From: Bacillus cereus | GTDB taxonomy: Bacteria; Bacillota; Bacilli; Bacillales; Bacillaceae_G | Direction of reading: 5' to 3' | NCBI RefSeq assembly: GCF_002584535.1 | Contig: NZ_NUOT01000005.1 | Location: 1-64,000, forward strand | Length of the DNA: 64,000 nucleotides | Shown: piece after piece, positions 1-64,000 of the stretch | Position numbering within the stretch: position 1 is the first letter of the stretch | How the letters are laid out: every line of letters begins with the position of its first letter | Translations under genes and position numbers: made by a program | Notes under the pieces: model-generated | What the model was told of the DNA's origin: nothing | The model's input: the letters and a program-made list of their open reading frames with translations, nothing else | Database searches by the model: none

Positions 1-706
1 TGAATCCCCATCAGAAGAAGAAAAGGAAAAAGCGAAGGCAAAGGCGGTAGCAGCAGCAAAAGCAAAAGCGGCAGCGCTAGCGAAACAGAAGGTATCCAAG
101 GAAGGAACAACGTCTAATGATGAAAAGGCAAAGGCGATTGCAGCGGCAAAAGCAAAGGCAGCGGCTGCTGCTAAGGCAAAAGGCGCTGTGGGCAAGAGAG
201 AAGAAGAGATGAAGCAAGAGGAACCATCTCCGAATCAGCCATATCTGGATGCTTATGTAGAGATTATTAAGGAGAAAATGGATGGAAATTCATTAGAAGA
301 TTATTATATTAATAAACTTTCGAAGGATGTACCAACACTTGTTGTTAAGCTGGAAAGGTACTACGAAGTAATGGAATTATTGCGAGGCCATGAAGGACTT
401 GCCTTTGATTATATGTCGGAGTTACATGCTACGGATTTTGTTACACATATGGAAGTGTATGTTCACTTATTTTCATATAGAAAGAAACAATCTGTCGCAG
501 TGAAGGTGAAGATGGACAGGGAGTCGCCGCGAGTAGCATCGATTGCGCCGCTATGGAGCGGGGCAGACTGGCCAGAGCGAGAAGCATATGACTTGCTTGG
601 TGTTACGTTTGAAGGGCATCCGAATTTAACGCGTATTTTAATGCCAGAAGATTGGGCTGGTCATCCGCTTCGAAAAGATTATGAACCACTCGATGTGGAG
701 GTGTAG
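1..706 (+). CDS. nuoC: NADH-quinone oxidoreductase subunit C (5' end missing)
   Basis: Subunit C (30-kDa type) of the complex I peripheral arm. The reading frame is open from base 2 to the stop at 704-706, so the start lies left of the window. An internal GTG at 188 has no good ribosome site and is not the start. The first ~65 visible residues are a low-complexity Ala/Lys/Glu-rich stretch, followed by the conserved domain: the [15 protein letters not shown] region, then [20 protein letters not shown] and the C-terminal [10 protein letters not shown] motif typical of NuoC. The long Ala/Lys-rich N-terminus is absent from the E. coli protein and appears to be a Bacillus cereus-group extension. 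It is followed 4 bases later by nuoD, in an operon reading to nuoN. Confidence 0.93.
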
Positions 707-710
707 CAAT

Positions 711-1811
711 ATGATCCGTACAGAAGAAATGCTTTTAAATGTAGGGCCGCAGCACCCGAGTACACACGGTGTATTTAGGCTTGTTATTAAAATTGATGGG
801 GAAATTATAAAGGAAGCTACACCTGTCATTGGTTATTTACACCGCGGAACAGAGAAAATCGCAGAGAACTTGCAGTATACACAAATTATCCCTTATACAG
901 ATCGAATGGACTATTTATCGGCGATGACGAATAACTATGTGATCTGTCACGCTGTTGAGACAATGATGGGGCTTGAGATTCCAGAGCGGGCCGAATATTT
1001 GCGAGTACTTGCGATGGAGCTTGGTCGCGTTGCGAGCCATCTCGTTTGGTGGGGAACGAATCTTCTTGATATTGGAGCGGTTAGCCCGTTTCTATATGCA
1101 TTCCGGGAGCGAGAGATGATTATTAATCTCTTAAATGAGCTCTGTGGTGCGCGGTTAACGTTCAATTATATGAGGGTAGGCGGTGTAAAGTGGGATGCCC
1201 CAGATGGCTGGATTGAAAAAGTTCGCGAGTTTGTTCCGTATATGAGAGAGCAATTGAAGGGTTATCATGATCTTGTGAGCGGAAATGAAATTTTCTTAAA
1301 ACGTGTGAAGGGCGTTGGAATATATAGCGCGGAAGATGCACTTTCTTATTCACTTAGCGGAGCAAATTTACGATGCACAGGTGTAAAGTGGGATCTTCGC
1401 AAGGATGAACCGTACTCTATTTATGACCGTTTTGATTTTGATGTTCCGGTAGGAAACGTGGGGGATGCTTGGGATCGTTATGTTTGCCGGATGGAGGAAA
1501 TTGAGGAATCCCTCAAAATTATTGAGCAGGCGGCCCGGCAATTCCCGTCAGAAGGGCCGGTGTTGGCGAAAGTGCCGAAAATTATTAAGGTGCCCAAGGG
1601 TGAGGCATTTGTCCGCATTGAGTCGCCGCGCGGAGAGATAGGCTGTTATATTGCTAGCGAAGGGAAGAAAGAGCCGTATCGCTTAAAGTTCCGCAGGCCA
1701 TCTTTCTATAACCTCCAAATTTTACCGAAGCTTTTGAAGGGTGAAAATATCGCGAACTTAATTACCATTTTAGGCGGCGTTGATATTGTACTTGGGGAGG
1801 TTGATGGGTGA
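711..1811 (+). CDS. nuoD: NADH-quinone oxidoreductase subunit D
   Basis: The 49-kDa subunit of complex I, which lines the quinone pocket. The N-terminus carries the family motif NVGPQHPSTHGVFR, whose HPSTHG loop faces quinone in characterised complexes. The C-terminus ends in LLKGENIANLITILGGVDIVLGEVDG, typical of the family. I chose ATG 711 (366 residues) because GGAGGTG lies just upstream. An earlier ATG at 681 falls inside nuoC and would add unrelated residues. The stop overlaps the nuoH start, which indicates translational coupling. nuoE, nuoF and nuoG do not lie between this gene and nuoH. Confidence 0.96.
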   Translation: MIRTEEMLLNVGPQHPSTHGVFRLVIKIDGEIIKEATPVIGYLHRGTEKIAENLQYTQIIPYTDRMDYLSAMTNNYVICHAVETMMGLEIPERAEYLRVLAMELGRVASHLVWWGTNLLDIGAVSPFLYAFREREMIINLLNELCGARLTFNYMRVGGVKWDAPDGWIEKVREFVPYMREQLKGYHDLVSGNEIFLKRVKGVGIYSAEDALSYSLSGANLRCTGVKWDLRKDEPYSIYDRFDFDVPVGNVGDAWDRYVCRMEEIEESLKIIEQAARQFPSEGPVLAKVPKIIKVPKGEAFVRIESPRGEIGCYIASEGKKEPYRLKFRRPSFYNLQILPKLLKGENIANLITILGGVDIVLGEVDG

Positions 1812-2812
1812 TGATAGAGCGCCTCTTAGAGTCATCGGCAAGTTGGACGAATTTTTTCATTTTTTTCGGATTAGCGGTGCTTTTATTATTTGCTGTCCTT
1901 GGATTTGTTACATATGGGATTTTAGCAGAGCGAAAAGTAATGGGATTTATGCAAGGACGGATAGGACCGAATCAGGTCGGCGGCAGATTTGGTTTATTGC
2001 AAACAGTTGCTGATGTTTTAAAGCTTTTATTAAAAGAAGATAGCATTCCGAAAGCTGCAGATAAGCCGCTGTTTATATTGGCACCTGTTATTGCATTCGC
2101 ACCAGCTTTTATGGTGCTTGCAGTCATTCCGTTTACAGATAAATTTCAGTTTGCAGATATCGGAGTAGGGCTTCTTTACTATATTGCTGTATCAGGGATT
2201 ACAACGATTGGTGTTGTGACCGGAGGATGGGCATCAAACAATAAATATTCACTTTTAGGCGGGATGCGTGCGGCGGCGCAGATGATTTCCTATGAGATTC
2301 CGCTTGTAATGAGCGTGATTGGCGTTGTCTTATTAGCTGGCAGTCTCAATTTAAATGAAATCGTAGCGGGGCAGGAGAAAGTTTGGTACATTTTTGCGCA
2401 GCCGATCGGTTTTGTAATTTTCTTAATTGCAGCAGTTGCAGAGCTCAACCGGACACCGTTTGACTTACCAGAGGCGGAATCAGAACTTATCTCTGGATAT
2501 CATACCGAGTATTCAGGGTTTCGCTGGGCATTCTTTATGCTCTCTGAGTACGTGTACTTCTTTGGAATGGCTTCGCTTATAACGGTGCTGTTTTTAGGAG
2601 GATGGCAGCCAATTCCGTTTCTTGGTTTTATTCCTGGTGCTGTATGGTTTGCTTTAAAGTTTAGCGCGGTAGTTTTCTTGCTTATTTGGTTCCGCGTTAC
2701 GTTTCCGCGTATCAGGGGTGATCAATTGATGGAGTTTGGCTGGAAAGTATTATTGCCAATCGCACTTGCAAATATTTTCTTAACGGCATTGATTAAGGAG
2801 TTATTCTTCTAA
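1811..2812 (+). CDS. nuoH: NADH-quinone oxidoreductase subunit H
   Basis: Membrane subunit that joins the quinone-binding arm to the proton-pumping arm. It has 333 residues with about eight hydrophobic segments. The conserved loops ERKVMGFMQGRIGPNQVGG (about residues 37-55) and ELNRTPFDLPEAESELISGYHTEYSG are diagnostic of NuoH. ATG 1811 overlaps the nuoD stop; a GTG one codon earlier (1808) is possible, and GGGGAGG at about 1793-1800 could serve either. The gene sits between nuoD and nuoI as in other bacterial nuo operons lacking the E/F/G module. Confidence 0.95.
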   Translation: MIERLLESSASWTNFFIFFGLAVLLLFAVLGFVTYGILAERKVMGFMQGRIGPNQVGGRFGLLQTVADVLKLLLKEDSIPKAADKPLFILAPVIAFAPAFMVLAVIPFTDKFQFADIGVGLLYYIAVSGITTIGVVTGGWASNNKYSLLGGMRAAAQMISYEIPLVMSVIGVVLLAGSLNLNEIVAGQEKVWYIFAQPIGFVIFLIAAVAELNRTPFDLPEAESELISGYHTEYSGFRWAFFMLSEYVYFFGMASLITVLFLGGWQPIPFLGFIPGAVWFALKFSAVVFLLIWFRVTFPRIRGDQLMEFGWKVLLPIALANIFLTALIKELFF

Positions 2813-2837
2813 TCTATGAGGGAGGTGCCAGTAAGAT

Positions 2838-3257
2838 ATGAAAGGGCTATTTAAAGGTTTAAAATATACGCTTAGCAACTTAAGTAAGAAAAAAGTAACG
2901 TACGATTATCCCAATCAACCATTACCACTACCAGATCGCTTCCGAGGGATTCAAAAATTCTATCCAGAAAAATGCATTGTTTGTAACCAATGTTCTAACA
3001 TTTGTCCAACTGATTGTATTCAACTAACAGGGAAGAAGCATCCAGACCCTACGAAAAAAGGGAAAATCATTGATACGTATGATATTAACTTTGAAATTTG
3101 TATTCTTTGCGATTTATGTACAGAGGTTTGCCCAACTGAGGCCATTGTTATGACAAACAATTTCGAGTTAGCGGAGTATTCGCGTGATGATTTGTTTAAA
3201 AATTTGCAGTGGCTCGATGAAAATGATGAGAACGTCAGAAAGGAGAATAAAGCATGA
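2838..3257 (+). CDS. nuoI: NADH-quinone oxidoreductase subunit I
   Basis: Ferredoxin-like subunit carrying the two [4Fe-4S] clusters that pass electrons toward the quinone site. Both cluster motifs are complete: CIVCNQCSNICPTDC and CILCDLCTEVCPTEA, each CxxCxxCxxxCP. The protein has 139 residues and a short basic N-terminus. A GGGAGG ribosome site precedes ATG 2838. The gene overlaps nuoJ by 4 bases (ATGA), so translation of the two is probably coupled. Confidence 0.95.
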   Translation: MKGLFKGLKYTLSNLSKKKVTYDYPNQPLPLPDRFRGIQKFYPEKCIVCNQCSNICPTDCIQLTGKKHPDPTKKGKIIDTYDINFEICILCDLCTEVCPTEAIVMTNNFELAEYSRDDLFKNLQWLDENDENVRKENKA

Positions 3258-3778
3258 GCGGCGATTTGATAGCGTTTTTTATATTGTCCTTAACGGCGAT
3301 TATCGGTGGTATCCTTATGCTGAACTTAACGAAAGTCATGCATATGATGCTCGCCCTTGTGTTTACGTTTCTTAGCATTGCGGGATTGTATTTTCTATTA
3401 TCAGCGGAGTTTGTTGGGGTCACACAAATTTTAATTTATTCCGGAGCAATTACGATTATTATGATTTTCGGTATTATGCTAACGAAGCATGACGCTGAAA
3501 GTGAATCTAGTTTTAGTTTTCGTAAGTTGCTTATCTTCCTCGCAGTAGTAGCGTTTGGCGCGGTAATGTACTTTGCTGTTAATAATATAGATTTTACAAA
3601 TCGAAATGTACAAGGAAGTTTACCGCTTCATGAACAAAATACACTTCAAATTGGTACACTTTTGTATTCGAAATATGTTATTCCATTTGAATTAACGTCG
3701 GTTATTTTGCTTGTTGCGCTTGTTGGGGCAATTGTACTTGCGAAGAAGGATGAGAAAGAGGGGGATTCCAATGAGTAG
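3254..3778 (+). CDS. nuoJ: NADH-quinone oxidoreductase subunit J
   Basis: Small membrane subunit of complex I with 174 residues and about five hydrophobic helices. The segment [18 protein letters not shown] corresponds to the third helix of NuoJ, which carries the pi-bulge in solved structures. The start overlaps the nuoI stop and the 3' end overlaps nuoK. The polar C-terminus ([11 protein letters not shown]) is usual for Bacillus NuoJ. Confidence 0.93.
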
Positions 3779-4085
3779 TGTTCCAGTTGCCGCCTACTTA
3801 GCTCTTGCTATTATTCTGTTTTGCATCGGCTTATTCGGGGCTTTAACAAAGCGGAATACGGTCATTGTCTTAATTTGTATTGAACTGATGTTAAATGCGG
3901 CGAACTTAAACCTAGTCGCTTTTAGTAAATTAGGCTTTTTTCCGAACTTAACAGGACAAATTTTTTCACTGTTTACGATGTCCGTTGCGGCAGCGGAAGC
4001 AGCAGTCGGACTTGCGATATTAATTGCGTTATATCGTAAGCATGCAACCGTTAACGTAGATGAAATGGATTCGCTTAAAGGTTAA
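3771..4085 (+). CDS. nuoK: NADH-quinone oxidoreductase subunit K
   Basis: Subunit related to MrpC, with 104 residues and three transmembrane helices. The proton-path glutamates lie in the conserved segments [19 protein letters not shown] and [15 protein letters not shown] 3771 follows GAGGGGG at about 3758-3766 and gives the usual family length of about 100 residues. An upstream in-frame codon at 3711 would add an arginine-rich tail inside nuoJ and is rejected. Confidence 0.95.
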
Positions 4086-4112
4086 TTGTGACCAAAAAGG
4101 GGGAAGGAAACA

Positions 4113-5972
4113 ATGATCGATTATGCATGGCTCATACCGCTTTTCCCGCTTGCCTCGTTTTTTTTGCTCATTATATTTGGGGGGAAATTGAGAGAAGGAA
4201 GCAGCTGGCTTGGTATCTTTCTCACATTTCTTTCCTTTGTGGGTGCGGCGACTGTATTAATAGAACGGTTTTCATCAGAAACAGTAAAACATCAGTGGTT
4301 ATGGCTCCGAATTGGTGATGTGGATCTTTCATTTGGCTTTGAGATTAACGCATTAAATGCTTTGATGCTTTTTATTGTAACGCTCGTTAGCTTCCTCGTG
4401 CATGTGTATTCGAAAGGGTATATGCATGATAATGAGAGGTTACCTATCTTTTATGCATATTTAGGGCTCTTTACATTTGCGATGCTTGGGCTTGTCATCT
4501 CGACGAATTTATTGCAGCTCTATATATTTTGGGAATTAGTTGGACTTGGCTCGTTTTTATTAATTGGGTTCTATTTCTTTAAAGAAGAAGCAAAGTTGGC
4601 GGCGAAGAAGGCGTTTATTATGACGCGTATTGGGGATGTAGGCTTATTTATCGGGATGATTTTACTTTTCTGGCAAGCTGGTAGTTTTGAGTACGACGCT
4701 ATCTTTAAAGCAATGAAAATGGGAGACGTATCACCTACCATGATTACGCTCACGGCAATTTTAATTTTTATCGGTGCCATGGGGAAATCAGGTCAGTTTC
4801 CGCTTCATACGTGGCTTCCGGATGCGATGGAAGGACCAACACCAGTATCAGCACTCATTCACGCGGCGACGATGGTCGCGGCAGGTGTGTACTTAGTGGC
4901 AACGATGTTTCCGCTATTTTCTGCAAGTCCTGTAGCGATGCAAACAGTCGCGGTTGTCGGTGCCTTTACCGCAATCTTTGCCGCGTCCATCGGCCTCGTA
5001 CAAACGGATATAAAAAGAGTCCTCGCATATTCAACAGTCAGCCAGCTGGGCTATATGATGCTCGCGCTTGGCTCGGCAGGGTATGTGGCCGGGGTCTTTC
5101 ATTTAACGACACATGCTTTCTTTAAAGCGTTACTTTTTTTAGCGGCAGGAAGCGTGATTCATGCGGTGCATACGCAAAACATTAATGAAATGGGCGGATT
5201 ACAGAAAAAAATGAAAGTGACGGGGCTACTCTTCTTAATCGGCACGCTAGCAATTAGTGGTGTCCCGCTCCTCTCAGGTTTTTTTAGTAAGGATGAAATT
5301 TTGGTAGCGACGTGGGTGCACGGCAATTATGTGTTGTTTGTCCTTGCGGTTCTGGCGGCCTTCCTAACGGCGTTTTACATGTTTCGGTTATACTTTCTTG
5401 TCTTTACAGGAGAGGCGAAGAAAGAAGATGTGCGTGAATCTCCGCGCGTTATGACATTTCCAATGATTGTCCTTGGTGTTCTCGCAGTTTTGGCAGGTTA
5501 CATCAATACGCCATGGTTTGGAACATTCCTTGGTGACTGGCTTACGAAGGATATTCCGTTTCAAGTAGAGCAAAGCCATGGCCCGGTGTGGATTATGATT
5601 GTTGCGACACTCGTTTCGCTTGCTGGCATTCTCTTGGCATATCTCATCTATGGGAAACGATCCATCTCTCGAGACTGGGCTGGCGGAAAAGAAACCGTGC
5701 TATATAGTCTCTTAAAGGAAAAATATTATGTAGATGAAATATATAACGTAACTGTGCTCCCGCTCGTTAAAGGAATCGCTTATGTGCTTCGCTTATGTGA
5801 AGTATATATTGTGGAAGGGATCGCTCAGTTAATTGGGCGTATTGTGAAAGGAACGAGCAACGTGGGTTCTAAACTTCAAAATGGAAACGTACAAGTATAC
5901 GGAACCGTTATGGCTGTTTCTTTAGCGGCATTAGTTGTCATTCTGTTATATACAGGGGGGTATTGGCAATGA
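4113..5972 (+). CDS. nuoL: NADH-quinone oxidoreductase subunit L
   Basis: Largest antiporter-like proton-pumping subunit (619 residues) of the complex I membrane arm. Family motifs seen include YIFWELVGLGSFLLIGFYF with the key Glu in helix 5, GAMGKSGQFPLHTWLPDAMEGPTPVSALIHAATMV (Lys and His in helices 7-8), and VQTDIKRVLAYSTVSQLGYM. The C-terminal ~100 residues are the lateral-helix region. The ATG follows GGGGGAAGG. The gene ends in an ATGA overlap with nuoM. Confidence 0.96.
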   Translation: MIDYAWLIPLFPLASFFLLIIFGGKLREGSSWLGIFLTFLSFVGAATVLIERFSSETVKHQWLWLRIGDVDLSFGFEINALNALMLFIVTLVSFLVHVYSKGYMHDNERLPIFYAYLGLFTFAMLGLVISTNLLQLYIFWELVGLGSFLLIGFYFFKEEAKLAAKKAFIMTRIGDVGLFIGMILLFWQAGSFEYDAIFKAMKMGDVSPTMITLTAILIFIGAMGKSGQFPLHTWLPDAMEGPTPVSALIHAATMVAAGVYLVATMFPLFSASPVAMQTVAVVGAFTAIFAASIGLVQTDIKRVLAYSTVSQLGYMMLALGSAGYVAGVFHLTTHAFFKALLFLAAGSVIHAVHTQNINEMGGLQKKMKVTGLLFLIGTLAISGVPLLSGFFSKDEILVATWVHGNYVLFVLAVLAAFLTAFYMFRLYFLVFTGEAKKEDVRESPRVMTFPMIVLGVLAVLAGYINTPWFGTFLGDWLTKDIPFQVEQSHGPVWIMIVATLVSLAGILLAYLIYGKRSISRDWAGGKETVLYSLLKEKYYVDEIYNVTVLPLVKGIAYVLRLCEVYIVEGIAQLIGRIVKGTSNVGSKLQNGNVQVYGTVMAVSLAALVVILLYTGGYWQ

Positions 5973-7471
5973 ATGCATTATTATTATCGTTTTTTATTTT
6001 TTCTCCGCTTCTAGGGATTCTCTTACTTACATTAACGCCGAAAACGGAAGTGCGTGCAATGCGAGGCCTCGGTTTGTTCGGAACAATTCTTCCGCTTGGC
6101 ATCGCGATTGTTTTAGCTAGTACATACGCTTCCGGAAAGAGCTTAACGATTTTTGCTGAAAAGGTGAAATGGATTCAATTTGGAAGCTTTTCGCAAGTAG
6201 ATGAAAAGTTGTTTTCTATTTACTATGAACTTGGTATCGATGGTTTTTCGCTTGTGATGATGATACTTACAGCACTTTTAGCAACACTTGCGGCGATAGC
6301 TGCCTTTTCCATTCAAAAAAATATAAAAGGTTTTTACATGCTCCTACTAACACTTGAAATTGGGATGCTTGGTGTCTTTGCAGCCGAAAATTTACTTCTC
6401 TTCTTTGTCTTCTTTGAACTCACACTACCACCGATGTTTTTGCTTATCGGAAAGTGGGGGAAATTGAACAGTGAAAAAGCTTCCTATAGTTATTTGATTT
6501 ATAACGGAATTGGATCAGCAATTTTACTCATTGTTTTCTCTATCCTCTTTGCAAAAACAGGTACAACAAATATTACAGAGTTAAAAGATATTTTGACTGG
6601 AGCGGAAACGACGCTCCTAGGCGATATTTCAAATTCATTGCAGCTCGGTTTATTTATTGCACTTATGATTGCCTTTGCCATTAAACTGCCGGTCTTTCCT
6701 TTGCATCGCTGGATGGTGAATGTGCATGTAGAAGCCCATCCTGCAGTGGTGATGCTCCACGCGGGTGTTCTGCTCAAGATCGGAGCATACGGTATCATTC
6801 GTTTTGGGAAAGGGCTATTCCCGGAGCAGTTTCATGACTTTGCGATGCTTATAGCGATTTTAGGAGTAATCAACTTGCTGTACGGTGCTTTTCTAGCGAT
6901 GATTCAAACCGATTTTCGAAAGGTACTTGCCTACTCCAGTATTTCGCATATGGGAATTGTGTTAATGGGGATTGGGGCACTGAATGCAGCTGGCATGAAG
7001 GGAGCGCTATTTCAAGTTATATCTCACGGTTTAATTGCAGCGTTACTATTTTGCTTACTCGGTATGATTGAACGGCGCTTTGATACTTCTGATATTACGA
7101 AGCTTGGTGGACTCGCAAAACAAGTTCCGGTGCTAAGTGGTTTTTTATTAGCAGGAAGTATGGCTTCGCTTGGCCTCCCAGGAATGTCTGGGTTTGTTGG
7201 TGAGTTTCTTGCGTTCCTCGGATTATTTCAGGGGAAGCAGGTAATCGCAGCAATTGGTGCGCTCGGCATTATTTTAACAGCGGTATATGTCTTAAGGGCT
7301 ACGCTTCAAGTGACATTTGGAAAGAAGGAATTGGAAGCGCGGCCGGATGTTCGCGGCTGGGAATACATTCCGCTTGTGTTATTACTCACTTGTATTATCG
7401 CAATTGGTGTTATGCCAGAACTGTTAGGAACGCCGCTGCAATACACTGTGAAAATATTGGGGGTGAGATAG
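5969..7471 (+). CDS. nuoM: NADH-quinone oxidoreductase subunit M
   Basis: Second antiporter-like subunit (500 residues). It carries the proton_antipo_M core with FFVFFELTLPPMFLLIG (conserved Glu), IKLPVFPLHRWMVNVHVEAHPAVVMLHAGVLLKIG and IQTDFRKVLAYSSISHMG. ATG 5969 overlaps the nuoL stop by 4 bases; a TTG two codons upstream is less likely. It is immediately followed, one base after the stop, by nuoN. Confidence 0.95.
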   Translation: MNALLLSFFIFSPLLGILLLTLTPKTEVRAMRGLGLFGTILPLGIAIVLASTYASGKSLTIFAEKVKWIQFGSFSQVDEKLFSIYYELGIDGFSLVMMILTALLATLAAIAAFSIQKNIKGFYMLLLTLEIGMLGVFAAENLLLFFVFFELTLPPMFLLIGKWGKLNSEKASYSYLIYNGIGSAILLIVFSILFAKTGTTNITELKDILTGAETTLLGDISNSLQLGLFIALMIAFAIKLPVFPLHRWMVNVHVEAHPAVVMLHAGVLLKIGAYGIIRFGKGLFPEQFHDFAMLIAILGVINLLYGAFLAMIQTDFRKVLAYSSISHMGIVLMGIGALNAAGMKGALFQVISHGLIAALLFCLLGMIERRFDTSDITKLGGLAKQVPVLSGFLLAGSMASLGLPGMSGFVGEFLAFLGLFQGKQVIAAIGALGIILTAVYVLRATLQVTFGKKELEARPDVRGWEYIPLVLLLTCIIAIGVMPELLGTPLQYTVKILGVR

Positions 7472-7472
7472 G

Positions 7473-8993
7473 ATGGATATGAATACATTACTTGGTTTAT
7501 CTTGGCATTTAATGGTACCGGAATTCATCATTCTTGGGGCGGCCATCCTTCTCTCGCTTTTTGATTTATTTCTAAAGTTTGATCGTAAGTATTTAGGGAT
7601 TGGAGCGATTGTATCAGCGGTGCTATCACTAATAGCGTTAATTACATTGTATAGTGAACCGGCTGGAGACATTTTAAGTGGTTCGTTTGTACTAGATGGG
7701 TTTTCAAAAGGTTTTAAAACATTACTATTAATTGGAGCGATTCTCATCTTGTTTGTGGCGATGAGTGATGATAAAAAAGAGCCGATTCAAGATAAGGGAG
7801 AATACTATTACTTATTTTTAATGGCAGTTCTCGGGGCGATGTTCATGGCATCTAGCGTTGATTTTATTACGCTCTTTATTGGTCTAGAGTTGTTGTCATT
7901 GTCTTCGTACATTTTAGTAGGGATTCGAAAGAAAAATCGTGCTTCGAATGAAGCAGCAATGAAATATGTCATTAATGGCGGAATTGCCACGGCTATCACT
8001 CTCTTTGGAATGAGCTATTTATATGGTATTACGGGATCGACTAATATTCTGGGTATGCAGGAAGTTCTCATGCAAGGTGTAGATGGAAGTATTGGACTTT
8101 TGCTATCGCTTGCTTTTTTGCTTCTGTTTGTTGGGTTATCCTTTAAAATTGCGACAGTACCGTTTTATATGTGGGCACCGGATGTATATGAAGGGGCCGC
8201 AGCACCTGTTACAGCTTTCCTTGGGACAATCTCTAAAATCGCCGGCTTTATTATGATGATAAGATTGTTTTTCATGGTATTCGGTGGCATACCGGTTCAT
8301 GGAAGTGAGCAATCCATATTCGGTAATATGAGCGTATATATCGCCGTGCTCGCTATTATTACAATGATTATCGGTAATATCGTGGCGCTAAAGCAATACA
8401 ATGTAAAACGGTTATTTGCCTATTCTGGCATAGCGCATGCTGGATATTTACTTGTTCCGCTTGTAGCGTTATCGCCATTTACAATGGATAGTATGTGGTT
8501 TTATATGTTGGCATACGTGTTAATGAATATAGGAGCTTTTGCAGTCATCCATGGGTTAATCTTACAAAGTGGAAAGGGAAATTTAACAATTTTCGCAGGT
8601 TTATACAAACGTTCTCCGTTTGTTTCTGTAGCGATGACTATTTTTATTCTGTCTTTGGCAGGAATTCCAGGAACAGCGGGCTTTATCGGAAAGATTAATA
8701 TTTTCTTAAGCGCCTTTACAGCTAGTCCAGCTCATTACGTACTAGCATCAGTCATGATGGGCACAACGGTTATCTCATTTGTATATTACTTCCGTATTTT
8801 GCAGCAAATGTTCTTTCGAAAGAGCAGTGAAGAAAAGCAGGTAAACCTACCGATCAATTTGAAGGTCGTCATTAGTTTTTGTGCAATTTCAATCGTATTA
8901 CTCGGGATTCTACCGACGATTGGCTACAATTTCTTTTATGAATATTTTCCACTCATGAAAGATTTCTTCTTTACGGGGAACGTGGTACAATAG
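7473..8993 (+). CDS. nuoN: NADH-quinone oxidoreductase subunit N
   Basis: Third antiporter-like subunit (506 residues) and the last gene of the operon. Conserved segments are FIGLELLSLSSYILVGIRK (Glu of helix 5), SFKIATVPFYMWAPDVYEGAAAPVTAFLGTISKIAG, and LKQYNVKRLFAYSGIAHAGYLL. ATG 7473 lies 1 base after nuoM; a second ATG at 7479 is possible. A strong Rho-independent terminator 8 bases downstream closes the operon, and no NADH dehydrogenase module genes follow. Confidence 0.95.
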   Translation: MDMNTLLGLSWHLMVPEFIILGAAILLSLFDLFLKFDRKYLGIGAIVSAVLSLIALITLYSEPAGDILSGSFVLDGFSKGFKTLLLIGAILILFVAMSDDKKEPIQDKGEYYYLFLMAVLGAMFMASSVDFITLFIGLELLSLSSYILVGIRKKNRASNEAAMKYVINGGIATAITLFGMSYLYGITGSTNILGMQEVLMQGVDGSIGLLLSLAFLLLFVGLSFKIATVPFYMWAPDVYEGAAAPVTAFLGTISKIAGFIMMIRLFFMVFGGIPVHGSEQSIFGNMSVYIAVLAIITMIIGNIVALKQYNVKRLFAYSGIAHAGYLLVPLVALSPFTMDSMWFYMLAYVLMNIGAFAVIHGLILQSGKGNLTIFAGLYKRSPFVSVAMTIFILSLAGIPGTAGFIGKINIFLSAFTASPAHYVLASVMMGTTVISFVYYFRILQQMFFRKSSEEKQVNLPINLKVVISFCAISIVLLGILPTIGYNFFYEYFPLMKDFFFTGNVVQ

Positions 8994-9000
8994 TGACAAT

Positions 9001-9034
9001 AAAAAGTGTAGAGTTACCGCTCTACGCTTTTTAT
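9001..9034 (+). terminator. terminator of the nuo operon
   Basis: A 13-bp stem (AAAAAGTGTAGAG pairing with CTCTACGCTTTTT, one G-U pair) encloses the 6-base loop TTACCG and ends in a T run. It starts 7 bases after the nuoN stop. Confidence 0.92.
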
Positions 9035-9091
9035 TGTGGAGCAAGAAGCTTTTATCTTTCACGAATGTGATGCGTAGGTAAAGTAAATTCT

Positions 9092-9144
9092 AATAGGTAG
9101 TTCTTCTCTAGCAATTTCGGAGAGAAAACTTTATACTACCTATT
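9092..9144. repeat. two-step inverted repeat between nuoN and ywzB
   Basis: Outer arms AATAGGTAGT (9092-9101) and ACTACCTATT (9135-9144) are perfectly complementary. Inside them TTCTCT (9104-9109) pairs with AGAGAA (9121-9126). There is no T run on either side, so it is not an obvious terminator. It could be an RNA structure or an operator upstream of ywzB; no function can be assigned. Confidence 0.55.
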
Positions 9145-9230
9145 TGAGCGTGAAAAAGTGTGGTTTCCATTTGTATGGGATCGTTTTGCATCCTAAGTGA
9201 TGGCAAGCCAAACAAAAGGAGTCGATTTTT

Positions 9231-9467
9231 TTGGCGCAGCTTTTAGGGCAACAAGCACTGATTGCGATTGTTTCGCATTTATTGTTTATTACCATTACAT
9301 GGTGGGCCTTACAAGGTATCCATATCGAACGCCTGATGAAATCTGGAAAGGTAATGCAGACGAGGATTTTGCTTATTCTTGTTACGATTGCAATCGGTAC
9401 ATCTGTCAGCAACTTTTTTCTTGATTATTTAGGGTATTCGAAGAGTTTAACGTATTTAGTAAAGTAA
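9231..9467 (+). CDS. ywzB: DUF1146-family small membrane protein
   Basis: A 78-residue protein with two hydrophobic segments (about residues 10-30 and 45-65), matching the DUF1146/YwzB family found upstream of ywmB and murA in Bacillus. The start is TTG 9231, supported by AAAAGGAG at 9214-9221. Function is unknown in the family. Position supports the name: B. subtilis also has ywzB next to ywmB-murAA-spoIID. Confidence 0.85.
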   Translation: MAQLLGQQALIAIVSHLLFITITWWALQGIHIERLMKSGKVMQTRILLILVTIAIGTSVSNFFLDYLGYSKSLTYLVK

Positions 9468-9519
9468 TTGTATAGAACCTCATATCTCCGTTAACAATGG
9501 GGATAGGAGGGGATGAACC

Positions 9520-10227
9520 TTGAAAAGCTTGAAAACAATTCTTATTGTTGTCGTAAGTATTGTCGTATTCTTGGTCGGGTATAAACAGATAAAACCCGTA
9601 AGTGACGAAGAGAAGATGGAGAGTATGATCGCAGCTCTTGAAAAAAATGGAGCAGAGGTAGAGCGGTGGTCATGGTTAGCACGAGAAACCAAAACCATTT
9701 CTAACATACATACGTTTCAAAAGTTGTTAAATGAAGTGAAAGAAAAAGCGAATATTCAAAAATGGGAATTGGAACCATCTCATGACGGATATAAAGCAAC
9801 AGCATACAAAAAGTTCTCTTCTCATGAAGAACGAATAGTAGTAACTTGGAGTAAGGAAAATACTAAAGAAAACACTTTCATTATCTTTGAAGTGAGTGGG
9901 TCAAGATGGGACCCTGAAAATATTCGAAAAATGGATAAAATTTTTAGTACAAAACCCACAATTTACACTTGTGTTCAAGGTGTACTGAATGATAAGATTG
10001 AAGGTGTTTTGCAAAATAAAACCAATCAGGTTTTGAAAGATCTTTCAGCAAGAGCGATCGAAAAGATAGAAGAAAGAGCATTTGTGTCAGTCTCGGCATA
10101 TAATAAAAAGTGGAATGACGCTCTTTCAACAAATAGAGAGAAAATCAATGTGCAAATAGCAATACGTTCTACAGACAACAAAGATACAATTGTGGTTGGC
10201 ACACCGATCATAACTTCTGAGTATTGA
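9520..10227 (+). CDS. ywmB: YwmB family (TATA-box-binding-fold) protein
   Basis: A 235-residue protein with an N-terminal hydrophobic segment (residues 5-20, ILIVVVSIVVFLVGY) that looks like a signal anchor. The soluble domain is of the YwmB type, named for structural similarity to TATA-binding protein; its role is not established. The start is TTG 9520 behind GGATAGGAGGGG. It is flanked by ywzB and murA, the order found in other Bacillus genomes. Confidence 0.85.
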   Translation: MKSLKTILIVVVSIVVFLVGYKQIKPVSDEEKMESMIAALEKNGAEVERWSWLARETKTISNIHTFQKLLNEVKEKANIQKWELEPSHDGYKATAYKKFSSHEERIVVTWSKENTKENTFIIFEVSGSRWDPENIRKMDKIFSTKPTIYTCVQGVLNDKIEGVLQNKTNQVLKDLSARAIEKIEERAFVSVSAYNKKWNDALSTNREKINVQIAIRSTDNKDTIVVGTPIITSEY

Positions 10228-10262
10228 ATAGATATTGAAAAAAGGACACGGAGGGGAATAAA

Positions 10263-11567
10263 TTGGAAAAAATCATCGTCCGTGGCGGAAAGCGGTTGAA
10301 CGGCACAGTGCGTGTTGAGGGCGCGAAAAATGCTGTATTACCTATAATCGCTGCAGCCCTATTAGCGAGTGATGGAAAGAATGTACTATCTGAAGTACCA
10401 GTTTTGTCTGATGTATACACAATTAATGAGGTATTACGTCATTTAAATGCTGAAGTCGTATTTGAAAATAATCAAGTAACAATCGATGCTTCAAAGGAAT
10501 TAAATATTGAAGCGCCATTTGAATATGTACGTAAAATGCGTGCGTCAGTTCAAGTAATGGGACCATTATTAGCACGTAATGGTCGTGCTCGTATTGCACT
10601 TCCTGGTGGATGTGCAATTGGTTCACGTCCAATTGACCAACATTTAAAAGGCTTCGAAGCAATGGGAGCAAAAGTAAAAGTTGGTAATGGATTTGTTGAA
10701 GCTTATGTAGATGGACAATTAGAAGGCGCGAAAATTTACTTAGACTTCCCAAGCGTAGGTGCAACAGAAAACATTATGTCTGCTGCTACATTAGCAAAAG
10801 GGACAACAATCCTTGAAAACGCAGCGAAAGAACCAGAAATCGTTGACTTAGCTAACTTCTTAAATGCAATGGGAGCGAAAGTACGCGGAGCTGGAACTGG
10901 AACGATTCGTATTGAAGGTGTAGATAAATTATATGGTGCACATCATTCTATTATTCCTGACCGTATTGAAGCGGGAACATTTATGGTTGCAGCAGCAATT
11001 ACTGGTGGAGACATCTTAATTGAAAATGCTGTACCAGAACATTTACGTTCAGTTACAGCGAAAATGGAAGAGATGGGTGTTAAGGTTATTGAGGAAAATG
11101 AAGGTGTACGTGTTATCGGCCCAGATAAATTAAAAGCTGTTGACATTAAAACAATGCCTCATCCAGGTTTCCCAACAGACATGCAATCACAAATGATGGC
11201 ATTATTATTACATGCTGATGGAACAAGCATGATTACAGAAACGGTATTTGAAAACCGCTTCATGCATGTGGAAGAGTTCCGTCGTATGAATGCTGATATT
11301 AAAATTGAAGGTCGCTCTGTTATTATGAACGGACCTAACAACTTGCAAGGTGCAGAAGTGTCAGCAACTGACTTACGTGCAGCAGCAGCATTAATTCTAG
11401 CTGGTTTAGTATCAGAGGGTTACACTCGTGTAACAGAATTAAAACACCTTGATCGTGGATATGTAAACTTCCATAAGAAGTTAGCTGCATTAGGTGCAAC
11501 AATTGAACGTGTAAACGAAAAAGTAGAAGAAGTGAAAGAACAACAAATTTCTGATCTTCACGCTTAA
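10263..11567 (+). CDS. murA: UDP-N-acetylglucosamine 1-carboxyvinyltransferase
   Basis: First committed enzyme of peptidoglycan synthesis, adding enolpyruvate from PEP to UDP-GlcNAc in the cytoplasm. It has 434 residues. The catalytic loop [22 protein letters not shown] contains Cys117, equivalent to E. coli Cys115 (the fosfomycin target). The N-terminal GAKNAVLP motif carries the conserved Lys. The start is TTG 10263 with GGAGGGG upstream. This is the murAA-type copy, from its position before spoIID; Bacillus usually has a second murA elsewhere. Its own terminator follows. Confidence 0.95.
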
Positions 11568-11570
11568 TTA

Positions 11571-11610
11571 AAATCGTCTCTATGTCTTTTGACATAGGGG
11601 CGATTTTTTT
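11571..11610 (+). terminator. terminator of murA
   Basis: A 16-bp stem between 11571-11586 and 11591-11606 (AAATCG and TATGTC segments with their complements, plus G-U pairs) has a TTTT loop and is followed by an uninterrupted T run. Confidence 0.92.
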
Positions 11611-11847
11611 TCTATCAAATTTTATCGAAAGAGTATCCCTACTTCAAACGAAGTTAAGTGGGGGAGTATTCATTACAGTTATAGTCAAGAAAAGCCCAAC
11701 TTATGCACGTCTCATTAAAAATATTTAGAAAATTCGTTTGTTTAATGAGGAAGCCTCCTAATAGAAGAAGTTTCTCCCGGTATGTTCTAAAAACTCGCCA
11801 TGCTCCATAAGAATGAAATGAGTCTAATTTCATAGCGGGGGAAAAAG

Positions 11848-12861
11848 ATGAAAATTTCAAAGCCACTTTTCATTACAATGGCGCTCTTAGTAGCGCTCGT
11901 CATTATTGTACCGACCGTGCTTGTCATTCCATTTACGAAAGAAAAGACAAGTCAGCCGCCCAAAAATCCTCCAGCCATGCAAAGTGTGCCAGCTCCTAAA
12001 CAGGTAGATACCGCTGTCAAAGTGACTGTGTATCGTAATGCACAAAAGAAAGTAGAGACAGTGCCGATGGAAGAATATGTGACAGGTGTAGTAGCCTCTG
12101 AGATGAATGCTAGCTTTGAAATGGAGGCATTAAAAGCACAGGCATTGGCGGCAAGGACATTTATTGTACAGCGTATGCTAAGCGGAAGTAAGAAAAATAA
12201 CGCGGATGTGACCGATACGGTGGGAGATCAAGTGTACAAAAGTAAAGAAGAATTAAAGAAGACATGGGGCAGAGACTATGAGAAAAACTTGAAGAAGATT
12301 GAGGAAGCTGTGTCTAAAACAGCCGGACAAGTTTTAACGTATGACGGTAGTCCCATTACAGCGTCCTTCTTCTCAACAAGCAATGGTTATACAGAAAATG
12401 CTGCAGACTATTTTGGCAAGGACTTACCGTATTTGAAAAGCGTAGACAGTCCTTGGGACCAAGTTTCTCCGAAATTTGCGAGTGAGCAAATTTTTACCGT
12501 AGCTGATTTTCAAAAGCGTCTTGGTGTAAAGGTACTGGAAAGCGGGAAAGTTGGCAATATTAAAGAGCGTACAAAAGGAAAGCGTGTAAAGGATGTAGAA
12601 TTTCAAGGTAAGACATTAACAGGAAAAGAAGTGCGAGAAAAGTTAGATTTACGTTCTTCGGACTTTACGTGGAAACAAGAAGGAAATAACATTGTCGTCA
12701 CAACGAAAGGATATGGTCATGGCGTTGGCATGAGTCAGTATGGTGCCAATGGAATGGCGAAAGCGGGAAAAGGGTATACAGATATTGTTACTCATTATTA
12801 TAAAGGGATCGAAATTAAAACGATGAATGAGTATGAAGGAAAGTTAATGGCGAAAAATTAA
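11848..12861 (+). CDS. spoIID: stage II sporulation protein D (lytic transglycosylase)
   Basis: Mother-cell membrane protein that cuts glycan strands during engulfment, working with SpoIIM and SpoIIP. It has 337 residues with an N-terminal transmembrane anchor (residues 8-28) and a SpoIID domain. Seen motifs are [13 protein letters not shown], whose last Glu matches the catalytic residue known in B. subtilis, [13 protein letters not shown], and the C-terminal [18 protein letters not shown]. The ATG follows AGCGGGGGAA. Transcription is expected from a sigma-E promoter, but I could not place one convincingly in the upstream 240 bases. Confidence 0.95.
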
Positions 12862-12876
12862 TTGAGAAGTAATACG

Positions 12877-12903
12877 AAGTCCATCATAATAGATGGGCTT
12901 TTT
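12877..12903 (+). terminator. terminator of spoIID
   Basis: AAGTCCATC (12877-12885) pairs with GATGGGCTT (12892-12900, one G-U), followed by TTT. It starts 15 bases after the spoIID stop. Confidence 0.8.
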
Positions 12904-13094
12904 GTCCTTATTGAAAGAGGAGCGTGTTATTTCTTGCAATCTATACATTTTTATATAATGAGCAGGAATCTTTTGCTTTTCTATGTGTATCTGTTAAAAC
13001 ATCAAGAGTCGTTATTTATAAATGAATAAGATGAGAAAGAAGAAGCGTCTTTTTGTGCCTTTCGGACTCTTTTTCTCCCGTGAATTTGGATCAC

Positions 13095-13141
13095 ACAAAT
13101 GATCTGTAAATCAAATATTCTTTGATATACAGATCATTTGT
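13095..13141. repeat. 21-bp-stem hairpin 3' of the small peptide gene
   Basis: Left arm 13095-13115 and right arm 13121-13141 are complementary over 21 positions with one A-A mismatch; the loop is TATTC. It lies 36 bases past the stop of the minus-strand peptide gene, so it would form the 3' end of that transcript. No clear U tract follows, so it could be a terminator, an RNA-stabilising hairpin or a barrier between convergent transcripts. Confidence 0.7.
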
Positions 13142-13177
13142 ATGATAGTAATTAAAGATAATTGCAGGATAATAAGT

Positions 13178-13258
13178 TTACATTACTGATTTTAAAAGGT
13201 CTTGTACTAATGGGATTATGCTACCAATAAATTTCAATACAGCCATTGCGATTTCCAT
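13178..13258 (-). CDS. 26-residue amphipathic peptide, phenol-soluble-modulin-like
   Basis: A tiny minus-strand gene starting at ATG 13258 with a near-perfect AGGAGG 9 bases upstream and stopping at TAA 13178. The peptide begins MEIAMAVLKFIGSII and ends with a segment containing PLVQDLLKSVM. Polar or small residues fall at positions 2, 6, 9, 13, 16, 20 and 23 (E, A, K, S, P, D, K), spaced 4-3-4-3, so one helical face is polar and the rest strongly hydrophobic. There is no signal peptide and net side-chain charge is near zero. These properties recall delta-haemolysin and phenol-soluble modulins of staphylococci, or a leaderless bacteriocin or small membrane toxin. I do not recognise it as a named Bacillus gene. 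A consensus promoter and a palindrome lie directly upstream. Confidence 0.72.
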   Translation of the reverse strand: MEIAMAVLKFIGSIIPLVQDLLKSVM

Positions 13259-13314
13259 AATATTAATCCTCCTCTTAGTTCGAATATTAAGATGTTTCAA
13301 ATCTTGATGTCTTC

Positions 13315-13343
13315 ATTATAGTAAGCGTTTATAATTATATCAA
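13315..13343 (-). promoter_or_regulatory. sigma-A-type promoter of the 26-residue peptide gene
   Basis: On the minus strand TTGATA (13343-13338) is separated by exactly 17 bases from TATAAT (13320-13315). This is one mismatch from the vegetative consensus. The -10 box is 57 bases before the start codon of the peptide gene. Confidence 0.8.
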
Positions 13344-13351
13344 TACGTTTT

Positions 13352-13371
13352 GGCATGCAATTTTGCATGCC
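13352..13371. promoter_or_regulatory. palindrome upstream of the peptide promoter (candidate operator)
   Basis: GGCATGCAA (13352-13360) and TTGCATGCC (13363-13371) are perfect inverted arms with a 2-base centre. The site ends 8 bases from the -35 box of the minus-strand promoter, a usual place for an activator or repressor. It resembles a PlcR box in its ATGCAA/TTGCAT half-sites, but the spacing is two bases too short for that consensus. Confidence 0.55.
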
Positions 13372-13572
13372 GAATTAGAGGTCGAAAAAATCATTCATAT
13401 AATAAAATATCACTTGTGGATATGTTCTATAAAGTAGAATGGATGTTTTAATACAGCTTTAATGGGATGTCATTTTTTGTAGAAAATGAAAGAAATGTTG
13501 CTTCCTTTCGTTATGTTCCTTCGTGTTATAATACAGTTGGGTGATTAAATATAATAACAGGGGGCATGAAAC

Positions 13573-15186
13573 ATGATGATGGATGTACCACTCCTCATTC
13601 CAGCGATGATGGAGAGAGCTGAGAAATATTTTTCAAAAAAGGAAGTCGTCTCACGCACTGCATCTCGTATTCAAACATTAACATACGGAGAGATTGCGAA
13701 GCGGACAAGGCGGCTTGCTAATATCCTAAGCAAAATGGGAATTGATAAAGGAGATAAAGTCGGAACAATTGCTTGGAATCATCACCGACATTTGGAAGCG
13801 TACTTTGCGATCCCAGGACTTGGAGCGGTATTACATACGATTAACTTACGTCTCTCTGCAGATCACATTTCTTATATCATTAACCATGCTGAAGACAAAA
13901 TCATTCTTGTTGATGAAGATATGGTTCCTGTACTCGAAAGTATTCAACAAGAAATTCCTCATGTGAAAGCATTTATTATTATGACAGATGATCACGAACT
14001 ACCTCACACAACACTATCACCAGCATATCATTATGACAAACTACTTAAAGAAGGCGACGAAACATTCCCATTTATAACAGATTTAGATGAAAAAGAGCCT
14101 GCAGGTATGTGCTACACTTCTGCAACGACAGGAAAACCGAAAGGCGTTGTATATACACACCGTAGCATCGCACTCCATAGCTATACACTCGGCCTTGTGG
14201 ACGGCGGTAACATTTCAGAAGTAGATACTTGTATGCCTGTTGTTCCAATGTTTCATGTGAATGCATGGGGACTTCCATTTGCAGGTACATGGTTCGGTAC
14301 AAAGCTCGTCTTACCAGGGCCACACTTTACACCGGAAATTTTGGCACAGCTTATTGAACGTGAGAAGGTGACGATTGCTGCCGGTGTACCAACAATCTGG
14401 ATTGGCCTGTTACAAGAGCTTGAAAAGCACCCGTATGATATTAGTAGTATTCGTACAATATGGTCAGGTGGATCAGCAGCGCCAGGAAGTATGATTCGCA
14501 CGTATGAGGAGAACTATGGAATTGCTTTTAGGCAAATATATGGGATGACTGAAACAAGCCCAGCTGTTGTGATTAACTGTCCAAAATCATATCAGCGCGA
14601 TTTACCGAAAGAGGAATATTATGAGTTACGCTCCCGCCAAGGTTACTTAATCCCAGGACTTGAAATGAAGGTAATTGGTCAAGATGGGGAAATCAAATGG
14701 GACGGTGAAGAAATGGGAGAGCTTTGCCTACGCGGACCATGGATTGCCGGTAGTTATTATAAAGATGAACGCACAGAAGATTCTATGAAGGATGGCTGGC
14801 TACATACAGGAGATATTGTAACTGTTGATCCAGAAGGGTTTATTAAAATTGCCGACCGTACAAAAGACTTAATTAAAAGCGGCGGTGAATGGATTTCCTC
14901 CGTGGACTTAGAAAACGCTTTAATGGCACATGATAAAGTGCTAGAGGCATCTGTCGTTGCTGTTCCGCATGAAAAATGGCAAGAACGCCCTGTTGCCTGC
15001 GTTGTCTTAAAAGAAGAACAAACAGTAGAACAAGAAGAGCTTTATGCATTATTAGAAGAACAATTCCCGAAATGGTGGATGCCGGACGACATCTTATTTG
15101 TCGAGGAAATTCCGAAAACATCCGTCGGGAAATTCTTGAAAAGAGCGCTTCGTGATCAGCTGAAGAGTTATTTGGTGAAGCAGTAA
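13573..15186 (+). CDS. fatty-acyl-CoA synthetase (AMP-binding family)
   Basis: Adenylate-forming enzyme that activates a carboxylic acid, probably a medium- or long-chain fatty acid, with ATP and CoA. It has 537 residues. The P-loop CYTSATTGKPKGVVYTH (about residues 177-193), the YGMTETSP motif (A5), the DGWLHTGDI core (A7) and the C-terminal DRTKDLIKSGGEWIS hinge (A8) are all present, as is the catalytic Lys in KTSVGKFLKR (A10). Three Met codons occur at the start (13573-13581) behind GGGGGC. An extended -10 (TGTTATAAT, 13524-13532) lies about 40 bases upstream. It is monocistronic, ending in a terminator. Substrate cannot be told from sequence. Confidence 0.88.
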   Translation: MMMDVPLLIPAMMERAEKYFSKKEVVSRTASRIQTLTYGEIAKRTRRLANILSKMGIDKGDKVGTIAWNHHRHLEAYFAIPGLGAVLHTINLRLSADHISYIINHAEDKIILVDEDMVPVLESIQQEIPHVKAFIIMTDDHELPHTTLSPAYHYDKLLKEGDETFPFITDLDEKEPAGMCYTSATTGKPKGVVYTHRSIALHSYTLGLVDGGNISEVDTCMPVVPMFHVNAWGLPFAGTWFGTKLVLPGPHFTPEILAQLIEREKVTIAAGVPTIWIGLLQELEKHPYDISSIRTIWSGGSAAPGSMIRTYEENYGIAFRQIYGMTETSPAVVINCPKSYQRDLPKEEYYELRSRQGYLIPGLEMKVIGQDGEIKWDGEEMGELCLRGPWIAGSYYKDERTEDSMKDGWLHTGDIVTVDPEGFIKIADRTKDLIKSGGEWISSVDLENALMAHDKVLEASVVAVPHEKWQERPVACVVLKEEQTVEQEELYALLEEQFPKWWMPDDILFVEEIPKTSVGKFLKRALRDQLKSYLVKQ

Positions 15187-15231
15187 TAATTGTTTTGTTT
15201 CACTCGCTTTCGAATATATTAGCGTTTCGAC

Positions 15232-15265
15232 AAAAAGAAGCTAATTTAAATTAGCTTCTTTTTAT
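15232..15265 (+). terminator. terminator of the acyl-CoA synthetase gene
   Basis: A perfect 32-base palindrome (arms 15232-15247 and 15248-15263) starts with a run of A and ends with a run of T, so it can terminate transcription from either side. Confidence 0.85.
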
Positions 15266-15340
15266 ATGCGGAATAAATATCATAATTTTCCATTAATTGT
15301 TTGGTATAATAAGGTAAAAAACTCACCTGGAGGAGAAACC

Positions 15341-16348
15341 ATGGCGTTATTGGAGTTAAAACAATTGGGTAAGACGAATCAATTGCAGGCGATTCAGCTT
15401 GAAATTAAAAAAGGGCAATGTGTTGTGCTGCAATGTAACAATCATACGGCGAAGATTTTACACCGCATTATAATCGGTGAAGAAGAGGCATCGACTGGAA
15501 GTGTTTTATTTGAAGGGAAACCGATTCAAAAGCAATTCTACTCACGCATTGGTTTTTGCTTTTTAAAAGATGAAGCATACGATCGGTTAAAAGTGAGAGA
15601 ATACTTCGCCTTTTTATCCGGATTGTATAACTCGAATATTAACATAGAAGAAGTTGTTCAGTATGTTGGTTTACTAGATAAAATGAACATCAAAATCGAA
15701 AAACTATCATTTTCTGAAAAACGGCGTCTTCATATTGGCCGGGTCATGATTCATAATCCGGATTTAATTATTTTGGAAGAACCCGAACAAAATGTAGATA
15801 TAGAAAGTACAATTATCATTCGAAAAGCAATTATGAAGATGAGAGAACAAGGGAAGGCCATCTTTATTACATCATCCTTTTTGTCGGATGCACTTTCTTT
15901 AACAGAAGATGTGTATATATTAAATCTAGATGGCGTTAAAAAAGTAGAAATCGAGCAGGAAGAAGAGGAAGAGATAGATCTAGAAAACATCGTTCAAATG
16001 GTTCCGCAAATGAAGCTCGAGAGAATTCCAGCGAAAGTGAGCGATAAAATCATTTTGCTTGATCCAATGGAAATTCATTTTATTGAAACACAAAATGGAA
16101 CAACGCATATTCATGTCCGCGAAGGAGACTTTGTATGCGCGTTAACATTAAGTGAGTTAGAAGAAAGATTAAAAGGTTTCGGATTCTTCAGATGTCATCG
16201 TTCTTACCTTGTTAATTTACAGCGTGTACGAGAAGTAATCACTTGGACTCGTAATAGCTTTAGCTTAATTTTGGATGATGAACGAAAAAGCTCAATTCCA
16301 CTTTCGAAGGGTCGAATGGATGAATTAAAAGGTGTAATTGGACTGTAA
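15341..16348 (+). CDS. LytTR regulator fused to a degenerate ABC ATPase domain
   Basis: A 335-residue fusion. Residues ~1-210 have the ABC ATPase layout: a signature-like LSFSEKRRLHIGR and a Walker-B-like PDLIILEEPEQNVD. The position of the Walker A P-loop reads VVLQCNNHTAKILH and lacks the glycines of GxxGxGKS/T, so ATP binding is probably weak or lost. A Glu-rich linker follows, then a C-terminal LytTR DNA-binding domain (from about residue 240) with FFRCHRSYLVNLQRVREV and IPLSKGRMDELK. ATG 15341 is preceded by TGGAGGAG; a TATAAT lies at about 15305. The two genes downstream encode an ABC transporter, its likely target or signal source. Confidence 0.88.
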   Translation: MALLELKQLGKTNQLQAIQLEIKKGQCVVLQCNNHTAKILHRIIIGEEEASTGSVLFEGKPIQKQFYSRIGFCFLKDEAYDRLKVREYFAFLSGLYNSNINIEEVVQYVGLLDKMNIKIEKLSFSEKRRLHIGRVMIHNPDLIILEEPEQNVDIESTIIIRKAIMKMREQGKAIFITSSFLSDALSLTEDVYILNLDGVKKVEIEQEEEEEIDLENIVQMVPQMKLERIPAKVSDKIILLDPMEIHFIETQNGTTHIHVREGDFVCALTLSELEERLKGFGFFRCHRSYLVNLQRVREVITWTRNSFSLILDDERKSSIPLSKGRMDELKGVIGL

Positions 16349-16537
16349 TTATGCTCCAGTAAGATAAAAATAGGATTCATTCGCCGGTGAAAATACTCCT
16401 TTTATCGATGTTTTAATGCGTAATCCCTTTGTTTTTCATAAGATTAAGTCACAAGCAGCGAAACTAAAAAGCGGAGGCGGCAAACAAGCCACTGAAGCGA
16501 ATTTCAACTATAAAAGAAAAATAAAGGGGATGACGAA

Positions 16538-17380
16538 ATGACATTGGCAATTGAAATGAAGGATGTAATGAAATCCTTTGACGGGAAAACAGCACTTCGA
16601 AATGTGAATATTGAAGTGAAGCGAGGAGAAATATTCGGGTTTCTTGGACCGAGTGGATCAGGAAAAACAACAACGGTGAAAATTTTAACTTCTCAATTAC
16701 TTCATAGTATTGGAACAGTGAGAGTACTAGGGAAGGATATTGCCGGATCAGGCAGCATTGATTATAAACAAATCGGTATTTTGACAGATAACAGCGGTTT
16801 ATATGAAAGACTTAGCATTTATGATAACTTACTATTATTTTGCGACTTATATGATTGTCCAAAAGGACGAATCGATGAAGTACTATCCCAAGTGAATTTA
16901 TTAGAAGATAAAAAAACACCAGTTAAAAAATTATCAAAAGGGATGAAGCAGCGCGTTACGCTAGCACGAGCAATCCTGCATAAACCGGATATTCTCTTCT
17001 TGGATGAACCAACATCAGCACTTGATCCAGTAAATGTCCAAAATATTCATAACATCTTAAAAGACTTAAATAGAGAAGGAACAACTATTTTCTTAACGAC
17101 TCACAACATGGATGAAGCAGAGACGCTTTGTGACCGCATTGCATTCTTATGCGGCGGGGAAATTGTAGCACTTGATACACCGGAGAACTTAAGGCTTCAA
17201 TATGCGAAAGACAAAATCGAAGTGGTTTTAACAAATAAGAAAAAAGAAACAGTGCAAAAAGATGAATTAGGGGCAAAACGTATTTCGGAATGGATGAAAC
17301 AAGGTGAGCTTTTATCAATTCATTCGCATGAACCGACTTTAGGGGATATCTTTATTGAAGTAACTGGGAGGGGATTATAA
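16538..17380 (+). CDS. ABC transporter ATP-binding protein
   Basis: Nucleotide-binding subunit of a CcmA/NatA-type ABC exporter, 280 residues. The Walker A GPSGSGKTT (about residues 37-45), Q-loop, signature LSKGMKQRVTLARA, Walker B ILFLDEPTSALDP and the H-loop TTHNMDEAE are intact. The C-terminal ~65 residues are the usual NatA extension. AAAGGGG precedes ATG 16538. The stop overlaps the permease start by one base (TAATG), so the two form a two-gene unit. The substrate is unknown; family members move antibiotics, peptides, lipids or ions. Confidence 0.92.
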   Translation: MTLAIEMKDVMKSFDGKTALRNVNIEVKRGEIFGFLGPSGSGKTTTVKILTSQLLHSIGTVRVLGKDIAGSGSIDYKQIGILTDNSGLYERLSIYDNLLLFCDLYDCPKGRIDEVLSQVNLLEDKKTPVKKLSKGMKQRVTLARAILHKPDILFLDEPTSALDPVNVQNIHNILKDLNREGTTIFLTTHNMDEAETLCDRIAFLCGGEIVALDTPENLRLQYAKDKIEVVLTNKKKETVQKDELGAKRISEWMKQGELLSIHSHEPTLGDIFIEVTGRGL

Positions 17381-18087
17381 TGACGTTTTCAATAAGACGT
17401 GTATCAGCTATTTTTCGAAAAGAGGTACAGGATTTTAAGGCAAATTCACAAGTATTGTTAATGGCGGCAATGCCAATTATATTTGCTTTCATATTTAGCC
17501 GGTTTGGTAACGCGAGTGGAGCAGGTTTAGGGACCATTACACTCATGACGTTTCTATTTGTTGCAGGGTTTGCTCAATCTATGGTTATTGCAGAAGAGAA
17601 AGAGAAACATACATTACGTGTATTAATGTTATCACCGGCTTCTTCAGCTGAAGTACTGATTGGAAAAAGTATATTAACCGCATGTATTACGATTGTGATT
17701 TGCATCGCCAACTTATTCATTCTAGATCAGCTAGATGGAAATCTTCCATTACTCGGTTTGCTATTTCTATGCGGAACAATGTTATTTATTATAATTGGTA
17801 CAATGATTGGACTAATTGCTTCATCTGTACCACAAACATCACTGATCGGAATGCCGATTTTGATGACTCTTTATTTAGCTGTGCAATTTGAACCACTTGT
17901 TGAAAATAAAGCAATAAAAACAGTGATTGGGTACTTTCCGACATTTCATATTGATAAGGCAATTAAAAGTGTAGTAAAGGGCAATGGGTTTAGCAGCATT
18001 AGCGGAGATTTATTGAATGTGCTCGTTTGGTTTGTAATTTCTTTACTTGCATGTTTTATTGTCTACAAAAAGAAACAACTAGACTAA
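17380..18087 (+). CDS. ABC-2 type transporter permease
   Basis: A 235-residue membrane protein with about six hydrophobic helices, of the ABC-2 (NatB-like) type. The N-terminal cytoplasmic RRVSAIFRKEVQDFK and the EEKEKHTLRVLMLSPAS loop (the characteristic E..R.....SP motif) identify the family. It is translationally coupled to the upstream ATPase gene and followed by a strong terminator. Confidence 0.9.
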   Translation: MTFSIRRVSAIFRKEVQDFKANSQVLLMAAMPIIFAFIFSRFGNASGAGLGTITLMTFLFVAGFAQSMVIAEEKEKHTLRVLMLSPASSAEVLIGKSILTACITIVICIANLFILDQLDGNLPLLGLLFLCGTMLFIIIGTMIGLIASSVPQTSLIGMPILMTLYLAVQFEPLVENKAIKTVIGYFPTFHIDKAIKSVVKGNGFSSISGDLLNVLVWFVISLLACFIVYKKKQLD

Positions 18088-18115
18088 AAACTGAGCCAAT
18101 CCGCTCAGTTTTTTC
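18087..18115 (+). terminator. terminator of the ABC transporter unit
   Basis: AAAACTGAGC (18087-18096) pairs with GCTCAGTTTT (18103-18112), then TTT. It overlaps the last base of the permease stop codon. Confidence 0.9.
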
Positions 18116-18198
18116 TTTTTTCTATCATTTCCTCGGAAATTTTGTAATTCTTATACATATTCTTACAAATTTTGTCGAAAAGTAATTGGTTATAGCTT

Positions 18199-18227
18199 GT
18201 ATAGGATAAACGAATATTGTTCAAAAT
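18199..18227 (+). promoter_or_regulatory. candidate sigma-F promoter of spoIIQ
   Basis: GTATA (18199-18203), a 15-base spacer, then GTTCAAAAT (18219-18227) fits the sigma-F pattern (GyaTA, 15 bases, GGnrAnAmT) at most key positions. spoIIQ is a known sigma-F gene in B. subtilis. The start codon is 21 bases further on. Confidence 0.5.
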
Positions 18228-18248
18228 GATTGCTGAGGTGATGATAGA

Positions 18249-19262
18249 ATGCGAGGAAGGAATAATAAAAAGTCGCAAAAGGTAGTTCATTTATTTCAAA
18301 AACGGTGGGTATTTCCGGCAATCTATATTGCATGTGCAGCGGTAATCTTGACAGTCGCTCTATGGTTCCAGGCAGCAAATCCAAAGAAAGAACCTAATAA
18401 AGAGCAAAGTGCGCCGTATGGTCAAACGGAAAATCCAGCAGTACCAGTAACAAAATTTTCAGAAGTTGTGAAAATGCCAGCTGCAACGAATGTAGATGTT
18501 GTTGTGAAGAAGAAGTTTTATGAGGATGGAGCAGCAGAGGAGGAGCAAGAACAAGCACTTGTCTTTTATAACAACACATATTCTCCTAATAAAGGCATCG
18601 ATATTGCTGCGAAAAATGGGAAAGAATTCGATGTTACAGCTGCTTTAAGCGGTAAAGTAGTAAAGGCGGAAAAAGATTCGCTTCTTGGTTATGTCGTAAC
18701 AGTTGATAACGGAAATGGTCTTACAACATCTTATCAAAGCTTAGGCAGTGTAAAAGTAGAAAAAGGTGCAACAATTGCACAAGGTGAAGTGTTAGGAAAA
18801 TCCGGTCTAAGCGCAATGAATAAAGAAGCAGGTTCTCATGTACACTTTGAAGTACGTAAAGAGAATGTAGCTGTAAATCCAGAGCGTTACCTAAACAAAC
18901 TTGCGACAGATGTAAAAGCAGAAGCAGGTTCAGCGAAAGCAACAAATGGTTCTGCTGATGAAAAATCGCAAAAAGAAGAAAAATCAACAAGCGGCAAAGC
19001 TGATGAAAAATCGCAAAAAGAAGAAAAATCAACAAGCGGTTCAGCTGATGAAAAGTCACAAAAAGAAGAAAAATCAACAAGCGGCAAAGCTGACGAAAAG
19101 TCACAAAAAGAAGAGAAATCAACAAGTGGTTCAGCTGATGAAAAGTCACAAAAAGAAGAGAAAACAACAAATAGTTCAGCTGATGAAAAAGGGAAAAAAG
19201 AGGAAAAATCAACAAATGGTTCTACGGAATCATCTAGCGATTCTTCTTCTACACAAGAATAG
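18249..19262 (+). CDS. spoIIQ: stage II sporulation protein Q
   Basis: Forespore membrane protein that binds SpoIIIAH across the intermembrane space to hold the engulfing membrane and form the feeding channel. It has 337 residues: a basic N-terminus, one transmembrane helix (residues ~20-40) and a LytM/M23-like domain (~residues 105-215). The first zinc ligand is missing: the usual HxGxD reads NKGID, while the later HVHFEVR is kept, so it is probably not an active peptidase, as described for B. subtilis. The C-terminal third is a run of six 15-residue repeats, making the protein longer than the 283-residue B. subtilis one. GAGGTGATG precedes the ATG. Confidence 0.95.
   Translation: MRGRNNKKSQKVVHLFQKRWVFPAIYIACAAVILTVALWFQAANPKKEPNKEQSAPYGQTENPAVPVTKFSEVVKMPAATNVDVVVKKKFYEDGAAEEEQEQALVFYNNTYSPNKGIDIAAKNGKEFDVTAALSGKVVKAEKDSLLGYVVTVDNGNGLTTSYQSLGSVKVEKGATIAQGEVLGKSGLSAMNKEAGSHVHFEVRKENVAVNPERYLNKLATDVKAEAGSAKATNGSADEKSQKEEKSTSGKADEKSQKEEKSTSGSADEKSQKEEKSTSGKADEKSQKEEKSTSGSADEKSQKEEKTTNSSADEKGKKEEKSTNGSTESSSDSSSTQE
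18951..19220 (+). repeat. six tandem 45-bp repeats in the spoIIQ C-terminus
   Basis: Each 45-bp unit encodes (S/K)ADEKSQKEEKSTSG or a close variant. Units 1-4 alternate S and K at the first position, so the array is partly built of a 90-bp double unit; units 5 and 6 have drifted (KTTNS, GKKEEKSTNG). The encoded tail is charged, Lys/Glu-rich and surely disordered. Confidence 0.95.
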
Positions 19263-19269
19263 TCAAACG

Positions 19270-19307
19270 AAAAAATCAGCTCTCACTAGGGAGTTGATTT
19301 TTTTATT
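19270..19307 (+). terminator. terminator of spoIIQ
   Basis: AAAAAATCAGCTC-type left arm (19270-19283) pairs with GAGTTGATTTTTT (from 19291), one G-U pair, ending in a T run. Confidence 0.88.
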
Positions 19308-19403
19308 TTTATATAAAAATAATTAGTTTAAAGGAAGAAAATCGCAATAACAAGGAAATTTGACGGAATTCTCGAATATATATTAAGAAAAGGAGGGGAT
19401 TCT

Positions 19404-19538
19404 ATGTCATTTTTATTTGTGCTGTCGATTGCTCTTATTTTAGTGTTCATTTTATTTACTTTATATTATTACATTGCGAGTAAGAAAGAAGTTCCCCGCC
19501 ATCAATTATTAGAGGAAGAATGTGATCGTGAAGAATGA
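19404..19538 (+). CDS. 44-residue single-helix membrane protein
   Basis: Starts at ATG 19404 with AAAGGAGGGG 7 bases upstream, an excellent ribosome site, and ends at TGA 19538. The first ~25 residues are a hydrophobic helix (MSFLFVLSIALILVFILFTL...), followed by a polar tail beginning ASKKEVPRHQLLEEE. A terminator overlaps the stop. It has its own short transcription unit between spoIIQ and spoIIID. I do not recognise the family. Its place among sporulation genes suggests, without proving, a sporulation role. Confidence 0.75.
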   Translation: MSFLFVLSIALILVFILFTLYYYIASKKEVPRHQLLEEECDREE

Positions 19539-19566
19539 CGCCTTTGACAAGAGGCGTCATTTTTTT
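19535..19566 (+). terminator. terminator of the 44-residue protein gene
   Basis: ATGACGCC (19535-19542) pairs with GGCGTCAT (19553-19560), followed by TTTTTT. The stem begins within the last codons of the gene. Confidence 0.9.
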
Positions 19567-19670
19567 GTTTTGTATAGAAATTTATCAAGTGAAAATTGTC
19601 ATTGTTAACGTATTTCTCACACAAAATTGTAATTTTTCTTAACTTAGTCCGCAAAAATACCGAACTTGTA

Positions 19671-19699
19671 GCATATATCAGTAGTGCGAGCAATACAAT
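19671..19699 (+). promoter_or_regulatory. candidate sigma-E promoter of spoIIID
   Basis: GCATATA (19671-19677), a 14-base spacer and AATACAAT (19692-19699) resemble the sigma-E elements (ATATT-like -35 and CATACAAT-like -10). spoIIID is transcribed by sigma-E in B. subtilis. The predicted mRNA would have a leader of about 160 bases before the spoIIID start. Confidence 0.5.
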
Positions 19700-19740
19700 G
19701 TTATAAACCAATGCAAAGAGAGTGTTTGAGGTGAGAAATC

Positions 19741-19866
19741 GTGAATCATTTCATTATAAAATCCAGAATGTTTAACGCTTACAAACAGCACTCGAATTTA
19801 CTTCTTAGTCATATGCAGCGAGTCTCATTTCACACTTCTCACATCCAATTTAGGGAGGCGAGTGGT
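19741..19866 (+). other. translatable leader upstream of spoIIID (usd-like)
   Basis: A GTG at 19741 behind GAGGTG opens a 42-codon reading frame that runs without a stop into spoIIID in the same frame. In B. subtilis a short upstream gene, usd, must be translated for spoIIID to be translated. Here the equivalent leader appears fused in frame. The leader contains another Met at 19771 and a His/Ser-rich sequence unlike the helix-turn-helix domain. Whether it makes a longer SpoIIID or only assists translation cannot be told. Confidence 0.45.
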
Positions 19867-20139
19867 GTGCACGATTACATCAAAGAGAGAACTATCAAGA
19901 TTGGTAAGTATATCGTGGAGACAAGAAAGACAGTGCGTGTAATCGCAAAGGAGTTTGGGGTATCAAAGAGTACAGTCCATAAAGATTTGACAGAACGTTT
20001 ACCAGAAATTAATGCAGAGCTCGCAAATGAAGTGAAAGAAATTCTTGATTATCATAAGTCGATTCGTCATTTAAGAGGCGGAGAAGCGACGAAACAGAAG
20101 TACAGAAAAGAAGATGTAGAAAAGCCTGTGCGACAATAA
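19867..20139 (+). CDS. spoIIID: sporulation transcription factor SpoIIID
   Basis: Mother-cell DNA-binding protein that switches on or off many sigma-E and sigma-K genes. The 90-residue product from GTG 19867 begins with the conserved HDYIKERTIKIGKYIVETR and contains the helix-turn-helix VRVIAKEFGVSKSTVHKDL (about residues 22-40). The basic C-terminal part IRHLRGGEATKQKYRK is conserved. AGGGAGG lies 8 bases before the GTG, and this start matches the B. subtilis protein (93 residues). A longer in-frame start at 19741 would add 42 residues. Confidence 0.93.
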   Translation: MHDYIKERTIKIGKYIVETRKTVRVIAKEFGVSKSTVHKDLTERLPEINAELANEVKEILDYHKSIRHLRGGEATKQKYRKEDVEKPVRQ

Positions 20140-20301
20140 AGTATCATATGCAAACATTCCCCTGAGAATAACGGAACATTTTTCAGAAGAATTATCTTTT
20201 CAAATATTACGTTTCCGTTAAAACTATGATAAAATTTGAAATTAGGTGTAAAAGAATTCGGGTACAACCTGATTTTGAATATCAAGGAGGAAGAAGCAGG
20301 A

Positions 20302-21303
20302 ATGTTTGCGAGAGATATCGGAATTGACTTAGGCACGGCTAACGTATTAATTCATGTAAAGGGTAAAGGGATCGTTTTAAACGAACCGTCTGTTGTAGCA
20401 ATTGATCGTAATACTGGAAAAGTATTAGCGGTAGGTGAAGACGCAAGAAGTATGGTAGGGCGTACACCTGGTAATATTATAGCGATTCGTCCGCTTAAAG
20501 ATGGTGTAATTGCAGATTTCGAAATTACAGAAGCAATGTTAAAGTATTTCATTAACAAATTGGACGTGAAGAGCTTCTTTTCAAAACCTCGCATTTTAAT
20601 TTGTTGTCCAACAAACATCACATCTGTAGAACAAAAAGCAATTCGTGAAGCTGCTGAACGTTCAGGTGGTAAAACAGTATTCCTAGAAGAAGAACCAAAA
20701 GTAGCTGCTGTTGGTGCTGGTATGGAAATCTTCCAACCGAGCGGAAATATGGTTGTTGATATTGGCGGAGGTACAACAGATATCGCTGTACTTTCAATGG
20801 GTGATATTGTTACCTCCTCCTCTATCAAAATGGCTGGCGACAAGTTTGATATGGAAATCTTAAATTATATTAAACGTAAGTATAAGCTATTAATTGGGGA
20901 GCGTACATCAGAAGATATTAAAATTAAAGTCGGTACAGTATTCCCAGGTGCACGTAGTGAAGAACTTGAAATTCGCGGACGTGACATGGTAACGGGCTTA
21001 CCACGTACAATTACAGTATGTTCAGAAGAGATTACAGAAGCATTAAAAGAAAATGCAGCTGTCATTGTACAAGCTGCAAAAGGCGTATTGGAACGTACTC
21101 CGCCAGAACTATCTGCGGATATCATTGACCGCGGTGTTATTTTAACAGGCGGTGGCGCATTATTACACGGTATTGACATGCTTCTAGCAGAAGAATTAAA
21201 AGTACCAGTATTAATCGCTGAAAACCCAATGCACTGTGTTGCTGTTGGTACAGGTATCATGTTAGAGAATATTGATAAATTACCACGTCGTGCGTTGCGA
21301 TAA
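20302..21303 (+). CDS. mbl: MreB-like cell-shape actin homologue Mbl
   Basis: Actin-like filament protein that directs side-wall peptidoglycan synthesis. It has 333 residues, the usual Mbl length. The phosphate-binding motifs IDLGTANVLIHVKGKGIV (phosphate 1) and DIGGGTTDIAVLS (phosphate 2), and the adenosine motif ILTGGGALLHG, are present. ATG 20302 lies 10 bases after AAGGAGG. Its place directly after spoIIID separates it from mreB and identifies it as mbl. A terminator follows, marking the end of the core region. Confidence 0.95.
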   Translation: MFARDIGIDLGTANVLIHVKGKGIVLNEPSVVAIDRNTGKVLAVGEDARSMVGRTPGNIIAIRPLKDGVIADFEITEAMLKYFINKLDVKSFFSKPRILICCPTNITSVEQKAIREAAERSGGKTVFLEEEPKVAAVGAGMEIFQPSGNMVVDIGGGTTDIAVLSMGDIVTSSSIKMAGDKFDMEILNYIKRKYKLLIGERTSEDIKIKVGTVFPGARSEELEIRGRDMVTGLPRTITVCSEEITEALKENAAVIVQAAKGVLERTPPELSADIIDRGVILTGGGALLHGIDMLLAEELKVPVLIAENPMHCVAVGTGIMLENIDKLPRRALR

Positions 21304-21326
21304 GGCTGGAAAGTTTATAATTTAGA

Positions 21327-21364
21327 AAAGGTGCGAAGGGAATATTTTCTTCGCACCTTTTTTT
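21327..21364 (+). terminator. terminator of mbl
   Basis: AAAGGTGCGAAG (21327-21338) pairs perfectly with CTTCGCACCTTT (21349-21360), followed by more T. Confidence 0.92.
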
Positions 21365-21476
21365 GTTATTTTTTTAAAAGCAAATGAACATTACAAAAAA
21401 CGACAAGAAAGCGCATTCTTTTGTTTAATATGACAATAATCTTCATCTGGTTGTCATAGTTTGTAAATAAAAAATA

Positions 21477-21485
21477 TGTTATAAT
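21477..21485 (+). promoter_or_regulatory. extended -10 promoter before the teichoic-acid locus
   Basis: TGTTATAAT (TG at 21477-21478, TATAAT at 21480-21485) is a full extended -10. The matching -35 position is weak. It would start a transcript with a leader of about 180 bases ahead of tagD. Confidence 0.6.
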
Positions 21486-21510
21486 CACCTTTGTGAATTT
21501 CGTGTGAACT

Positions 21511-21561
21511 CAATGTAAAAATTATGTAAAAATATCTTAGGATTACATAATTTTTACATTG
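21511..21561 (+). repeat. 19-bp perfect inverted repeat in the tagD leader
   Basis: Arms 21511-21529 and 21543-21561 are perfectly complementary over 19 bases (CAATGTAAAAATTATGTAA and its complement), with a 13-base loop. No T run follows. It lies between the putative promoter and tagD, so it would form a long hairpin in the mRNA leader, or act as a protein-binding site. Confidence 0.75.
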
Positions 21562-21670
21562 GATGCGAGTTTCCCTCACGATTCACTTGTATAGGAAAAG
21601 CTCTAATTTAAATATATTTATAAACTAAAAAATTATGAAATGATAATGATAATTCGCAGGGGGCAGGGTT

Positions 21671-22066
21671 ATGAAAAAGGTAATTACCTACGGCACGTTT
21701 GATTTATTGCACTGGGGACACATTAATTTATTGAAGAGAGCGAAAGATTTAGGGGATTATTTAATCGTAGCAGTTTCTTCAGATGAGTTTAATAAATTAA
21801 AGAGTAAGAAATCTTATCATAGCTACGAGAATCGTAAAATGATTTTAGAAGCGATTCGTTATGTGGATGAAGTAATTCCTGAACATAATTGGGAGCAGAA
21901 AACAAAAGATGTGGTTAATCATGATGTAGATATTTTTGTTATGGGTGATGATTGGGAAGGGGAATTCGATTTTTTGGCGGCATACTGTGAGGTTATATAT
22001 TTACCACGTACAGCTGGAATTTCTACTACAAAAATTAAAAAGGAACTAGTGCAAGTTGCTAGATAA
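21671..22066 (+). CDS. tagD: glycerol-3-phosphate cytidylyltransferase
   Basis: Makes CDP-glycerol from CTP and sn-glycerol 3-phosphate, the activated precursor of glycerol-phosphate teichoic acid. It has 131 residues. The nucleotidyltransferase motif HWGH (residues 14-17) follows TYGTFDLL, and the second motif RTAGISTTKIK lies near residue 113. GGGGGCAGGG precedes ATG 21671. First gene of a locus with three CDP-glycerol glycerophosphotransferase genes, which fits the function. Confidence 0.93.
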   Translation: MKKVITYGTFDLLHWGHINLLKRAKDLGDYLIVAVSSDEFNKLKSKKSYHSYENRKMILEAIRYVDEVIPEHNWEQKTKDVVNHDVDIFVMGDDWEGEFDFLAAYCEVIYLPRTAGISTTKIKKELVQVAR

Positions 22067-22072
22067 GAATAA

Positions 22073-23242
22073 ATGATTAGAGAAATAATAGTAGAAATCT
22101 ACCTCATCTTAGTTGCAATTTTACATAATCTGATGAAAGTGTTTCCAATTAAAAAGAAAGTAACTTTTATTATGTCTTATGGTGAGAATCTCATTTTTAT
22201 TTATGATGAAATAAAACGGCAAGAAATTGATTGTGAAGTAATTTTCTTATATAAACCTACATGTAAATATGAAGTGGATAGCTATTCAAATGTGAAGTCT
22301 TTTAAATTTGAAACGAAAAATATCCTTCATACAATTAAATCAATCTATCATTTGTCTACTTCCCAATATGTTATTATTGATAATTATTTCGGATCATTGG
22401 CGAAAGTTAAATTTAAAAAGGGGGTGCAATGTATTCAAATTTGGCACGCAGCAGGTGCTATAAAAAAATTTGGATTGTTGGCACCTTCTTTTAATAAAAG
22501 GAGCCTACGAGCGCAAAAGCGATTTCTTGATGTCTATAAAAATTTCCATAAGATTGTTGTTGGTTCAGATGCTCTTGCTAGCATTTATAAGGGTGCTTTT
22601 GGGTTATCAGACGATAGGATATTAAAAACAGGTATTCCGAGAACCGATTTATTTTTTTATGAACAGCGTAAGAGGGAAATTAAAGACAATGTTCTATTAA
22701 TAAATCCAGATTTAAAAAGTAAGAAGGTCATTTTATATGCTCCAACTTTTAGAGATAAAGAATTGGTAGATTTTGATTTACATTTGGATATGGAAGCTAT
22801 GTATGAAGCATTAAAAAATGAGTATATCGTTTTAATCAAGCTTCATCCAGCGGTAAGAAACGGATTGAATTATAAGGATAAGTATAAAGGTTTTTTATAT
22901 GATTATTCTATGTACCCCAATATAAATGATTTATTTTTAGTAACAGATATTTTGGTAACGGATTATTCATCCGTTCCTTTTGAATTCTGTCACTTAAATA
23001 AACCAATGGTATTTTTTCCATATGATTTGAAGAAGTATACAAAAAGACGAGGGGTTATCGGAGACTACACAACTACCGTTCCAGGACCAATTGTGTACAA
23101 TACGACTGAATTAATTCAAGTGATTAAAAGAAATGCATTTAATATGGAAGTCTTAAAAGACTTTGATGTGAAGTGGAATAAATATTCTCAAGGGAATTCA
23201 AGTGAGAAATTGGTTAACTATTTATTTAGTCGTGAAATATGA
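22073..23242 (+). CDS. CDP-glycerol glycerophosphotransferase family protein (TagB-like)
   Basis: A 389-residue membrane-associated transferase of the Glyphos_transf family, which moves glycerol phosphate from CDP-glycerol to a lipid-linked acceptor. An N-terminal hydrophobic stretch (residues 5-25) is followed by the family motifs VQCIQIWHAAGAIKKFG, ILYAPTFRDKE (about residue 220) and LVTDYSSVPFEFCHLNKPMVFF. It follows tagD by 6 bases. TagB primases and TagF polymerases share this fold; the size favours a TagB-type primase, but the two cannot be separated firmly. Confidence 0.85.
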   Translation: MIREIIVEIYLILVAILHNLMKVFPIKKKVTFIMSYGENLIFIYDEIKRQEIDCEVIFLYKPTCKYEVDSYSNVKSFKFETKNILHTIKSIYHLSTSQYVIIDNYFGSLAKVKFKKGVQCIQIWHAAGAIKKFGLLAPSFNKRSLRAQKRFLDVYKNFHKIVVGSDALASIYKGAFGLSDDRILKTGIPRTDLFFYEQRKREIKDNVLLINPDLKSKKVILYAPTFRDKELVDFDLHLDMEAMYEALKNEYIVLIKLHPAVRNGLNYKDKYKGFLYDYSMYPNINDLFLVTDILVTDYSSVPFEFCHLNKPMVFFPYDLKKYTKRRGVIGDYTTTVPGPIVYNTTELIQVIKRNAFNMEVLKDFDVKWNKYSQGNSSEKLVNYLFSREI

Positions 23243-23247
23243 TTGAA

Positions 23248-23286
23248 AAATATCAGAAGGTTAATGTATTAGACCTTCTGATATTT
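23248..23286 (+). repeat. 14-bp-stem hairpin between two transferase genes
   Basis: AAATATCAGAAGGT-type arm (23248-23261) pairs perfectly with ACCTTCTGATATTT (23273-23286). It starts just after the stop of the upstream gene. Only a few T follow, so it may be a partial terminator or a processing hairpin within the operon. Confidence 0.6.
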
Positions 23287-23339
23287 GCTCGATTGCAGAG
23301 GCTTTCGATATATTAATATTTATAGAGGGAGATAATTTA

Positions 23340-26300
23340 ATGGGTTTACCTAAATTAAGTATAGTAGTACCTATCTACAATGTAGAGGGTTATTTAGAAG
23401 AGTGTCTTGATTCACTATTGGAGCAAGAGTATAACAATTATGAAGTAATTATGGTTGATGATGGTTCTCAAGATAATAGCTCTGATATTATGTTTCAGTA
23501 TGCTAATAAGTACACAAACTTTCATGCATATAAAAAGCCTAATGGCGGCCTAGGGAAAGCAAGAAACTTTGGTTATGAATTTATTACAGGAGATTATGTG
23601 ACATTCGTTGATTCAGATGATATTATTCCTAATGGCTCATATAAGGTTATGATGAACACAATTTTACAAACGGGTTCAGATTTTATTATAGGAAATGTTG
23701 TGAGATTTAACTCTACAAAAGAGTTTCCATCTGTATTACACAAAAAAGTATTTAGTGAAAATAAGCTAAAGACACATATCACGGAATCGCCAGAATTACT
23801 TTATGATACAACAGCATGGAATAAAATCTATAAAGTTAGTTTCTGGGAAGAGCATAAATTCCAATTTCCAGAAGGAATGCTGTATGAGGATATTCCAGTA
23901 ACGATTCCAGCTCACTTTAAAGCAAGAAGTGTGGATGTGTTAACAAGTATTGTATATAAGTGGAGAGCGCGGGATGCTGGTGACCAATCTATTACACAGC
24001 AAAGAACAGATATCAACAATTTAACAGATCGCTTGAAGGCTTTAGGAATGGTAGATCAACATTTTAGTGAAAATAATATTGGTGGGCTAGTAAAAGAGGA
24101 AAAAGACTTTAAATATCTTAGTATTGACTTACTGGTATACCTTAATCAACTTGATAAAGCTGATGATGAGTATATAAACACGTATTTTAAAAGTGTATCG
24201 GAGTATTTGGAAAATGTAGATATGCCTGTGTTTAAAAAATTAAAAGTTATTGATCGATTAAAGTATCAGCTAGTGAAAAACAATGAGAAACAGGAATTAT
24301 TACAGTTATTAGAGTTTCAAAAAACTGAATTGAAGAATTCTAAACCAATTAAAAAGGGTAACGTTTACGTTGCTGATTATCCTTATATAGAAAAATTACC
24401 AATGGAATTAAGGGCATTAGAAGAAGAATTTGAAGCAATTAAAAGAGTGGAAAGTGTAAGCTGGAACGAAAATTGTTTAGAAATTAAAGGGTATGCTTAT
24501 ATCAAAAATTTAAATGTAAAAAGCAAATCTGACGCTGAAATTAACGTTTTCATAAGTGATGAAAAAGGTTCAATTAGGATTCCAGTGGAGGATGTAACAA
24601 TCCACAAAAGAACAGATATTACAGCTAAAAGAGGTATCGCAATAAGTTCGAAGATTCCTCTGAGAAGAGCTTTTAACTATAACTGGTCAGGGTTTGAAAT
24701 TAAAATTAATTTTGCTGACATTTTAAAATCCTATGAGTTAAAAAATGATAAATATTATATTTTTTATTCTATTAAAAATGATGGGATTGAGAGAACGGTT
24801 AGATTGGGACAGCCAGCTGCTGGTTTGAAAACAAAGCCTAAGTACAGGGTTTTTGCTGAGAATATTATTTATCCAAAGTATAATGCTGCATGGGATATTC
24901 GCTTAGAAGTGAATCAAACAACATCGACAGTTAAAAAAATATATAGGAATAAGAAGCATTTAATATTTGAAGGAAATACTTCATCCTTATTTGAAAATTC
25001 AAAGTTATTACTGATTAATTATGAGCTAGGAAAGTCTATTGTAAAACCTTTACAAAAAATGGATGATACGAATGCATTTAAGGCAATTGTAGAGGTATCT
25101 AAGTTAAGTAAGGTAAAAGATCGTGGAGAATGGTTTGGTCATATTGTTGAAAATGGGAAGAAAAATCCTTTAACTCTTATGTCGATTCAATTCAATGAAA
25201 TTAGTAGTATTGGTGTAAATGAAATAGAAATTGATCATAGTCCAGCAGGGAACTTGCTAGTTAGAGTGGATAAATTCTCTCCTAAAGTAGAAACGTTAAA
25301 AATTGTTGATAATAGAGCGGAACTGAGTGTTAAAGTTGCAAATAATTTTTATCTCGGCATTGACAGAAAGAACATTGAACACAGTTTAATGATTGAAAAA
25401 ATAAATGGACACCAAAAGATAGATGTGAAGATGAGTAAGTCTGAAATTAATAAGGGGCATACACGTTTATATTTTGATTTTCCATTATATAAAGACAAAG
25501 TATCTATGTTTGAAAGTGGACGTTGGCAGTTAAGGTTAAAGACAACTGGGGCAAAGAATTTAGAAAATGGAATAGAATTTAAAAAAGAAAATATGGATAG
25601 TGTTCGAACCATTTTTCAAGATTATAAGTATGTAATTTACCGTTCAAAAAAGAATAATCTTTTAAGATTGAGAGTGGAACCTGAGTGGAAATGGATTGAA
25701 AGAGGCCCAAGAAGACAAGAGGTTATCAGAAAAGTGTTATATCCTTTAATGAGATTATTACCTCTGAAAAAGAAATCTGTAGTATTTGAATCTTATTGGG
25801 GAAAAAATTTCGAATGTAATCCAAGAGCAGTGTATGAGTATATTGATGAATATAAAAAAGACTACAAAACAGTTTGGTTTTTAAGGGATCATCATACAAA
25901 CGTACCAGGAAATGCAGAAACAGTTAGAATTAATTCGTTAAAGTATTATTATTATTTGGCAACAGCTAAATATTTTGTAAATAATGTAAACTTCCCTGAT
26001 TTTTATGAAAAACGTAAAAATGTAATTGAAATTCAGACGATGCACGGAACGCCATTAAAGACTCTAGGTCTAGATGCGCCTGGAGAGGTTGTTAGTGAGA
26101 CCCAGAAAGAGAAGTTTTTAAGAAGATGTCATCGTTGGGATTATTTATCAGTTCCGAGTGATTATGTTTCTGAGATTGCCAAAAGTGCGTACGATTTTAA
26201 CAATAAGTTCTTAAAAGTTGGTTATCCACGAAATGATAAGTTATTTAGAGATAATAATAAAGAGAGTATTAATAAGATCAAAGAAAGAATGGGTATACCT

Positions 26301-26822
26301 TTAGATAAGAAAGTTATTGTTTACGTTCCAACATGGAGAACAAAAGGTAAATTTAGAATGCCAATAAACCTGGGGCAATTGAAACAACATCTTGGTGATG
26401 AGTATATATTTATTGTTAAGCTACATCATTTCTCGAAAAAAGGATTTTCATTAAGTGAGTACGAAGGTTTTGCGTACGATTATAGTCATTATGGTGATAT
26501 TCGAGACATGTATTTAATCGCTGATATTTTGATTACTGATTATTCATCAGTTATGTTTGATTACTCATTATTAAATAAACCGATGCTGTTTTACACGTAT
26601 GATTATGATAACTACAAAAATAAATTACGAGGTATGTATGTTGACTTTGAAGAAGAGGCACCAGGCCCACTTATCGAAGACACAGAGACGCTTGTAAAAG
26701 AAATTCAAGATATTGCTACATTCTCAGAAAAGTACCAAGAGAGAATATTCCGTTTTCAAGAGAAGTACAATCAATTTGATGATGGAAGAGCATCCGAACA
26801 GATTGTTAACCAATTGCTGTAA
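23340..26822 (+). CDS. GT2 glycosyltransferase fused to CDP-glycerol glycerophosphotransferase
   Basis: A 1160-residue fusion. Residues ~1-230 are a GT2 (GT-A fold) domain with VVPIYNVEGYLEECLDSLL, VDDGSQDNS and the metal-binding TFVDSDDI. A long middle region (~350-780) is beta-rich and lacks motifs I recognise. Residues ~800-1160 are a TagF-like Glyphos_transf domain with QTMHGTPLKTLG, VIVYVPTWRTKGKF and LITDYSSVMFDYSLLNKPMLFY. It could both add a sugar and polymerise glycerol phosphate on the same chain. Similar large fusions occur in other Gram-positive teichoic acid or capsule loci. GAGGGAG precedes the ATG. Confidence 0.88.
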   Translation: MGLPKLSIVVPIYNVEGYLEECLDSLLEQEYNNYEVIMVDDGSQDNSSDIMFQYANKYTNFHAYKKPNGGLGKARNFGYEFITGDYVTFVDSDDIIPNGSYKVMMNTILQTGSDFIIGNVVRFNSTKEFPSVLHKKVFSENKLKTHITESPELLYDTTAWNKIYKVSFWEEHKFQFPEGMLYEDIPVTIPAHFKARSVDVLTSIVYKWRARDAGDQSITQQRTDINNLTDRLKALGMVDQHFSENNIGGLVKEEKDFKYLSIDLLVYLNQLDKADDEYINTYFKSVSEYLENVDMPVFKKLKVIDRLKYQLVKNNEKQELLQLLEFQKTELKNSKPIKKGNVYVADYPYIEKLPMELRALEEEFEAIKRVESVSWNENCLEIKGYAYIKNLNVKSKSDAEINVFISDEKGSIRIPVEDVTIHKRTDITAKRGIAISSKIPLRRAFNYNWSGFEIKINFADILKSYELKNDKYYIFYSIKNDGIERTVRLGQPAAGLKTKPKYRVFAENIIYPKYNAAWDIRLEVNQTTSTVKKIYRNKKHLIFEGNTSSLFENSKLLLINYELGKSIVKPLQKMDDTNAFKAIVEVSKLSKVKDRGEWFGHIVENGKKNPLTLMSIQFNEISSIGVNEIEIDHSPAGNLLVRVDKFSPKVETLKIVDNRAELSVKVANNFYLGIDRKNIEHSLMIEKINGHQKIDVKMSKSEINKGHTRLYFDFPLYKDKVSMFESGRWQLRLKTTGAKNLENGIEFKKENMDSVRTIFQDYKYVIYRSKKNNLLRLRVEPEWKWIERGPRRQEVIRKVLYPLMRLLPLKKKSVVFESYWGKNFECNPRAVYEYIDEYKKDYKTVWFLRDHHTNVPGNAETVRINSLKYYYYLATAKYFVNNVNFPDFYEKRKNVIEIQTMHGTPLKTLGLDAPGEVVSETQKEKFLRRCHRWDYLSVPSDYVSEIAKSAYDFNNKFLKVGYPRNDKLFRDNNKESINKIKERMGIPLDKKVIVYVPTWRTKGKFRMPINLGQLKQHLGDEYIFIVKLHHFSKKGFSLSEYEGFAYDYSHYGDIRDMYLIADILITDYSSVMFDYSLLNKPMLFYTYDYDNYKNKLRGMYVDFEEEAPGPLIEDTETLVKEIQDIATFSEKYQERIFRFQEKYNQFDDGRASEQIVNQLL

Positions 26823-26969
26823 ATAATTATCCGGATGCTAGATCTGAACTACAGGAAAAAGCTTCTTTAGAAAATGAACTAAAAAATTAATTCCTGGTTT
26901 TAGTTGATGAAAAATAAGACTACCATTATAACTTGTATATTTATTATATTTTAAGCCGAAAAACTCAAA

Positions 26970-27005
26970 GAAGCTAAGTGAATTATATCTATATCACTTA
27001 GCTTC
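26970..27005. terminator. hairpin before the second gpsA
   Basis: GAAGCTAAGTGA (26970-26981) pairs with TCACTTAGCTTC (26994-27005). Only TTA follows, so termination may be inefficient. It may end the preceding transcript or attenuate reading into gpsA. The 237-base gap (26823-27059) holds no gene I can support. Confidence 0.55.
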
Positions 27006-27059
27006 TTACGTAAATAGTGATGTTTCTAACGTTTTTAAGGTGATAAGAGGGGGATTATT

Positions 27060-28067
27060 TTGAAACAGATTGCAGTCATAGGTGCAGGAAGTTGGGGAAC
27101 AGCGTTATCTATGGTTCTTGCAGATAACGGACATGAAGTACGGATTTGGGGAAATAAAGCGGAACAAATACATGAAATTAATGAGAAGCATACGAATGAA
27201 GCATATTTACCGGGGATTCAACTTTCTAAAACAATAAAAGGATACGAGTCTCTAGAGGAAGTAATGGATGGGATAGATACGGTACTATTAGTTGTCCCAA
27301 CGAAAGCAATTCGTAGTGTAGTGCAACAATTAAAGAACGTCTTAAAGCAACCGATAGCAATTATCCATGCGAGTAAAGGAATTGAACCGGGATCATTTAA
27401 ACGTATCTCAGAAATGATTGAAGAAGAGATGCCGAAAGAGTTAATAGAAAGTGTTGTTGTTCTTTCAGGCCCAAGTCATGCAGAAGAGGTTAGTCTTCGT
27501 CATCCTACTACTGTAACCGCTGCATCTTATCATCTACAGGCTGCGGAGAAAACACAGAAATTATTTATGAATACAAATTTCCGGGTTTACACAAATCGGG
27601 ATGTACTCGGTGTGGAATTAGGCGGAGCACTTAAAAATATTATTGCTCTTGGTGCAGGAATTTCAGATGGCCTTGGTTATGGAGATAATGCGAAGGCAGC
27701 GTTAATTTCCAGGGGGCTAACGGAAATTACACGATTAGGGTGTGAGATGGGAGCAAATCCACTTACTTTTGCGGGATTAACAGGTGTCGGTGATTTAATT
27801 GTGACTTGTACAAGTGTTCATAGCCGAAATTGGCGAGCTGGAAATTTACTTGGTAAGGGTCATAATTTAGAAGAAGTATTAGAGAATATGGGTATGGTGG
27901 TAGAAGGTGTTCGTACAGCTGAGGCAGCATATCACCTAGCTGAAAAAATGAATATTGAAATGCCAATTACGAATGCGATATATAATGTTTTATTCAATGG
28001 GAAAAATGCAAAAGAAGAAGTAGATGCATTAATGGGAAGAACGGGAAAAGGTGAGGTTTCACATTAA
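27060..28067 (+). CDS. gpsA: NAD(P)+-dependent glycerol-3-phosphate dehydrogenase (locus copy)
   Basis: Reduces dihydroxyacetone phosphate to sn-glycerol 3-phosphate. It has 335 residues. The N-terminal Rossmann motif [20 protein letters not shown], the [10 protein letters not shown] segment, and the catalytic-domain [31 protein letters not shown] are all intact. The start is TTG 27060 behind AGAGGGGG. B. cereus-group genomes carry the housekeeping gpsA elsewhere, so this is probably a second copy dedicated to supplying TagD with substrate; that it is an extra copy is inferred, not visible here. Confidence 0.92.
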
Positions 28068-28113
28068 TGTATCATAAGCATAAAGTGACTGAATTAGAAG
28101 GTGTGTAAATAAC

Positions 28114-29313
28114 ATGAGCTTTATAAGAAGAATAAAAAATCATCGTATTGTAAAGAAACTATGTAAGCTAGTATTTCTAATCTGTAGTTGTTTGCCCCCA
28201 AAAAAGAAACTAATTTTATTTGAAAGTTATTCTGGAAAACAATATAGCTGTAATCCACGGGCCATATATGAATATATGCTACACAATGATATGGGTTTTG
28301 AAATGATTTGGAGTGTAAATAAAAACCATACAACACAATTTCATAAAGAAAATATTCCGTATGTAAGGAGATTTTCAATTCGTTGGTTTATTTTATTGGC
28401 ACGAGCGCGGTATTGGGTAACAAATAGTAGAATGCCACTTTGGCTTCCTAAGCCAAGGCATACTATTTATATACAAACTTGGCACGGTACACCTCTTAAG
28501 AAACTAGCGGGTGATATGAAAGAAGTTCATATGCCAGGTACAACAACTGAAAAGTATAAGGACAACTTTCATCGTGAAGCGCAAAACTGGGATTATTTAC
28601 TTTCCCCTAATGGATATTCAACTGAGATATTTAAAAGGGCTTTTCAATTTCAAAAGAATGTTGTTGAAGCTGGATATCCTCGTAATGATTTTTTATATGT
28701 AAATAATAATTCTAAGGCAATCGATGCATTAAAGAAAAAGAATGAATTACCTATAGATAAAAAAATTATTTTATATGCCCCAACGTGGCGAGACGATCAG
28801 TTTTATAGTAAAGGTCGATATAAATTAGATTTACAACTAGATTTAAATCTTTTGCAGAAACGATTAGGTTCAGACTATATTATTTTGTTACGCATGCATT
28901 ACTTGGTTGCAGAACAGTTTAATTTAGAACCGTATAAAGGGTTTGTATATGATTTCTCTAAGCATGTCGATATAAATGAATTGTATTTACTATCTGACTT
29001 GTTAATTACAGATTACTCTTCAGTCTTTTTTGATTATGCGAATTTGAAACGACCAATCATTTTCTATACGTATGATATTGATTCTTATCGTGATAAGTTA
29101 AGAGGTTTTTATTTTGATCTAGAGACGGAAGCTCCTGGTCCAGTTGTGATGAATACGGAAGAAGTACTTGAGGAAATATTAAGATTCAAAACTCTAGGTT
29201 TGGGTGAATTTGCAGGGAAATATGATACCTTCTATAATAATTATTGTTATTTAGAAGATGGTTTTGCTTCTAAACGAGTAGTAGAGAAAATATTCTTCGG
29301 AGAGGCACAGTAA
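28114..29313 (+). CDS. CDP-glycerol glycerophosphotransferase (TagB/TagF-like)
   Basis: A 399-residue Glyphos_transf protein. Motifs are IYIQTWHGTPLKKLAGDM, IILYAPTWRDDQF, and LLITDYSSVFFDYANLKRPIIFYTYD, ending with LRGFYFDLETEAPGPVV as in TagF C-terminal domains. The basic N-terminus with a short hydrophobic stretch suggests peripheral membrane attachment. It resembles the C-terminal half of the 1160-residue fusion upstream more than the first TagB-like protein. The stop is 2 bases before tagG. Confidence 0.87.
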   Translation: MSFIRRIKNHRIVKKLCKLVFLICSCLPPKKKLILFESYSGKQYSCNPRAIYEYMLHNDMGFEMIWSVNKNHTTQFHKENIPYVRRFSIRWFILLARARYWVTNSRMPLWLPKPRHTIYIQTWHGTPLKKLAGDMKEVHMPGTTTEKYKDNFHREAQNWDYLLSPNGYSTEIFKRAFQFQKNVVEAGYPRNDFLYVNNNSKAIDALKKKNELPIDKKIILYAPTWRDDQFYSKGRYKLDLQLDLNLLQKRLGSDYIILLRMHYLVAEQFNLEPYKGFVYDFSKHVDINELYLLSDLLITDYSSVFFDYANLKRPIIFYTYDIDSYRDKLRGFYFDLETEAPGPVVMNTEEVLEEILRFKTLGLGEFAGKYDTFYNNYCYLEDGFASKRVVEKIFFGEAQ

Positions 29314-29315
29314 AG

Positions 29316-30119
29316 ATGAACTCAATGATTATGGTATTAAAAGAACAGGTAAACTGTCTATATTTAATTCAACGTTTATCTATTTATCAAGTAAAAAGTA
29401 CAAATAATAATAATTATTTAGGACTTGTGTGGGAAGTTTTGAATCCTCTCATACAGATGAGTATTTATTGGTTTGTATTCGGCTTTGGGATTAGGGGTGG
29501 TCAAGGAGTAGATGGAGTACCATTTGTTTATTGGCTATCTGCAGGGCTTGTTGTATGGTTTTTTGTACAACCAGCAATGCTACAAGCATCTAAGTCTATT
29601 TATACAAGGTTAAATATGATTTCGAAGATGAGTTTTCCAATGAGTGTTATCCCAAGCTTTGTAATTATGTCTAATCTTTATCAGCATTTGATACTTATCG
29701 GTATTGTGACAATTTTATTTTTAGTAACGGGTCAAGGTATTTCTATTCATTATATTCAGCTTGTTTATTACATGTTCGCTACCCTTATGTTAATATTTTC
29801 ACTCTCCTTAATTACGTCAACGCTAGCAACAATTGTGAGAGATGTTCAAATGATTGTTCAATCAATTATGCGAATGTTGCTATACTTAACGCCTATATTA
29901 TGGACACCTGAAAAATTACCATCGTTTCTTCAAAAAATTATGCAGTTAAATCCATTTTGCTATATTGTAGATGGATATCGTGCTTCTTTACTAGGAACAA
30001 GCTGGTTTTATCAAGATCTAAATTATGCATTATATTTTTGGTCGTTTGTCCTTGTTACGTTGTTAATTGGTGCAACGCTACATGTGAAATTTAGAAAGCA
30101 CTTTGCAGATTATCTATGA
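29316..30119 (+). CDS. tagG: teichoic acid exporter permease
   Basis: Membrane half of the ABC exporter that flips teichoic acid chains. It has 267 residues and about six hydrophobic helices, and an ABC-2 family motif around NYLGLVWEVLNPLIQMSIYWFVFG and the C-terminal LNPFCYIVDGYRASLLG. It sits between a glycerophosphotransferase gene and the gene for its ATPase partner, with which it overlaps or abuts, which supports the TagG assignment. Confidence 0.9.
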   Translation: MNSMIMVLKEQVNCLYLIQRLSIYQVKSTNNNNYLGLVWEVLNPLIQMSIYWFVFGFGIRGGQGVDGVPFVYWLSAGLVVWFFVQPAMLQASKSIYTRLNMISKMSFPMSVIPSFVIMSNLYQHLILIGIVTILFLVTGQGISIHYIQLVYYMFATLMLIFSLSLITSTLATIVRDVQMIVQSIMRMLLYLTPILWTPEKLPSFLQKIMQLNPFCYIVDGYRASLLGTSWFYQDLNYALYFWSFVLVTLLIGATLHVKFRKHFADYL

Positions 30120-30133
30120 TGAGGGTTGTAAAA

Positions 30134-31807
30134 ATGAATGAATCAGTGAGGTTTCATAATGTAACAAAAAAATATAAAATGCATAGCAAAAACTCTGAGA
30201 AATTAAAGGATATTCTGTATCCTGGAGGATTTGGTGAAGACTTTTATGCATTAAGAAACTTAGAATTTGAGGCTCAAAAAGGCGATGTTATTGGTATTGT
30301 TGGGGTAAATGGTTCAGGAAAGTCTACAATGTCTAATTTGATTGCTGGAATTACACCGCCTACAACTGGAAGTATCAACATAAAAGGGAAAGTTGCACTT
30401 ATTGCAATCGCAGCTGGTCTTAATAATCAATTGTCAGGTAGAGAAAACATTGAGCTTAAATGCTTAATGTTGGGAATGAGTAAAGTACAAATTGAAAAGT
30501 TAACACCTGAAATTATTGATTTTGCTGATATAGGTAAGTTTATTGATATGCCAGTAAAAAAATATTCTAGTGGGATGAAATCACGTTTAGGGTTTGCAAT
30601 TTCAGTTAGTATTAATCCAGATGTACTCGTAATTGATGAAGCTTTATCAGTAGGTGATCAAACATTTGCTGATAAATGCTTAAACCGTATGAATGAATTT
30701 AAAGAACAAGGAAAAACAATATTTTTTGTTAGCCATTCTTTAGGACAAGTGAAAAAATTTTGTACAAAGGCTCTATGGCTTGAATACGGTGAAATTAGAG
30801 ACTATGGTCCTATTGAGGAAGTAATGCCGAAGTATGAAAGTTTCTTAAAAGAATTTAAGGCAATGAGTAAAGAAGAACAACAAAAGTTCAAAAAAGAAGC
30901 AATGGAGAAGCAAGCAGGAAAAGGGCTAGAAAAGGTAAATGATGCTCCGGAAGATGACCCAAAAGAAGTCACGGATTCTGTATCTCTACTACGTGGAAAA
31001 CATTCGCATCATAAGAAGAAACGAATAAATCGTAAGTATATTACAAGTTTAATTGGTTTTATATTGCTTATCACTGTGGGTGGACTAACATATTGGCAAA
31101 AGGATAATATCTTTCATTCTTTACAAGCGAAAGAACTGGTGGAAAAAACAACTCGTAAAGAAATGCCTGTAAAAAAAGAGGGGAATCCATTAGCTGATTT
31201 AGATGTTCGATATGTAAAGTCTGCAAAAGCTCGCGTGAGAAGTACGCCAGCGCTAGACGGACAGGCAATTGCTACTATGACATTTGGAACATCGTTTGTG
31301 GTAAAGGATCAGAAAAAAGATGAAGAATCTGGAGTCAATTGGTTAAAGCTTGTTTATGACAATGGTGGAGAAGGCTGGGTTAGTGAAGAGATAGTAGGTT
31401 CGATACCATTTGACCATGCTGTACCTTATGAGGGTGTTATGAATAAATTAAAGCAATTAGATGGGACTCCTCAAGATCTAGAACAATCCCTTACTTTTTT
31501 GGGTAAGAGTAGAGAGGTTGTAACTGGTGTGTTAGGTATTCCTCAGGATCAACAAACATTGCCAGAAGGGACATTAACGCAATATAAAAATGTTGATATT
31601 TTATATAATAATCAATCAATTGTGAAGCAGATCAACCTTAAGAATGCAACCATATTGACATCTAAACTAATAGAACAATTAGGTGATGCACAATTAAAAG
31701 ATGAGGATAACTCATTATTAATATATCGATCTAATAAGTTTGATTTTAAGTTTACTTCTAATGGTCCAACGATTGATCAAATAATGATTTCAGACGTTTT
31801 AAAATAA
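30134..31807 (+). CDS. tagH: teichoic acid exporter ATP-binding protein with C-terminal SH3 domain
   Basis: ATPase of the exporter, 557 residues from ATG 30134 (GAGGG 8 bases upstream); an ATG at 30116 overlapping tagG would add 6 residues. Residues ~1-240 hold Walker A GVNGSGKST, signature YSSGMKSRLGFA and Walker B VLVIDEALSVGD, typical of polysaccharide and teichoic acid exporters. A Lys-rich linker leads to a transmembrane helix (YITSLIGFILLITVGGLTYW), then an extracellular SH3b-like domain (VRSTPALDGQAIATMTFG). TagH of B. subtilis has the same overall build, so the fusion is a family trait. Confidence 0.9.
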   Translation: MNESVRFHNVTKKYKMHSKNSEKLKDILYPGGFGEDFYALRNLEFEAQKGDVIGIVGVNGSGKSTMSNLIAGITPPTTGSINIKGKVALIAIAAGLNNQLSGRENIELKCLMLGMSKVQIEKLTPEIIDFADIGKFIDMPVKKYSSGMKSRLGFAISVSINPDVLVIDEALSVGDQTFADKCLNRMNEFKEQGKTIFFVSHSLGQVKKFCTKALWLEYGEIRDYGPIEEVMPKYESFLKEFKAMSKEEQQKFKKEAMEKQAGKGLEKVNDAPEDDPKEVTDSVSLLRGKHSHHKKKRINRKYITSLIGFILLITVGGLTYWQKDNIFHSLQAKELVEKTTRKEMPVKKEGNPLADLDVRYVKSAKARVRSTPALDGQAIATMTFGTSFVVKDQKKDEESGVNWLKLVYDNGGEGWVSEEIVGSIPFDHAVPYEGVMNKLKQLDGTPQDLEQSLTFLGKSREVVTGVLGIPQDQQTLPEGTLTQYKNVDILYNNQSIVKQINLKNATILTSKLIEQLGDAQLKDEDNSLLIYRSNKFDFKFTSNGPTIDQIMISDVLK

Positions 31808-31905
31808 GATAAATGTATTCATTTTGTTATAAAGATATAGTTGGTGTTTTATTTATTAATCATTAAATAAATATAAAGTTTTATATATTACTAGGAGGAT
31901 TACCA

Positions 31906-32787
31906 TTGAAAAAAATAAGAAAAGCTATTATTCCAGCTGCAGGATTAGGAACTCGATTCTTACCAGTAACGAAAGCAATGCCGAAAGAAATGTTACCGAT
32001 TGTTGATAAACCAACAATTCAATATATTGTGGAAGAGGCAATTGAGTCTGGCATTGAAGATATCATTATTGTAACGGGAAAAGGAAAACGTGCAATTGAA
32101 GACCATTTCGATCATTCTTTTGAGTTAGAACAAAACTTACTTTCAAAAGGGAAATATGAAATTCTTGAAAAAGTACAAGAGTCTTCAAAAATCAATATTC
32201 ATTATATCCGCCAAAAAGAGCCGAAAGGTCTAGGGCATGCTGTTTGGTGTGCTCGTAAATTTATTGGAAATGAGCCGTTTGCGGTACTACTTGGTGATGA
32301 TATTGTTCAAGCGGATACGCCGTGTTTACGCCAATTAATGAATCAATATGAGAATACACAATCATCAGTAATTGGTGTTCAAGCTGTTCCAGAGAATGAA
32401 ACACATCGCTATGGTATTATTGATCCGTTAGAGCAAAAGGATAGAAGTTATCAAGTGAGTAAGTTTGTTGAAAAACCTGCTAAAGGAACAGCGCCATCTA
32501 ATTTAGCAATTATGGGACGTTATGTGTTAACACCAGAAATCTTTACGTTCTTAGAAGATCAACAAACAGGAGCTGGTGGAGAAATTCAATTAACAGATGC
32601 GATTCAACGTTTAAATGAAATTCAACGTGTATTCGCATATGATTTTGAAGGAAAACGCTATGATGTTGGAGAAAAGCTTGGTTTCATTCAAACAACTATT
32701 GAAATGGCACTGCAACATGAAGAGCTAAAGAAAGAGCTATTAGATCATATGAAGAAGTTAGTAGAAAACGAAAAGGTTTGTAACTAA
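31906..32787 (+). CDS. gtaB: UTP-glucose-1-phosphate uridylyltransferase
   Basis: Makes UDP-glucose from UTP and glucose 1-phosphate. It has 293 residues with the N-terminal [20 protein letters not shown] nucleotide-binding motif, the LLGDDIV metal site, and KFVEKPAKG. The start is TTG 31906 behind AGGAGG. UDP-glucose would feed glucosylation of teichoic acid or the nearby exopolysaccharide. It ends the teichoic-acid locus. Bacillus genomes often have several galU-type genes, so this is probably one of several. Confidence 0.93.
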
Positions 32788-33241
32788 TTTTTAATTGGGT
32801 AATATGCATATGACTATATGATCTTTACTTCCTTGAAACAATTATTTATGAGATTGTGTGTGAATTTATATGAAGATAATTGAATGTAATATTCTGGGGA
32901 GAGAGTGAAGTGGACGTATAAATTTATATTGACGAGGGTATTATCAAGAACTAAAATGAATAATACATGAGTATATTATGATTAACAAAACAAAACGTTT
33001 GTTTTTATTAATTAAATCTATACTTAAAAAGTTCAATTTTCTTATCTTGCATTAAATTACATTGAATATATATAAATATTAATTTAAATATACGTGTTAA
33101 CGCTGGGATAAATATGTACAATTTTGATTCATTTTCCCTGACTATGAAAAGTAAATATACATAGGTATATTGTTAAAACCTTATAGAGTAAGGATTTGTT
33201 TAAAAGACTGTGCAATGTTCTATGTGGATGATACTAACACT

Positions 33242-33294
33242 AATTCCTTCGTATTGTGACATGAAATAATGTAACAATACGAAGGAATTTTTGA
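33242..33294 (+). terminator. terminator in the gtaB-eps intergenic region
   Basis: AATTCCTTCGTATTGT (33242-33257) pairs perfectly with ACAATACGAAGGAATT (33274-33289); ACAT/ATGT inside extends the stem. TTTTT follows. The rest of the 690-base gap (32788-33479) is very A+T-rich and holds no gene I can support. It probably also carries the eps promoter, which I cannot place with confidence. Confidence 0.88.
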
Positions 33295-33479
33295 GGAGTT
33301 ATTCATGCTTTAGGGTCAGTCATTGTAATAAAAATTAGAAGTGATTTTGTACATTTTTAAATAATTGAAAATATGTATATTTGGATGGCGATTTGTAAAT
33401 ATATTCAGATGTAAAATAAATGATGTTGTTCAATATATATTTAACTTCATTTTTAATTAAATAATAGTGGAGGGGAAGT

Positions 33480-34178
33480 ATGGAGAAGGAAATAAATTTA
33501 AAAAGTTTGTTTAATGTTATAAAAAGAAGATTTTGGATTATCGCAGTAATCACACTATTGGCCGGATTCGTTGGTGGGATATACAGTTTTTTTATGAAAA
33601 CGCCTTTATATTCGTCTTCCGCAAGGATCCTTATTCCGGCAAATGCTGAAACAATGAGTACACTTAAAGTGATGATTAAAGAACCTGTTGTTTTAGAAAA
33701 AGTAGTTCAGCAACTAAATTTGAAAAAATCAGCAGGCGCATTAAGCGGGCAGATAAATGTTGGAAAGGTAGAAGAATCGCAGGTTATCACTATAACAGCT
33801 GTAGATACTAATCCAGTACAGGCTGCTCAAATTGCTAATGTTACAGCAAATGTTTATAAAGAAGAAGTAAAATCTGTTATGAATTTTGGAGGTGTTCGTG
33901 TCTTAACAGAAGCGAACGAAAAAGGAAACCCTTCACCAATAAATTTAAATCATGCAGGTACGATAGAGCTGGCCATGGCTGTCGCATTTATATTGAGTAT
34001 AGGGATCGTTTTCTTATTAGATTCCCTTGATGAAACAATTAAATCCGAACGTGATATTGAGAAGTTACTACCGATCCCTATTTTGGGAAGTGTTTCCCAA
34101 ATGAAAAAAAATAACATAGTAGATCAAAACAGTAAGAAAGAAAGTGTAATGGTAGGAGGAAAAACATTTGATTCTTAA
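33480..34178 (+). CDS. epsA: polysaccharide chain-length regulator / tyrosine-kinase modulator
   Basis: Wzz/YveK-type membrane protein, 232 residues, with transmembrane helices at about residues 17-37 and 160-180 around an extracellular loop. The C-terminal cytoplasmic tail (LDSLDETIKSERDIEKLLPIPILGSV) is the part that activates the partner BY-kinase in this family. GTGGAGGGG precedes the ATG. It overlaps the kinase gene. First gene of an eps-type operon, in the place of B. subtilis epsA. Confidence 0.88.
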   Translation: MEKEINLKSLFNVIKRRFWIIAVITLLAGFVGGIYSFFMKTPLYSSSARILIPANAETMSTLKVMIKEPVVLEKVVQQLNLKKSAGALSGQINVGKVEESQVITITAVDTNPVQAAQIANVTANVYKEEVKSVMNFGGVRVLTEANEKGNPSPINLNHAGTIELAMAVAFILSIGIVFLLDSLDETIKSERDIEKLLPIPILGSVSQMKKNNIVDQNSKKESVMVGGKTFDS

Positions 34179-34827
34179 TAAAAAACAAAGTCGTCCTCTT
34201 GATAATAGTAATTTGATTGCGCATACAGCTCCGAATTCGAAGGTTGCTGAGGAATATCGAACAATTCGTACTAATCTTCAGTTTGTATCTGAAGCAGATA
34301 AAAAAAGAACTATAATAATTACTTCTCCTGGATATGGGGAAGGGAAAACCATTACTGTGGCAAATTTGGCGGTTTCTATGGCCCAGCAGGATGAAAAGGT
34401 CTTAGTCATTGATGCGGATTTAAGAACTTCAGAATTACATAAAATTTTTGGAATAGAAAATAGATCGGGATTAACAAATGTTCTAGAGGGGAAAGCAACG
34501 CTAGAGAAGGCGGTAATTCAGACGAAAATCAAAAATGTGCATGTTTTAACAAGTGGTTCTGAAGTTAATAATCCGGCTGAGCTGCTTAGCTTACCATCCA
34601 TGCAAGATTTAATTAACAAAGTAATCGAACAATATGACGTTATTTTATTTGATTCTTCACCTCTTCTGGAAGTAACAGACACGAGTATACTAGCTAGTCA
34701 GTGTGATGGTGTATTGTTGGTATTAAATTGCAATAAAACTGCTAGTGAAGCAGTAGTTGAAGCAGAAAGAGTGTTAGGTTTAAGCAACAGTAGGTTTCTA
34801 GGAGCTATTTTGAATAAAAAGGTATAA
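34168..34827 (+). CDS. epsB: BY-type tyrosine kinase (CpsD/EpsB family)
   Basis: Cytoplasmic partner of EpsA, 219 residues, start TTG 34168 overlapping epsA, behind GTAGGAGG. Walker A is TSPGYGEGKTITVANLA (about residues 52-68), Walker A' VLVIDADLRTSELHKIF and Walker B VILFDSSPLLEVTD. The protein ends at FLGAILNKKV. The C-terminal tyrosine cluster that BY-kinases usually autophosphorylate is absent, so regulation by phosphorylation would have to work differently or through another kinase. Confidence 0.88.
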   Translation: MILNKKQSRPLDNSNLIAHTAPNSKVAEEYRTIRTNLQFVSEADKKRTIIITSPGYGEGKTITVANLAVSMAQQDEKVLVIDADLRTSELHKIFGIENRSGLTNVLEGKATLEKAVIQTKIKNVHVLTSGSEVNNPAELLSLPSMQDLINKVIEQYDVILFDSSPLLEVTDTSILASQCDGVLLVLNCNKTASEAVVEAERVLGLSNSRFLGAILNKKV

Positions 34828-34847
34828 GAGATTTATTCAAATCAGTT

Positions 34848-35063
34848 ATGCGGGAGATGCTCGTACAGTACTTTTTAGTCCATGGGGTAAGGAGGAAGGA
34901 CATTCTTCGGTAGAGAATGAAAGGTCACCTATAAAAAAAAGTATAGGGTACGGTGATGTCTCCTTACCGCTATCAATGGAGGCACTCGATTATGCTGTGG
35001 GTTAAAAGACCTTAGACGTTAGTCGTCAAGAGCGTGATGTGAGGGAGGGTTAAATGCCCGTAT
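34848..35063 (+). ncRNA. EAR-type antitermination RNA between epsB and epsC
   Basis: A non-coding, highly structured stretch. Outer arms ATGCGGG (34848-34854) and CCCGTAT (35057-35063) pair; GGTAAGGAG (34886-34894) pairs with CTCCTTACC (34960-34968); CATTCT (34901-34906) pairs with AGAATG (34914-34919); ACCTATA pairs with TATAGGGT (from 34942); GTAC-AG-TAC and GACG-TTAGT-CGTC form small hairpins. In B. subtilis and other Bacillales the eps-associated RNA (EAR) sits exactly between epsB and epsC and lets RNA polymerase read through distant terminators. Position and folding support this; I judged it by eye without a covariance model. Confidence 0.8.
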
Positions 35064-35070
35064 TTATTTG

Positions 35071-35120
35071 AAGTTTCTGTCTAGAAAGTCTTTTTGAAGG
35101 ATCTTGTAGACAGGAACTTT
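35071..35120 (+). terminator. hairpin just after the EAR RNA
   Basis: AAGTTTCTGTCTA (35071-35083) pairs with TAGACAGGAACTT (35107-35119), one G-U pair. The tail TTTGTATT is only mildly T-rich. It could be a terminator that the EAR element overrides. Confidence 0.5.
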
Positions 35121-35214
35121 GTATTAGTTATTCATTTATTTCCTTCATTAAATCTTTAGTTGGGTATATATAAATAAAAATATCAGTTGCAAAAAATTGA
35201 GAGAGGGGCTTATT

Positions 35215-37029
35215 ATGACGTATCATCAAAGGTTGTTTCTATTAATTTTAATAGATTCCTTAATTGTATTAACCACGATTTTCTTTAGTCGCTTTTTAGT
35301 AAGTGCTGATTTCCATGTCATAACATTGCCTATTGTAGTAAGTGCACTGACCTTGCTTCTTAGCCATCATGTTTTTTCTTTTATTTATAAGTTATATAAA
35401 AAAGCATGGGAGTATGCAAGTATAGGCGAACTATTCATTGTTTTGAAAGCAGTTACACTTTCTGTTATCACAACAGCAGTAGTACAACAGATATTGCTCC
35501 ATGATATTTATTTCCGTCTGCTTGTTGTAACGTGGATGATTCATGTTTTACTGATTGGAGGATCACGCTTTCTATGGCGAATATTTAGAGATGCATATAT
35601 TAAAAAGGGTGACGACAAAAAAAGAACAATGATTATTGGGGCAGGTTCTGCGGGAGCAATGGTTGTACGACAGCTTTTGAATAATAATGAAACAGAATTA
35701 CTGCCTGTTGCCTTCATCGATGACAATATAAAGAAACATGGATTGGATATTCTTGGGGTACCAGTAATCGGAGGGGTTAAACATATTGAATCTGCTGTTC
35801 AGCAATTAGATATTGATAATATCATAATAGCAATTCCGTCGCTTAGCAAGAAAGCATTAAATACGATTTTCCAAGAATGTTCCAAGACAAAAATAAAAAC
35901 ACAAATTCTCCCAAGGTTAGAGGATTTAATGACTGGGAAGGTTTCAGTAAATGAATTTCGTGATGTTCAGGTAGAAGATTTATTAGGGCGTGAACCTGTT
36001 GAATTAGATATTGAAAGTATTTCAGGTTTCATTACTGATAAAGTTATTTTGGTAACTGGTGCCGGTGGTTCAATTGGATCTGAAATTTGTCGTCAAATCG
36101 CAAAATTTAATCCAAAACAATTGGTTTTATTAGGCCATGGGGAAAATAGTATCTATTCTATTGAAATGGAATTAAAAGAGCTATACAGTGACACCGATAT
36201 TATCTTTACTACAGAAATTGCTGATGTACAGGATGATATGAAAATGATGTCAGTCATGAGTCAATATCATCCTCAAGTTGTTTATCACGCTGCTGCACAT
36301 AAGCATGTACCCTTAATGGAACGTAATCCTGAAGAAGCGGTAAAAAATAATTTGATCGGGACAACAAACGTAGCAAAAGCAGCAAGTTGGCATGGCGTTG
36401 AGACGTTTGTAATGATTTCTACAGATAAAGCTGTGAATCCTACGAGTGTAATGGGAGCGACAAAAAGGCTTGCTGAAATGGTAATCCAAAACTTAGATAA
36501 AACAAGTAGTACGAAATTTGTGGCTGTACGATTTGGAAATGTATTGGGGAGCCGTGGTAGTGTTATACCACTGTTCAAAAAGCAAATTAAGCAAGGAGGA
36601 CCAGTGACTGTCACTGATCCAAAAATGATTCGTTACTTTATGACAATTCCAGAGGCATCTAAACTTGTAATACAAGCCGGGGCATTAGCTAAAGGTGGGG
36701 AGATATTCATTTTGGATATGGGTGATCCTGTCAAAATAGTGGATCTTGCGAAAAACTTAATTACATTATCAGGACATTCATTAGATGAGATACAAATAAA
36801 GTTCACTGGAATGAGACCTGGAGAGAAGCTTTTTGAAGAATTGTTGAAAAAAGAGGAAGTACATGAGCAACAAATTCATCCTAAAATTTATATAGGTAAA
36901 AGGTCTGATCTTTACATAAAAGAAATTGAAGAAATTATTCAAACATATCATAATATTGAAAAATCAGAATTAAGAGAAGAGCTATTGAAATTGGCAAATA
37001 GTCGTATAGTTCTGCAAAATATAGTATGA
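35215..37029 (+). CDS. epsC: UDP-sugar 4,6-dehydratase/epimerase membrane protein
   Basis: A 604-residue protein of the CapD/WbpM/EpsC type that makes a UDP-keto-sugar for polysaccharide building. About four N-terminal transmembrane helices (residues 1-125) precede a first Rossmann-like CoA-binding domain (MIIGAGSAGAMVVRQLL) and a C-terminal SDR domain with VTGAGGSIGSEICRQI (about residue 283) and MISTDKAVNPTSVMGATKRLAE. In that segment the usual YxxxK tyrosine is replaced by Met, a known feature of this group. ATG 35215 follows GAGAGGGG. Confidence 0.9.
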   Translation: MTYHQRLFLLILIDSLIVLTTIFFSRFLVSADFHVITLPIVVSALTLLLSHHVFSFIYKLYKKAWEYASIGELFIVLKAVTLSVITTAVVQQILLHDIYFRLLVVTWMIHVLLIGGSRFLWRIFRDAYIKKGDDKKRTMIIGAGSAGAMVVRQLLNNNETELLPVAFIDDNIKKHGLDILGVPVIGGVKHIESAVQQLDIDNIIIAIPSLSKKALNTIFQECSKTKIKTQILPRLEDLMTGKVSVNEFRDVQVEDLLGREPVELDIESISGFITDKVILVTGAGGSIGSEICRQIAKFNPKQLVLLGHGENSIYSIEMELKELYSDTDIIFTTEIADVQDDMKMMSVMSQYHPQVVYHAAAHKHVPLMERNPEEAVKNNLIGTTNVAKAASWHGVETFVMISTDKAVNPTSVMGATKRLAEMVIQNLDKTSSTKFVAVRFGNVLGSRGSVIPLFKKQIKQGGPVTVTDPKMIRYFMTIPEASKLVIQAGALAKGGEIFILDMGDPVKIVDLAKNLITLSGHSLDEIQIKFTGMRPGEKLFEELLKKEEVHEQQIHPKIYIGKRSDLYIKEIEEIIQTYHNIEKSELREELLKLANSRIVLQNIV

Positions 37030-37133
37030 ATGTCAATTTGAGTACGTGTGCGTAGATACGTATTTTATTATTTAAAAAAATGAAGTATGTGCAAGTTGGT
37101 TAGACAGATTATAACGAGTGTAGGGTGATATAT

Positions 37134-38300
37134 GTGAGAAATAAAGTATTATTCTGTGCAACAGTTGATTTTCATTTTAAAGCTTTTCACTTGCCGTATA
37201 TGAAATGGTTTAAAGAACAAGGGTGGGAAGTTCATGTTGCTGCTGCTGGCAACATGGAACTTCCCTACGTGGATAAGAAGTATGAAATTTCTATCCAAAG
37301 ATCACCTTTGCAGTTCAAAAATATTAAGGCCTATAAAGAATTGAAAGCTATTATTGATGAAAATGGATACAAAATTATTCATTGCCATACACCAATGGGG
37401 GGCGTGATTACACGTTTAGCGGCAAGAAATGCTAGGAAATATGGCACGAAGGTTTTATATACTGCTCACGGGTTCCATTTTTGTAAAGGTGCCCCGCTTA
37501 TAAATTGGTTATTATATTATCCCATTGAAAAAATAATGGCAAATTACACAGACTGCCTGATAACAATAAATCAAGAGGATTATAATCTGGCTGTTCAGCG
37601 GCGTTTCAAAGCAGTTAAAATTGAACAGGTTCACGGAGTGGGAGTAGATACAGAATACTTTAAACCAGTTGATGAGATTCAAAAGCTTTGTATAAGGAGT
37701 GAGATGGGATATAAACCTAATGATTTCTTAATGTTCTATGCGGCTGAGTTTAATAAAAATAAAAATCAACAATTTTTGATTCGGTCATTGGCTTTAATAA
37801 AAGATATTGTCCCAAACGCAAAGCTCCTATTAGCTGGAAACGGTCCCTTACTAGAGGATTGTAAGGACTTGGCCAAACAAATTGGCGTATATGAAATGGT
37901 GGACTTTCTTGGTTATCGAAATGATATCCCGAAATTTTTGCCAGCCTGCGATATTGCGGTTGCATCGAGTCTTCGCGAAGGTTTACCGGTTAATATTATG
38001 GAGGCAATGGCTTGTGGGTTGCCAATAATTGCAAGTGAGAATAGGGGACATTTGGAGCTTGTAGAAGATGAAGTAAATGGTCATATCATTTCCAATCAAG
38101 ATGCTCAAGTGTTTGCTTTAAAAGTAGTAGAGATGAGCAAGTCAAAGGAATTACTTGTAAAAATGGGTATTGAAAGTAAGCGGAAAGTACATAAATATTC
38201 GATTATTCAAGTTAAATCGGAATTGAGTTCTATTTATGGGAAATATATTCTGGAGGAAACGGATGAAGCCGAAAGTAAGTATAATAGTTCCTGTCTATAA
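37134..38300 (+). CDS. epsD: GT4 glycosyltransferase (EpsD-like)
   Basis: A 388-residue GT-B protein. The N-terminal domain has AFHLPYMKWFKEQGWEVHVAA; the C-terminal domain has LLLAGNGPLLEDC and the donor-binding SLREGLPVNIMEAMACGLPIIAS (EX7E, from about residue 286). GTG 37134 is preceded by GGGTG; a GTG at 37125 is possible. The position after epsC and the sequence fit EpsD, which forms a small family with a conserved HGFHFCKGAPLINW segment. Confidence 0.85.
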   Translation: MRNKVLFCATVDFHFKAFHLPYMKWFKEQGWEVHVAAAGNMELPYVDKKYEISIQRSPLQFKNIKAYKELKAIIDENGYKIIHCHTPMGGVITRLAARNARKYGTKVLYTAHGFHFCKGAPLINWLLYYPIEKIMANYTDCLITINQEDYNLAVQRRFKAVKIEQVHGVGVDTEYFKPVDEIQKLCIRSEMGYKPNDFLMFYAAEFNKNKNQQFLIRSLALIKDIVPNAKLLLAGNGPLLEDCKDLAKQIGVYEMVDFLGYRNDIPKFLPACDIAVASSLREGLPVNIMEAMACGLPIIASENRGHLELVEDEVNGHIISNQDAQVFALKVVEMSKSKELLVKMGIESKRKVHKYSIIQVKSELSSIYGKYILEETDEAESKYNSSCL

Positions 38301-39330
38301 TGTTGAAAATTTATTAGGAAGATGTTTAAACAGCTTAATATCACAAACACTTGAAGATATCGAAATCATCGTGGTAAACGATGGCTCAACAGATAAGAGT
38401 GCAAATATACTTAATGAGTATGCAAAGAAAGATAAAAGGATTATAGTGATTGAAAAAGAAAATGGTGGTGTTTCTTCAGCAAGAAATGCAGGTATACAAA
38501 CTGCGAGCGGGGAATATATTGGGTTTGTTGATCCGGATGATTGGATAGACGTGGAAATGTATGAAACCTTGTATAAGGAAGCAGTTCAAGGTAAAGCAGA
38601 CGTTGCTATGTGCACATATACTCGTGAATTTGGAAGTCATTCAAAAGAGAAGAAATTTGATCTTCCTGAAAAAATTTGTTATGAAGGCGAAGAAATTAAA
38701 GCAAATGTAATGAGACGTTTAATCGGTCCTATAAATGAAGAAATGGGAAATCCAGAATTCTTAGATGCGTGGGGCACTGTTTGGTCAAAGCTTTATCGTT
38801 CTGCGGTTATTAAAGAAAATGCTATTCAGTTTGTGGATTTGAGTTATATTGGTACAAATGAAGATTCATTATTTAATATACAGGTGTTTTATTATATAGA
38901 TCATTTTGTTTTCTTAAACGAGCCATTTTATCATTATTGGAAAACAAATGCGGCTTCGGTGACATCTAATTACAAATCGGAATTGATGAACCAATGGTTT
39001 AACCTGTATGACATCATCGAGAGATTTTTAAAAGATAAGGGGCTATCAGGGAATTTCCAATTAGCTTTAAATAATCGTATTTGTCTTAATACGCTCGGAC
39101 TTGGTCTGAATACAATCAGTAAAAGTAATCGTGTATCTCCATTAACGAAATTTAATATATTAAGTAAAATACTGAATGATAATCGTATAAAACGTTCTTT
39201 TAAACAATTAGAAATGAATTACTTTCCGATTGTTTGGAAGGCGTTTTACTTTTGTGTAAAATACAGATTTACTGCAGGATATTATTTCATGTTAGTGGCA
39301 ATAGATTCACTCAGAAAGATGATTAGATAG
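38263..39330 (+). CDS. GT2 glycosyltransferase (EpsJ/EpsE-like)
   Basis: A 355-residue GT-A transferase starting at ATG 38263 with CTGGAGG just upstream; it overlaps the previous gene by 38 bases. Motifs: IIVPVYNVENLLGRCLNSLI, VNDGSTDKS, and the metal-binding GFVDPDDWID, followed by the ENGGVSSARNAG loop. The C-terminal ~60 residues include a hydrophobic, basic stretch suggesting membrane contact. The sugar it adds cannot be told. Confidence 0.85.
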   Translation: MKPKVSIIVPVYNVENLLGRCLNSLISQTLEDIEIIVVNDGSTDKSANILNEYAKKDKRIIVIEKENGGVSSARNAGIQTASGEYIGFVDPDDWIDVEMYETLYKEAVQGKADVAMCTYTREFGSHSKEKKFDLPEKICYEGEEIKANVMRRLIGPINEEMGNPEFLDAWGTVWSKLYRSAVIKENAIQFVDLSYIGTNEDSLFNIQVFYYIDHFVFLNEPFYHYWKTNAASVTSNYKSELMNQWFNLYDIIERFLKDKGLSGNFQLALNNRICLNTLGLGLNTISKSNRVSPLTKFNILSKILNDNRIKRSFKQLEMNYFPIVWKAFYFCVKYRFTAGYYFMLVAIDSLRKMIR

Positions 39331-39341
39331 GGGTGGTACTC

Positions 39342-40454
39342 TTGAAACCTATTCGTATACTTCAAGTAGTTACCGTCATGAATCGTGGCGGGCTTGAAAC
39401 TATGTTGATGAATTATTATCGAAGAATAGATCGCAGTAAGATTCAATTTGATTTTATGGTACATAGAACAGATAAGGGACATTATGATGATGAAATTGAG
39501 GAGCTTGGTGGAAAAATTTATCGAATGCCACAGATACGTCCTGGAAATTATCGACGTTACTTTAAATTGCTCAATGAGTTCTTTGCTACTAATCCTGAGT
39601 ATAAAGTAGTGCATTCCCATATCAATGAGAACAGTAGTTTTGTATTAAGAGCAGCAAAAAATGCAGGTGTTCCGTGCCGTATTGCTCACAGTCATTTGAG
39701 TGATTTAGGTATCGACATAAAACTTCCTTTTCGATTATATGCACGATTCACAATGAAAGAAAATCCGACTGCATATTTTGCATGTTCAAAAAAAGCAGGG
39801 GAATGGTTGTTTGGGAAGAAAAGAGCAAACTCTAATGAAGTAAAAGTTCTAAATAACGCAGTGAATGCTGCAGAATTTAAATATAACGAAAGTAACAGAA
39901 ATAAGGTAAGAGAAGAAATTGGAGCAAACGATAATACGTTAGTTATCGGGCATGTAGGAAGATTCAATAAGCAAAAAAATCATGAATTTTTAATAGATAT
40001 TTTCCATGCTGTACATAAAAAGAACCCGGAATCCATACTGGTTCTCATAGGAGAGGGTACTCTACGTGCAAGCATTGAAAAAAAAGTCGCTGACTTAGGA
40101 TTGTCTTCTAAAGTCAGATTTCTAGGAACTAGAACTGATATCCCGCAATTGATGCAAGGATTTGATGTTTTTCTATTTCCATCGCTTTTTGAAGGCTTGC
40201 CAGTTGTACTAGTGGAAGCACAGGCTGCTGGTTTAAATTGTGTGGTGTCTGATGCAATTACTAGTGAATCTAACTTGACTGGTCGAATGAAATTCATGAG
40301 CTTAAAGAGTTCAACGGAATTATGGGCAGATTCAATTCTTTCCTCATCATTAGAGCATGAGGATACAACAAATGTCATGCAAAATAAGGGCTATGATACG
40401 GCTACTATGGCAAATTGGCTGACAGATTACTATTATGCACATGCCTATAAATAA
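39342..40454 (+). CDS. epsF: GT4 glycosyltransferase (EpsF-like)
   Basis: A 370-residue GT-B protein. RILQVVTVMNRGGLETMLMNYYRRID at the N-terminus is the EpsF-type acceptor domain motif, and SLFEGLPVVLVEAQAAGL is the donor EX7E motif (about residue 283). The start is TTG 39342 with AGGGGTGG 7 bases upstream; a GTG at 39333 overlaps that site and is less likely. The order epsD, GT2, epsF parallels the B. subtilis eps operon. Confidence 0.85.
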   Translation: MKPIRILQVVTVMNRGGLETMLMNYYRRIDRSKIQFDFMVHRTDKGHYDDEIEELGGKIYRMPQIRPGNYRRYFKLLNEFFATNPEYKVVHSHINENSSFVLRAAKNAGVPCRIAHSHLSDLGIDIKLPFRLYARFTMKENPTAYFACSKKAGEWLFGKKRANSNEVKVLNNAVNAAEFKYNESNRNKVREEIGANDNTLVIGHVGRFNKQKNHEFLIDIFHAVHKKNPESILVLIGEGTLRASIEKKVADLGLSSKVRFLGTRTDIPQLMQGFDVFLFPSLFEGLPVVLVEAQAAGLNCVVSDAITSESNLTGRMKFMSLKSSTELWADSILSSSLEHEDTTNVMQNKGYDTATMANWLTDYYYAHAYK

Positions 40455-40481
40455 TAAAAATTTGATGCAGGAGGGCTTGCA

Positions 40482-41384
40482 ATGACACAACTCTTAACCA
40501 TTTTTACGCCTACATATAATCGTGCATATACCCTTCATTTATGTTACGAAAGTTTAAAGAGACAAAAATGTAAAGATTTTATTTGGTTAATTATTGATGA
40601 TGGCTCTACTGATAACACAAAGGAACTTATAGATACTTGGATTGCAGAAGATGTCGTTCCCATTCGTTATCATTACCAAGAAAATCAAGGTATGCACGGA
40701 GCACACAATACCGCTTATGAATTAATTGATACAGAGCTAAATGTTTGTATAGACTCGGATGATTATATGGCTGAAGATGCAGTTGAAAAGATTGCTTCAT
40801 TTTGGAAGACACATGGAAGTAAGAAGTTTGCTGGAATAGTCGGTTTGGATGCGAAACAGAATGGGGAGATCATTGGAACAAAAATGCCATCTAATATTCA
40901 GGCTTCCACACTATCAGGTTTGTATGGTCTTCATGGGGTTAGAGGCGATAAGAAACTAGTTTATCGTTCGGAATTGACAAAAAAATCTTTGCCATATCCT
41001 ATATTTTCAGGAGAAAAGTACTGTCCGCTCAGTTATAAGTATATTTTAATTGATCAACAATGTCCTTTACTTATTATGAACGAAGTCTTATGCCATGTGG
41101 AATATTTAGATGATGGTTCAAGCATGAACATGATTAAACAATATAAGAAAAATCCGCGTGGGTTTTTATTCTTTAGGAAGGTTGCTATGAAGTATGCTCC
41201 TTCTTTTAAGGAGAGATTTCGAGAATCCATACATTATGTATCGAGTAATCTAATGATTAGAAATTATGCTTTTCTTAAAGAATCACCATGTAAGGGCACG
41301 ACTCTCTTGGCGATACCTTTCGGGATTCTTCTCTATCTTTATATACAGAATACGAGTAATAAAACCATTTCGAAGCGTCATTAA
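40482..41384 (+). CDS. GT2 glycosyltransferase
   Basis: A 300-residue GT-A protein. It starts FTPTYNRAYTLHLCYESL, with IDDGSTDNT, the GMHGAHNTA loop and the metal site CIDSDDYM. The later part contains the SGEKYCPLSYKY and HVEYLDDGSS segments common in capsular GT2 enzymes. GCAGGAGGG precedes the ATG. It resembles the GT2 encoded at 52224 (both begin with a PTYNRxY motif), suggesting related acceptors. Sugar specificity is unknown. Confidence 0.85.
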   Translation: MTQLLTIFTPTYNRAYTLHLCYESLKRQKCKDFIWLIIDDGSTDNTKELIDTWIAEDVVPIRYHYQENQGMHGAHNTAYELIDTELNVCIDSDDYMAEDAVEKIASFWKTHGSKKFAGIVGLDAKQNGEIIGTKMPSNIQASTLSGLYGLHGVRGDKKLVYRSELTKKSLPYPIFSGEKYCPLSYKYILIDQQCPLLIMNEVLCHVEYLDDGSSMNMIKQYKKNPRGFLFFRKVAMKYAPSFKERFRESIHYVSSNLMIRNYAFLKESPCKGTTLLAIPFGILLYLYIQNTSNKTISKRH

Positions 41385-41535
41385 GAAGGTAAAGACGTGC
41401 GGGTAATTGCTGTTTAAGGTTGCAATCATTGGCTGATGAATCTGTTGATATATTTATGTATAAATATATCTATTTTTTCAGTGTCTTTGCTTGTCTAAGT
41501 TACTTGCTTGTTTGCTGTGTGGAAGGAGTTATGGA

Positions 41536-42603
41536 ATGACTATATTATGGATAAACCTTTTTGTAGTTTACATTTTATCTTTTTTTGCAAGGTATTCTGC
41601 AAAGAGCATGAGCAACGGGATCGTTCCGGTTCAACCAAATAAGATGCTTAGTTTCTTGGCAATGGCATCTCTTGTTATTGTATCGGGACTTAGAAATAAT
41701 ATTGGTGATACTTATTTTTACATGTATTCCTATGCCCACAATGAATTCAGTTGGAGCAATATTGATTTTTCAGGGGATTTTGGATTTGATATTTTACAGA
41801 TGTTTCTGCAACATTTCTCAAAAGATCCGCAGATCATGATATTTTTTGTCGCTTTAGTAACAAATGTATTAATTGTAATAACTCTTTATAAATACTCCCG
41901 AATGTTTGAATTAGCTTTATTTGTATATATTACAGGTGGAATGTATTTGGTATCCATGAATGGAATCAGACAATTTTTAGCAGCATCCATTGTCTTTCTG
42001 GCCACGAAATATATTTTTAATGGAAATTGGAAAAAATATATTTTAATTGTACTTTTAGCAGCTATGATTCATAAGTCAGCGCTTATCTTAATCCCAATTT
42101 ATTTTTTGGTTAGGAGAAAGGCTTGGGCTTGGGATACGTATGTATTGCTGTTCTTTTCGGTCATTATAGTAATTGGTTTTAACCAATTCTCATCCGCTTT
42201 GTTTTCGGCATTAGAATCAACTCAGTATGGACACTATAAGAACTTTGCAGAGGGAGGAGCAAATGTATTACGTGTTGCAGTTAGTGCTGTGCCAATAGTT
42301 ATTGCATATCTTGGCAGAGAAAAATTAAGAGAAGTCTTTCCGAAAAGTGATTACATTGTAAACATGTCTTTAATTGGTTTAGTGTTTATGATTATTTCAA
42401 CGCAAAATTGGATATTTGCAAGATTTACCATTTATTTCAGTTTATATCAATTAATTTTAATTTCATGGATTGTTGTATTATTTTCTAAAAAGGATAGGAA
42501 GTTTGTATATTACGGCCTTTTATTATGTTATCTCATTTATTATTTTTATGAGAATGTAATAAGTTTAGGTATCATTTATACAAGTAAATATATATCTTTA
42601 TAG
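41536..42603 (+). CDS. epsG: EpsG family membrane protein, probable polysaccharide polymerase
   Basis: A 355-residue protein with about ten hydrophobic helices and the EpsG/Wzy-like segment SGLRNNIGDTYFYMYSY near residue 40, then SMNGIRQFLAASIVFLATKYI and a conserved AAMIHKSALILIP. Proteins of this family are thought to polymerise exopolysaccharide repeat units at the membrane. ATG 41536 follows AAGGAG; the reading frame also extends upstream to 41491 without a ribosome site. Confidence 0.85.
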   Translation: MTILWINLFVVYILSFFARYSAKSMSNGIVPVQPNKMLSFLAMASLVIVSGLRNNIGDTYFYMYSYAHNEFSWSNIDFSGDFGFDILQMFLQHFSKDPQIMIFFVALVTNVLIVITLYKYSRMFELALFVYITGGMYLVSMNGIRQFLAASIVFLATKYIFNGNWKKYILIVLLAAMIHKSALILIPIYFLVRRKAWAWDTYVLLFFSVIIVIGFNQFSSALFSALESTQYGHYKNFAEGGANVLRVAVSAVPIVIAYLGREKLREVFPKSDYIVNMSLIGLVFMIISTQNWIFARFTIYFSLYQLILISWIVVLFSKKDRKFVYYGLLLCYLIYYFYENVISLGIIYTSKYISL

Positions 42604-42663
42604 ATTTTTAAGTAACCCCTACTTTTAAGTATAAATTTAAGCATATCGGGGAGAGTGTATCAA

Positions 42664-43431
42664 TTGGAGAACGTGAGGAAAATTCCATCAATCATACATT
42701 ATTGTTGGTTTGGTGGTGGAGAGAAACCTGAGATCGTACAAAAATGCATAGATAGCTGGAAGAGGAACCTCCCAGAATATGAAATTATTGAGTGGAATGA
42801 AAAAAATTTTGACATAGAATGTAACCTATATGTCAAAGAAGCCTATGATGCGAAAAAATTTGCATTTGTAAGTGATTATGTAAGAGTATATGTTCTTTAT
42901 AAGTTTGGAGGTATTTATTTAGATACTGATGTAGAGGTATTTAAACCTTTTGATAATATGCTTCATCATGATTCATTTTGGGGATTTGAACAAGAAAATT
43001 ATATAGCTACAAGTACTATAGGGGCTATGAAAGGAAATAAGTTAATTAAAACATTTTTGGATTCATATGAAGGGAAAGAGTTCATCAAAGAAGATGGAAA
43101 ACATGATGAATTAACCAATGTGGCTATTGTAACGAATATACTAAAAAATGCAGGGTTAAAATTAAATGGAGAATATCAAGAAATAAGCGGTATGGGGGCC
43201 TTTTATCCACAAACTTATTTTTCTCCATATGATTATATCAATTGCAGAAAATTTATAACTGAAAATACATATGCAATGCATCATTTTTATAAAAGTTGGT
43301 TGCCGCCCAAAGTAAGAATCAAGGGTAATATAAAATTGATCTTAGCGAAAATAATAGGTGGAAATAATATTGCTAGGCTAAGAAAGTACATAATAGGAAA
43401 AAAAGGTTTTAAGGAGAATACACATGATTAA
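42664..43431 (+). CDS. GT32 (DXD-motif) glycosyltransferase
   Basis: A 255-residue transferase of the GT32 or capsular polysaccharide type. It begins with IPSIIHYCWFGGGEKPE and carries ARKF-like KFAFVSDYVRVYVLYKFGGIYLDTD, where DTD is the metal-binding DXD motif (about residues 94-96). TTG 42664 is spaced 10 bases from CGGGGAGA; GTG 42655 lies directly on that site. It overlaps the next gene by 8 bases. Confidence 0.85.
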   Translation: MENVRKIPSIIHYCWFGGGEKPEIVQKCIDSWKRNLPEYEIIEWNEKNFDIECNLYVKEAYDAKKFAFVSDYVRVYVLYKFGGIYLDTDVEVFKPFDNMLHHDSFWGFEQENYIATSTIGAMKGNKLIKTFLDSYEGKEFIKEDGKHDELTNVAIVTNILKNAGLKLNGEYQEISGMGAFYPQTYFSPYDYINCRKFITENTYAMHHFYKSWLPPKVRIKGNIKLILAKIIGGNNIARLRKYIIGKKGFKENTHD

Positions 43432-44041
43432 TGTATTCAAGAAAATTATTCAAACAATAGTTGCAGAAAGCCGTAATAGAGGGCTGTACTTTACTGTACT
43501 AATGAATATTTCACATGTAATTGGTGCATTAAGAGGTGCCTTCTATAAGGTAATATATTTTCGTAATATAAAGTGTTCAATCTTTTTTCTCCAAGCAAAT
43601 AGCAAGATTGAGATCTTTAATAAGCGTTCAAAAGTTAATATTGGAAAGTTTGTATTTGTAAGAAAGAATGCCAGCATGAGACTGGATTTTGACGGAGTAT
43701 TAGATATAGAAGAAAAAGTGTTTATTAATGATAACTGTAATATCAACTGTGTAAATAGAATATCGATTGGAAGAGGTACAAAGATAGGACCCAATGTGTG
43801 CATTAATGACCACGATCATAATTATAAAGACCCTACAGATGGTCATCTGGTAAAAGGTGAAGTAAAGATAGGGAAGAATGTTTGGATTGGTTCTAATGTA
43901 GTTATATTGAAGGATACTGTTATAGGCGATAATACCGTAATAGCTGCCGGAAGCGTTGTAAAAGGGCGTATTCCTTCTAATACGCTATTTGTGAATAAAA
44001 GAGAGAATATCTGTATTGATCGCACTAGTTTAAGCAGCTAA
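43424..44041 (+). CDS. hexapeptide-repeat acyltransferase
   Basis: A 205-residue left-handed beta-helix protein, probably an O-acetyltransferase acting on a sugar. The repeats run from about residue 85 onward: ISIGRGTKIGPNVCINDHDHNY, with the catalytic-type His, then VKIGKNVWIGSNVVILKDTVIGDNTVIAAGSVV. The N-terminal ~60 residues lack a clear motif. The gene overlaps the preceding GT32 gene. Donor is likely acetyl-CoA by family; the target sugar is unknown. Confidence 0.82.
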   Translation: MINVFKKIIQTIVAESRNRGLYFTVLMNISHVIGALRGAFYKVIYFRNIKCSIFFLQANSKIEIFNKRSKVNIGKFVFVRKNASMRLDFDGVLDIEEKVFINDNCNINCVNRISIGRGTKIGPNVCINDHDHNYKDPTDGHLVKGEVKIGKNVWIGSNVVILKDTVIGDNTVIAAGSVVKGRIPSNTLFVNKRENICIDRTSLSS

Positions 44042-44126
44042 TGAAAAGTTTATTCCATATGAATTCACATACTACGATTGCTTTCATTTACTTACATCAA
44101 AACAAAACATGAATGTGAGGAAGCGT

Positions 44127-45329
44127 ATGAAAAAAAATGTTTTAATCTCTATCTATGATATGGAGATAGGTGGAATAGAGAGAAGTCTAATTAATATGTT
44201 GGAAAGCTTCGACTATGATACATACAACATAGATTTATTGATTTTTAATCATAGCGGAGAGTTCTTAAATCTAGTACCTAATAAAGTTAACGTACTACCA
44301 CAGATAGGTGGATATACCGTCTTTAGGAAGTCAATTGTGCAATGTATACGTGGAGGATATTTTGGGGCAGTAATCACAAGAATAATCAGTAAGTATATGG
44401 CAGGCAGAATATCAAAAAAGAGACAGTTAAAGGAAGGTTCGGGATATATTCAGATGCAACTTGTGTCAAAATATGCAGCATATTTTTTGCCTAAACAGAA
44501 AAAAAAATATGACGTTGCGATTAGTTACGCATGGCCACACGATGTTTTAGCTGATAATGTCAGCGCTGATAGGAAGGTTGCTTGGATTCATACAGATTAT
44601 AGCACACTAGAAATTGATAATAAAATTGATTTTTCTATGTGGAATAAATTTGATTACATAGCATCTATATCAGACGAATGTACAAAGACGTTTTTAACTG
44701 TATATCCATCGCTAAAAAATAAAATTGTACAAATAGAAAATATTACTTCACCCCAATTTATTCGAAATATGGCTGAAAGCATTGTGAATTTTAATAAAAA
44801 AAATAACGATACCTTTAATATTTTATCGGTTGGAAGGTTGTCATATGCGAAAGGGTTTGATGTTGCTATACAAGCTCTTAAAGCATTACATAATAAAGGA
44901 TTAAACAATATAAAATGGTATGTGATAGGATACGGATCGGATGAATCTATCCTTAAAGAACTGATAATGGAACAACAGTTAGAAGACAGTTTTATACTAT
45001 TAGGCAAACAAACTAATCCATATCCGTATATGAAGTTATGTGATTTATACGTTCAACCGTCCAGATATGAGGGAAAGGCAGTTACGGTTACGGAAGCTAA
45101 AATCCTTGAAAAGCCTATATTGATAACTAATTATCCTACTGCGGCCAGTCAATTGGATGATGGAATTGAAGGCGTTATATGTGATTCAAGTGTAGAGGGG
45201 TTAGTCGAAGGTATCGAAAATTTATATAGAGATGATGAGCTAAGGAAAACATTAATCAATAATTTGCGAGATCGAGATTATAGTAATAACGCTGAATTAA
45301 ATAAGTTATATAAAATTATCCCGCATTAA
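44127..45329 (+). CDS. GT4 glycosyltransferase, first of three paralogues
   Basis: A 400-residue GT-B protein from ATG 44127, supported by GAGG 7 bases upstream. It has the MEIGGIERSLINML N-terminal glycine loop, VAWIHTDYSTLEID, ILSVGRLSYAKGFDVAI, and PYPYMKLCDLYVQPSRYEGKAVTVTEAKIL. The same order of motifs recurs in the genes at 47795 and 48998. An IS605-like repeat begins at its stop codon, so the extreme 3' end may have been affected. Confidence 0.85.
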   Translation: MKKNVLISIYDMEIGGIERSLINMLESFDYDTYNIDLLIFNHSGEFLNLVPNKVNVLPQIGGYTVFRKSIVQCIRGGYFGAVITRIISKYMAGRISKKRQLKEGSGYIQMQLVSKYAAYFLPKQKKKYDVAISYAWPHDVLADNVSADRKVAWIHTDYSTLEIDNKIDFSMWNKFDYIASISDECTKTFLTVYPSLKNKIVQIENITSPQFIRNMAESIVNFNKKNNDTFNILSVGRLSYAKGFDVAIQALKALHNKGLNNIKWYVIGYGSDESILKELIMEQQLEDSFILLGKQTNPYPYMKLCDLYVQPSRYEGKAVTVTEAKILEKPILITNYPTAASQLDDGIEGVICDSSVEGLVEGIENLYRDDELRKTLINNLRDRDYSNNAELNKLYKIIPH

Positions 45330-45471
45330 CGGGCAGTAAGACCCCCACCTCAAAATTCGGCAAAAACAAAGAAGTTAGGTGGGAGATCAACGGCCCGTAA
45401 AAACCCGATTGGTTCAACTAATAATCATTGGGGGATGAAGAAAATCCTCAATGATTAAAGTTCCACTTTAT
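45329..45471 (+). mobile_element. IS200/IS605-type end or bcr-like repeat
   Basis: A ~143-base non-coding element. CACCT (45346-45350) pairs with AGGTG across a loop; GGGC (45331) and GCCC form an outer stem; TAATCATTGGGGGAT (45420-45434) pairs with ATCCTCAATGATTA (45444-45457). The right part, with this last hairpin and the tail GTTCCACTTTAT, matches what I remember of the right ends of TnpB-encoding IS605-family elements in the B. cereus group, and the TTTAT edge fits the target reported for bcr1 repeats. No transposase gene is present. The name is from memory, not a search. Confidence 0.55.
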
Positions 45472-45569
45472 AAGCGCCTAACCAATTCATACATCAAGTA
45501 TAGGGGATAATAATAGAGGTGTATTTATGATAGTGGCGTAAGAGATTTCCCATAAAGGTGTGATTAGGC

Positions 45570-46601
45570 ATGAGCCAAAAAGTAAGTGTAATAATACCAG
45601 TTTATAACGTAGAAAAATATATCACTCAGTGCATAGAGTCACTTTTAAATCAAACACTTCAAGAGTGTGAGTTTATATTTATTAATGATGGTTCAACAGA
45701 TAACAGCAGAGAAATAATTGAGAAGTATAAGGAATTAGATGACCGGATTATACTTATCAATCAAAGAAATCAAGGTGTAAGTGTTGCTAGAAATAGGGGC
45801 TTACATTTAGCGGTTGGGGAATATGTTGGATTTGTTGATGCTGATGATTCTGTAAAAAGAGATATGTATAGGGTGTTATATAATTCGGTAAAAGAAAGTA
45901 ATTGTGATGTAGTTATATCAAATTTCGAGAGTGAAACAGAAGGGCATAAGGTAACTACAAAATATCCATTTCCTATAGATACTGTTCTCAAAAGGGATTA
46001 TATAGATCGAGAATTATTACCTTATTTTCTGAAGGCAGATAACTTGAATACCGTTGTAAATAAGATTTATCGAAATAATGTAATCAAGGAAAATGACGTT
46101 AAATTTCCAAATGGAATTGCATTGGGGGAAGATGGAATGTTTAACGTTGAATTCTTTAGTGTTGCAACCCGTATGAAATATATCAATTATGCAGGTTATC
46201 ATTATAGGGAAGTAGCTGGTAGTGCTACTAGAAATATATCGAAAAGAGATTACTTTCAGAGGGCTGTAGAAGTATATACTATGGAATTGCCTAAAATATA
46301 TACTGATAAATTTAATAAAGTAAAAATAGATCAATTAAAATCAATAAAGTTTATTAATAGTGTAATGTCCTATATACACGTTTATTTTACACCGTCTAAA
46401 GATGTAAGTTTCAGTAAGCGGTATAAATACGTAAAAAGTATGATACGAAATAAACATGTGAGAGAGGCACTACCTATATATTATAGTGAAATTTATAGCA
46501 AGCTAGGAAGATATGAGCGGCTAATAATAAATTTAATAAAGAGACAATCAACGGTTGGGTTATATTGCGTCACAGCCTACAGTAGATTTAGAAATAAATA
46601 A
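45570..46601 (+). CDS. GT2 glycosyltransferase (EpsJ-like)
   Basis: A 343-residue GT-A protein with VIIPVYNVEKYITQCIESLL, INDGSTDNS, the GVSVARNRGL loop and the metal site GFVDADDSV. The C-terminal ~100 residues are basic and contain a short hydrophobic segment. GTGATTAGGC is a weak ribosome site before the ATG. It is the first gene after the inserted repeat element, so its transcription depends on reading through it. Confidence 0.85.
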   Translation: MSQKVSVIIPVYNVEKYITQCIESLLNQTLQECEFIFINDGSTDNSREIIEKYKELDDRIILINQRNQGVSVARNRGLHLAVGEYVGFVDADDSVKRDMYRVLYNSVKESNCDVVISNFESETEGHKVTTKYPFPIDTVLKRDYIDRELLPYFLKADNLNTVVNKIYRNNVIKENDVKFPNGIALGEDGMFNVEFFSVATRMKYINYAGYHYREVAGSATRNISKRDYFQRAVEVYTMELPKIYTDKFNKVKIDQLKSIKFINSVMSYIHVYFTPSKDVSFSKRYKYVKSMIRNKHVREALPIYYSEIYSKLGRYERLIINLIKRQSTVGLYCVTAYSRFRNK

Positions 46602-46619
46602 TAGTGAGGGAGTTTAAGT

Positions 46620-47780
46620 ATGAAAATCATGATGTTTGCCCATGGCGGAAGTCTGAATAGAGGGTGTGAGGCTATTGTTCGTTCCTCTACTAATATCATA
46701 AAAGAAGAGGTAGATGAAGCAAAGATATATTTGATATCAAGTAAGCCTGAAACAGATAGGATTATAACAAAGTTAGATGGAATATATGATGGTTCTACTA
46801 AGAGTATAGCAAAGTACTCATATGATTGGTGGATGGCTTTACTTAAAGTAAAAATGTTTAATGATGAATCTTATGCAATAGCTAAAATGGAAGATAATAT
46901 AATTAAACATATAAAGAATATGGATGTATGCTTATCTATAGGCGGAGATAATTATTGTTACGGGGAGCAGCCTGCATTGTATGAAATAGATAAAAAAGTA
47001 AAAGCAGCAGGAAAGAAGTTAGTGTTATGGGGATGTTCTATAGGTGAAGAGGATATGTCGGAGAGAAAGTTAGGTGACTTAAAACAGTTTGATTTAATAT
47101 TAGCTCGTGAAACTCTTACCTATAATATGTTGAAAAACAAGGGACTGAATAATGTTAAATTGTGTGCAGATCCTGCATTTACCATGGAGAAAGAAGAGTT
47201 GGAATTACCTAAAGGATGGCAAGAGGAAAATACAATAGGTCTTAATTTTAGTCCACTTGTATGGAATAGAAATAAGGATTCACAAGTTGCGGTAAGAGAT
47301 TTAATTAATCATATACTAGATACTACAGATTCAACAATTGCCCTCACACCGCATGTTATGCAGGATGGGAATAATGATTATGAGGTTCTGCATACATATT
47401 ATGAGGAATTTAAAAATACAGGTAGGGTAATTATATTACCAAACAATTTAAATGCAATACAATATAAAGGCTATATAGCTAGGATGCGATTCTTTATAGG
47501 AGCTAGAACACATGCCACGATAGCGGCTTACTCAAACTGTGTTCCAACTATGGTATTGGGATACAGTATAAAATCGAAGGGAATAGCTAAAGACTTATTT
47601 GGAGAAGAGAAATTAGTCTTAAATATAGAAGAAATATCTAATAGTAATAAATTAAAAGCTAAATTCGATGAGATGGTAAGAGAAGAAGATCAATTAAAAC
47701 GAAAACTAGAGCAAACTATGCCTAATATTAAAAGAATGTCATATAAAGCGGTAGAATACTTACAAGAATTAGCTAAGTAA
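46620..47780 (+). CDS. polysaccharide pyruvyl transferase family protein
   Basis: A 386-residue member of the PssK/CsaB/EpsI-type family, which transfers pyruvate from PEP onto a sugar as a ketal. It has an N-terminal glycine-rich HGGSLNRGCEAIVRSS, a SIGGDNYCYG loop, ILARETLTYNMLKN, LCADPAFTME, and the C-terminal GARTHATIAAYSNCVPTMVLGYSIKSKGIAKDLFG. The last is the conserved R-H motif of the family. GTGAGGGAG precedes the ATG. Pyruvylation would add negative charge to the polymer. Confidence 0.88.
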   Translation: MKIMMFAHGGSLNRGCEAIVRSSTNIIKEEVDEAKIYLISSKPETDRIITKLDGIYDGSTKSIAKYSYDWWMALLKVKMFNDESYAIAKMEDNIIKHIKNMDVCLSIGGDNYCYGEQPALYEIDKKVKAAGKKLVLWGCSIGEEDMSERKLGDLKQFDLILARETLTYNMLKNKGLNNVKLCADPAFTMEKEELELPKGWQEENTIGLNFSPLVWNRNKDSQVAVRDLINHILDTTDSTIALTPHVMQDGNNDYEVLHTYYEEFKNTGRVIILPNNLNAIQYKGYIARMRFFIGARTHATIAAYSNCVPTMVLGYSIKSKGIAKDLFGEEKLVLNIEEISNSNKLKAKFDEMVREEDQLKRKLEQTMPNIKRMSYKAVEYLQELAK

Positions 47781-47794
47781 ATCGAGGTTATATT

Positions 47795-48985
47795 ATGAAA
47801 AAAAATTTATTATTTGTTATGCCTAGTCTATCTGCTGGTGGTGGAGAAAAAAGTCTGGTAAATTTACTATCCCAAATAGATTATCAGTTATATAATGTGG
47901 ATTTATTTTTGTTTAACCATGAAGGTATATTTATGGAATTTGTACCAAAAGATGTACAAATTTTGCCTATACCAGAAGCATATAAGACGTTTACTTTACC
48001 TTTGTTTAAATCGGTCAAAGCATTTTTATTAAAAGGAGAAATATCACTAGCATATAATAGATGTATGTTCACTATGAAGAATAGAATAGGAAAAAATACA
48101 TCGATAAAGGAACAATGCAGCTGGAAATATATTGCTAAGTCTTTAAATGAAATTGAGAAACAGTATGATGCTACTATAGGGTTCTTAGAAAAAACCGCTA
48201 CATATTTTTGTGTAGATAAGGTGAAAGCACATAAAAAAATAGGATGGGTACACATTGATTATAATAAATTAGGAATGGATTCGAACTTTGATGTTTTGTA
48301 CTTCAAAAAGCTAAACAATATAGTTACAGTATCGGAAGAGTGTGCCAACATTCTAAAAAATAGATTTCCTAATCAAAAAGATGAAATAAGTGTTATTTAC
48401 AATATTGTATCACCGACAATGATACATAAAATGGCTAATCAAGAAAATAAGGATGTTTATGTTAAGCAAGATAATGAAATTATTATCCTTTCGATAGGTA
48501 GGTTGCACTATCAAAAAGGCTTTGAAATGGCTATAGAATCCTGTAAGAAATTAATAGATAAAGGATACAAAATAAAGTGGAATATTATAGGTGAGGGGGA
48601 AGAAAGAGAACAACTGACTAATTTGATAAAAGCAAATAAATTAGAAAATAATTTCAAATTGTTAGGGTTAAAATCTAATCCTTACCCGTATATAAAACAA
48701 GCAGATATTTATGCACAGACATCTAAATTTGAAGGGAAATCTATAGCAATTGATGAGGCAAAAATATTGAATAAGCCTATACTTGTTACTGATTTTAGTA
48801 CTGCGAAAGATCAAATTGACAACGAGATAAATGGATTAATTGTAGACATGAAACCAGAGGCTATTGCAGAAGGAATTGAGAGACTTATAAAAGATATAAA
48901 ACTAAAGAAAACATTAGTAAGTAACCTTTCGAAAGAGAAATTAGGAACGGAAGAAGAAATATATAAGTTATATGAAATTCTATAA
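47795..48985 (+). CDS. GT4 glycosyltransferase, second of three paralogues
   Basis: A 396-residue GT-B protein with SLSAGGGEKSLVNLLSQID, IGWVHIDYNKLG, ILSIGRLHYQKGFEMAIESC and PYPYIKQADIYAQTSKFEGKSIAIDEAKIL. It is strikingly like the next gene product over its whole length and more distantly like the one at 44127. TCGAGG is a weak ribosome site. The stop is 12 bases before the next start. Confidence 0.86.
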   Translation: MKKNLLFVMPSLSAGGGEKSLVNLLSQIDYQLYNVDLFLFNHEGIFMEFVPKDVQILPIPEAYKTFTLPLFKSVKAFLLKGEISLAYNRCMFTMKNRIGKNTSIKEQCSWKYIAKSLNEIEKQYDATIGFLEKTATYFCVDKVKAHKKIGWVHIDYNKLGMDSNFDVLYFKKLNNIVTVSEECANILKNRFPNQKDEISVIYNIVSPTMIHKMANQENKDVYVKQDNEIIILSIGRLHYQKGFEMAIESCKKLIDKGYKIKWNIIGEGEEREQLTNLIKANKLENNFKLLGLKSNPYPYIKQADIYAQTSKFEGKSIAIDEAKILNKPILVTDFSTAKDQIDNEINGLIVDMKPEAIAEGIERLIKDIKLKKTLVSNLSKEKLGTEEEIYKLYEIL

Positions 48986-48997
48986 TGGGTGAAGTTC

Positions 48998-50191
48998 ATG
49001 AAAAAAAATATATTATTTATAATGAATAATCTAAATTGTGGTGGGGCTGAAAAAGCCCTAATTTCTTTATTGGAAGTTATAGATTATTCTAAATACAAAG
49101 TAGATTTATTTTTATTTAAGCATGAAGGAATATTTATAAATAAGTTACCAAAAGAAGTCACTGTATTACCAGAACCGATAAAATATAAATATTTTGATAT
49201 GCCCATAAAAAAGTCTTTTACAGAATTAATAAAAATAGGAGATTTTAAAACGATATTTTCTAGAGGGGTATTAGGTTATCTGGCTAAGACAGAAACAAAT
49301 GGGGCTATAATTGAACAAAAAATATGGAAATATATGTCAAACTCGATAGGTAAAATCAATGAGGAATACGATGTAGCTATAGGATTCCAGGAAAAAAACC
49401 CTATATATTTCTGTGTAGACAAGGTAAAAGCAAAAAAAAAGATTGGATGGATACACACGGATTATAACAAATTAGGGATTGATTATAGCAAAGAAAAATT
49501 TTATTTTGGTAAACTGGATCATATAGTGACTGTATCAGAAGAGCTAGTAAATATTTTAAAAGAGAATTTTCCTGAACATGAAAAAAAAATTGGGTGTATA
49601 CATAATATAGTTTCTTCCAGAATGATAAGGAAAATGTCATTAGAGAAAGTTGATTTTAAAGAAGAGAACGATAGAAGTATATCATTAATTTCGGTAGGAA
49701 GATTGGCTAAAGAAAAGGGATTAGATATCTCTTTAGAAGCATTTAATATACTCATAAAAAAAGGGTACGACCTTACATGGTATTTGATTGGAGAAGGCAA
49801 CGTAAGAGAAGAACTTAAAAGAATTATAAAGGAAGAAAAACTGGAGAAAAGAGTAAAATTATTAGGTGTAAAAGAAAATCCATATCCATACATAAAACAA
49901 GCAGATATATATATGCAAACATCTAGATATGAAGGTAAATCTATTTCTATAGATGAGGCAAAAATACTGGCAAAGCCAATATTAATTACTAATTTTGAGA
50001 CAGCTAATAATCATATAAGAAATAATATCAATGGAGTAATTGCAGAGATGACCCCTATGTCAGTGGCAAATCATCTTGAGTTATTAATAAAAGAAGAAAA
50101 GTTAAGAAGTAAGTTTATCGATAATCTCAAGAAAGAAGAATTGGGGACAGAAGATGAAGTGGATCATTTGTATAACTTAATAAATGGTTAA
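48998..50191 (+). CDS. GT4 glycosyltransferase, third of three paralogues
   Basis: A 397-residue GT-B protein: NNLNCGGAEKALISLLEVID, IGWIHTDYNKLGID, LISVGRLAKEKGLDISLEAF and PYPYIKQADIYMQTSRYEGKSISIDEAKIL. ATG 48998 is preferred over GTG 48989, which lies on the GGGTGAAG site. Close similarity to the upstream neighbour in order and wording of motifs points to a tandem duplication. Confidence 0.86.
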   Translation: MKKNILFIMNNLNCGGAEKALISLLEVIDYSKYKVDLFLFKHEGIFINKLPKEVTVLPEPIKYKYFDMPIKKSFTELIKIGDFKTIFSRGVLGYLAKTETNGAIIEQKIWKYMSNSIGKINEEYDVAIGFQEKNPIYFCVDKVKAKKKIGWIHTDYNKLGIDYSKEKFYFGKLDHIVTVSEELVNILKENFPEHEKKIGCIHNIVSSRMIRKMSLEKVDFKEENDRSISLISVGRLAKEKGLDISLEAFNILIKKGYDLTWYLIGEGNVREELKRIIKEEKLEKRVKLLGVKENPYPYIKQADIYMQTSRYEGKSISIDEAKILAKPILITNFETANNHIRNNINGVIAEMTPMSVANHLELLIKEEKLRSKFIDNLKKEELGTEDEVDHLYNLING

Positions 50192-50239
50192 ATATAGCAT
50201 TTAAAAATAAGTTAAATAATACATCCATTGGAGGTCATT

Positions 50240-50799
50240 ATGTTAAGTCGGGTAAAAAAATCCTCAATGGTGAAATTAGGAATTGTATCCCTTGAAGATT
50301 TAACAATAGAAGCGTGTGTGCAAAGAGTTATGAAGATAGGGAAAAATTGTAGTGGATTAGCTGGAAGTACAATTGACTATGCTCATTGTTGGCTAATAGA
50401 AATAGGTGATAATGTTACATTTGCCCCCAAGTATATCTCCTTGCACATGACGCCAGTACGAAACGATATTTAGATTATACAAAAATAGCGAAAATAAAAA
50501 TAGAAGACAATGTATTTGTAAGAGCAAGGGCCTTAATTATGCCTGGGATTACAATAGGGAAAAATGCTATTGTGGCTGTGGGAAGTGTAGTAACAAAATC
50601 AGTTCCAGAAGGGTACATTGTTGGGGGAAATCCAGCGGAAATTATAGGGAAAACAAAAGATTATATCAATAGGCACAAATTAAATCTAGAGACAGCACAT
50701 CGTTATGATAAAAGCTGGACAATAGGTGAGAATATCACGCTAGATATGTGTACCAAAATGTCAGAAGCATTAGGTAGTACTGTTGGATATGTTAAATAA
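50240..50799 (+). pseudogene. hexapeptide-repeat acyltransferase, frameshifted
   Basis: Two adjacent frames together encode one left-handed beta-helix acyltransferase of about 186 residues. The first frame starts at ATG 50240 (GGAGG 5-10 bases upstream) and runs through IEIGDNVTFAP, then leaves the family sequence and stops at 50473. The second frame carries AHDASTKRYLDYTKI, then ARALIMPGITIGKNAIVAVGSVVTKSVPEGYIVGGNPAEIIG, and ends at 50799. The break maps to the CCCCC run at 50424-50428: one extra C would restore APQVYLLAHDAS. This is a real mutation, a slippage switch, or a sequencing error. Confidence 0.85.
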
Positions 50800-50838
50800 G
50801 TATTTAAATTATTTTTACATTGAAAGGGCAATATAAAG

Positions 50839-52020
50839 ATGATATTTCAAATTTTGAGTTGCATTGTAGTTTTTATTATTCTAATGATTATTACCATAGA
50901 TGTAGTACCTGTAATAAAAGATTGGGTACTGAGAATTCATATGGGGAGATATGAGGATAAATCCATATGGAATAACACTATAACGAAAAAAGGGTCTAAG
51001 TGGTTACTAAACACACCAAAAATAAAAGTAACAGACAATACAAGATTAGTTGTATTAGATATGCTGAAAGGAAATTATACGAAAAGTACGATACAACATT
51101 GGCAAGAAGCATCATTAGTATTAGGTTTATCTGAGTATTTAAGACATAATGATGATAAGGAAATGAAATATGAGATTGAAAAATTTTTGAATTCAAAATT
51201 TGATAGTAGTGGTCAATGGCTAGAAAAACCTAAGCATATAGATGGAGCTATACTCGCTTACGCTATTATGAAGTTGGATCATATCGACATAAACAAATAT
51301 AAAAAGGCATTAGATTATACATGGGAAATGATTAAAGATCATATAGGTGAAGACGGCACAGTAGAATATAGGAAGTTTATGAAGAGCTACAGATATGTAG
51401 ATACTATAGGATTTATATGCCCCTTTTTAGTTTGTTATGGTACTAGATATAACGAGGAAGAATGTATAGATTTAGCAGTGAAACAAATTAGGGAGTATGA
51501 AAAGTACGGAATGTTACATAAACATTCGCTACCATGTCATGTCTACAAGATAGAGAATAAAGTCCCTCTTGGATTATATGGATGGGGAAGAGGTCTTGGT
51601 TGGTTTGCTATTGGTCTTATAGATGCTTGGAATGAATTGCCCCAAGATAGTAAATATAAATTATCACTTGAGGAGAGTGTTAAAAGGTTTGCGAAAACTG
51701 CAATGAGTTTTCAACAAGATAATGGAAGTTGGAATTGGACTGTAACTAGAAATGAGAGTAGGCCTGATTCTTCTGCTACAGCTACACTTGGATGGTTTAT
51801 GTTAAATGCTTCAAAGATAGATGAAATTTCAAGTGAATGCATGGATAGTGTAGAGAGAGCTATGCATTATTTAATGCAAGTTACAAGAAAAGATGGAGCA
51901 GTTGAATTTTCCCAAGGAGATACAAAGGATATAGGAGTATATTCTACATTGTTTAATATTCTGCCTTTTACCCAAGGATTTTGTATGAGGAGCATTAATT
52001 TATATTTAAATAAAAATTAA
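50839..52020 (+). CDS. glycoside hydrolase family 88/105-like protein
   Basis: A 393-residue protein with an N-terminal transmembrane anchor (residues 4-24), which would place the enzyme outside or facing the membrane. The body is an alpha/alpha-barrel type with GLYGWGRGLGWFAIGLIDAW, similar to the WGRGNGW motif of GH88/GH105 unsaturated uronyl hydrolases, and SRPDSSATATLGWFML near the C-terminus. Those enzymes remove an unsaturated uronic acid left by a polysaccharide lyase. A hydrolase inside a synthesis operon may trim or release the polymer. GAAAGGGC precedes the ATG. Confidence 0.72.
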   Translation: MIFQILSCIVVFIILMIITIDVVPVIKDWVLRIHMGRYEDKSIWNNTITKKGSKWLLNTPKIKVTDNTRLVVLDMLKGNYTKSTIQHWQEASLVLGLSEYLRHNDDKEMKYEIEKFLNSKFDSSGQWLEKPKHIDGAILAYAIMKLDHIDINKYKKALDYTWEMIKDHIGEDGTVEYRKFMKSYRYVDTIGFICPFLVCYGTRYNEEECIDLAVKQIREYEKYGMLHKHSLPCHVYKIENKVPLGLYGWGRGLGWFAIGLIDAWNELPQDSKYKLSLEESVKRFAKTAMSFQQDNGSWNWTVTRNESRPDSSATATLGWFMLNASKIDEISSECMDSVERAMHYLMQVTRKDGAVEFSQGDTKDIGVYSTLFNILPFTQGFCMRSINLYLNKN

Positions 52021-52223
52021 GTATAAATAATGTATAAGATAGGTTTTTATAAATTAGATGGATATGTTAGGAAGTTAATAATTTTGGTTGAATGAAGTAA
52101 GACATGATTTCCCGCCAGTAGAGTAAAATCTGTGGTGCTTTTTTTATGGGAAAATGAAATAAAAAGGTGAAAGTAATAGATTATATGAGAAGTAAGCAAG
52201 GTTCATACAAAGGATGATTATAA

Positions 52224-53105
52224 ATGAGAATAACAGTATTCACCCCAACGTATAACAGAGGATATATTATAGAGAAATTATACAGATCATTACAGGAGCA
52301 AACGTATAGAAATTTTGAATGGTTAGTCATTGATGATGGATCAAGTGATAATACAGAGGAATTATTTAAAGTGTGGAAATTAGAAGAAAATTCATTTTCC
52401 ATACGATACTATAAAGTTGAAAATGGAGGAAAACATAGAGCAATTAACAAGGGTGTTGATTTGGCTGAAGGAGAAATGTTTTTTATCGTAGATTCCGATG
52501 ATCATGTTACGGAGGATGCATTAGAAAGTATAGTAGAATGGGAAAATAGTTTGGAGGATAAAAAATTATTTTGTGGTGTTTCTGGTAATAGGGGAGGGAG
52601 CAGTAAGGATTTTTTAGGAACAACGTTTAAAGGTGAATATGTTGATGCAACTTCACTTGAACGGAATAAATACAATATAACAGGAGATAAAGCTGAAGCC
52701 TTTTATACCGATATACTAAGGAAATACAAGTTTCATGAGTTTGAAGGGGAAAAATTTATGACAGAGGCTACGGTATGGAATCGGATGGCTTATGAAGGTT
52801 ATAAAATAAGATGGTTTAATAAGACAATATATATATGTAATTATTTAGAAGATGGTTTAACAAAAAATATGAGGGATATATTTGCTAAAAGTCCGAAAGG
52901 TACCGCATATTACATAAATCAGCAAATTGAATTTTATAAGTGTGGCCTGAAAGGGAAATTATCCTATTATAATTTATATTATGATTTTGTTAAGTCTAAT
53001 TTAAATGTAAAGAAAGCTGCAGAGCATTTGGGGATTCATTCGTTTACTTTAATATCAGCTATCTTGTTGGCTACATGTAAAAAATCTATATCAAGAAGGT
53101 TTTAA
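52224..53105 (+). CDS. GT2 glycosyltransferase
   Basis: A 293-residue GT-A protein: TVFTPTYNRGYIIEKLYRSL, IDDGSSDNT, the GGKHRAINKG loop, IVDSDDHV metal site and FEGEKFMTEATVWNRMA. It resembles the protein encoded at 40482. A weak site (AAAGGATG) precedes the ATG. The 203-base gap upstream has no gene. The stop is 1 base before the flippase gene, so the two are coupled. Confidence 0.85.
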   Translation: MRITVFTPTYNRGYIIEKLYRSLQEQTYRNFEWLVIDDGSSDNTEELFKVWKLEENSFSIRYYKVENGGKHRAINKGVDLAEGEMFFIVDSDDHVTEDALESIVEWENSLEDKKLFCGVSGNRGGSSKDFLGTTFKGEYVDATSLERNKYNITGDKAEAFYTDILRKYKFHEFEGEKFMTEATVWNRMAYEGYKIRWFNKTIYICNYLEDGLTKNMRDIFAKSPKGTAYYINQQIEFYKCGLKGKLSYYNLYYDFVKSNLNVKKAAEHLGIHSFTLISAILLATCKKSISRRF

Positions 53106-53106
53106 T

Positions 53107-54654
53107 ATGAGAGTAAAAAATTCCCTAATTAATATATCTGCTGGAATCGGAAATCAAATCATTGTCACATCTTTAAGCTTTATTTCAAGAACCGTATTTA
53201 TCAATAATCTGGGCATTGAATATCTAGGTATAAATGGATTTCTTACTAATATACTTTCTATGCTTTCGTTAGCGGAGGCAGGAATAGGTGCTAGTATAAT
53301 GTACAGTCTTTATAAGCCGGTCGCAGAAAATGATCAAGAAAAAATCAACATACTTATGAGATTGTATCGGAAAGCATATATGGTAATTGCCTTGATTGTC
53401 TTGTTACTCGGTTTGTCCTTAATGCCGTTTCTTGGATACTTTATTAAAGATTCGAATGTTGAAAATATTCATTGGATTTACCTTATATTTTTATTCAATA
53501 CAGTTGCTCCTTATCTGTACATGCATAAGAATTCGTTTTTAAGTGTTTCTCAGAAGGGCTATATTGTAACAGGAATATATTCCATATCTTCAATTGTATC
53601 TGCTTGTCTCAAAATTGGAATACTTCACTTTACAAAAAATTATATTTTATATTTAGTTATCGACAGTATGATAACAGTTACTACTAGCATTGCTTTGGCA
53701 ATCATAGTCAACAGGATGTACCCGTTTTTAAAAGATAAAGTTTCGGGTGTATTAGATGCTGAAACTAAAGATAAAATTGTTAAGAATGTGAAAGCAATTG
53801 TGTTGCAAAACATAGGAAATTACTTAGTATTAGGTACCGATAACATTATCATATCTTCATTTATTAGTGTAGCAGCAGTTGGACTGTATTCTAACTACAG
53901 TATGTTAATAGACATTTGTAGGAATTTTACTTATCAAATTTTTAATAATACATACCATAGTGTAGGGAATTTAGTAGCAAAAGAAAGTATAGAGAAGGTT
54001 TATAGTGTGTATAAGGTCTATATGCTTTTGAATTTTTGGTTATACTCATTCTTCTCTATATTATTATGTATTATAATGGAGCCCTTTATCACTTTATGGA
54101 TTGGATCAGAGTATCTTATGAGTAAAAGTGTGTTGTTTGTATTAGTAATTATTTTTTATGAAAGAGGCATGAGGAACTCCATAACAACTGTGAAAACTAC
54201 AGCGGGTGTTTTTCATGAGGATAGATATGCACCTTTGTTTCAAGCTGCTGTCAACCTAGCTTTTTCTATCGTACTAGTTAAATATCTGGGGATAATGGGT
54301 GTATTTCTTGGTACCCTTGTAAGTGTGATTACTGTTCCTTTCTGGCTTACCCCTTATTTAGTATACAAAAATGTATTTAATAGGCCTGTAATGGATTATT
54401 TCTTAAAATACGCCTACTACGCAGCAATAGGTATAGGAACGTATTTTATTACAAGTTTTGCGAGCAATTTCACGTTATCAAGCAATTTCTTGGAGTTATT
54501 GTTAAAGGGAATCATATGTATCATAGTTCCTAATGTGATTTATATATTGATTTTTCATAAAACAACGGAATTTAAATATTTATTTGGGATTATTAGAGGG
54601 ATTTCACAAAAGTTATTAAAAAAATTTAAGTTAAATAAGGGGATTCCCTCCTAA
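53107..54654 (+). CDS. polysaccharide flippase (Wzx/EpsK-like)
   Basis: A 515-residue membrane protein with about twelve to fourteen hydrophobic helices, of the MOP superfamily that flips lipid-linked repeat units. The N-terminus SRTVFINNLGIEYLGINGFLTNILSMLSLAEAGIG and the EDRYAPLFQAAVNLAFSIVLVKYLGIMGVFLGTLVS segment are typical of capsule and exopolysaccharide flippases. Together with the EpsG-like protein it forms a Wzx/Wzy-type assembly route. The TagGH exporter upstream belongs to the other locus. Confidence 0.88.
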   Translation: MRVKNSLINISAGIGNQIIVTSLSFISRTVFINNLGIEYLGINGFLTNILSMLSLAEAGIGASIMYSLYKPVAENDQEKINILMRLYRKAYMVIALIVLLLGLSLMPFLGYFIKDSNVENIHWIYLIFLFNTVAPYLYMHKNSFLSVSQKGYIVTGIYSISSIVSACLKIGILHFTKNYILYLVIDSMITVTTSIALAIIVNRMYPFLKDKVSGVLDAETKDKIVKNVKAIVLQNIGNYLVLGTDNIIISSFISVAAVGLYSNYSMLIDICRNFTYQIFNNTYHSVGNLVAKESIEKVYSVYKVYMLLNFWLYSFFSILLCIIMEPFITLWIGSEYLMSKSVLFVLVIIFYERGMRNSITTVKTTAGVFHEDRYAPLFQAAVNLAFSIVLVKYLGIMGVFLGTLVSVITVPFWLTPYLVYKNVFNRPVMDYFLKYAYYAAIGIGTYFITSFASNFTLSSNFLELLLKGIICIIVPNVIYILIFHKTTEFKYLFGIIRGISQKLLKKFKLNKGIPS

Positions 54655-54816
54655 TTCGAATCAAAGTGTTATTATATGCTATTAACACGTGTTTTAAGGG
54701 GAAAATTCAAGAGCTATAAGCTATGGAATGAAAGGATCCTTTTTATTGTTAGAGTTCATATACCCAATCTATTTAAGCTATAGAAGCATAATATATAGAA
54801 AAAAGGAAGTGGGAAT

Positions 54817-57237
54817 ATGGACGTAAACTTAAATGCGAATCTTGGGGACCTTAATGATGTAGATGTAACAACAGCATCTCCTACTCATGGTGATGTATTA
54901 ACTTATGATGGCCCAAAAGCACACTGGTCTCCAAAAAAGGTACCAGTTTCAAATGCAGAGGACGTTTCAAATTCATATATATTAGAATTGGTAAGATGGA
55001 ATATTAAAAACGATGGTACCAATTCTGTTGCCACTACAAAGGGGATAAATGATGCTTTGGTTTGGGCTAAGTCCCAAGGATACAATCATGTTATACTACC
55101 GAGCGGCATATATAAGTTGAAAATTGACAATACATCATTCTCGTGTATTGCCATACCAAGCGGTTTACATTTTGAAATGTCGGGAGAGTGTGTCTTACAA
55201 CTGGAAACTAATTCGTCACCCTGGTATCGAGTATTTGATATTAAGGGAGTTAAAAATGTGAAAATTTCTGGTGGGAAAATAGTCGGAGATAAAAAAACAC
55301 ATATTTACGAAATAGGTGTGAAATTTGTAAGAGGAGGAGTGAATACTGACGGTTCATTGAATAATAATCCCAATTTTATCCGTAGTGAAATAGTGGACAG
55401 ATATGAGAATCCTGGGCTCCTTAAAGCTTTTAGGCTATGGTCTATCTCTGGAATAAACACCACAGCATACAGTTTTTATCAATATAAAGATACTGTTGCA
55501 ATTGGCACGCTAGTCGGTTCTAGAACAAACGGTCAATTTGCTCCTGCATCTTCGACTGGGAGAGGTTGGTTCGCTCCAATAGAAGATGCTAATAAAATGA
55601 TTTTTGTTATTGATATTACGTCTTCACCTTTAAGCGATGCCCAAATTGCAAAAATAAATGCAAAAGTGGACAGCCAGAATTACACTCATGAGTGGGGACA
55701 AGGAATAGAAATAAGGGGCTCAAACTTTGTGGAGATAGATTGTGTAGAAATAAGCAATTGTACAGGGGATGCCATTTCAACAGGCTGGTTAGAATATAAG
55801 ATTAATCCAGCTGATTATACACAGGAACAGATGGGTTCGCATATTTACATTCATAACTGTGATATTCATAACTGCAGAAGGCAAGGGATTACTCTCGGTG
55901 GTTCAAATGACACTTATATTTTTGAAAATAAAATTTATTCAATTGGTAAAGCTGATGACGGCATTACAACCGATGGCGTTGCCCCGATGTTCGGAATAGA
56001 TATCGAATCCATGTGGTCTGAAAGTAACATACCGACATGGCGACCTGAACTGAATCAATCGGGGTTTGAATTGAATACTAGAATTTATATTTATAATAAC
56101 TATATTTCTAATAATGCTCGTGGACATTTTGTAAATGCAGACGGCATTCATATAGTTTTGGAAAATAATATATTTGAAGGATATAACATAGGGGGAATTA
56201 GTTCTTATCAGAATAACTGGTATGTCAAATACATTCACAACACTTTCATTGGATGTGAACTCGTTGTGAAAGGGGATAATTTTGTCAATGGAGCTATATG
56301 TAATAACGGTAATATCAAACTGCAGGATATCCGAGGAGCCGTCATTCAAAATTGCCAGATAAAAAATGGTTTATTTTACGGTTCAAGCATCTATGGATAT
56401 TTTGGCAGCCCTACTGTAAATGTCGCCAATGGAATGTTTTCCTATAGTACTCCACATGGAATGGGGAATGGTGCGAAAATATGTTTTGAACAATGGGTTG
56501 GCAAAGTGCCTACTGGAATTAGTGTGGATAAACTCTACTATACGATTAACGTAACGGCAACAAGTTTTCGAGTATCTGAAACATTGAATGGGCCACCAGT
56601 GGTGATAACTGACGCTGGAAAAGTCGGATTTAATATAAGCAGGTATGATTATGGCAGATGCTATATTTCGGACATCACAGTTGAAAGAGAGTGGCGAAGT
56701 GATAATGCGGTAACACAAAACTTTTCAGTGCTTTTGACAGGTGGAGTCATTAAGAATATTACCGTCAAGAATTATGATGTTAATATTAAGCCACCTGCTA
56801 ATTATGGTGGTCGCCCTATTGCTATAGAAGGTCTCATTTTAATAGAAGGGGCCGCAGATTTGGAATGTTGTAACCTTAGTAACGGTAAATTTATAAGAGC
56901 AAAAACAAGCAGAATAGGTGGGGATATATCTTTTGGTTCCAATAATGCCCAATATACGCGAAAAATTAATGCGGATAATTGTTTGTTTCAAAATGTTGGT
57001 ATAAACTTCGAAGGGAATATTGTTCATAGTTGTAACACATTTCTAAATTCTGTTATTAGGAAGACTGATAATCCTGCTGTTTCTATCATTACGCACAGCT
57101 ATTTAGAAGACACTCTTCTTAGTTTACATTGGTTAACTAGGGAAAAGGCGATGACTGTAGTCAAATGTGTATTCAATAATGTATCTAGTGATATAAGCAC
57201 GGCCACTAGATTGATAGATAATACTATCATCAACTGA
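54817..57237 (+). CDS. right-handed beta-helix protein, phage tailspike-like
   Basis: An 806-residue protein without signal peptide. Residues ~8-45 (LGDLNDVDVTTASPTHGDVLTYDGPKAHW broken into the pattern DVD..T.....GDVLTYDG..) resemble a tail-fibre adapter seen in phage proteins. The rest is a pectate-lyase-type parallel beta-helix with many short Asn/Gly/Ile-rich rungs, for example IYIHNCDIHNCRRQGITLGG and ARGHFVNADGIHIVLENNIF. Such folds bind or cut polysaccharides. Catalytic residues cannot be assigned. GGAAGTGGG precedes the ATG and a terminator follows. Lack of a signal peptide in a polymer-synthesis operon is odd: it may act in the cytosol, leave by an unusual route, or come from a phage. 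Confidence 0.78.
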   Translation: MDVNLNANLGDLNDVDVTTASPTHGDVLTYDGPKAHWSPKKVPVSNAEDVSNSYILELVRWNIKNDGTNSVATTKGINDALVWAKSQGYNHVILPSGIYKLKIDNTSFSCIAIPSGLHFEMSGECVLQLETNSSPWYRVFDIKGVKNVKISGGKIVGDKKTHIYEIGVKFVRGGVNTDGSLNNNPNFIRSEIVDRYENPGLLKAFRLWSISGINTTAYSFYQYKDTVAIGTLVGSRTNGQFAPASSTGRGWFAPIEDANKMIFVIDITSSPLSDAQIAKINAKVDSQNYTHEWGQGIEIRGSNFVEIDCVEISNCTGDAISTGWLEYKINPADYTQEQMGSHIYIHNCDIHNCRRQGITLGGSNDTYIFENKIYSIGKADDGITTDGVAPMFGIDIESMWSESNIPTWRPELNQSGFELNTRIYIYNNYISNNARGHFVNADGIHIVLENNIFEGYNIGGISSYQNNWYVKYIHNTFIGCELVVKGDNFVNGAICNNGNIKLQDIRGAVIQNCQIKNGLFYGSSIYGYFGSPTVNVANGMFSYSTPHGMGNGAKICFEQWVGKVPTGISVDKLYYTINVTATSFRVSETLNGPPVVITDAGKVGFNISRYDYGRCYISDITVEREWRSDNAVTQNFSVLLTGGVIKNITVKNYDVNIKPPANYGGRPIAIEGLILIEGAADLECCNLSNGKFIRAKTSRIGGDISFGSNNAQYTRKINADNCLFQNVGINFEGNIVHSCNTFLNSVIRKTDNPAVSIITHSYLEDTLLSLHWLTREKAMTVVKCVFNNVSSDISTATRLIDNTIIN

Positions 57238-57251
57238 ATATGGAAAGAAAA

Positions 57252-57287
57252 AAACCGCTATATTTGTATAAAAATATAGCGATTTTA
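57252..57287 (+). terminator. terminator after the beta-helix gene
   Basis: CGCTATATTT (57256-57265) pairs with AAATATAGCG (57272-57281), flanked by A-rich and T-rich sequence. It lies inside the eps operon, where the EAR RNA could allow read-through to epsL. Confidence 0.75.
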
Positions 57288-57346
57288 TTATTGAGTTTAG
57301 GCGTCTGATCTTCAGGGAACGGGGAAATGTATTTATAACATACTGA

Positions 57347-57493
57347 ATGAAGTTCATAGCAGAATGTAAGTTGCGAATTGATTTCATTTTATACAAGAGT
57401 ATGGTTGAATTAGAAGAATCCCCTAAAGGTAGTTGGAAGGTTATAGCCTCGTTCTGTAGGAAGCGCCTCAAAAAATTTTCGATAGGAGTATAA
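57347..57493 (+). CDS. possible 48-residue leader or gene remnant before epsL
   Basis: An ATG at 57347, directly after a stop, opens 48 codons rich in Lys, Ile and Phe (MKFIAECKLRIDFILYKS...) and ends within the ribosome site of epsL. No good ribosome site precedes it. It may be the tail of a lost transferase gene or chance. Coupling to epsL is possible. Confidence 0.25.
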   Translation: MKFIAECKLRIDFILYKSMVELEESPKGSWKVIASFCRKRLKKFSIGV

Positions 57494-57499
57494 TTACTT

Positions 57500-58096
57500 A
57501 TGAAAAGGCTTTTTGATTTATTCGTTTCTTTGTCATTATCGATGTTGTTTTCATTTCTTATTATAATAGTAGCAGTTTTAGTTAGAGTTAAGCTAGGTTC
57601 CCCTATCCTATTTAAGCAACAACGTCCAGGATTACATGGTAAGCCTTTTTTTCTGTATAAGTTTAGAACTATGACTGATGAGACAGATAGCGAGGGGAAT
57701 ATGCTGCCTGATAATGTAAGACTTACTAAGTTCGGTAAATTTCTTAGAAAATATAGTTTGGATGAGTTGCCACAGTTAGTTAATGTTATAAAAGGGGATT
57801 TAAGTTTGGTGGGTCCTAGACCATTATTGATGGAATATTTGGAGCTATATACAGAAGAACAGGCTAGGCGGCACAATGTAAGACCAGGAATTACAGGGTG
57901 GGCTCAAGTGAATGGAAGAAACGCAATTTCATGGGAAGAAAAATTCGATTTTGATGTGTGGTATGTGAAAAATCGTACTTTTTTTCTTGATATGAAAATT
58001 TTGTTATTGACGGTGAAGAAGGTATCTAAATCGGAAGGCATTAACCAAGTTGGGCATGTAACTATTGAGAAATTTACTGGTACTAAGGACTTTTGA
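57500..58096 (+). CDS. epsL: sugar-phosphate transferase starting the repeat unit
   Basis: Bacterial sugar transferase family, 198 residues. It moves a sugar phosphate from a UDP-sugar to undecaprenyl phosphate at the membrane. One N-terminal helix (residues 5-28) precedes GSPILFKQQRPGLHGKPFFLYKFRTM, SLDELPQLVNVIKGDLSLVGPRP and RHNVRPGITGWAQVNGR, the hallmark motifs. ATAGGAG lies 9 bases before the ATG. The order epsL-epsM-epsN matches B. subtilis, where EpsL, EpsM and EpsN together make and load a diacetamido sugar. Confidence 0.92.
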   Translation: MKRLFDLFVSLSLSMLFSFLIIIVAVLVRVKLGSPILFKQQRPGLHGKPFFLYKFRTMTDETDSEGNMLPDNVRLTKFGKFLRKYSLDELPQLVNVIKGDLSLVGPRPLLMEYLELYTEEQARRHNVRPGITGWAQVNGRNAISWEEKFDFDVWYVKNRTFFLDMKILLLTVKKVSKSEGINQVGHVTIEKFTGTKDF

Positions 58097-58109
58097 GGAG
58101 GTGAAATGA

Positions 58110-58745
58110 ATGCAAATAATCATGATTGGGGCAGGTGGTCATAGTAAGGTTATCCAAGATATTATACTATCATCATATGGGAATTATGAAATTATTGGTC
58201 GATTAGATGATATGTATGAACAATTAAGAGTTGAGGATGGCGTATATTTTGGACCTATTTCTGCAGCTAGAAAATTAATGAATGAACATACAGATGTAAG
58301 GTTCGTGGTAGCTATAGGAAATAACAGAACACGAAAACGAATTATGGAGCAGTTAGAGATTCCCAGTCATCGTTATGTGACGCTTATACATAAGCAAGCT
58401 ATCGTTAGTTTAAGTGCAAAGATTGGAGCTGGTACGGTTATTATGCCAGGTGCAATTGTTAATGCAGATGTTGAAATTGGGAATCACGTTATTGTCAATT
58501 CAGGCGCTATTATTGAACATGATAATAGGGTAAAAGATTTTGCACATATTTCCCCCAATGCTGTGCTTACGGGATCTGTTACTGTAGGAACAGGAGTACA
58601 TATAGGAGTAGGAGCTAATGTAATTCCCAATATTACAATTGGTGACTGGTCCATTATCGGTGCCGGGGCAACAGTAACCTGTGATATTGCAGCAAATTGT
58701 ACAGCAGTGGGCGTTCCAGCTAGAGTAATAAAAAAAGAACTGTAG
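58110..58745 (+). CDS. epsM: sugar O/N-acetyltransferase (PglD-like)
   Basis: A 211-residue protein with a Rossmann-like N-terminal domain (IMIGAGGHSKVIQDII) and a C-terminal left-handed beta-helix (IGAGTVIMPGAIVNADVEIGN and SGAIIEHDNRVKDFAHISP with the catalytic-type His). In the family it acetylates the amino group made by the EpsN aminotransferase. GAGGAGGTG precedes the ATG. The stop is one base before epsN. Confidence 0.92.
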   Translation: MQIIMIGAGGHSKVIQDIILSSYGNYEIIGRLDDMYEQLRVEDGVYFGPISAARKLMNEHTDVRFVVAIGNNRTRKRIMEQLEIPSHRYVTLIHKQAIVSLSAKIGAGTVIMPGAIVNADVEIGNHVIVNSGAIIEHDNRVKDFAHISPNAVLTGSVTVGTGVHIGVGANVIPNITIGDWSIIGAGATVTCDIAANCTAVGVPARVIKKEL

Positions 58746-58746
58746 G

Positions 58747-59928
58747 ATGGTGTTTAAAGTGGTATATTCACAGGAAAAAACAAGAATCTATCTCTCCGCC
58801 CCACATATGAGCGGTAATGAACAAAAATATATAAAAGAAGCATTTGATATGAATTGGATCGCTCCACTTGGTCCAAATGTGGATGCATTTGAAAGCGAGC
58901 TTTCATCTCACGTGGGAGTTCGTGATGCAGCTGCAGTTAGTTCAGGAACCTCTGCTATTCATTTAGCGCTGCGTTTATTGGATGTAGAAGATGGTGATAC
59001 GATATTTTGTTCAAGTCTTACTTTTATAGCAAGTGCAAATCCAATTTTATATTTAGGTGCTACACCGGTGTTTATTGATTCAGAGCCTGAAACATGGAAT
59101 ATGTCACCACAAGCTTTAGAATGTGCATTGCATGATGCAAATGAAAGGGGAATGCTCCCAAAAGCGGTAATTGTTGTAAATCTATATGGACAAAGTGCTA
59201 AAATGGATGAAATTCTCTCATTATGTAATAAATATGAAGTTCCAATAATTGAGGACGCAGCAGAATCACTTGGCTCTTACTACAAAGGTAAGGCGAGTGG
59301 AACATTTGGGAAGTTTGGGATTTATTCGTTTAACGGAAATAAAATCATTACAACCTCAGGTGGAGGAATGCTTGTATCTAATGATGTTGAGGCATTAAGA
59401 AAAGCAAGGTTTTTAGCTACTCAGGCAAGAGATCCTGCTCCACATTATCAACACAGTGTAATAGGATATAACTATCGAATGAGTAATGTTTTGGCAGGTA
59501 TAGGTAGAGCACAGTTGCAAATCCTCCAAGATAGGGTACAGGCAAGAAGAAAAATATTTGATAGATACTATCAAGAATTATCTCATATTCCAGGTGTACA
59601 GTTTATGCCTGAGTTAGAGGATACTTATTCAAATCGATGGCTTACAGTTCTTACTATAGATGAAGAAAAAACAGGAGTATCGATTCAGGAATTACTGAAA
59701 CACCTGGAAAATGAAAATATTGAGGCACGCCCTGTTTGGAAGCCTCTTCACATGCAACCCCTATTTAAGGGAACAACTTATTACCCTCATAGTGATTGCG
59801 AAGATATTGCTAGAAAATTATTTGAAACTGGATTCTGTCTTCCATCTGGATCAGGTATGACAGAAAAAGATCAGACAAGAGTTATTACATGTATCAAAAA
59901 TGCGTTGACAATAAATGTTGGTATATAA
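58747..59928 (+). CDS. epsN: DegT/DnrJ/EryC1 aminotransferase
   Basis: PLP-dependent sugar aminotransferase, 393 residues, which acts on the keto-sugar made by EpsC. Motifs: NEQKYIKEAFDMNWIAPLGPNVDAFE, SSGTSAIHLALRLL, IEDAAESLGSYYKG and the PLP lysine in FNGNKIITTSGGGML (Lys199). The C-terminal RPVWKPLHMQPLF is typical. ATG 58747 begins right after epsM; a GTG at 58759 with GGATGG before it may be the real start. Last gene of the eps operon in this window. Confidence 0.92.
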   Translation: MVFKVVYSQEKTRIYLSAPHMSGNEQKYIKEAFDMNWIAPLGPNVDAFESELSSHVGVRDAAAVSSGTSAIHLALRLLDVEDGDTIFCSSLTFIASANPILYLGATPVFIDSEPETWNMSPQALECALHDANERGMLPKAVIVVNLYGQSAKMDEILSLCNKYEVPIIEDAAESLGSYYKGKASGTFGKFGIYSFNGNKIITTSGGGMLVSNDVEALRKARFLATQARDPAPHYQHSVIGYNYRMSNVLAGIGRAQLQILQDRVQARRKIFDRYYQELSHIPGVQFMPELEDTYSNRWLTVLTIDEEKTGVSIQELLKHLENENIEARPVWKPLHMQPLFKGTTYYPHSDCEDIARKLFETGFCLPSGSGMTEKDQTRVITCIKNALTINVGI

Positions 59929-60462
59929 AAAGAAACAATAAGAGAATTTTAATAGGATATAGGTTAATGGACTAGGAGGATTCAATATCTAATTTAGTTC
60001 GGTTTTTGTGAAATTTCATTTTGTGGAAATAAACCTCTTTTGAATGAAAGTCAAGGCAATCCCTATAGAGAGCGAAATAGTAAGCGTACATAATTTTGTG
60101 GTAAATACGAATTATGTTTTTGGTTAGCATTATCAATGGTGAACGCATATTATATGACCTCCTTAGTAAAAATGGTATAACTATAAAAAGTTACTTGCCT
60201 TTTGTTCAATTATAAAGAAACAGCTATGTTGAATAACATGGCTGCTTCTATTAAAGCAGCAGAGGAATATAAAATATGTTTTTTAATTAGCATGTTTATA
60301 CTAAACTATATAAAATATCATAGCACAAAAATTATGTTAATATCAAAAAAATGAAAAAATATGGAGATAAATCCATTTATTTGCAAGATATAATTTTATT
60401 ATTCATTTTTTAATTATCCAAAAAAGAGGGGTTAACATTTAATATTTGGAGTATATAGATAC

Positions 60463-60491
60463 TTGACAATACAATAGTGAAATGATAACCT
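60463..60491 (+). promoter_or_regulatory. candidate promoter of the lasso-peptide cluster
   Basis: TTGACA (60463-60468), exactly 17 bases, then TAACCT (60486-60491) preceded by TGA, which gives an extended -10. The -35 is perfect, the -10 weak. It lies 330 bases before the first cluster gene. The rest of the 890-base gap (59929-60821) is very A+T-rich and I see no gene in it. Confidence 0.5.
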
Positions 60492-60494
60492 GGG

Positions 60495-60520
60495 TTTATA
60501 TTCTTTATAAAGAATATAAA
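60495..60520. promoter_or_regulatory. 26-bp perfect palindrome just after the lasso promoter
   Basis: The 26 bases 60495-60520 read the same on both strands, centred on TTATAA, with half-sites TTTATATTC and GAATATAAA. It starts 4 bases after the -10 box, so a bound protein would block initiation. It is a candidate operator. Confidence 0.6.
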
Positions 60521-60821
60521 TACTTTATTGATATATTAAATTTATCTATTTTTATTTGAATCAACAAACAAATACATAATACTTTTTAGCGAAAATAAGA
60601 AAATTATACCCTTGTTCTTTTTTTGAATATCAAAATTAGAAGGCGAGGGTTTATTTATAAGGTAGATAGCCTGAAAATTTCAACTTTAAAATCTGTTATG
60701 CGGAAACACGGTAGTTTGAGAAAGGATTTTTCTGGTATATAAATAACGTTTTATTGATATATCAGGTAATTATCTTATTTATCGGGTTTGCCCTTACTTG
60801 TTTCGTAGCGGGAGGAAAGAA

Positions 60822-62759
60822 ATGAGCGCAATAGCTGGAATTTATCATTTAAATAGGGAACCCATACCGTTTGAGCATAGCAATGGAATCATGTCAGCTT
60901 TATCTCGTTATCCAGCCGATAGTACCAATACGTGGCACAAGGAAAATATTTTTTTGGGTGCCCATATGAAATGGATAACACCCCAATCTATCAACGAACA
61001 ATTACCTTATTATGATTATGAAAAGCAATTGGTCATAACGGCTGATGCTATTATTGATAATCGCGATGAATTATTTGATAGATTACAAGTGGAACAGGCA
61101 CTTAGAAGGGAGATGCCTGACAGTAAGCTGATTTTATTGGCTTATCAAAAGTGGGGGGAAAATGCGCCGAAATATTTGATTGGCGATTTTGCTTTTATGA
61201 TTTGGGATGAAAGAAAACGCTTACTTTTCGGTGCGCGTGATTTTTCGGGAAGCAGAACATTTTACTTCTTCCGTAATCAAAATCGATTTGCCTTTTGTAC
61301 CAGCATAGGACCACTATTTTCCTTACCTTACGTCGGGAAGGATTTAAATGAGCAGTGGTTAGCTGAATATTTAGCGATACCTAATATGCTTGATACGATA
61401 GATGCTTTTTCTACAGTCCATAAAAATATAGAACAAGTACCTCCTTCTCATACTATTTCTGTAGTCGATGGAAAAGTTAGTATTTCGAAATATGACGTGT
61501 TATTTGTAGGAGAGAAGTTGCATCTCAAATCAAATCAAGAGTATGAAGAGGCATTTCGGGACGTATTTGAAAGTGCAGTGACATCAAGATTGCGTACGCA
61601 CCGTAATGTTGGTTCCCATTTAAGTGGAGGATTAGATTCAGGTGCTGTTGCTAGCTTTGCTGCAAGAGCCTTGCAAAAGGAAAATAAAAAATTATATACA
61701 TACAGCTCTGTACCTGCAGAAGGATTTATTGATTGGACTCGTAGTCATATGGTTGCAGATGAGAAGCCGTTTATCCAATCTACAGTACAGCATGTAGGGA
61801 ATATTACGGATCATTATTTGAATTTCCCAGGGAGAAATTCATTCTCTGAAATTGATGATTGGCTTGATATTATGGAAATGCCCTATAAATTCTTTGAAAA
61901 TTCTATTTGGGTAAAGGGAATTTATGAAAAAGCCCAGCAACAAGGAGTTGGAGTGCTCTTAAATGGAGCGAGGGGGAATTTTACCATCTCTTGGGGACCA
62001 GCTCTAGATTATTATGCAGTTTTACTTAAAAAGTTCAAATGGTTCCAACTTTATCATGAAATCGACTTATACGGTAAAAGTATTGGAGTCAAAAAGTCAC
62101 GAATACTGAAAGTCGTAGGACAGAAGGCATATCCATCTATAAATAACATGTTCTCTCCACAACAGCAATATGAGTTGCCGACGTTAGTCAATCCAGAACT
62201 TGCAAAACGTACTGATGTATTCAACAAACTGGAGGAACATGGTGTTAAAGTAACGGGGGCTTCTATACCTAACATATATGAAATAAGGCAGAAACATTTT
62301 GAGCAGTTAAATTTATGGAATACCACTGGTACAAGTGGTACAAAACTTTCCTTGCGCTATGGCTTGCAGGGGCATGATCCGACGAATGACTTACGAGTAA
62401 TTCGATTTTGTTTATCTCTACCACTCGAACAATTTGTTCAAAATGGCTTAAATCGGGCACTTATCCGAAGATCTACAAAGGGATTGCTTCCTGACAAAGT
62501 AAGGTTGAATCAACGTGTGCGAGGGATACAGGCTGCCGATGTGATTCATCGCATGATTCCTTCATGGAAAATGTTTATCAAGGAACTAAAACAGCTTAGC
62601 ACAGATCCTGTAGCTTCTAACTTTTTTAATATGGAAATCATTAAGAGTGCGATTTTGAAAATTCAAGGAGAACCACAGCCAGAAAACGTGTTTGATCCTG
62701 ATTTTAGAATTTTAATGCGCAGTCTTATCGTTTATCGATTTATCAAGAAATTTATTTGA
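60822..62759 (+). CDS. lasso peptide macrolactam synthetase (asparagine-synthetase-like C protein)
   Basis: Closes the ring between the core N-terminus and an acidic side chain after ATP-dependent adenylation. It has 645 residues. The N-terminal class II amidotransferase-like domain begins MSAIAGIYHLNRE: the catalytic Cys2 of asparagine synthetase B is Ser, so glutaminase activity is not expected, as in other lasso cyclases. The C-terminal synthetase domain has the PPi-loop GSHLSGGLDSGAVASFAARA (about residue 265). ATG 60822 is supported by GGGAGG. The product gene lies 14 bases downstream. Confidence 0.9.
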   Translation: MSAIAGIYHLNREPIPFEHSNGIMSALSRYPADSTNTWHKENIFLGAHMKWITPQSINEQLPYYDYEKQLVITADAIIDNRDELFDRLQVEQALRREMPDSKLILLAYQKWGENAPKYLIGDFAFMIWDERKRLLFGARDFSGSRTFYFFRNQNRFAFCTSIGPLFSLPYVGKDLNEQWLAEYLAIPNMLDTIDAFSTVHKNIEQVPPSHTISVVDGKVSISKYDVLFVGEKLHLKSNQEYEEAFRDVFESAVTSRLRTHRNVGSHLSGGLDSGAVASFAARALQKENKKLYTYSSVPAEGFIDWTRSHMVADEKPFIQSTVQHVGNITDHYLNFPGRNSFSEIDDWLDIMEMPYKFFENSIWVKGIYEKAQQQGVGVLLNGARGNFTISWGPALDYYAVLLKKFKWFQLYHEIDLYGKSIGVKKSRILKVVGQKAYPSINNMFSPQQQYELPTLVNPELAKRTDVFNKLEEHGVKVTGASIPNIYEIRQKHFEQLNLWNTTGTSGTKLSLRYGLQGHDPTNDLRVIRFCLSLPLEQFVQNGLNRALIRRSTKGLLPDKVRLNQRVRGIQAADVIHRMIPSWKMFIKELKQLSTDPVASNFFNMEIIKSAILKIQGEPQPENVFDPDFRILMRSLIVYRFIKKFI

Positions 62760-62773
62760 AGGGAGGTGAAACT

Positions 62774-62905
62774 ATGAAACAAGAATGGCAATCACCAGTA
62801 TTAGAAGTGCTTGATATCAACATGACAATGGCTGGACCTGGAAAACGAATTGTTGACCAAGTGTTTGAAGATGAGGATGAGCAAGGCACACTTAGCCACA
62901 GCTAA
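62774..62905 (+). CDS. lasso peptide precursor (paeninodin/pseudomycoidin-like)
   Basis: A 43-residue precursor, ATG 62774 with GGGAGGTG 6 bases before. The leader (residues 1-19) contains WQSPVLEVLDINMTM: an aromatic-x-x-Pro-x-Leu signal for the B1 protein and Thr18 at position -2, as lasso maturation needs. The predicted 24-residue core starts AGPGKRIVD, so Ala1 can form a 9-residue macrolactam with Asp9. The tail runs QVFEDEDEQGTLSHS, strongly acidic, and ends in Ser, the residue phosphorylated in paeninodin-type peptides. Core limits follow family rules. Sequence resembles paeninodin (AGPG start, Asp9), from memory. Confidence 0.9.
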   Translation: MKQEWQSPVLEVLDINMTMAGPGKRIVDQVFEDEDEQGTLSHS

Positions 62906-62942
62906 TGCACTAATATTTAAATGAGATTTATATGCTTTACAG

Positions 62943-62979
62943 CCCTTATATAGTTTAACAACGGTATAAGGGTTTTTTC
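62943..62979 (+). terminator. terminator between precursor and kinase genes
   Basis: CCCTTATA (62943-62950) pairs with TATAAGGG (62965-62972), then TTTTTT. It lies 37 bases after the precursor stop. A leaky terminator here would keep precursor mRNA in excess over the modification enzymes. Confidence 0.85.
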
Positions 62980-63012
62980 TAATCAATTTTTCAACTAGGT
63001 GGAGTGAGAAAG

Positions 63013-63942
63013 ATGATACATACTGTAAAGAAAGTGGTTTACAAAGCCTTCGGATTAACCCTATTAAGTGAGATTCCTCTGCCGGAATTGCCTCAATTAA
63101 ACAATTATGAAAATGAAGTAGACGTCAGAATCGAAACTGCAGATTTGTCCAAGTTATGGAAGGAGTTATCCTCCAAAAAGTCAGCATTCGTAGTCGAAGA
63201 AGAATTAGTTATGTTTCAAATCCCCGAAACAGCCACGTTTTGTATTCAAAATGGAGAAAAAATTATCGTTTCACCTATGGAAGGATCTGACCAAGATAAG
63301 ATTAGGCTTTATATTCTTGGAACTTGCATGGGCGCATTATTGATGCAAAGAAAAATACTTCCCTTGCATGGAAGTGCAATAGCCATCAATGGGAAGGTAT
63401 ATGCTTTTGTAGGAAGATCGGGAGCTGGAAAGTCAACTCTTGCATCAGCTCTCTTGAGCAAGGGATATCAACTTTTAAGTGATGATGTAATTGCGGTATC
63501 TCTTTCTGAGGATAATATTCCTTTTGTTACACCCTCTTATCCACAACAAAAGTTATGGAAAGAAAGTCTTGATCAATTTGGAATGGAAACAACGCATTAT
63601 CAGCCTTTATTTGAAAGAGAGACCAAATATGCTGTACCAGTGTCGTCAAGCTTTTTCAATGAGCCGTTACCGCTAGCGGGTGTATTTGAATTGGTGAAAA
63701 CGGAAAATGAGAATGTTGAAATTCAGCGTATTGAAGGACTAGAAAGGTTACGTACATTGCTACGCCATACATATCGAAATTCATTAATCCCACGATTGGA
63801 GATGATGGAATGGCATTTTATGAACTCTACAAATATTGTAAATAAGGTGGAGATGTTTCAATTAAGGCGCCCTATTTCAAAGTTTACGGCGCATGATTTA
63901 GTATCCACAGTCCTAGAGTCTTTAAAAGAGGAGGAAAAATAA
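63013..63942 (+). CDS. HPr-kinase-like lasso peptide kinase
   Basis: A 309-residue protein from ATG 63013 (GGTGGAG upstream; GTG 63004 also possible). It has an N-terminal domain of unknown motif, then the kinase core: ILPLHGSAIAINGKVYAFVGRSGAGKSTLASALL with the P-loop GRSGAGKST (about residues 133-141) and LLSDDVIAV, the Walker-B-like metal site of HPr kinase. In lasso clusters such proteins (PadeK, ThcoK) phosphorylate the C-terminal Ser of the precursor. The stop overlaps the next start (TAATG). Confidence 0.88.
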   Translation: MIHTVKKVVYKAFGLTLLSEIPLPELPQLNNYENEVDVRIETADLSKLWKELSSKKSAFVVEEELVMFQIPETATFCIQNGEKIIVSPMEGSDQDKIRLYILGTCMGALLMQRKILPLHGSAIAINGKVYAFVGRSGAGKSTLASALLSKGYQLLSDDVIAVSLSEDNIPFVTPSYPQQKLWKESLDQFGMETTHYQPLFERETKYAVPVSSSFFNEPLPLAGVFELVKTENENVEIQRIEGLERLRTLLRHTYRNSLIPRLEMMEWHFMNSTNIVNKVEMFQLRRPISKFTAHDLVSTVLESLKEEEK

Positions 63943-64000
63943 TGATTACTAACAAAAAAATTTCATTAAATAGTTTTATCGTACAGGGGCAAGAAAATGT
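63942..64000 (+). CDS. PqqD-like leader-binding protein, first codons only
   Basis: ATG 63942 overlaps the kinase stop and is preceded by GAGGAGG. Only 19 codons are visible, MITNKKISLNSFIVQGQEN and one partial. Position after the kinase and the N-terminal pattern fit a B1 (RRE domain) protein, which hands the leader to the peptidase. It is truncated by the window edge. Confidence 0.6.
   Translation, partial: MITNKKISLNSFIVQGQEN

Follow-up and report, generated by a model that had tools for sequence, protein, structure and literature searches.

Among the closest described relatives of the cluster analysed here is paeninodin from Paenibacillus dendritiformis. As set out for paeninodin in the review PMC9266682, the two share the precursor family, a kinase with a His-Lys-Asp-Asp motif (PadeK (ThcoK) for paeninodin), a C-terminal Ser, which carries the phosphate in paeninodin, and, judging by the codons visible here, a discrete B1 protein. 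Pseudomycoidin from Bacillus pseudomycoides (PsmK, PsmN) is likewise a phosphorylated lasso peptide with a kinase, and its N family is present in most relatives of our cluster, in which N would lie beyond the end of the available sequence. Clusters for linear polyphosphorylated peptides (LPP; Popov 2026, PMC13381572) resemble this class in having an HprK-like kinase, an RRE, an NTP transferase and an exporter, and in adjoining polysaccharide loci, but they lack a cyclase and have a YxxP leader and a SipW-like leader peptidase. The same work states the role of paeninodins as unknown and a biofilm link as untested speculation. For P. alginolyticus it reports that mass spectrometry did not detect the native products and that pbaB1 and lppB increase along with an eps gene (PMC13381572).

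The regulatory comparison is with the SinR regulon of B. subtilis (epsA-O, yqxM-sipW-tasA), which shares with our loci the GTTCTYT boxes, their arrangement as an inverted pair with a 2-bp gap, their promoter position and the eps target, whereas the target here is a RiPP operon. An oligonucleotide with the operator layout of the relatives was bound by B. subtilis SinR at 300 nM, according to PMC3163267. We read the locus as a paeninodin-family phosphorylated lasso peptide operon, of a class that is turned on when the biofilm matrix is made, and put the probability of this reading at roughly 0.7. The proposed SinR-type regulation of the class is new here; Popov 2026 (PMC13381572) already described the lasso class and its position next to polysaccharide loci. 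A link between SinR and a RiPP operon was found neither in our literature searches nor in the text of that paper.

Gene content and core peptide

We analysed a 64,000-nucleotide stretch of Bacillus cereus DNA (the window), which ends within the cluster; positions 60822-64000 hold C (lasso cyclase), A (paeninodin-family precursor), K (HprK-like kinase) and the opening 19 codons of B1 (Table 1). The initial annotation had given this gene order, C-A-K-B1, and it is borne out, with C, A and K identified by profile matches or residues and B1 by its 19 codons. Its paeninodin-type precursor is also right, and the sequence agrees with its peptide kinase and phosphorylated class. The start that it gave for the region, 60463, falls on a promoter-like stretch, but no gene begins there.

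Table 1. Features of the cluster and of its upstream neighbourhood in the window.
Feature	Position	Strand	Evidence
Co-directional eps-type exopolysaccharide genes: Wzz, AAA_31 ATPase (BY-kinase kind), PglF-like, glycosyltransferases, EpsG, pyruvyl transferase, EpsL-/EpsM-/EpsN-like	33480..59928	+	profile matches
EpsL-, EpsM-, EpsN-like genes, nearest upstream of the cluster	57500-59928	+	profile matches
-35-like TTGACA of the cluster promoter	60463..60468	+	only TTGACW in 60001-60830
26-bp perfect palindrome, putative SinR-type inverted operator	60495..60520	.	pattern search
Single exact SinR-type box GTTCTTT	60614..60620	+	exact match
C, lasso peptide isopeptide-bond-forming cyclase (asparagine-synthetase type), 645 aa	60822..62759	+	ATG 60822, stop 62759
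A, precursor, 43 aa; leader with WxxP, Thr at -2	62774..62905	+	NF033524 'paeninodin family lasso peptide' 64.3 bits, cut-off 27
Core of A, 24 residues	62831-62902	+	sequence
Hairpin followed by a U tract, between A and K	62941..62978	+	-14.3 kcal/mol, z -5.0
K, HprK-like peptide kinase, 309 aa, H119 K140 D157 D158	63013..63942	+	profile matches, alignments
B1 (RiPP recognition element), first 19 codons, truncated by the window end	63942..64000	+	ATG 63942 overlaps K stop (TAATG)

The cyclase carries a PP-loop, SGGLDSG, at residue 268, and scores 80.1 bits against Pfam Asn_synthase, over the cut-off, and 402 bits against the NCBIfam lasso cyclase model NF033535, under the model cut-off of 525; its sequence family is present in 80/83 relatives' loci. 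The visible part of B1, MITNKKISLNSFIVQGQEN, is by eye similar to the N-termini of relatives' B1 proteins (e.g. MITNQNISLNYEVTQGQGN of locus L004). The gene families B1, B2, N and D occur in 73, 70, 67 and 78 of the 83 loci, and since the order in relatives commonly goes on B1, B2, N, D, the same is expected to the right of the window end. Assignment of the cluster to the LPP group was ruled out by the cyclase and the WxxP leader.

Matches of K to HPr-kinase-type profiles fall under the curated cut-offs, and its four motif residues are invariant in alignments with relatives. The His-Lys-Asp-Asp motif pattern is matched by 115 of 119 kinases (a set that includes two from genomes counted twice), with the remaining four deviating in one loop residue only. 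Among genome contigs the best kinase identity to K is 63%, so that no close relative is found there; a plasmid near-match search gave no match and a viral scan with K as query no confirmed match.

The core of A, AGPGKRIVDQVFEDEDEQGTLSHS, has Ala1, Lys5, Arg6, Asp9 and a C-terminal Ser, the last present in 100 of the 102 precursors compared. It differs from the paeninodin core by its ring Lys5-Arg6 and its EDEDE tail, both of which had been put forward as peculiarities. The ring is indeed rare, with basic residues at both 5 and 6 in 2/102 precursors (L030 and the window), while acidic runs of at least four residues are common to a small subgroup (5/102: L021, L026, L058, L080 and the window). 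A ring and a tail that equal or exceed the window's in basic and acidic character, respectively, occur together in two (L061 and the window). The charges are consistent with the 'sharply two-faced molecule' described initially, a reading inferred from them only, but such a molecule would be less special than claimed; we dropped it as the window's own peculiarity because the acidic tail recurs in a subgroup of precursors.

The eps neighbourhood and the cluster promoter

Directly upstream of the cluster is a co-directional run of eps-type genes, which may form an operon and which agrees with the earlier placement of the cluster at the edge of an eps region. Of the 83 loci, 71 contained one or more eps-family genes and 61 two or more, as raw counts without a random-locus control; 12 had none within the available stretch, some of these being short contigs. 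A matrix role could arise by attachment, with the phospho-Ser tail glycosylated and the peptide joined to the neighbouring operon's polysaccharide or serving as its primer. A nucleotidyltransferase family (NTP_transf_5) in 67/83 loci, the sugar genes of EpsL, EpsM and EpsN type that immediately precede the cluster in the window and PsmN-dependent hexoses on pseudomycoidin (review PMC9266682) speak for attachment. Deleting lppN left an LPP unchanged in a heterologous host (PMC13381572), the 12 loci without an eps-family gene count against attachment, and N falls outside the window; we consider attachment improbable.

The cluster promoter has a weak -10 (the TGATAACCT region, judged by eye), and its TTGACA was missed by a consensus promoter scan, presumably because the second hexamer is poor. 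The palindrome TTTATATTCTTTATAAAGAATATAAA, centred on TTCTTTATAAAGAA (60501-60514), is the only one of its kind in the window and follows, at 37 nt, the sole TTGACW before C; compared with the SinR-type operator, the outer G is changed to A in both arms. The form TTCTYTNNARAGAA occurs once in 64 kb with 0.11 expected, and was present in 11/100 window shuffles, so the weight of the palindrome rests on its position: the arrangement TTGACW-N25..40-operator had one match in the window and none in 100 shuffles. With one mismatch allowed, the operator pattern was found three times against 1.98 expected, no clear excess. Exact SinR-type boxes number 32 in the window (20.4 expected), and the GTTCTTT before C is weak evidence alone, as about 0.3 box is expected in a stretch of that length. 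The window's eps promoter region (32781-33500) contains no TTCTYT or ARAGAA word. With A for the outer G of the palindrome and no site in its own eps promoter region, the predicted SinR link is weaker for the window strain than for the class. The putative SinR-type operator in the cluster promoter is a point that the initial annotation had missed.

SinR-type boxes and SinI across relatives

GTTCTYT, the sequence recognised by the biofilm repressor SinR, was found in 61/84 regions upstream of C, compared with 10/80 upstream of K and 58/350 upstream of other genes (window left out), or in 62/86 before C with the window counted; 7 of 93 C-upstream regions, each shorter than 80 nt, were excluded. 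The exact box is missing from 23 of the 84. In the same region sets, reversed, scrambled, Spo0A and CcpA patterns showed no excess before C over other genes. Our first motif count, a shuffle test on regions including 40 nt of coding sequence past the annotated start, gave 122 occurrences against 10.8 expected; the later counts (61/84 and 62/86) are without the coding part. The spacing is also constrained: in 41 of the 54 regions that hold both words (7.0 at random), a box starts 30-50 nt downstream of the start of TTGACW. Among relatives' loci without eps-family genes, 4/9 testable ones carry the box. Some LPP-type kinases, like the lasso class, lie near a SinR-type operator, with a box at most 700 nt upstream in 4/11, and we therefore make no claim for LPP as a class.

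The strict inverted operator was present in 22/29 SinI-bearing genomes (absent from 7) and in 0/23 SinI-less genomes, the search covering 29 of approximately 81 known SinI-bearing genomes; 24 of its 40 sites were tied to eps, RiPP or sin genes. In a second sample of fixed 300-nt regions, the box was found in 13/16 C regions from SinI-bearing genomes and 2/21 from SinI-less genomes. Collapsed to 75% clusters, any box was found in 8/11 and 2/5, respectively, weaker than the raw count, the SinI-less genomes being mostly one clade (16/21 regions share a single 75% cluster). Excluded beforehand were L120 and L153, from the same genomes as L007 and L065, and L117, L123 and L124, which had no C. The count on fixed regions replaces a first version (13/19 and 0/10 C regions with a box), in which spurious overlapping ORFs cost many SinI-less regions and two genomes were reused. 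SinI-domain proteins occurred in 66/68 kinase-set genomes searched, with ten loci of the set outside the search.

These patterns bear on the explanation that the product is an independent lasso peptide with an antimicrobial or signalling function, that its place beside eps reflects chance or island formation, and that the operator-like sites are AT-rich promoter noise. Lasso peptides are often antimicrobial, and the window's own operator-like site is imperfect. The clusters are also patchy, and extensive horizontal transfer has been proposed (PMC13381572). Noise is, however, at odds with the scrambled, reversed and unrelated motifs having no excess over other genes, with the constrained distance from box to -35 and with the missing strict operator in all 23 SinI-less genomes, and chance neighbourhood with the (uncontrolled) eps-family counts above; we think this explanation quite doubtful.

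The operators could also be real but serve a different XRE-type regulator (SlrR or a SinR paralogue specific to the cluster) that responds to its own trigger, in which case the peptide would not be co-made with the matrix. Genomes with any SinI-domain match have 2-11 of them, SinR-like genes stand beside some clusters (SinR/SinI-like ORFs lie within 22/82 relatives' loci), and among NCBIfam models the L065 protein (793-1137) scores best against SlrR, with 69.9 bits, far short of the cut-off of 250. The nearest solved protein to this same protein is, however, SinR (1b0n, E 6.9e-25), and the same box stands before Wzz/EpsA in 24/26 relatives' regions, so an alternative reader should see eps too. 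We regard another reader as unlikely, and judge from the sequence patterns that the SinR matrix regulon probably includes the phosphorylated lasso peptide class.

Proposed regulation and maturation

Under SinR control, a SinR-type repressor would sit on the inverted operator near the transcription start, and its removal by SinI (or a SlrR-type partner) would allow C-A-K-B1-B2-N-D to be transcribed together with eps. By analogy with paeninodin, pseudomycoidin and LPP work, B1 would bind the WxxP leader of the precursor, K would phosphorylate the linear precursor once or more on its C-terminal Ser, B2 would cleave after Thr-Met and C would join Ala1 to Asp9. N, where present, would put a sugar on the phospho-Ser, and D would export the peptide into the matrix. 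A bolder and rather unlikely extension is that Bacillota make their phosphorylated lasso peptides under the SinR matrix programme and that these act in the matrix, the phospho-Ser (phospho-sugar) tail coupling the knotted peptide to the exopolysaccharide of the neighbouring operon.

A SinR-type operator across the class would offer a possible cause of the missing product, namely repression in planktonic cells, and a simple route to turn the clusters on, by sinR loss or SinI gain. It would also give the peptide a testable matrix role. The calculated lasso mass of the core is 2595.220 Da, with 79.966 added per phosphate.

The gap between A and K adds a further feature. Hairpins similar to that of the window are found in 17/75 A-K gaps (window included) compared with 2/375 mononucleotide shuffles, and the hairpin is a probable attenuator favouring A over the downstream genes.

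Genes and precursor peptide of the lasso cluster

The lasso cyclase (C), paeninodin-family precursor (A) and HprK-like kinase (K) genes are followed by the RiPP recognition element (B1), and the order C-A-K-B1 proposed in the initial annotation was borne out, with the genes in one direction and B1 seen as 19 codons. The cluster also lies, as proposed, at the edge of an eps region, downstream of a co-directional eps-type run whose last members are EpsL-, EpsM- and EpsN-like. A strong hairpin with a U tract occupies the A-K gap, and a similar hairpin is present in 17 of 75 A-K gaps, the window counted among the 17.

Features of the window and of related loci
Feature	Position	Remarks
eps-type genes, window	33480-59928	co-directional, upstream of C
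515-aa protein, window	53107-54654	within eps run; no Pfam match
Large beta-helix-type protein, window	54817-57237	within eps run; below Pfam cut-off
Exact GTTCTYT box, window	60614	
C, window	60822-62759	same direction as A and K
A, window	62774-62905	same direction as C and K; paeninodin-family model, 64.3 bits
Hairpin and U tract, window	62941-62978	A-K gap
K, window	63013-63942	same direction as C and A; H119, K140, D157 and D158 present
B1, window	63942-64000	first 19 codons within window
Cys-ending precursor, L029	9683-9814	kinase-bearing cluster
Cys-ending precursor, L074	9752-9883	kinase-bearing cluster
SinI/SinR-type stretch, L001	9865-10182, 18584-18874	

Translation of the window gave the core AGPGKRIVDQVFEDEDEQGTLSHS, confirming the ring residue Asp9 and the C-terminal Ser. 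Among 102 precursors in 81 loci, picked by leader pattern, 100 end in Ser and two in Cys (L029 and L074), where the phosphate acceptor would be absent or altered. An acidic run of at least four residues is found in L021, L026, L058, L080 and the window; L030 shares with the window a Lys or Arg at each of positions 5 and 6. Thus the EDEDE tail and Lys5-Arg6 ring are present as first described, but neither an acidic run nor a basic pair is confined to the window; judged from these sequences, its peptide belongs to a small acidic-tailed subgroup and its ring is unusual, not unique. In three loci of SinI-less genomes (L116, L119 and L138), similar precursors stand in arrays, three to four or more together, with cores ending DADLYNPS or NPGS.

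Related loci and their neighbourhoods

We aligned the kinase against a genome collection, where its closest relative is 63% identical, and kept the best 80 of 219 relatives; with two plasmid loci and the window, these make 83 loci. Family labels came from Pfam on representatives or from the window's own genes, and rmlB-, galU/rmlA- and Ugd-like labels from one record's annotation or by eye. K is present in 82 loci, C in 80, the exporter (D) in 78, B1 in 73, the peptidase (B2) in 70 and the nucleotidyltransferase (N) in 67. At least one eps-family gene occurs in 71/83 loci and at least two in 61/83, a frequent order being C-K-B1-B2-N-D, then Wzz, BY-kinase and PglF. This placement within polysaccharide loci is not new, since it is described in published text (PMC13381572). 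The family of the window's beta-helix-type protein is present in 14/83 loci.

Two tandem cyclases precede one kinase in 13/83 loci (L004, L007, L015, L021, L023, L026, L041, L044, L046, L048, L068, L071 and L078), mostly with one AGPG-, QGPG- or AST-type precursor and one larger, Cys-containing precursor (for example NGPGNANADCF). These loci probably encode two lasso peptides with a common kinase, B1 and B2.

A SinR-type box upstream of the cyclase gene

Among 7-mers counted upstream of C, AAAGAAC/GTTCTTT ranked third (63/86 regions, 6.8 expected), standing among words from the C gene's own start; the -35 word GTTGACA was likewise high. GTTCTYT is described as the site of SinR, the biofilm matrix repressor (PMC3163267). 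In relatives' non-coding regions (up to 300 nt, window excluded), this box precedes C in 61/84 and Wzz (EpsA) in 24/26, compared with 10/80 for K and 58/350 for other genes. Upstream of C, the reversed word was found in 9 of 84 regions, three scrambled words in 2, 10 and 8, and Spo0A and CcpA patterns in none.

The box begins 30-50 nt after the start of TTGACW in 41 of 54 regions with both words (7.0 expected). A relaxed inverted form occurs in 24 relatives' regions across the kinase set and a second sample; 18 have TTGACW within 120 nt, at 35-45 nt in all 18 with one additional TTGACW at 109, and six have none within 120 nt. An operator predicted so close to the transcription start fits repression.

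In the 64-kb window, TTCTYTNNARAGAA occurs once (0.11 expected; present in 11/100 shuffles), and three times with one mismatch (1.98 expected). The weight of this site comes from its position, 37 nt after the sole TTGACW upstream of C, and the combined pattern is found once in the window and in 0/100 shuffles. A perfect palindrome of 26 bp is centred on TTCTYTNNARAGAA, but both operator arms begin with A, not G; one exact box is also present, and the eps promoter region (32781-33500) holds no SinR-type word (TTCTYT/ARAGAA). Thus the SinR link, for which the sequence evidence is strong across the class, is likely but weaker in the window's strain.

A search of mostly open-access literature found, among the matches listed, no SinR link to lasso peptides, paeninodin or RiPP clusters, and the main text of Popov 2026 (PMC13381572) mentions neither SinR nor SinI. 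The lasso cluster itself is of known kind, and the assignment of SinR to phosphorylated lasso peptide clusters appears to be new.

SinI and the strict operator across genomes

Proteins with the domain of SinI (PF08671), which removes SinR, were found in 29/29 and 38/40 kinase-set genomes in two batches, or 66/68 with one overlap removed and ten loci lying outside these 68 genomes; in a set of 14 named control genomes, the domain was confined to B. subtilis. A scan for the strict inverted operator GTTCTYTNNARAGAAC gave 40 sites in 22 of the 29 SinI-containing genomes searched, those of the first batch (reversed control, 4 sites) and none in 23 SinI-less genomes, largely of one clade (control, 3 sites). 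Targets were named for all but 16 of the 40 sites: 10 precede Wzz (9 promoters, one target being a short Wzz-like fragment), 6 precede lasso C (5 promoters), two each precede PglF-like genes, SinR-like genes and kinases of the linear polyphosphorylated peptide (LPP) type, and one each a beta-helix gene adjoining eps and a SipW-type peptidase. Among those 16 is a site at L156 1501, followed after 40 nt by a small ORF, pilin-like by eye.

The second sample was drawn with the precursor model and took in 40 of the 398 genomes in the class of G005; SinI was present in 16 of the 37 new to the test. The box lies in C regions of 13/16 SinI-containing versus 2/21 SinI-less genomes (Fisher, 1.9e-5), 16 of the 21 being one clade; by 75% clusters, the counts are 8/11 and 2/5.

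SinR/SinI-like ORFs lie inside 22/82 relatives' loci. The stretch that holds a Priestia plasmid lasso cluster (L001) also contains a SinR-like ORF and two genes annotated as SinI; the regulator may travel with the lasso cluster. LPP clusters may be under the same SinR-type control; the box occurs within 700 nt upstream in 4/11 LPP-type kinase loci. SinR-type operators lie near LPP-type kinases of cluster 18, or near a peptidase of the SipW type, in L175, L188 and L179, and in L022, L032, L054 and L074.
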